From a virus, in IMG/VR virus record IMGVR_UViG_3300017963_000818, positions 1 through 21,503 of that record: a stretch of 21,503 nt of DNA; one strand, written 5' to 3'. The notes under the pieces were generated by a model. The model did not search any database, was not told the DNA's origin, and saw nothing but the letters and a program-made list of their open reading frames with translations. Shown here in pieces: positions 1-21,503 of the stretch. Both the position numbers and the translations under genes were made by a program. How positions within the stretch are numbered: position 1 is the stretch's first letter; every line of letters starts with the position of its first letter.

Positions 1-128
1 ATGACAGAATCAATAAATTAGTTAGTTTTTGGACAGCAGAGTATATCCTACAAATAGTAGAAACAAATAGAGATGATCTCTACAAGGTTCTTCAAGAACG
101 ATACACTAGAATGAAACATGGTGATTAA
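1..128 (+). CDS. C-terminal end of an unknown protein (5' truncated)
   Basis: An open frame enters from the left edge (first full codon at base 3) and ends at the TAA at 126-128. It encodes about 41 residues ending in RYTRMKHGD. The next gene starts directly after this stop, as is usual in this gene block, which supports it being a real gene end. The visible part is a charged, probably helical tail (TAEYILQIVETNRDDLYKVL). There is too little to assign a function. Confidence 0.55.
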   Translation, partial: DRINKLVSFWTAEYILQIVETNRDDLYKVLQERYTRMKHGD

Positions 129-371
129 ATGAGACCAGAAACACATAAAATCATAAATACTTGTGGGTGGTGTAAACATTGTCATGAGGTAAATATTGGA
201 CAAGATTTGTTCTTTTGTTTGCACGGCGAGAAGTTTGATAACGCACAAGATTATGTACATGAACAATTAGAAGATTTGCTTGATAAAGAGTACGACGAAT
301 GGGTAGAAGTAAGAACTACAGATTGTTGTGATACCTGTGATGAGTTTGTACTCAAATGGAAGAGGAAATAA
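129..371 (+). CDS. Small Cys-rich protein, possible zinc-binding
   Basis: An 80-residue protein that starts immediately after the previous stop. It carries a Cys/His cluster near the N terminus (CGWCKHCHE, about residues 12-20), a further Cys at about 30, and a second cluster near the C terminus (CCDTCDEF). Two CxxC-like pairs separated by about 50 residues would suit a structural zinc site. The middle is acidic (EDLLDKEYDEW). I do not recognise a named family. It lies in the same tight run as the PHP-type gene, four bases upstream of it, so the two are probably co-expressed. The role is unknown. Confidence 0.6.
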   Translation: MRPETHKIINTCGWCKHCHEVNIGQDLFFCLHGEKFDNAQDYVHEQLEDLLDKEYDEWVEVRTTDCCDTCDEFVLKWKRK

Positions 372-374
372 ACT

Positions 375-953
375 ATGAAGTTTTTGTCACATGCCCATAT
401 AAATGGAAACGGTACTAAATATAGAGATGAATATGTTCGTATTTTGGGTCGGGCGGCAAAACAAAGAAAATATGATTATATTGCTGTCGGATGTCACGGA
501 AGTTACATAGCATCTAAGAAAACAATGAATAAAGTATGGAACCTCGGTGTTTATCCAGTTAGGTTTGCTGAACTAGATGTGCGCATAGGGAAACATACTG
601 CCCATGTGTCAGCTATTAACATTCCAGATCGCCCCATTGAAGGATATATACATAGACCAAAAGACCCAGTTTCTTTAAGAGTTGTTTTACCATACCTAAG
701 GTCTGTTGGTGCTAAAGTTGTTTTAAACCATCCTAAAAGCATAGATGCACTATGGGCATATGAACCTTATCTTGATGGGTATGAAATTAAGAACGGTGCG
801 CATCGTATTGATTTTAAAAGAGAAAATCCTGGCCATTTGTTTCCAGATTTGGTACAATTTACTGGTGCTGATTACCATGTATGGAAATGCAAGGGTAATC
901 TTGATTATTATACAGAACTGCCAGATGGTTGGCTGGGAAGGCTACACAAATAA
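375..953 (+). CDS. PHP-type metal-dependent phosphoesterase
   Basis: A 192-residue protein with what looks like the full metal-ligand set of the PHP (polymerase and histidinol phosphatase) fold, in the usual order. These are HxH near the N terminus (H6, H8 in LSHAHINGNG), H41 (VGCHGSY), E66 (FAELDV), H77 (TAHVSAIN), H119 with Pro (VLNHPKS), E137 in YEIKNG, and a final DxH (D166, H168 in TGADYHVW). PHP domains bind two or three metal ions and hydrolyse phosphoesters, as in histidinol phosphatase, bacterial polymerase exonuclease domains and nucleotide phosphodiesterases. The protein is compact, with no extra domain. The substrate cannot be told from sequence. Its stop codon directly abuts the next start, in the same frame. 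A role in nucleotide or DNA-end metabolism during late infection is inference. Confidence 0.75.
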   Translation: MKFLSHAHINGNGTKYRDEYVRILGRAAKQRKYDYIAVGCHGSYIASKKTMNKVWNLGVYPVRFAELDVRIGKHTAHVSAINIPDRPIEGYIHRPKDPVSLRVVLPYLRSVGAKVVLNHPKSIDALWAYEPYLDGYEIKNGAHRIDFKRENPGHLFPDLVQFTGADYHVWKCKGNLDYYTELPDGWLGRLHK

Positions 954-1427
954 ATGCAAGATAAAATTATACTAAATGTTGATCCTTTAAAGTATCCGCG
1001 TGACAAAGGCGAGTCCTGGTGGATCGTGCATCCTAATTATTCAAAATGTGAATTTAAGATTCCAGAGGGTGGAGCTGCTATTTGTATTGTTCCTTTCTTG
1101 CATTTTAAACATGGGGTGGCATATAGCATTGTAGACAACGATGAAAACAATGGTTGGTTATCCATAGACTCTAGTGCCTTTACTACACGTATGCCATATT
1201 ATATATTTGCAAGGTATTTTGATGCAGAAGCTTTTATTCGTGGTACCGTTGGCGATCCTAGAGAATTAGATCGCGCAGTGCCATTTAATTATCAGTCTAC
1301 CGTACCATTTAAGGCTAGTGATATTAAAATAGAATATGATGATAATATGCCAAAAGATGAAATACAAATGAGAGATGTGTGGGGTAATATAGTTGGTAGG
1401 ATTATTAAAAGTACGGATTACGAATAA
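954..1427 (+). CDS. Hypothetical protein, Trp- and aromatic-rich
   Basis: A 157-residue protein that I do not recognise. The N-terminal half is rich in aromatic and hydrophobic residues (GESWWIVHPNY, AAICIVPFLHFKHG) with short alternating segments that suggest beta structure. The C-terminal third is charged and ends KSTDYE. There is no signal peptide and no clear membrane segment. The start touches the stop of the PHP gene, and the stop overlaps the ATG of the next gene (TAATG at 1425-1429), so translation is probably coupled to the terminase-like ATPase downstream. Function unknown. Confidence 0.6.
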   Translation: MQDKIILNVDPLKYPRDKGESWWIVHPNYSKCEFKIPEGGAAICIVPFLHFKHGVAYSIVDNDENNGWLSIDSSAFTTRMPYYIFARYFDAEAFIRGTVGDPRELDRAVPFNYQSTVPFKASDIKIEYDDNMPKDEIQMRDVWGNIVGRIIKSTDYE

Positions 1428-2011
1428 TGACTAGATCAATTGGAATAGATGAATTTAGCAATAAATTAAATGTAACTTTTATGAGACCTCAACTGCAATT
1501 CCTACAAAGCACTAGTATTTGTACAAAAAGTGCATTGGTTTTACCTAGACGACAGGGCAAGACTTTTGGTCTTTGTGGGGTGGCGCTATACGAAGCACTT
1601 TGTAATTCTAATGCTAGAGTTATTGTGTGTACACCATACGATAGATATTCAATGTTTAATAATGTTAAAGATATAATTAATCGTAGTGCAATATTTAAAA
1701 ATGATATTACAAGAAGCATCAAGGCACCATATCAAGAATTAGGTTTTAAAAATGGTTCACGCATACGCATTCTTAAGGCATCATCACATATGGGTGTTCG
1801 CGGTCAAGATGCTGATCTTATATGCATAGACTGTACCGACATGTGTCGTGTAGACTTTTTTACTAGCTCTATTCTTCCAATGATGCACACTGTTCCAAGT
1901 ACACGTTTGGCTATGACTGGAGAGTCAATAACAAATCACAGTACAATCTCTAATGGTTTATATAAAGATTTTTATTTAAAGCACGATGTCAACACAATAG
2001 GAGTGAGATAA
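1427..2011 (+). CDS. Short terminase-like ATPase without nuclease domain; altered Walker B
   Basis: A 194-residue protein that resembles only the ATPase part of a terminase large subunit. Walker A is intact (PRRQGKT, residues 40-46). It is followed by an NGSRIRI segment and then RGQDAD and a Walker B-like strand LICIDCTD (D135, C136). The full-length terminase in this window shows the same order: RRTGKT, KAPY, NGSRVR, RGQDAD, VEEMD, then an LHTTPNT segment that matches MMHTVPST here. The position of the catalytic Glu (E224 there) is Cys (C136) here, while the preceding acidic residue is kept. There is no RNase H-like nuclease domain; the protein ends soon after the ATPase core. It may bind ATP but hydrolyse it poorly, acting as a regulator or partner of packaging. 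Alternatively it is a decayed paralogue. The terminase-fold call is firm; the role is inference. Confidence 0.7.
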   Translation: MTRSIGIDEFSNKLNVTFMRPQLQFLQSTSICTKSALVLPRRQGKTFGLCGVALYEALCNSNARVIVCTPYDRYSMFNNVKDIINRSAIFKNDITRSIKAPYQELGFKNGSRIRILKASSHMGVRGQDADLICIDCTDMCRVDFFTSSILPMMHTVPSTRLAMTGESITNHSTISNGLYKDFYLKHDVNTIGVR

Positions 2012-2013
2012 AT

Positions 2014-2814
2014 ATGGGCGGATCAGGTAGTGGCAAGCCAAAAGGTGAACTTTTAGTATTAGATGGCAACGAGCTTGTTGATGGTAAGCTACAAAAAACA
2101 GATTTTTTTAATTTTCTTAAAACGGATCTTTCTGATTATAGCAATGTTACTTTTACTCCAGAACAGGCGTTATCTTTTAAAAATAGTGTAGTTCGTATGA
2201 AATACGGTGTTAGTGCTGCAATTCCAATGCTTTGTCCTGGGCAGCAGTGTTTTAATAAATTATGTACATTTCACGACGAAAAAAATTGGCCCATTGGAAG
2301 GCAGTGTCTTTACGAGGTAAGATTAATACAATCTCTTACTAAAAGTTATATGGAGGATCTTGTAATAGACCCGGAGAGTCCATCAGAGATGACATTAATT
2401 AATAAACTTATAGAGTGTGATCTTATTGATTATAGAGCTAATCTTGGTTTGTCTGGCGCGAGAGACCCAGAAGACGCCTCATTGTTGGCTAGTACCATAA
2501 TTGAGCGCGATGGTAATATCACAGAGACAGTAAGTCTCCATCCTTTGCTGGCCGCAAAAGAAACAGCCCATCGTAACAGAATGTCAATTCTAGAAGCAAT
2601 GTCTGCCACTAGAAGAGAAAAATGGAAAAAAGCTGCAGCCCTTAAAAAGTCAGAAGAAACAGATGCTTCCACCTTCTTGGCAGACCTAAAAGACAAGTTT
2701 AGCGACGAACAACTCCCGCAAAATACCTCATCACTTGATAAAATTAAAGCTGATGCAGAAAAAGTATCAGAAGACCTTTCAATTATAGACGCTGATTGGA
2801 CCAGTGATGAATAG
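2014..2814 (+). CDS. Candidate terminase small subunit-like protein with four-Cys motif
   Basis: A 266-residue protein, start preceded by a GGAG site near 2000. The central region has four cysteines (C74, C79, C84, C98) in the arrangement LCPGQQC, KLC, then WPIGRQCLYE. This is followed by a helical stretch with acidic and basic residues (SYMEDLVIDPESPSEMTL, DLIDYRANLGLSG). From memory, similar Cys-Pro layouts followed by helical domains occur in proteins annotated as terminase small subunits of large phages. The C-terminal third is helical and rich in Lys and Glu (ATRREKWKKAAALKK), ending in an acidic tail. It lies next to a terminase-type ATPase, which supports a packaging role. The four Cys could hold a zinc ion or an iron-sulfur cluster. 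The small-subunit call is tentative. Confidence 0.45.
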   Translation: MGGSGSGKPKGELLVLDGNELVDGKLQKTDFFNFLKTDLSDYSNVTFTPEQALSFKNSVVRMKYGVSAAIPMLCPGQQCFNKLCTFHDEKNWPIGRQCLYEVRLIQSLTKSYMEDLVIDPESPSEMTLINKLIECDLIDYRANLGLSGARDPEDASLLASTIIERDGNITETVSLHPLLAAKETAHRNRMSILEAMSATRREKWKKAAALKKSEETDASTFLADLKDKFSDEQLPQNTSSLDKIKADAEKVSEDLSIIDADWTSDE

Positions 2815-5800
2815 TGGCAACAATTGCAAGCCTAGTCAAATCTTCAATAAGATCTTATTCCAATAAATTCAGTGAACCTGTATCTTCTGGTCTATTCGAA
2901 GAAGATTCAGTATTTGCCAGCGCCGAAGACAAAAAAGCAAAATTAGAAAAACAATTTGAATGGTTTACTGAAGCACTAGATAAATATGGTGTATATAGTG
3001 GTACCGGCCACAAACGTATTTTAATACCTAAAAAAATAATAAACAAAGAAGAACTTGGTCAATTAGGTTTTCTTCCTGTACAAATAGCAATCCCAGAAAC
3101 TGGCCAGCTTTCTTCAGAAAGTTTTAGGCATTTAGATTTAAAACATCATCTTCATGAATTTAAAGAGAACTGGACAATACACGAAGATGAGCATCATTCT
3201 TCTACTATGCTTGTTGAAAAAGCCAAAAGACAAAAATCTGATTTTGTCGATACTGCTGGTAAATTTATTGCAGGCTTACCACATGTTATTACAGAAGGCA
3301 TACCTGGGCTTTATTACTACGCAAAAGGAAAAATTCAAGGAAAGACAGCTACAATGGAAGAACGTCTCATGGGCGAACTTCCATATGAATATTTAGATTA
3401 TATAGATGAGTATTCTACAGAAGTACAAAATACTTTAAAAGACAGATATGACTCTACAGTAAAAGTCGCAAAAACTGGATTTGACAATATATATAATACT
3501 ATAGAGGGTTTGCGCCACGGAGGGATGGCTGAACACACTAGGAAAAAGCTAACTGATTTTGGTTCTGGGTATCAAGGAGAAAATAAAGAAAAAACTAAAC
3601 AGTTTTCTTTTGTTGGTGCGGGTGCCGCAGGTATTAGTGGTTTTGGCGCATACAAAGGCATTTCAAAGTTAATATATCCATTTAGCAAGAAAGAGATGTC
3701 ACGGTATCCAGAACTTAAAAGAATGAGAAAGATTGGAACGAAACATGGACTTAGGACATACGACCCATTTGCATTTAAAGATTTTACCGGAATAAATAGG
3801 AAAAAACTTAAACCAGTTGCCAGGGGCACAATGAATCTTCTTTTCGGACCAATCAACCCAACTTCTTCTTTAGGTGATGTTAAGGGATTCAAGGGTCTTA
3901 CATACGTCCATTCTGGATCTGAAAAAATAGAAGAGATTGCAAAACATGGATTAAACGTTGGTAACTGGGATATTGGCAATGACAAGTTAGCTACCTGGGA
4001 ACTGTTAAAAAAACGTGGAATTAGCAATCTACATATAGAAACAATGCCAGCTGGTGAATTTTTTATAGGAGACGAAGCGGCAGAGGAATTTTTAGAAAGA
4101 GCTGGGGGTAGCCTAGAGAATATAGTCTTAAAGAAAAATTATGCTGCACTTGGAAAAGGTGTATGGCTTAACATGGATAAAGTTCCTATGGACATCCAAG
4201 AAGAGGTTGCCTGGAACCCAACAAAATATTTAGTTCAACCAAAAATAGATATTGCTGAAGAGTATCGTGTAGTTACAGCGGGTGGCCTACCCATACATAC
4301 AACATATAGATTCGGCAGTCCAAAAACACGAGAAACAATAAAGAAGTTTGGCTATACTGCAATGAAAGATTTGGCCGACAAAGGTGAATTTAAAGGTAAT
4401 CCTTTTGAAATTATAGAACCTGTCTTTGATAAAAAAATGAAACAAAGACTAGAGAAATTCGCCTCAAAAGCTTCCGTATATTTGCCATATGAAATCAGCG
4501 CATTGGACATTGCACTTACAAAACAAGGAGAATTAAAAATAGTTGAAGCCCAAAGATCATTTGGGAATATTTCAAATCCTCTTGTTGGAAGCAGGCTTAA
4601 ATATGCACTAACAAATAAAAAGAGCAAACTAAGTATGGCAGTAGCAGGACTAACAGCTGGTGTTGCAGCAGTACTCGGATATAATATATTTTCTGGATCT
4701 GACGATGAGCACAATACTATTGAAGGTCTTCGCCATGGAGGGATGGCTGAAAACACAAGGAAAAAATTAACTGAGTTTGGTTCTGGTTGGCGTAGACTGC
4801 TTAATACAGTAGGAAAAGTATTTAGAAAGAAAAAACCTTCTTTAAAAAATATTATCAAACAAGAGGATATTACTGTCGTTAAAACAATTGAAGAGTATGT
4901 TTCGGCTGTTGCTGGTAAAGGAGCCTCTAAAGAAGCTATCGCCACACACGCCGAGCGTTTGAGATTAGCTGGACCATTGTCTTTTGTCGAAGGCAGAACT
5001 GTATATCCTGGTAATGTAAAAATGTTTGCGTTCGATGTCCTTAAGGAAGGCGGAATTAAATATGGCAGCAAGAAATATAGTAGATATACTAAAACGCTTG
5101 AAGAAATAGGTCTCTATCATGAAATTGCAGAAGTAAAATATGGTACTCGTGTCAAGAAAGCATTCGGCTCTGATCCTGCAGAGTTAGCAAAGATGAAATT
5201 TGGTTCACACTGGTCGCCACAAGTAATCAAAGAAGAAGCTAAATACGCGAAACAGCTTGGCAAAGAAGGAATGGAAGTAGCTGCATTGCTTCGCAAGAGT
5301 GAAGGTATTGATGTTTATGGACCTGTAAGACCAGAACAAATGATGAATACCGTGAAAGAATTGCGGAGAGTACAAAGTAAAATACGTAAAGGTGGCGGTG
5401 GTGTTCTTGTTGAACAACAACGTGCTTTAAAAAAACAATATTACCAACAGAAAACAGCTATGATCTATGGTGAAGTATTTAACAATGTTAAATTAAAATC
5501 CAACAAGTCTATTAACAAAGGATTAAAGAAAGGCGATAGTTATAATTCTAAACCTGGATTACATCCTGGAGCAAAAAATAGCCTTGGTGCTAGATCAATA
5601 AAAGACATAAGCGATTTTGGTTCTAAATATGATGCCGTCAAAGGATTAGCCAAAGCTCTTGGGCAAAATACAGACGATCTTATTAAAAGCAAAATGTTTC
5701 AAGAATCTCTTAGACAAGGCAAAAGAGTCAAAAAACTTGGTGAAGGTGGTTTTGGAGAGACTTGGCAATATGAAACAGTTGTAGGTGGTCAGAAGTTTTC

Positions 5801-6683
5801 ATATGCCCGAAAAGAAATACTAGAAAGTACAAGAAAGAATTTTGGCGACATACCAATGATTATGGAACCGATTGAAAAAAGTTTCATAACAGAAGTTAAG
5901 GCATTAAAACAAACTGGTAGACATGGTATTACTCCTACAGCGTATGGTTCTGATAAAGATATATTATACATGGAGCTAATGTCTGGCAAAGATGCGTTTC
6001 AGTTAATTAATAAACAAGGTATAAGTTTACCTGATTCTGCTATTGCAGAAGCGCGTCGAGAAGCAAAAGAGATGGCTAAGAAAGGTGTGCTGCATAAAGA
6101 TATAGCGCATAGAAATATCATGTGGGACAAAGGCAAAGGAAGAGTTGCTATTATCGACCTTGGTGTTTCTGATGTTGTTAAAAATCCCAATACTGAATGG
6201 GTTAAAAATGCAATGCAATCTGTAGATAATCAGTTTGATAAACTTATTCAAGTAAGACGAGATGCCATAAGCCACTATAATAAAAATAATCCCGGCGTGG
6301 CCAAAAGTGATGCACTGAATTTTGCTAGAACAAAACCTGATTTCAACATAGCTGGAAAAACTGAAATAGATTTTAATCTTGTTGGTAAAACTGAACTGGC
6401 CGCTAGTTCTATGGCAAAAACAGATTTTGCTATTAATGCTACTGCTAGGACAGAAGTAATCGCTGATGCTTTTGCAAAAACAAAGGTAGCTGGTAATATT
6501 AAACCACAAGCTGCTGAGATGATATCTCAGAAGACAGCAGTTGGTAAACATATTAAAGATCCTCGCCGCACAGCAAGGATAAAAAAATTCCGTAAGATTA
6601 GCACAGAGGCTGTTGGTATTGGCTACCGTACTGCCCATAACGGTGGTAGAAAACACCGTAGATTTAGTGCTACTACAAAATAG
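2814..6683 (+). CDS. Large multidomain virion/ejection protein: ATP-grasp-like plus protein kinase domains
   Basis: A 1289-residue protein starting at GTG, which overlaps the previous stop by one base. Parts in order: a His-rich motif (HHLHEFKENWTIHEDEHH, residues 111-129); repeat copy 1 (228-253) followed by a Gly/Ala hydrophobic stretch (about 268-290); an ATP-grasp-like domain (about 365-600) with DKLATWELLKKRGI (D390), LKK (K440, K441), GKG (447-449), VQPKID (Q475), EEYR (R485), ALDIAL (D565) and VEAQR (E578); a Gly/Ala segment (about 604-630); repeat copy 2 (634-659); a HEIAE...SHWSP...EE region (H769, H799); a kinase-like domain (about 970-1130) with GEGGFG (976-981), ARK (K1000), E1027, HKDIAHRN (D1096, N1101) and DLG (D1115); six 10-residue repeats (1171-1230); and a basic tail. 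It probably resembles the polyvalent proteins that phages inject, acting on host targets. Domain calls are by motif only. Confidence 0.75.
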   Translation: MATIASLVKSSIRSYSNKFSEPVSSGLFEEDSVFASAEDKKAKLEKQFEWFTEALDKYGVYSGTGHKRILIPKKIINKEELGQLGFLPVQIAIPETGQLSSESFRHLDLKHHLHEFKENWTIHEDEHHSSTMLVEKAKRQKSDFVDTAGKFIAGLPHVITEGIPGLYYYAKGKIQGKTATMEERLMGELPYEYLDYIDEYSTEVQNTLKDRYDSTVKVAKTGFDNIYNTIEGLRHGGMAEHTRKKLTDFGSGYQGENKEKTKQFSFVGAGAAGISGFGAYKGISKLIYPFSKKEMSRYPELKRMRKIGTKHGLRTYDPFAFKDFTGINRKKLKPVARGTMNLLFGPINPTSSLGDVKGFKGLTYVHSGSEKIEEIAKHGLNVGNWDIGNDKLATWELLKKRGISNLHIETMPAGEFFIGDEAAEEFLERAGGSLENIVLKKNYAALGKGVWLNMDKVPMDIQEEVAWNPTKYLVQPKIDIAEEYRVVTAGGLPIHTTYRFGSPKTRETIKKFGYTAMKDLADKGEFKGNPFEIIEPVFDKKMKQRLEKFASKASVYLPYEISALDIALTKQGELKIVEAQRSFGNISNPLVGSRLKYALTNKKSKLSMAVAGLTAGVAAVLGYNIFSGSDDEHNTIEGLRHGGMAENTRKKLTEFGSGWRRLLNTVGKVFRKKKPSLKNIIKQEDITVVKTIEEYVSAVAGKGASKEAIATHAERLRLAGPLSFVEGRTVYPGNVKMFAFDVLKEGGIKYGSKKYSRYTKTLEEIGLYHEIAEVKYGTRVKKAFGSDPAELAKMKFGSHWSPQVIKEEAKYAKQLGKEGMEVAALLRKSEGIDVYGPVRPEQMMNTVKELRRVQSKIRKGGGGVLVEQQRALKKQYYQQKTAMIYGEVFNNVKLKSNKSINKGLKKGDSYNSKPGLHPGAKNSLGARSIKDISDFGSKYDAVKGLAKALGQNTDDLIKSKMFQESLRQGKRVKKLGEGGFGETWQYETVVGGQKFSYARKEILESTRKNFGDIPMIMEPIEKSFITEVKALKQTGRHGITPTAYGSDKDILYMELMSGKDAFQLINKQGISLPDSAIAEARREAKEMAKKGVLHKDIAHRNIMWDKGKGRVAIIDLGVSDVVKNPNTEWVKNAMQSVDNQFDKLIQVRRDAISHYNKNNPGVAKSDALNFARTKPDFNIAGKTEIDFNLVGKTELAASSMAKTDFAINATARTEVIADAFAKTKVAGNIKPQAAEMISQKTAVGKHIKDPRRTARIKKFRKISTEAVGIGYRTAHNGGRKHRRFSATTK
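3495..3572 (+). repeat. Copy 1 of a 26-residue duplicated motif (GLRHGGMAE...FGSGY)
   Basis: Encodes residues 228-253 of the large multidomain protein. It matches copy 2 at 4713-4790 at 23 of 26 amino acids; the differences are H/N, D/E and the last Y/W. The DNA copies differ mostly at third codon positions, so the duplication is old and held by selection on protein. Each copy lies beside a Gly/Ala-rich hydrophobic stretch, and the pair brackets the ATP-grasp-like domain. I recall similar FGSG motifs in other phage virion proteins; the function is unknown to me. Confidence 0.9.
4713..4790 (+). repeat. Copy 2 of the 26-residue duplicated motif (GLRHGGMAE...FGSGW)
   Basis: Encodes residues 634-659 of the same protein and is the partner of the copy at 3495-3572. 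It follows a hydrophobic Gly/Ala segment (AGLTAGVAAVLGYNIF) and an acidic linker (GSDDEH), and leads into a Lys-rich stretch (FRKKKPS). It may be a docking or packaging tag used twice. The spacing of about 400 residues between copies holds the ATP-grasp-like domain. Confidence 0.9.
6324..6503 (+). repeat. Six exact-length 30-base units encoding 10-residue repeats ([AG][KR]T)
   Basis: Six tandem units of exactly 30 bases start at 6324, 6354, 6384, 6414, 6444 and 6474. Each encodes [AG][KR]T, an acidic residue or Lys, then a partly hydrophobic stretch (for example GKTEIDFNLV and AKTDFAINAT). The Thr codons sit at 6330, 6360, 6390, 6420, 6450 and 6480. The units are well diverged in DNA, so this is a protein-level repeat, residues 1171-1230, placed just after the kinase-like domain. 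It may form a beta-solenoid or fibrous segment, or present regularly spaced Thr residues. Confidence 0.9.
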
Positions 6684-6731
6684 TGTATAATACAATATGT
6701 ATATGTATCTTTAAATAAGGGGTGTTTATAT
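6684..6731 (+). promoter_or_regulatory. Short intergenic region with possible -10 box and strong ribosome site
   Basis: This 48-base gap is one of the few non-coding stretches in the block. It holds a perfect TATAAT at 6686-6691, but only a poor -35 match (TTTAGT at 6663-6668, 17 bases upstream). An AAGGGGTG ribosome site lies at 6717-6724, seven bases before the ATG at 6732. It could be a weak or activator-dependent promoter for the two glycine-rich genes; the box could equally be chance in AT-rich DNA. Confidence 0.3.
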
Positions 6732-7250
6732 ATGGGTTTTATGAGAAGAATGATGATCGGTGGTACTGCTGGAGGTGCCTATAAAGCCTGGGAAGGCGGG
6801 GATATGAGAGATATCCTTGGTGGTGCCACAGCTGGTGCTCTTGCTGGTGGAGTAGGCGGTTATTACGCTGGAAAACTAGCAAGACGTGGTGCTTCTGCTG
6901 CTCGCAGTGCTACTGTTTCTGCTGGTCGCGGTATTCGAAATACTGCACGTACTGCTAACCAAAGAACTAGCATTGCTCATTTGGCACGTAAAGCAACCGG
7001 AGCCGGAATTAGAATGGCTAGCGCTGGATCTCGTATGGGAGCAAGAAGATATGCTGCTGGTGGTGTTGGTGGAGGTTCTATCTTTAGAGCAAGTAATGCT
7101 GTCGGTGCTGGACTGGTAGCAACTAATAGATTTATTGGAAATAACGTAGCAGCTGTTAATAAATATGGTGGATATGCAATGGGTGCAATTGGCGCTGGTT
7201 CTGCTGCATATATAGGTGGCTCTATGCTACGAAGCAACAGGAATAAATAA
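6732..7250 (+). CDS. Gly/Ala-rich basic virion protein, putative
   Basis: A 172-residue protein made mostly of Gly, Ala, Arg and Ser. The N terminus has a glycine-zipper-like run (LGGATAGALAGGVGGYYAG, about residues 30-48), the middle is strongly basic (KLARRGASAARSA, RGIRNTARTANQR), and a second Gly/Ala segment near the C terminus (GGYAMGAIGAGSAAYIGG, about 148-165) could span a membrane. The ribosome site AAGGGGTG is well placed. It sits between the multidomain protein and another glycine-zipper protein, so a role as an internal or ejected protein that crosses or binds membranes is plausible. Low-complexity composition makes homology calls unsafe. Confidence 0.6.
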   Translation: MGFMRRMMIGGTAGGAYKAWEGGDMRDILGGATAGALAGGVGGYYAGKLARRGASAARSATVSAGRGIRNTARTANQRTSIAHLARKATGAGIRMASAGSRMGARRYAAGGVGGGSIFRASNAVGAGLVATNRFIGNNVAAVNKYGGYAMGAIGAGSAAYIGGSMLRSNRNK

Positions 7251-7252
7251 TT

Positions 7253-8047
7253 ATGCAATGGTTTAAAGAAAATTTTGGCTCAAGTCCTTCTGGTTTAGTT
7301 GATCCTAGATATAAGGCACAAGATTTTGGAAAGCGACATTTTTCGTCTAGTTACGCTAGAGGCGGGCTCGCTGCAACTATATTTGCTCCTACTACTGGAG
7401 AGGCATTAAAGTCTCCTTGGCGCAGAACACATAAACCTGGAAGCACACAACATATTGCCAACTTAAGAAAAATGCAAATGCAATATCCTGGCAATAAGAA
7501 AATAGCCAAAGCACTTGTATCAGCAGAACAAGGTGCCGCAAAAGCCGGAATGCTTGGAAAACTTGGTAAAGTTGCAGGCCCAGCAATGAGTGCCGCATTT
7601 GTAGTGGCCCCTGCCTTTACAACACCTGGTGGCCCTTACGAGAAAGGCAAAGCAATGATTTCTGGCGCTGCTGGGCTTGTTGGATTTGAAATAGGTAGTA
7701 AGGCAGGACTTGGAGCTGGTGCTGCAGCTGGTGCTGCTCTTGGTGCTTTCTTAGGCCCAGTAGGGGCAGTAGCAGGTGGACTTATTGGTGGAGCAGTTGG
7801 GTTTTTCGGTGGTGGTCTTGCTGGTAGTGCTGCACTTAGTGGTGCTACAGATGCAACATTTGCTACTGCTGATCAGGCAGTACAAAACGAACGAAATAGA
7901 AGACAACTTGGTTGGGTTGGAGATCAAACTGCATTTATGACGGAAGGTGCACATACAATGAGACAACAATCTTTACAAGCAATGAATAGAGGCATGATGA
8001 GTGCTAGATCTATGCTTGGTAAAGAAGGTATGATGTTGCACCAATAG
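7253..8047 (+). CDS. Glycine-zipper membrane-active virion protein, putative
   Basis: A 264-residue protein. The N-terminal half is basic and mixed (FGKRHFSSSYARGG, TQHIANLRKMQMQYPGNKK). Residues about 138-198 form a long Gly/Ala zipper with hydrophobic faces (LGAGAAAGAALGAFLGPVGA, AGGLIGGAVGFFGGGLAGSA), typical of proteins that make or line membrane channels. The C terminus is Met/Gln-rich and helical (TMRQQSLQAMNRGMMSARSM), a pattern I associate with structural proteins of other phages. The start follows an AGGAA site at 7239-7243. The position directly before the terminase and after the multidomain protein supports an ejection role; this is inference. Confidence 0.6.
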   Translation: MQWFKENFGSSPSGLVDPRYKAQDFGKRHFSSSYARGGLAATIFAPTTGEALKSPWRRTHKPGSTQHIANLRKMQMQYPGNKKIAKALVSAEQGAAKAGMLGKLGKVAGPAMSAAFVVAPAFTTPGGPYEKGKAMISGAAGLVGFEIGSKAGLGAGAAAGAALGAFLGPVGAVAGGLIGGAVGFFGGGLAGSAALSGATDATFATADQAVQNERNRRQLGWVGDQTAFMTEGAHTMRQQSLQAMNRGMMSARSMLGKEGMMLHQ

Positions 8048-8054
8048 GTGATTT

Positions 8055-9989
8055 ATGGTTGATGAATTATCAGATCTTAGAAAATTAGAACTACCCTTTA
8101 ATGTAGATGAGGTAATCCCTCAGTGTCACGAGTGTGTTCGCACGCAATTAAAAAAATATGAAAAGTTTGTTTTTGATGGTAAGGCTGTTGGCGAAAAGTT
8201 TATGGTACTTTGTAAAGGCATTAAAAAGAGCTTAGTTTCTCCTATGGAGGAAGCTACTATGACAGACGAGCAGCTTGACATGTTAAAGGCTACCCGTGAC
8301 AAAGTAGAATTCGCTAAACAATTCATTAGGTTACCTGGTGATATACCTTGGATTGCACGCTGGTACCAAGAGAATGTTTTACGTTGCACTTCACGTAGGA
8401 AAGTTTTGCGTATTGGTCGAAGGACAGGAAAAACTGACAGCGTGTGTGTTGAAATTCTATATAAGCTTTTTACTAATAAAGATAAAAAGATTTTTGTTAC
8501 TGGTCCTCAAAAGATTCACGTAGAAGAAATATTTATTAGACTTAGGTCTTTTATTGCTGCACATCCAATGTTAAGAGATTCTGTTGTAAGAGACGTAAAA
8601 GCTCCTTATTATGAAATAAAGATTCGCAATGGTTCTCGTGTTCGTGGTGTGCCCGCAGGAGCGAAAGGCAAGAAGGAAGGTCTCGCTGGTCGAGGTCAGG
8701 ACGCTGATGATATTTATGTGGAGGAAATGGATTATGTAGATGGTACCGCTCTTCGAGGTGGTATTTTTCCTATTCTACATACAACACCAAATACTAGTCT
8801 TTGTGGGTTTTCTACTCCTACTGGATTTAAAACACCATATTATACTCTTTGTGAAGAAAGTCCTGGATATAAAGAGTTTCATTTTACTTACAAGGTGCTT
8901 CCTCATTGGAAACAAGTAGAGGCAGAGAAGCCACAGTTTACAGAAGAAGATTGGAAGCATGAATATTTAGCCGAATGGGGAACATCTGAAGGTGGTGTTT
9001 ATAAACCTTCTTATATTGATCGTGCGCTTGTTAAATATGAATATGACTCAATAAAAAGAAATGCTTCTTGGAAATATACTATTGGCACTGATTGGAATGA
9101 AAAATATGGTACTGAAATTATAGTACTTGGGTTTAATCCATTTACAAACACATATCAAGTTGTTGAATCACAACATATTGAAAAGTCAGAGTTTACACAG
9201 CTTTCTGGTATTTCTAAACTTTTAGAGATGAACAAAAAGTGGATGCCCAATTATATTTATATCGATGCTGGCAACGGAAGCACTAATTATGAGTTACTTA
9301 GAAAAACAGCATGGACACACACACATAAAAACGGTGATAGAAATACTGCTAACTTATTAAGAATATTAAAGAAATATGATGCTGGTGCTGCCCTTGAAAT
9401 CAAAGATCCTATCACACACGAAAAAACCAAAAAACCAGCTAAACCTTTTATGGTTAACTGCTCTGTTAGGTTGTTTGAACAAAACCTAATTAGAATATCA
9501 TCATATGACAACAAATTAGAAAAACAACTTAGAAGTTATATTGTTGATCGTATTTCTCCAAATGGTAATCCTGTTTATGCCACTGAAGATCCAAAAGTTA
9601 TGGATCATAGGCTTGACGCTCTTAACTTGGCAATTGTTGCTTTTCAGTTGGAATTTAGTGACTTACATGCTACTGTTGTCAATACACAGGTTGGTGCAGT
9701 TCTTGATCCGCGTACAAAGAGAAACCAAAAAGCCTCTACTGCGGAGGAAAGAAAAGAAAGATTATCCAGACCAGAAGAAAGAAGACTTGATGGTGGAGTA
9801 GAACAAACAGATTTAGAAAAACATATACTTGCAAATCAAGCCAGAAGAGTGGATAATCATTTAGGAATGAATACAAACCGTTTAGGTTGGGACACTGACC
9901 AAGAAGAAGAGAGAATGAAAGAATATTTACAGCGTAGAAAAAGCAGAAGAAAAATACACAGTAATAGACCTACACGTTCTAATATCTAG
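8055..9989 (+). CDS. Terminase large subunit (packaging ATPase and nuclease)
   Basis: The 644-residue motor that pumps phage DNA into the procapsid and cuts it. ATPase domain: an adenine-binding-type Gln (Q105 in RWYQEN), Walker A GRRTGKT (121-127), RGQDADD leading to Walker B VEEMD (E223, catalytic E224), and a coupling-type segment GFSTPTG. Nuclease domain, RNase H fold: D346 (TIGTDWNEKYG), D404 (IYIDAGNG) and D521 (DHRLDALNLA), the usual three acidic ligands. The length is within the normal range for phage large terminases, with an N-terminal extension of about 90 residues and a very basic C-terminal tail (RRKSRRK). The AGGTGA ribosome site overlaps the previous stop and lies only three bases from the ATG. 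A shorter paralogue of its ATPase domain lies at 1427-2011. Confidence 0.93.
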   Translation: MVDELSDLRKLELPFNVDEVIPQCHECVRTQLKKYEKFVFDGKAVGEKFMVLCKGIKKSLVSPMEEATMTDEQLDMLKATRDKVEFAKQFIRLPGDIPWIARWYQENVLRCTSRRKVLRIGRRTGKTDSVCVEILYKLFTNKDKKIFVTGPQKIHVEEIFIRLRSFIAAHPMLRDSVVRDVKAPYYEIKIRNGSRVRGVPAGAKGKKEGLAGRGQDADDIYVEEMDYVDGTALRGGIFPILHTTPNTSLCGFSTPTGFKTPYYTLCEESPGYKEFHFTYKVLPHWKQVEAEKPQFTEEDWKHEYLAEWGTSEGGVYKPSYIDRALVKYEYDSIKRNASWKYTIGTDWNEKYGTEIIVLGFNPFTNTYQVVESQHIEKSEFTQLSGISKLLEMNKKWMPNYIYIDAGNGSTNYELLRKTAWTHTHKNGDRNTANLLRILKKYDAGAALEIKDPITHEKTKKPAKPFMVNCSVRLFEQNLIRISSYDNKLEKQLRSYIVDRISPNGNPVYATEDPKVMDHRLDALNLAIVAFQLEFSDLHATVVNTQVGAVLDPRTKRNQKASTAEERKERLSRPEERRLDGGVEQTDLEKHILANQARRVDNHLGMNTNRLGWDTDQEEERMKEYLQRRKSRRKIHSNRPTRSNI

Positions 9990-9998
9990 GAGGATAAC

Positions 9999-10460
9999 AT
10001 GAGCTTGGGAATATATTTTAGAGATTCCGATGGAAATATGTCATTAGCTACAGCTGATGGAGACACTACAAATCCCATAACAACAACGCACGATGGTAAA
10101 GATGGAGACGAAAAGACTGTCACGTTGTATTTGCGTAATGATGATTTAACCAAATGGTATTCAAATATTGTTATTACTCCTGTTGATTTGGTAGATGCTA
10201 ATCCTTATGGTGATGTTGGATACACAGAAACTGGATGGGGCGTAAAGATAAATAAAGGTGGAGATCAACCTACAGATGCTGAATGGGGAGATGTTGACTG
10301 GGGAGATCATATTCATATGGATAACATCGGATCTAGTGTTGCTGGTGATAATGCTACTTATTATCCGTTTTGGTATTTAATTTCTTGCCCGCCGAATAGC
10401 CCAGCACAAAACAAAAGCGATATAGTTCTTAAGGTTGAGTTTACAGAGAACGCGGTATAA
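9999..10460 (+). CDS. Hypothetical structural protein, beta-rich
   Basis: A 153-residue acidic protein with a strong AGGAGGA ribosome site at 9988-9994. Alternating short strands (KTVTLYLRNDD, WYSNIVITPVD, SDIVLKVEFTENA) and Gly/Asp turns suggest a beta-sandwich, as in virion decoration or tail-associated domains. The Trp-rich centre (GWGVKINKGGD, AEWGDVDWGDHIH) is distinctive. It comes straight after the terminase and starts a run of four unassigned genes before the portal. I do not recognise a named family. A virion role follows only from context and fold type. Confidence 0.55.
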   Translation: MSLGIYFRDSDGNMSLATADGDTTNPITTTHDGKDGDEKTVTLYLRNDDLTKWYSNIVITPVDLVDANPYGDVGYTETGWGVKINKGGDQPTDAEWGDVDWGDHIHMDNIGSSVAGDNATYYPFWYLISCPPNSPAQNKSDIVLKVEFTENAV

Positions 10461-10464
10461 TCTA

Positions 10465-10878
10465 ATGGATATTAAAAAATTATTGAATACAGATGATCAA
10501 AATCTATTAAGTGAAAATGCTGGTGTTCAGTGGGTTCCAGAGAATCCACGTGAAGTATTATTACCTTATATGTCTAATGTTCCCAACGAAGAAGAAGAGG
10601 GTTTGGACACTAGGAGAAGAAAAGCAAAAGAAGTTGTTGATGGTTATACTAAAATAATTGAAGACTCAAAAGTACTTGAGGGTGAAATAGAAGAAAGATG
10701 TAAAAATGTAAAAGTACCTCTTAATACAGGGCAACATTTAAGCGTTATAGAAGCAATAGGTAGAGTATTTGGCATACGGTCCGAAGAAGTTACTTTTGAT
10801 ATGTATAAAATATGTGTTAAAGAATTAGGTAAAATTGCAAATAACACAGGAGAACCTAATAATGATGGTAATAGATGA
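10465..10878 (+). CDS. Hypothetical protein, charged helical
   Basis: A 137-residue protein from the ATG at 10465, five bases after the previous stop. An upstream in-frame ATG at 10435 would lie inside the previous gene, so it is less likely. Neither start has a good ribosome site; GAGAA at 10446-10450 is the best, so translation may be coupled. The protein is acidic in the middle (NEEEEGLDTRRRK) and mostly helical (YTKIIEDSKVLEGEIEERCK), ending in a flexible Asn/Gly tail. It may be a small virion or assembly protein. No family recognised. Confidence 0.5.
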   Translation: MDIKKLLNTDDQNLLSENAGVQWVPENPREVLLPYMSNVPNEEEEGLDTRRRKAKEVVDGYTKIIEDSKVLEGEIEERCKNVKVPLNTGQHLSVIEAIGRVFGIRSEEVTFDMYKICVKELGKIANNTGEPNNDGNR

Positions 10879-11245
10879 AATTAACCAAGAGGCGTATGAT
10901 ACCTATCAGGTAGAAATAGGCTACTATAAATTGTTTCCTTTGTTGCTTGGTGATTTTGTCACACGTAAAGACGCAAAGCAAATGATGTTGCCTAGTAACT
11001 TACCAGTACAGACCTCAGTAACTGTTAATCCAGGTCAGGCTGTCCAGGTTGCCGTTCCTGCTGGAACCGGGTCAACCACCTCTCCTGCTGCTGGGAATGG
11101 ACAGGGTACCGTACAGCCTACATATAATGGAAGTACACCTCATGCTGAATCTCAAGTTTTAAAAGCTGAGATAGAAGCTAAAAAACGTGCTGGTGGAGTA
11201 GCAGTAGATAGCCTTACAGAACCAGTTAAGAAAGCTACCGAATAA
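10862..11245 (+). CDS. Hypothetical protein with Pro/Gly/Thr-rich linker
   Basis: A 127-residue protein. The start is set at the first of two tandem ATGs (10862, 10865), because AGGAGA at 10848-10853 lies eight bases upstream. A longer frame from 10835 has no such site. It overlaps the previous gene by 17 bases. The N-terminal third looks folded (VEIGYYKLFPLLLGDFVTRK). The middle is a flexible linker rich in Pro, Gly, Thr and Gln, and the C terminus is a short charged helix (QVLKAEIEAKKRAG). Its stop overlaps the ATG of the next gene (TAATG at 11243-11247). Function unknown; a connector-type protein is one possibility. Confidence 0.5.
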   Translation: MMVIDEINQEAYDTYQVEIGYYKLFPLLLGDFVTRKDAKQMMLPSNLPVQTSVTVNPGQAVQVAVPAGTGSTTSPAAGNGQGTVQPTYNGSTPHAESQVLKAEIEAKKRAGGVAVDSLTEPVKKATE

Positions 11246-13230
11246 TGGGTTTTACTGATGATAAAAATGTTGTGCGCACCAACGAGAAGAAAGTTATTGC
11301 TTCTTCTGATGGTCAAACAGTAAAAGTTAAACTTAGAGTTAACAAAAAGAATCCGTTGGCACAACAAGATTATGCTTTAATAGTTAGGGCTTTTGAAGTA
11401 GAAGCTGCCAATTGGGCAGAAGAAGATTACGCCCTTGCTTATCACTATAAAGATGTTTACTCCACTAGGAATTTTTCTACACGAGTAAGAGAGCAGATGG
11501 GGTATTATCCAGGTATGCATCAGGCTTCTGGAGTTAAGAAAGAAGACCCTGCATACACAACAGCCAATAATAAAGCAAATGATAGATTGAACTTCTGGAA
11601 TAACTCTATGGATAATCCAGACGCTTTTATGAATGGATTACGATCTAGAGAACAAGATTTTGACTATAGAAAGATTTTTGGGTCTGACACATCTGCAAAA
11701 ACAAAAGGTGAGCAAGTAGGAAAGCTTCTTACAGAATGTATACCTTGTTTTGATAGATTATTGGATCTTGATGGGTTGCTTCCAGATGGTGATCTTTTAG
11801 AGGTTCATCTTTTAAATATTAAAATGCGCACAGATATCCTAGATCAGATACGTGATCTTTTTAAAGATCCTGGAATGTATTTAGATATTTGTGAACTATT
11901 GAATTTGTTGTCTGGATTGTGTCCACAAGATCTTCTTGCAATGTTAGCGCTATTAACAAATTATCTAGCAAAATTAAACTTAGATGTTAAATTTAATGTT
12001 GATTTCATTATTAATCTTGTCGGCGCAATATTAAGCCCATTTTTAGATGCTCTAGCACAATGGTTAGATAAACTAGTACAAATGCTTATTGCTCCAATGC
12101 TTTGTGTTGTAGATCATATTAATGAAGTTATTATACTAGCACAAAACGCAAAGATCCCATTCAGCCAGGCATCTGTTTCTGCAGAAGCAGATATTGGTGT
12201 TGCACTTCCAACACATAAAAACTTTTCTAGTGATGTTGGCGCTGGCGTAGAACCCACAGAAAGACAATGGGCCAATGGTGAGATGGAGCGATTCAATACT
12301 CCTGATGGTCAAAAATATAATCCAACAATACCAGAGTGGCCAGAAGAAGAAACAGATCTTGCTGTTGATGAAATGAAAGAATCTGTGAAACCATCTATAT
12401 CTACAGCAGAAAGAGAACAAAGAGATCAGAAGTGGGCCGATCTTAAACGAAAAGATAGAAACAAAAGAAACAAAGTTCCACCGCCTTTAAAGCGTGGTAA
12501 TCCACGTGACGGCACAAGGTGGAGTAAAGATGATATTCCACAATCAGAAAAATGGAGCAAAGAATTTTCTATAGGCAATGAGAACAATCCTCCAGAAAAA
12601 CAAAGCACTGTAAAAGAAGCTAAAAGATATTTTGATCCAGAACCACTTGTTAATTCTATAGTTCAGATGCGCAACATTTCTCAGGGTGCTATTAGGTATG
12701 TTCAAGATTGGTTTGATTATGCTATTCAAATGATCTATGACCTTTTAGGTACTGACTTTGGGTGGATGAGCAAAAAATCAGATAGTTCTGTTATTAGGTC
12801 TCGCATTATTCAGTTGATTTTAGTAATAAAATCTATCCTTAAAGCAATTTCTAAAAATGGCCTAAAGTGTGGCACTAATAGTAATTTAGATGTGCAACAA
12901 ATGAAATTTATCCTAGAAGACACGATGAACAAACAAAGCGCTACACAATTTGAAGTACTAGATAATGGTGATATAAGAGTTATTCCACCCAACGGTAATA
13001 AGAAAATAGATACAAAACAAACAGTTGGCTCAAAAGAAAACAGTAACAGTGGAATTAATAGTGGGATTGGAACTATTGATAACAGCGCAAAAACAAATGA
13101 AGTTAAGCAAAAAACTGTCGAATCAGGTATTATTATTAAGAATTGTTTGCAAGATATGACAGCTGAAGACTTGTCAAGTGCCAGAGAATTTATAGCTGAA
13201 TATGAGAGGAGAACTGGCGGTAATGGATAA
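11245..13230 (+). CDS. Large hypothetical virion protein with Leu-rich helical core
   Basis: A 661-residue protein of unknown family. Residues 1-160 are charged. From about 160 to 300 there is a Leu-rich helical region containing C165, C168 and C216 (CELLNLLSGLCPQDLL), with a hydrophobic stretch (FIINLVGAILSPFLDALAQ) that could be buried in an oligomer or membrane-associated. Residues about 345-470 are Pro/Glu/Lys-rich and look disordered (PPPLKRGNPRDGTRW). Then comes a second helical part (YVQDWFDYAIQMIYDLLG, IIQLILVIKSILKAISK) and an Asn/Ser/Thr tail. It sits directly upstream of the portal gene, overlapping it slightly. Size and position suggest a virion component near the neck or inside the head; this is inference. 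Confidence 0.6.
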   Translation: MGFTDDKNVVRTNEKKVIASSDGQTVKVKLRVNKKNPLAQQDYALIVRAFEVEAANWAEEDYALAYHYKDVYSTRNFSTRVREQMGYYPGMHQASGVKKEDPAYTTANNKANDRLNFWNNSMDNPDAFMNGLRSREQDFDYRKIFGSDTSAKTKGEQVGKLLTECIPCFDRLLDLDGLLPDGDLLEVHLLNIKMRTDILDQIRDLFKDPGMYLDICELLNLLSGLCPQDLLAMLALLTNYLAKLNLDVKFNVDFIINLVGAILSPFLDALAQWLDKLVQMLIAPMLCVVDHINEVIILAQNAKIPFSQASVSAEADIGVALPTHKNFSSDVGAGVEPTERQWANGEMERFNTPDGQKYNPTIPEWPEEETDLAVDEMKESVKPSISTAEREQRDQKWADLKRKDRNKRNKVPPPLKRGNPRDGTRWSKDDIPQSEKWSKEFSIGNENNPPEKQSTVKEAKRYFDPEPLVNSIVQMRNISQGAIRYVQDWFDYAIQMIYDLLGTDFGWMSKKSDSSVIRSRIIQLILVIKSILKAISKNGLKCGTNSNLDVQQMKFILEDTMNKQSATQFEVLDNGDIRVIPPNGNKKIDTKQTVGSKENSNSGINSGIGTIDNSAKTNEVKQKTVESGIIIKNCLQDMTAEDLSSAREFIAEYERRTGGNG

Positions 13231-15394
13231 CAACAAACCTGAACAAAACCAGGACGCTCCCAAGAGTGAAAATAATGGTTTTAAGGTTCCAGAGAAAAGA
13301 TCTATTATTCCAGTGGCTTTGCCGCCACCAACAAAAGTATACACCTCAAATATTGGAAGAGGAAGAGCACCTACTTTAAGATGGGAAAATTCAGAATGGG
13401 ACTTAGTTGAAACTGGTCGTATTTTAGATACTGAATCTTATTATAAACGTGCACTCAAAGTAAAAAAGAACCTATTCCTTAAAGAGGGTTATTCTTTTTC
13501 TAGTTCTGATATTAATAGAATTAGATATATTAAACAAAGATTTCAACAAATGGAGCACGCAACTGGTGTTCCATTTCCTATGTTAATTTCCGATACTGTA
13601 GCTTCTTTGATAAGAACTAACAACGCTTTTTGGGTAAAAGTACGTAAACAATCTGCTTCTGGTGGAAAAGTTCGTGTGCTTCCGTCTGGCAAGAAACTTA
13701 ATCCAATTGCTGGATATTTCTTAATGCCGTCTGAAACTGTAAGGTTTAAAAGAGATGAGTATGGCAAAATACATAAGTACCAACAAGAAGTATATGGAAA
13801 AGTAACAAAAGAGTTCAAGCCAGAAGATGTTGTTCATTTTCACTTTGAAAAACGTCCAGGTTATTCTGTTGGAACTCCAGATGTTGTCCCTGTTAAAGAT
13901 GATATTCGTGCATTGCGCAGAATAGAAGAAAATGTTGAGCTTCTTGTATACCAACACCTTTTCCCTTTGTTTCATTATCAGGTTGGTACATCTGATGCAC
14001 CTGCTGCTATGTTTTCAGATGGCCAGAGTGAAATTGATATAGTAAAAGCTGCTGTTCAGGCTATGCCATCTGATGGCTGTTGGGTGACTCCAGAAAGACA
14101 CGCTATTACTCCGCTACAGGGTTCATCTCCACCTATTGCTGTTGATAAAGTAATTGAGCATTTTAAACAAAGAATTTTTACTGGTCTTGGTGTTTCTTCT
14201 GTAGACATGGGAGAGGGTGGAACAGCTAATCGTTCTACTGCTCAAACAATGTCAAGAAACCTTATTGACGACACAAAGGCTAATCAAAAAGAATTTGGCT
14301 CTCAGTTTTACTCTCATGTATTACAAGAGTTATTACTTGAGTCTTCGTTTCCAGAATCTACTTTGTTTGACAAAGAATTTAAAGTTACCCTTAAATTTAA
14401 AGAGATAGATTTTGAGGCTAGACAAGCTAAAGAAAATCATTATGTAGATTTATTCCTTAAAAACGCAATTACGCATTCTGAACTTAGACAAGAACTTGGA
14501 AGAGAACCTTTTCAAGGAGATGGTTGGCCAACTAGCAAAGACAAAAGCACTATGTTTACAGCAGGTGATGGCGACTGGGCAAATACCAACTATGGCCTAA
14601 TAGAAAGAGACAAAGCTCTTATTCAAGCTGTTGATGAGCCACATACAGAAGTTGCAAAAGCAGAATCTGCTTCTCGTGCAAAACAAAATACATCTTCTGG
14701 TGGTAATTCTATAAGCAATAAAAGCCAACCGGCAAACCAACACGGGAAAAGACCAACTGCCAAAGTTAACAAAGATGCACTGGATTTTGTCTATAAACAA
14801 CAATCTCCACTTGGATCTATATATTCAAGTATTAAAACAGATATAGTAGATACTGTACGTACTAATGGGGTGTCTTTGGATAACCTTATTCTTTCTATAA
14901 ATATGTCGTTCTTAGAAGCAAGAGACAGGCTTTTTAGTTTATGTAAACAGGCATACAGGGCTGGCTTAAGAGAGACTGGTCATATTGTTTATGAGGTAAA
15001 CATAAGTAAGATTGATGGCAGAATTCAAGATCATGTTGAAAAATACACATACAAACTTAGAGACCATTTAATTAAAAATATAAAATCACATACTACAAAA
15101 AACAAGAATTTAAAAGCCGAAGATGCAGTATTTGTTGGTCTGGTTTTTGATGCATTAGAACACAGAACTCATATGATTGACAATAGTGAAATAATGCGCG
15201 CATATAACTATGGACTATGTAGTGGATATAGATTAAATAACTTCGAAGAGATTAGTTCTATTAGAAATAGTGACCATCCATGTAATATTTGTGATGGCGG
15301 CGCTTTGAAATACAAATCTACTGATGCTATAATTTACGAAGAGTTGCCACCATTGCATCCACATTGTACTTGTACTATGCAGGTAACTAAATAA
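13223..15394 (+). CDS. Portal protein fused to a MuF-like C-terminal domain
   Basis: A 723-residue protein from the ATG at 13223; AGAGGAGA at 13205-13212 fits this start better than the in-frame ATG at 13202, which lies at the edge of that site. The first part (to about 490) is portal-like: a long N-terminal arm, a central region with GTPDVVPVKDDIRALRRIEE, TGLGVSSVDMGEGG and a typical C-terminal turn (ITHSELRQELGREPFQGDGW). The portal forms the dodecameric DNA gate at one capsid vertex. After a Ser/Asn/Gln linker the C terminus is a helical MuF-like domain with a zinc-type set, CNIC (C687, C690) and HPHCTC (H712 to C717), as in the Mu F/SPP1 gp7 minor head proteins. Usually portal and MuF proteins are separate genes; here they are one chain. 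Confidence 0.82.
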   Translation: MDNNKPEQNQDAPKSENNGFKVPEKRSIIPVALPPPTKVYTSNIGRGRAPTLRWENSEWDLVETGRILDTESYYKRALKVKKNLFLKEGYSFSSSDINRIRYIKQRFQQMEHATGVPFPMLISDTVASLIRTNNAFWVKVRKQSASGGKVRVLPSGKKLNPIAGYFLMPSETVRFKRDEYGKIHKYQQEVYGKVTKEFKPEDVVHFHFEKRPGYSVGTPDVVPVKDDIRALRRIEENVELLVYQHLFPLFHYQVGTSDAPAAMFSDGQSEIDIVKAAVQAMPSDGCWVTPERHAITPLQGSSPPIAVDKVIEHFKQRIFTGLGVSSVDMGEGGTANRSTAQTMSRNLIDDTKANQKEFGSQFYSHVLQELLLESSFPESTLFDKEFKVTLKFKEIDFEARQAKENHYVDLFLKNAITHSELRQELGREPFQGDGWPTSKDKSTMFTAGDGDWANTNYGLIERDKALIQAVDEPHTEVAKAESASRAKQNTSSGGNSISNKSQPANQHGKRPTAKVNKDALDFVYKQQSPLGSIYSSIKTDIVDTVRTNGVSLDNLILSINMSFLEARDRLFSLCKQAYRAGLRETGHIVYEVNISKIDGRIQDHVEKYTYKLRDHLIKNIKSHTTKNKNLKAEDAVFVGLVFDALEHRTHMIDNSEIMRAYNYGLCSGYRLNNFEEISSIRNSDHPCNICDGGALKYKSTDAIIYEELPPLHPHCTCTMQVTK

Positions 15395-15414
15395 AATAGG
15401 AGGATTGTACAATT

Positions 15415-17382
15415 ATGCCTAAAGATCTTAGTCTCTTTAGAGATTATTTTAAGGTTGTAAAGCCTACAGATAAAGAAATCACAGAATGGAAAGACTCTTT
15501 AATTGAAACTTCTAGCGATGATCTTTCTTCGCAAGGTCGGGTTCGGCAAGGATTAGAAGTTACTTTTGAAGCTACACACTCTGCTTTGTTTAATGACAAT
15601 TTGCGTTTTTATCTTCCGTCTCGAATGGAAGATGGCGCTAAAACTTTTATACAACGCAATAAACCAGCAAAAATATTAAAACATCACGACTCAAGTGCTG
15701 ATCCTGTTGGTGTTATCATAGGTGCAGAATATATATCTACCATTCCTGAGGGTTTAGCTAACAACAAAGATGTTCTTACTTTGCTTGATAGTTCTAATTC
15801 TATCAATGACCAAATCAAAGCATCTAGAAAACTATTAAAATCTGGTATACCTTTTGAGGATAACTGGAGAGGACTCGGTTATATTAAACTTAAAGGTATT
15901 ATATATGACAAAGAAACAATAGAACAGATCCAAGACGGAAGATTTGACGCAGTGTCTACTTCTTTTAGGTCTCCTGGCGAAGCCTATTGTTCTGAATGTC
16001 GTCAAAATCTTGCGAAAGAAGGATTTTGTGATCACTCTCCTGGCGGCAAATATACTGACGGAGAAGAAGATGACAATGGAGTAATTTGTGGCATCATTCC
16101 AGGTGTCCATAATTATGACGAAGTAAGTCTTGTTGTTTTTGATGGCGATCCACTCACTCAGATTGCTATTGGACACCAAGACTCAAACAAAGAATTTAAA
16201 ATTTCAATGGACAATTGGAATAAAACCTCTGAAGAACGACCAAGTAATATTGCTTATTCTTTTAGAGACTTTAAGGAGGAAGAAAATATGGCAGATCCTA
16301 AAGTAGAAAAACCTGCCAATCAGGAAATTGATTCAGATCTTATATGTGATGAGATGCAAGTTGAGCTTAAAGCAATGCTTGATGAAGAGCTTATTACCTC
16401 GGAAGAGTGGGAAGCGGCAGATGCAAAATTGAGTACAGAACAGCGTAAAAAACTGTCTAAATCAACTTTTTGTGGTCCTGATCGTTCTTTTCCGGTTCCT
16501 GATTGTGCACATGTTACTGCGGCACGTCGTTTAATTGGTCGTTACGAAGGACCTGGTAATAAAGACGAAATTCTTGCTTGTGTTGATCGCAAGGCTAAAG
16601 CTCTTGGTTGCGACAGTAAAAAAGAAGATAAAGCTGTTGTAGAAGACCCACAAGAAGATAAGTTTGAATTACCTACATGTGAACTGGTTGGTAAATTGAA
16701 TGACGACGAAACTAAAGAGTTGTTTAACATGGCAGAAGCAGAAATGATTTCAAGAAACTTGAAATTAGATAGACCTTGTGGTAAATGCGCTGCACATGAA
16801 GACGAAGCTAAAAAGAACAAACAAGCTTTAGATGACTCTATTAAACAAAATGAAGAACTTAATAATCAACTAAATGTATTGCGTGAAGAACTTAGATTTC
16901 AAATTGCTGATTACATGGCACAAGTTGACAAATATGTAGAACTTGGAGCATCTTTGACTGCCGCCCAAAAAGATCATTTGGCGTTAGTTGGAGTACTTAA
17001 TGGTAAGTTTGAAAGTGTTGAAATTGCTAATGATTCTTTGAAAGATGCTAATATTGAAGAACAGAAACCTGTTATTATGGCAGATTTTAAAATCGAAGAT
17101 GTTATGTCTAAAATGAATGATGGCATGCCAAACACTCCAGACCCGAGCGAAACAGTAGATGACCCTACCGATAATAATGATATCGATAATAAGCAACTTG
17201 CTGATGGTCTGTCTCAATCTGCTATCTCGGCTATTGAAAATATTCGTGATTTTATCAATGACGATAAAATACTAAACGCAAAAAGACTTTATGGTAAAAT
17301 GGTAGGGCTAAAAGTTATTGATCCAAAAATCGTACCATTTGATAGTCTTTCAGCAAAAAAAGAAGATAAAACTGCTGAATAG
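15415..17382 (+). CDS. Prohead protease fused to scaffold, with Cys-rich insertions
   Basis: A 655-residue protein with a strong AGGAGGA ribosome site at 15398-15404. The N-terminal part (about 40-265) resembles prohead proteases: an early strand VTFEATHS, a candidate catalytic His (H90/H91 in KILKHHD, followed by DPVGVI), and candidate Ser S181 or S183 (AVSTSFR). A small Cys/His cluster follows (CSEC at 192-195, C205, H207), which may bind zinc. After about residue 290 comes a scaffold-like half. It contains a motif with C353, C364, H366, C389 and C399 (CGPDRSFPVPDCAHV ... RKAKALGC), similar to the DUF6582-type pattern, CGKC at 455-458, and a helical coiled-coil region. Processing probably frees the capsid for maturation. 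Exact catalytic residues are uncertain. Confidence 0.72.
   Translation: MPKDLSLFRDYFKVVKPTDKEITEWKDSLIETSSDDLSSQGRVRQGLEVTFEATHSALFNDNLRFYLPSRMEDGAKTFIQRNKPAKILKHHDSSADPVGVIIGAEYISTIPEGLANNKDVLTLLDSSNSINDQIKASRKLLKSGIPFEDNWRGLGYIKLKGIIYDKETIEQIQDGRFDAVSTSFRSPGEAYCSECRQNLAKEGFCDHSPGGKYTDGEEDDNGVICGIIPGVHNYDEVSLVVFDGDPLTQIAIGHQDSNKEFKISMDNWNKTSEERPSNIAYSFRDFKEEENMADPKVEKPANQEIDSDLICDEMQVELKAMLDEELITSEEWEAADAKLSTEQRKKLSKSTFCGPDRSFPVPDCAHVTAARRLIGRYEGPGNKDEILACVDRKAKALGCDSKKEDKAVVEDPQEDKFELPTCELVGKLNDDETKELFNMAEAEMISRNLKLDRPCGKCAAHEDEAKKNKQALDDSIKQNEELNNQLNVLREELRFQIADYMAQVDKYVELGASLTAAQKDHLALVGVLNGKFESVEIANDSLKDANIEEQKPVIMADFKIEDVMSKMNDGMPNTPDPSETVDDPTDNNDIDNKQLADGLSQSAISAIENIRDFINDDKILNAKRLYGKMVGLKVIDPKIVPFDSLSAKKEDKTAE
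16273..16290 (+). promoter_or_regulatory. Internal ribosome site and ATG for nested scaffold
   Basis: Inside the protease gene lies AAGGAGG (16273-16279) followed, eight bases later, by an ATG (16288-16290) in the same reading frame. The spacing and strength match the best ribosome sites in this window. The codons here encode Lys-Glu-Glu, so the site costs little in protein terms. It sits exactly at the junction between protease and scaffold halves. Confidence 0.7.
16288..17382 (+). CDS. Nested scaffold protein (internal in-frame start), putative
   Basis: Translation from the internal ATG would give a 364-residue product starting MADPKVEKP and identical to the C-terminal part of the protease-scaffold chain. 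It holds the Cys-rich motif (C353, C364, C389, C399 of the full protein), the CGKC pair, a coiled-coil-like stretch (NKQALDDSIKQNEELNNQLN) and an acidic C terminus. Scaffold proteins guide capsid assembly and are later removed. The arrangement is like phage lambda C and Nu3, where a scaffold is made from a start inside the protease gene. It would give more scaffold than protease, as assembly needs. Expression is inferred from the ribosome site only. Confidence 0.6.
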   Translation: MADPKVEKPANQEIDSDLICDEMQVELKAMLDEELITSEEWEAADAKLSTEQRKKLSKSTFCGPDRSFPVPDCAHVTAARRLIGRYEGPGNKDEILACVDRKAKALGCDSKKEDKAVVEDPQEDKFELPTCELVGKLNDDETKELFNMAEAEMISRNLKLDRPCGKCAAHEDEAKKNKQALDDSIKQNEELNNQLNVLREELRFQIADYMAQVDKYVELGASLTAAQKDHLALVGVLNGKFESVEIANDSLKDANIEEQKPVIMADFKIEDVMSKMNDGMPNTPDPSETVDDPTDNNDIDNKQLADGLSQSAISAIENIRDFINDDKILNAKRLYGKMVGLKVIDPKIVPFDSLSAKKEDKTAE

Positions 17383-17402
17383 ATTAAGGGAGGTAAATAA
17401 AT

Positions 17403-18824
17403 ATGACAATTCCTAGAGGATATGTTAGTAATCACAAATTTTGGGATCGTATGGGACGAATCACTCCTAATTTCGAGTGGTCTGAATCTCATCGTCCGCA
17501 CTTTGAGAGCACGCCTGCATCGTGGCTGCCAACTGTTCGTTACGAGCAAGAATATGAAACTTATTACGTGGTTTCTTCGGGTAAGGTTGTTGCAGAAGAC
17601 CGCGAAGGTAAGTTAGTTCCTGCTGGTCTGCGAAAAGCTTGGAATATCGCTTCTGGCGCTACTGCTCTTACTTATACTACTACAGATGCCAGCGAAGGCG
17701 TAATTGATCTTGTTACTGGTACAACCGTTGTTGCTGCTGGTGTATCTTATACAAGGGCAGAACTTACAGCTGGTCTTCGTGAACGTGGTTTGATTCGCCA
17801 TACTGAGCACGCCATGGATTTTATTTCCAGGCCGATTGGTTTCGCGTCTTACAATTATTACAAAGCTGCTGGAACAGATCATTACAATCCGGCAAATCTC
17901 ATTGAACACAACTTTCGCCCGCAAGCTCTTTGCGCCGTTACTTGTGACTATGTAGGTACTTTCCCAGTGCTTCCGGCTCTGGCAACTACCGAAACAATGG
18001 CCAATGATAATACTGCTGGAGCTAATGGTGCGCTTGAAGATTTCTTCGACGGAACTACTACTCCTCGTGTTGCTGGTTGGTTTAATTCTACTCAGATTGC
18101 AGAAGTAACCCGTTATTCTGGTGTTACTGCTGGCGACAGTGTTGTAGGTTATATGTTTGTGAATTACCCAGTAGCTCACATTACTGAAGATAGCCCGATC
18201 ACTTCGTCTCTCGGCGGATTGACCCGCGAAGTTGATTCTATTAGTAGCCTTAGTGCTGCTGGTGACTTCTTCATGGATTATGAAGTTGGAATGCTTTTCG
18301 TGTATGAAGATGGTGGAGACGCTATTCCTAGTCCGTTTACGGTACTTGGAACGATCACCTATTACCATTACATGGCAGAAGGTAGCGCTACTAACACTCT
18401 TAGTACGTATGCTTGTGCTACTGGTAATCTCGACTATGGTGACTTTGTTACGTTTGATGATCACAGTAACCTTATTAAGGCTGAACTTAATTTGGCTGGT
18501 GGAGACGGATACGACGCTTCTGGAGATCCATGGGCTGCCGATCCGGAGTATGACACTCAAACTGATAATAGCATTATCTCTAATCAGATTGAGCAAATTG
18601 TTGACAACCACGTCTTTGGCGTAGTTGGTCAGGTCATTGGAACTTTCACCTTTGGAGAAGGTCGTTGGTCCAAAGATTATTTAGATAGAGTTCATACTAG
18701 TTATATGGGCCAGACTGCTGCTAACTTGCAGACTCCTGGTACTGCTACTGGTGGACGAACCGATCAGTTGACGTATGCTAACGCTGCAGAGCGAATGATC
18801 ATCGTTAACCTGATCTTACGATAA
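17403..18824 (+). CDS. Head protein of unknown type, adjacent to major capsid
   Basis: A 473-residue protein with a strong AAGGGAGGT site at 17386-17394. It is acidic, Thr/Ser/Gly/Asp-rich and looks beta-structured. Visible segments include YYVVSSGKVVAEDREGKLVP in the N-terminal third and GVVGQVIGTFTFGEGRWSKD near the C terminus, a layout I have seen in phage head-associated proteins but cannot name. Its position between protease-scaffold and major capsid, and its codon use (more CTG, CGT and C-ending codons than upstream genes), suggest a highly expressed capsid component, such as a decoration protein or second head protein. It has no membrane segment or signal peptide. Confidence 0.65.
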   Translation: MTIPRGYVSNHKFWDRMGRITPNFEWSESHRPHFESTPASWLPTVRYEQEYETYYVVSSGKVVAEDREGKLVPAGLRKAWNIASGATALTYTTTDASEGVIDLVTGTTVVAAGVSYTRAELTAGLRERGLIRHTEHAMDFISRPIGFASYNYYKAAGTDHYNPANLIEHNFRPQALCAVTCDYVGTFPVLPALATTETMANDNTAGANGALEDFFDGTTTPRVAGWFNSTQIAEVTRYSGVTAGDSVVGYMFVNYPVAHITEDSPITSSLGGLTREVDSISSLSAAGDFFMDYEVGMLFVYEDGGDAIPSPFTVLGTITYYHYMAEGSATNTLSTYACATGNLDYGDFVTFDDHSNLIKAELNLAGGDGYDASGDPWAADPEYDTQTDNSIISNQIEQIVDNHVFGVVGQVIGTFTFGEGRWSKDYLDRVHTSYMGQTAANLQTPGTATGGRTDQLTYANAAERMIIVNLILR

Positions 18825-18846
18825 AAAGTCGAAGGAGGATAATATA

Positions 18847-20100
18847 ATGAATACTAAGAACAAAACAACCTTCGGCGACAGTTATGAACTATTCCGAGAC
18901 ACTTGGATGAATAACGGCTTTAATTCGGCTTCTCAAAAACAATTGACTTATGATGATGCAATTGCTACACCTAATGCAGCTGCTTGGATGCCAAAAGTTG
19001 TTGAAGATATTATGCGCGAACCTGTAGAGCCTATGATGATCATCCCCGCTCTCTTGGATAGGGTACAGTACTCTGCTGCTGCTAGAATTACTTTCCCGAC
19101 AATTGGTTCATTGGTCGCCTATGACCTTGGTGAAAACCAAACCTACCCAGAACAGCAACTGCAGATTGCACCTGGAACCGTGACGATTAACGTAGCAAAG
19201 ACTGGTCTTGCTTTTAAAATTACTGAAGAGATGCAACGCTACTCTCAGTTTGACGTTATCAATATGCACATCCGGGCCGCAAGAACGGCGCTTGCTCGTA
19301 AAAAAGAACAAAAAGGTATGCAGTTTATTACTGCCATGGGTGTTACCCTTTTTGATAATATTACCCCAACATCTTCTGTGTATGGTACATGCACTGGTCG
19401 CTCCCTCTCTGGTGCCGGAAACGGTTCTTGTCGGATGGAAGACCTTTTGAAGGCGTATGCTCATATTATGATGCAGGGTTTTATTCCTAACACTCTTATG
19501 ATGCACCCCTTAACCTGGTCTATGTGGATGGCTGATCCTCTGCTTCAGACTATCGTTAAAAACACTGGCAACGGTCAATGGTTCCAGAGGCATAATATGC
19601 CTAAGTCTGGTAACCCATGGTCTGCTTCTTCGCAGAATGGCCAAGGTCTGCCAAGTGGATATGGACAGTTTACTCCTAGTGGAAATGCTGCAACTGAGAC
19701 TCCTACTTCTGTTTCTGAACTTGATCAGAATCTGAATTCTGCCGCAGTTATTCCGGATTACTTTCCGCACCCGCTGAACGTTCTCGTTACTCCTTTTGCT
19801 CCGTTTAACGTTAACAATAACACTGCTGATATTATGATCTTTGATTCTAATAACCTCGGTGCGCTTGTTGTTGACCACGACGTAGTGATGGACAAATGGG
19901 AAGATATGTCTACTGATAGTAGCAAGATGAAGCTCAAAGAGCGTTATGGTTTTGCTATTTATGAAGACGGTCTTGGCATTGGTGTTCTTCGTAATGTGCC
20001 TGTTAAAGCTAATGAAATTGCTATGCCACTTACTGCAACTATTTCTTCTAGCGGAAGTATCAGCGAGCTTGATACTACTACGGCAATCTCTGGTCTGTAA
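18847..20100 (+). CDS. Major capsid protein, HK97 fold
   Basis: A 417-residue protein with a strong AAGGAGG ribosome site at 18832-18838, eight bases from the ATG. Order and content fit an HK97-type capsid subunit: an N-terminal arm (to about 60), an E-loop-like region (ARITFPTIGSLVAYDLGENQ, then TYPEQQLQIAPGTVTINVAK), a long spine-like helix (FDVINMHIRAARTALARKKE), then a peripheral domain with an insertion rich in Gly, Ser and Pro (PWSASSQNGQGLPSGYGQF) and a C-terminal strand region (ADIMIFDSNNLGALVVDHDV). It follows the protease-scaffold genes as usual and is directly followed by a strong terminator. Codon use is less A/T-ending than most of the window, as expected of the most abundant virion protein. 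There is no covalent crosslink evidence either way. Confidence 0.85.
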   Translation: MNTKNKTTFGDSYELFRDTWMNNGFNSASQKQLTYDDAIATPNAAAWMPKVVEDIMREPVEPMMIIPALLDRVQYSAAARITFPTIGSLVAYDLGENQTYPEQQLQIAPGTVTINVAKTGLAFKITEEMQRYSQFDVINMHIRAARTALARKKEQKGMQFITAMGVTLFDNITPTSSVYGTCTGRSLSGAGNGSCRMEDLLKAYAHIMMQGFIPNTLMMHPLTWSMWMADPLLQTIVKNTGNGQWFQRHNMPKSGNPWSASSQNGQGLPSGYGQFTPSGNAATETPTSVSELDQNLNSAAVIPDYFPHPLNVLVTPFAPFNVNNNTADIMIFDSNNLGALVVDHDVVMDKWEDMSTDSSKMKLKERYGFAIYEDGLGIGVLRNVPVKANEIAMPLTATISSSGSISELDTTTAISGL

Positions 20101-20133
20101 ATCGTAGCGTCTTTTAAGGCGTAATGTTTCATA

Positions 20134-20169
20134 GGGAGAAGGAGCAGTCGGTCTCCTTCTCCCTTTTTT
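20134..20169 (+). terminator. Strong intrinsic terminator after the capsid gene
   Basis: A perfect 11-base-pair stem (20134-20144 with 20153-20163, GGGAGAAGGAG paired to CTCCTTCTCCC) with an 8-base loop, followed by six T residues (20164-20169). This is a textbook rho-independent terminator. It lies 33 bases after the capsid stop and closes the protease/head transcription unit, or trims message from genes downstream. The rest of 20101-20190 holds only the ribosome site of the next gene (AAGGAG, 20177-20182). Confidence 0.93.
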
Positions 20170-20190
20170 CTTTAACAAGGAGAAAACAAA

Positions 20191-20730
20191 ATGAAACTGT
20201 TTAAAGTCAAATTAGGAGACAGTCCTTTTTGGTTTTTAAATAATATTATAAATTTAACTATGAATGATACTGTTAGTGGTCTTTTAGATATTGAGTCTTT
20301 GTCTTTCGAAGAAATTGAAACCATTAACAAATCTGCGAGTAGAATAGAAATTAAAATATTTGATTCTGAAAACAATAGAGTTAAAAATCTAAATGAACTT
20401 GGATATTTTAATGGTAACTTTTCTGTAAATACAGAAGATGTAAAAGAAGATGAATCTAGTCTTATGCCAGAAGTGTTTTCTGTTACTATTGACAATGATG
20501 AAGATGAAGAAGATGAGCTAGAAGAAGATAATACTCCTAGCGAATCTGATATAGAAAATGCTAAAATATTCTTAAGTAAAAATGGTAATACCATAAAGAA
20601 AACCATTAAACAAATGAAGGCAAGTAATGAACAATTAGTTTTTTTACATGCATGTTTAATGATAGAAGAAGAAAAACTAAATAGATCTGGTGTTATACAA
20701 ACTATACAAAATAAAATTGCGGAGTTTTAA
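20191..20730 (+). CDS. Hypothetical protein with acidic linker
   Basis: A 179-residue protein, ribosome site AAGGAG at 20177-20182. The first half looks like a small beta-rich domain (FKVKLGDSPFWFLNN, RIEIKIFDSENNRVKNLNEL). A run of Asp and Glu in the middle (DNDEDEEDELEEDN, about residues 101-114) is a flexible linker. The last 60 residues are helical and basic (ENAKIFLSKNGNTIKKTIKQ, MIEEEKLNRSGVIQTIQNKI). I do not recognise the family. It is the first gene after the capsid terminator, a usual place for head-completion or neck genes, so a connector or adaptor role is possible. The next gene starts directly after its stop, in the same frame. Confidence 0.6.
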   Translation: MKLFKVKLGDSPFWFLNNIINLTMNDTVSGLLDIESLSFEEIETINKSASRIEIKIFDSENNRVKNLNELGYFNGNFSVNTEDVKEDESSLMPEVFSVTIDNDEDEEDELEEDNTPSESDIENAKIFLSKNGNTIKKTIKQMKASNEQLVFLHACLMIEEEKLNRSGVIQTIQNKIAEF

Positions 20731-20988
20731 ATGAGCGAAAAAGTAGAAGTAAAAACAAAAGTAGAAATTAAGTTTGAATTTGAAGAAGAAGAAAAAGAAT
20801 TTAAAGCATCACATAAATTGATAAATGAATTTAAAGCATTAGCAAAGCTACAAAAAGCACAAAGTTCCGCTAAGGGTTTAGCTGAGATTCTTGGCAATAA
20901 TGGTTTAGATGTACCAAAACCAACAGCTGAACAATGTGAAATAAACAGACTAGCTGATGAATTTGAATTTGACATCGAAGAGGAGTAG
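20731..20988 (+). CDS. Small acidic helical protein
   Basis: An 85-residue protein whose ATG directly follows the previous TAA; a GGAG lies at 20721-20724. The N terminus is a run of Lys and Glu (VEVKTKVEIKFEFEEEEKEF), the centre helical (HKLINEFKALAKLQKAQ), and the C terminus acidic (ADEFEFDIEEE). Composition alone gives no function. Position just upstream of an Ig-like domain protein and the tight spacing suggest a small structural or assembly protein. Confidence 0.55.
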   Translation: MSEKVEVKTKVEIKFEFEEEEKEFKASHKLINEFKALAKLQKAQSSAKGLAEILGNNGLDVPKPTAEQCEINRLADEFEFDIEEE

Positions 20989-20995
20989 ATTCTAA

Positions 20996-21503
20996 GTGGC
21001 TGCACCGACTGTAGTAAATGTATATCCAGCTAATGGTTCAATAGGTATACCAATTGGTGATAACTTCACCGTAACATTTGACCAGGAGATGGATGAAGAT
21101 TCTATCAATACTGGTACATTTATATTAACCGGTCCTGATCAGGGTGTTTTCTTTGGCGGCGAAATGAATCCGTTTGAAGAACCTGGTCTTAATGCAGACG
21201 ATATATTAGACTCACCATACTTCCCTGGATTTGTACAGTGCAGTATTACCTTTAGCAGAGTAGACGCTTCTGGTGCTACTGTATCTGATTCTGCAGTTGA
21301 TTATACTGGCGATGGAACATTATGGCGTACAGTAGCTACACTTGTTCCTGAAGCCCCACTTGCTCCCAACAAAGAATATCAAGCTTTAGTTGCTGGTGAT
21401 GAAGACACCACTAATGCTTTTGATTCTGGTGTTCGCTCTAGAACTGTATTTGACGCCTTGCCGGTATCTGTATCTGGCACTGGTGTTATTTATCCTGGCG
21501 GCG
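20996..21503 (+). CDS. Bacterial Ig-like (Big_5-type) domain protein, 3' truncated by window edge
   Basis: An open frame from the GTG at 20996, with AAGAGGAG at 20978-20985 as ribosome site, runs to the right edge (about 169 codons, no stop). The start APTVVNVYPANGSIGIPIGD followed by NFTVTFDQEMDEDSINTGTF closely fits the Big_5 (SbsA-like) Ig-fold signature, where a Pro/Asn-Gly turn is followed by a VTF..EM strand and a Thr-rich strand. The end of the domain, KEYQALVAGDEDT, also fits. Such domains occur in phage tail and surface proteins that bind cell-surface sugars or pack in virions. The number of repeats beyond the edge is not visible. Confidence 0.65.
   Translation, partial: MAAPTVVNVYPANGSIGIPIGDNFTVTFDQEMDEDSINTGTFILTGPDQGVFFGGEMNPFEEPGLNADDILDSPYFPGFVQCSITFSRVDASGATVSDSAVDYTGDGTLWRTVATLVPEAPLAPNKEYQALVAGDEDTTNAFDSGVRSRTVFDALPVSVSGTGVIYPGG

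What the first reader, a model, noticed from the sequence alone, without database searches (positions are those of the whole stretch)
2814..6683. One late phage protein carries both an ATP-grasp-like domain and a complete protein kinase motif set
Directly seen: ATP-grasp-like landmarks (D390, K440/K441, GKG 447-449, Q475, R485, D565, E578) and, 400 residues later, kinase landmarks (GEGGFG 976-981, K1000, E1027, D1096, N1101, D1115). From known families, both folds bind ATP. Phage protein kinases are usually separate early genes (as in T7). Here the kinase is part of a 1289-residue protein placed with glycine-zipper proteins and packaging genes, so it may be packed in the virion and injected. 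Inference: it phosphorylates or ligates host targets at the moment of entry.
Basis: partly seen in the sequence, partly recalled or inferred. Interest (0 to 1): 0.88.

Follow-up and report, generated by a model that had tools for sequence, protein, structure and literature searches.

The report
Cassette-built multi-enzyme phage protein
Large uncultivated phages carry, right before their DNA-packaging motor gene, one giant protein assembled from interchangeable enzyme blocks (here a ligase-type enzyme, a probable metal enzyme and a protein kinase) joined by a conserved 30-residue connector, which looks like a refillable toolkit for taking over bacteria.

Summary
ORF 2814-6683 (1289 aa) carries a real protein kinase module (Pfam E 1e-10; catalytic residues invariant in 19 related domains) and a real ATP-grasp module (structure model matches 458 PDB chains at E<=1e-3, led by RimK/Ddl/LysX-type ligases; K440, Q475, R485, D565, E578 invariant in 4 homologues).

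The protein is built of cassettes separated by three copies of a 30-residue connector, (D)xYNTIEGLxHxGxAxxxRxxxTDFGSG[WY]. A scan for it found 41 non-redundant proteins (1-6 connectors each), most at one fixed locus between the same upstream gene and glycine-zipper genes plus terminase. The cassettes differ and are shuffled: kinase, ATP-grasp, staphylococcal nuclease, exonuclease, GNAT-like, HExxE/HExxH modules. The connector is conserved as protein rather than DNA, occurs only in this gene in the two large contigs checked, and was found in no named phage.

Best reading: a polyvalent-type early effector chain, probably packed in the capsid and delivered with DNA. Packaging, injection and enzyme activity are inferred, not shown. 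Novelty: new variant of polyvalent proteins, with a dedicated connector and a cassette-swapping locus.

The parts
2814..6683 (+). Whole multi-enzyme protein, 1289 aa
2934..3413 (+). Module 1 (aa 41-200), conserved His-rich module of unknown fold
   Evidence: Recurs as an internal cassette in L022, L023, L028, L033; model pLDDT 77, no PDB fold match
3492..3578 (+). Connector copy 1 (aa 227-255)
   Evidence: E 2e-17
3615..4703 (+). ATP-grasp cassette (aa 268-630)
   Evidence: Homologues in L024, L027, L068, L069; fold match; invariant residues
4635..4691 (+). Hydrophobic Gly/Ala-rich helix (aa 608-626), possible membrane segment
   Evidence: Hydropathy 1.67 over 19 residues, highest in the protein
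4704..4793 (+). Connector copy 2 (aa 631-660)
   Evidence: E 4e-17
4794..5534 (+). Module 3 (aa 661-907), divergent HExxE...H...E module, putative metalloenzyme
   Evidence: E 3.8e-6 with a profile built without it, reversed control 5.8; H769, E770, E773, H799, E808 aligned
5535..5633 (+). Connector copy 3, degenerate (aa 908-940)
   Evidence: E 2.5e-7
5634..6203 (+). Protein kinase module (aa 941-1130), short C-lobe
6564..6671 (+). C-terminal tail (aa 1251-1286), basic, AVGIGYRTAHNGGRKH
   Evidence: Same tail in ten family proteins with different last modules
2014..2814 (+). Upstream 266-aa gene, fixed neighbour
6732..8047 (+). Two glycine-zipper proteins (172 and 264 aa), downstream neighbours
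8055..9989 (+). Terminase large subunit, fixed neighbour
   Evidence: phrog_2, E 3.8e-31

Best explanation
The protein is the product of a dedicated cassette locus in a clade of large tailed phages distantly related to Bacillus phage KLEB27-3 and Acinetobacter phage ME3. The chassis is a hydrophobic Gly/Ala-rich helix, a 30-residue connector repeated between modules, and often a basic Gly/His C-terminal tail. Different enzymes have been inserted into it and reshuffled; here they are a conserved module of unknown fold, an ATP-grasp ligase, a putative metalloenzyme and a short protein kinase. Encoded among the packaging genes, the chain is most likely carried in the capsid and enters the cell with the DNA, where the kinase would phosphorylate, and the ATP-grasp ligate amino acids or peptides to, host or defence proteins at once. 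Shown: anatomy, homology, synteny, cassette shuffling, protein-level conservation of the connector. Inferred: packaging, injection, activity, targets, and that the connector is a docking or delivery element.
For: Two ATP-using enzymes with intact catalytic residues. Same locus in 35 of 41 family loci: the 266-aa gene lies upstream in all 30 loci that hold both the 5' flank and terminase, and glycine-zipper genes and terminase follow on the same strand. Cassettes move between positions: module 1 is first here but internal in four relatives; the ATP-grasp cassette lies between two connectors here, in L027 and in L068. Cargo is of the kind listed for polyvalent proteins (kinase, nucleases, GNAT-like, HExxH peptidase-like). 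The connector is kept at protein level: FGS nearly invariant in 105 copies, codon identity at identical residues 0.47 against 0.44 expected from codon usage, and it occurs only in this gene in the 72- and 140-kb contigs. Late-gene placement and conflict enzymes match the phage type of polyvalent proteins in PMC5512222.
Against: No virion proteome of a phage with this gene was found. Cultured relatives carry small glycine-zipper proteins at this place instead, without connector or enzymes. A membrane segment is also compatible with a protein that never leaves the producing cell. Enzyme activity and substrates are unknown.
Confidence: 0.6

Rival explanations
1. Not injected: a late, membrane-associated assembly or packaging factor. 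The enzymes modify phage head or motor proteins, or guard replicating DNA, and stay in the producing cell.
For: Fixed place directly beside terminase and glycine-zipper genes; hydrophobic helix next to connectors.
Against: The cargo varies and can be absent in relatives at the same place, which does not suit an assembly step needed by all; nuclease cargo is hard to reconcile with packaging.
Confidence: 0.2
2. A polyprotein: the connectors are cleavage sites and the chain is cut into separate virion or cell proteins, for example by the phage prohead protease.
For: Connectors sit at module borders. A gene syntenic with an annotated prohead protease lies at 15415-17382.
Against: In the two large contigs the connector is found only in this gene, unlike a general prohead-protease site. 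Conservation covers about 30 residues on both sides of any one bond, more like a recognition or structural element.
Confidence: 0.14
3. A toxin-like or superinfection-exclusion chain that acts against competing phages or bacteria and is not a virion component.
For: Nuclease, kinase and peptidase-like cargo; cassette turnover.
Against: The neighbours are the same structural genes in the great majority of loci; no immunity gene was recognised, though small immunity genes were not specifically searched for.
Confidence: 0.06

Closest known systems
Polyvalent proteins of phages and conjugative elements (Iyer et al. 2017, PMC5512222)
   Same: One polypeptide with several enzymes, variable architecture, late-gene neighbourhood, kinases lacking a C-lobe, GNAT-like and HExxH-type modules
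   Different: A repeated 30-residue connector between cassettes, a fixed locus next to terminase, ATP-grasp and staphylococcal-nuclease cargo; kinase lacks the His-Asp insert of the described polyvalent kinases
ATP-grasp peptide ligases (RimK, D-Ala-D-Ala ligase, LysX/ArgX)
   Same: Fold, linker K391, K440, E483-x-R485, D565, E578
   Different: E-x-Q instead of E-x-N at the end; no Pfam match; part of a phage multi-enzyme chain
R2K ATP-grasp clade (CDC123-like; Burroughs et al. 2015, PMC4431377)
   Same: ExR motif; a Lys/Arg eight residues after K440 in three of four homologues; L068 has a sub-threshold R2K_2 hit
   Different: Linker lysine and ssxGbGl loop are present in the window protein, both absent by definition in R2K
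Short bacterial and archaeal kinases (RIO, Bud32, ABC1 types)
   Same: Weak profile matches and short length
   Different: Far below the family cut-offs in NCBIfam; best overall profile is the general PF00069
Polymorphic toxin systems (general knowledge; contrasted in PMC5512222)
   Same: Swappable enzymatic modules on a conserved chassis
   Different: Here most cassettes vary and there are several per chain; phage locus among structural genes; no immunity partner recognised

Membership tests
Protein kinase superfamily (PF00069) | Profile score above the curated cut-off | tested here: met
   42 bits against 31.7, E 9.7e-11
Protein kinase superfamily (PF00069) | Catalytic Lys, Glu, Asp, Asn and DxG residues | tested here: met
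   Invariant in 19 domains
Protein kinase superfamily (PF00069) | Full C-terminal lobe after the DxG motif | tested here: not met
   Pfam match stops at profile position 153 of 263; PDB matches stop at the same place
Polyvalent-protein kinase clade (PMC5512222) | Loss of the C-terminal subdomain | tested here: met
   Sequence only
Polyvalent-protein kinase clade (PMC5512222) | Insert between the conserved His and Asp | tested here: not met
   H1094-K-D1096 without insert
ATP-grasp superfamily | ATP-grasp fold | tested here: met
   458 PDB matches at E<=1e-3, the 50 listed all ATP-grasp; model of moderate confidence
ATP-grasp superfamily | Catalytic Lys in strand 2, Asp in strand 4, terminal ExN-type motif | tested here: met
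   K440, D565, E578-A-Q580 invariant in four homologues, Q in place of N
R2K ATP-grasp clade | Linker lysine absent | tested here: not met
   K391 in the D-K linker, kept in 3 of 3 covering sequences
R2K ATP-grasp clade | Loop lacks the ssxGbGl motif | tested here: not met
   AALGKGV at 444-450 in the window protein fits the motif; the relatives do not keep it
R2K ATP-grasp clade | Second conserved Lys/Arg in that loop | tested here: inconclusive
   K, K, R but E in L027
Polyvalent proteins | Two or more enzymatic domains in one phage protein | tested here: met
   Kinase and ATP-grasp
Polyvalent proteins | Variable, shuffled domain architectures | tested here: met
   41 proteins, 141 segments, 102 with a relative in another segment
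Polyvalent proteins | Encoded near late virion genes of terminase-portal phages | tested here: met
Polyvalent proteins | Packaged and delivered with DNA | not testable with these tools
   Needs virion proteomics of a carrier phage

The most novel reading that the evidence does not exclude
The connector plus C-terminal tail is a dedicated loading code: it binds a conserved partner (the 266-aa protein, a glycine-zipper protein or the portal) so that enzymes placed between connectors are loaded into the capsid and threaded into the host, making this locus a plug-in effector-delivery system of tailed phages.
Probability: 0.33. Interest if true: 0.9.

Novelty: new variant of a known kind. Interest (0 to 1): 0.72.

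Why it matters
It suggests a phage counterpart of polymorphic effector systems: one locus where ligases, kinases, nucleases and other enzymes are swapped behind a shared connector. If the connector is a loading or threading signal, it would help explain how phages bring large folded enzymes into cells with their DNA and would give a sequence handle for finding early takeover and anti-defence enzymes in uncultivated phages. The ATP-grasp cassette would add a ligase chemistry to the phage protein-modifying enzymes known so far.

Tried and rejected
(1) Sequence search for an ATP-grasp family: none in Pfam for the window protein and no PDB sequence hit; the fold search settled it. (2) R2K membership: rejected, two defining features not met. 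(3) Connector in named phages: only two hits (Lactobacillus Satyr, Enterobacter EC151), both on the strand opposite the annotated gene, so chance. A terminase profile found distant relatives in Alicyclobacillus and MAGs, without the connector. (5) Connector as a DNA recombination site: not supported, codon identity is near the codon-usage expectation. (6) Connector as a general prohead-protease site: unlikely, restricted to this gene in two large contigs. (7) Module 1 fold: no PDB match. (8) ME3_11 of Acinetobacter phage ME3 (exonuclease-like start plus C-terminal hydrophobic helix, similar place) looks analogous, but the family's N-terminal exonuclease profile does not find it and Pfam is sub-threshold; kept as a lead only. 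(9) Phage 0305phi8-36 is not in the collection under the accessions tried, so its virion list could not be mapped to this place. (10) Naming the PD-(D/E)xK-looking cassette by PDB profile failed; the GNAT-like cassette is weak (E 0.016).

Full report
WHAT WAS CHECKED. The window is a 21.5-kb IMG/VR phage record, identical over this gene to part of a 72-kb contig. ORF 2814-6683 is intact, 1289 aa, with a GTG start overlapping the last base of the upstream gene.

KINASE. Pfam PF00069 matches 971-1127 at 9.7e-11, above the gathering score. Its profile matches 2278 PDB sequences at E<=0.01. The match ends shortly after DLG, so this is a short kinase without the usual C-lobe. It shares that feature with the polyvalent-protein kinases of PMC5512222, but not their His-Asp insert.

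ATP-GRASP. No sequence library named this domain in the window protein. Homologous modules were found in L027, L068/L069 and L024. An AlphaFold2 model from the four-sequence alignment has a core pLDDT near 75 and a mean of 58, because the first 70 residues are of very low confidence. Foldseek gives 458 PDB matches at E<=1e-3, led by RimK, D-cycloserine synthetase, D-Ala-D-Ala ligase and LysX/ArgX. Invariant residues include K440, Q475, K477, E483, R485, D539, D565 and E578-x-Q580. The linker lysine K391 and the loop AALGKGV are canonical, so R2K membership is not met, although L068 has a sub-threshold R2K_2 hit (0.0023). The ExR motif places it with the peptide-bond-forming ATP-grasp ligases (definitions in PMC4431377).

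THE CONNECTOR. The protein has three copies of a 30-residue element at 227-255, 631-660 and 908-940. The closest syntenic relative, L007 (terminase about 70% identical), has a 455-aa protein with one connector, the kinase and the same C-terminal tail, and no ATP-grasp. Scanning viral contigs with the connector gave 35 and then 44 loci. After removing duplicates 41 proteins remain, 455-2418 aa long where complete, with 1-6 connectors. The consensus is (D)x(Y/H)NTIEGLxHxGxAxxxRxxxT(D/E)FGSG(W/Y)x(G/P). F, G and S of FGS are kept at 105/105, 104/105 and 105/105; the R at 93/105. Where two copies in one genome share a residue, codons agree 47% of the time against 44% expected from codon use, so conservation is at protein level. 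Copies within a genome are slightly more alike than copies between genomes (0.55 against 0.51; 0 of 1000 label shuffles reach it), which fits some duplication or co-variation with a partner. In the 72- and 140-kb contigs the connector occurs only in this gene.

CASSETTES. Between connectors lie exchangeable modules. Window module 1 (41-200) is an inner cassette in L028, L022, L033 and L023. The ATP-grasp cassette is bounded by two connectors in the window, L027 and L068. The kinase profile finds 24 of the 41 proteins, and the homology begins 1-3 residues after a connector in 14 domains. The profile was seeded just after a connector, so this shows a shared junction rather than an independent test of the border. 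Other cassettes by Pfam are staphylococcal nuclease in 13 proteins, RNase_H_2/DEDD exonuclease in several, a weak DnaJ in L022 and an intein in L049. Residue patterns and weak profiles suggest GNAT-like, HExxH and PD-(D/E)xK-like cassettes (not confirmed). Window module 3 (661-907) is a divergent member of an HExxE...H...E cassette (E 3.8e-6 with a profile built without it, reversed control 5.8). In all, 102 of 141 segments have a relative elsewhere in the set. Hydrophobic helices are enriched just upstream of connectors: 18 of 106 upstream windows against 1.9% of background windows. Many chains end in a Gly-Gly-basic-His tail (18 of 41 against 1% of internal windows; the pattern was chosen after viewing the tails).

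THE LOCUS. In all 30 loci that hold both the 5' flank and terminase, the same 266-aa gene lies upstream (29 within 100 bp, L073 at 571 bp). In 35 of 41 loci glycine-zipper genes and terminase follow on the same strand, terminase 1.2-3.6 kb downstream. Six loci (L036, L046, L049, L051, L053, L089) show no terminase in the DNA held. In more distant relatives, Bacillus KLEB27-3, an Alicyclobacillus contig (L092) and a MAG (L094), the 266-aa homologue is followed by small, mostly glycine-zipper proteins and terminase, without connector or enzymes. A likely history is that one such protein became a chassis for enzymes; this is inference.

MECHANISM. The best-supported model is a polyvalent-type early effector chain, made with the packaging genes, loaded into the capsid and delivered with DNA, the connector acting as a docking or threading element and the enzymes modifying host or defence proteins. 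Anatomy, homology, synteny and shuffling are shown. Delivery, activity, targets and the role of the connector are inferred. Rivals are a late assembly factor, a cleaved polyprotein and a non-packaged toxin or exclusion factor.

NOVELTY. The class of multi-enzyme phage proteins is known. The connector, the fixed cassette-swapping locus and the ATP-grasp cargo were not found in the papers searched; these were term searches of an open-access library, so subscription journals and preprints are not covered. I rate it a new variant of a known kind.

Noticed in passing
L007:8084-11272 (residues 222-639): The relative's terminase gene holds an in-frame insert of about 418 aa with weak intein and LAGLIDADG matches; the window terminase has none.
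   Followed up: partly
window 1427-2011: A separate 194-aa gene matches only the ATPase half of a large terminase (phrog_7579, 5e-9), besides the full terminase at 8055-9989; not seen between the same neighbours in L007.
   Followed up: partly
window 13202-15394: Portal protein whose C-terminal end (605-727) matches a head-morphogenesis family (phrog_4728), so a possible portal-MuF-type fusion.
   Followed up: no
L049:5823-13055: A 2410-aa family member itself carries an intein-like segment with a LAGLIDADG match (about 1288-1738).
   Followed up: no
window 375-953: A 192-aa gene with a weak match to CehA/McbA metallohydrolases (0.0034).
   Followed up: no
window 6264-6480: Between kinase and tail the protein has imperfect short repeats (…KTDF/KTEIDF/KTEL…), possibly an extended linker.
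   Followed up: no
L016:5895-7484 (Acinetobacter phage ME3_11): The isolated phage ME3 has at a similar place a 529-aa protein with a DxE exonuclease-like start and a C-terminal hydrophobic helix; a possible cultured analogue for virion tests.
   Followed up: partly
window 20996-21502: Open-ended ORF that looks like an Ig-like or adhesin-type surface protein by eye; no PHROG match.
   Followed up: no
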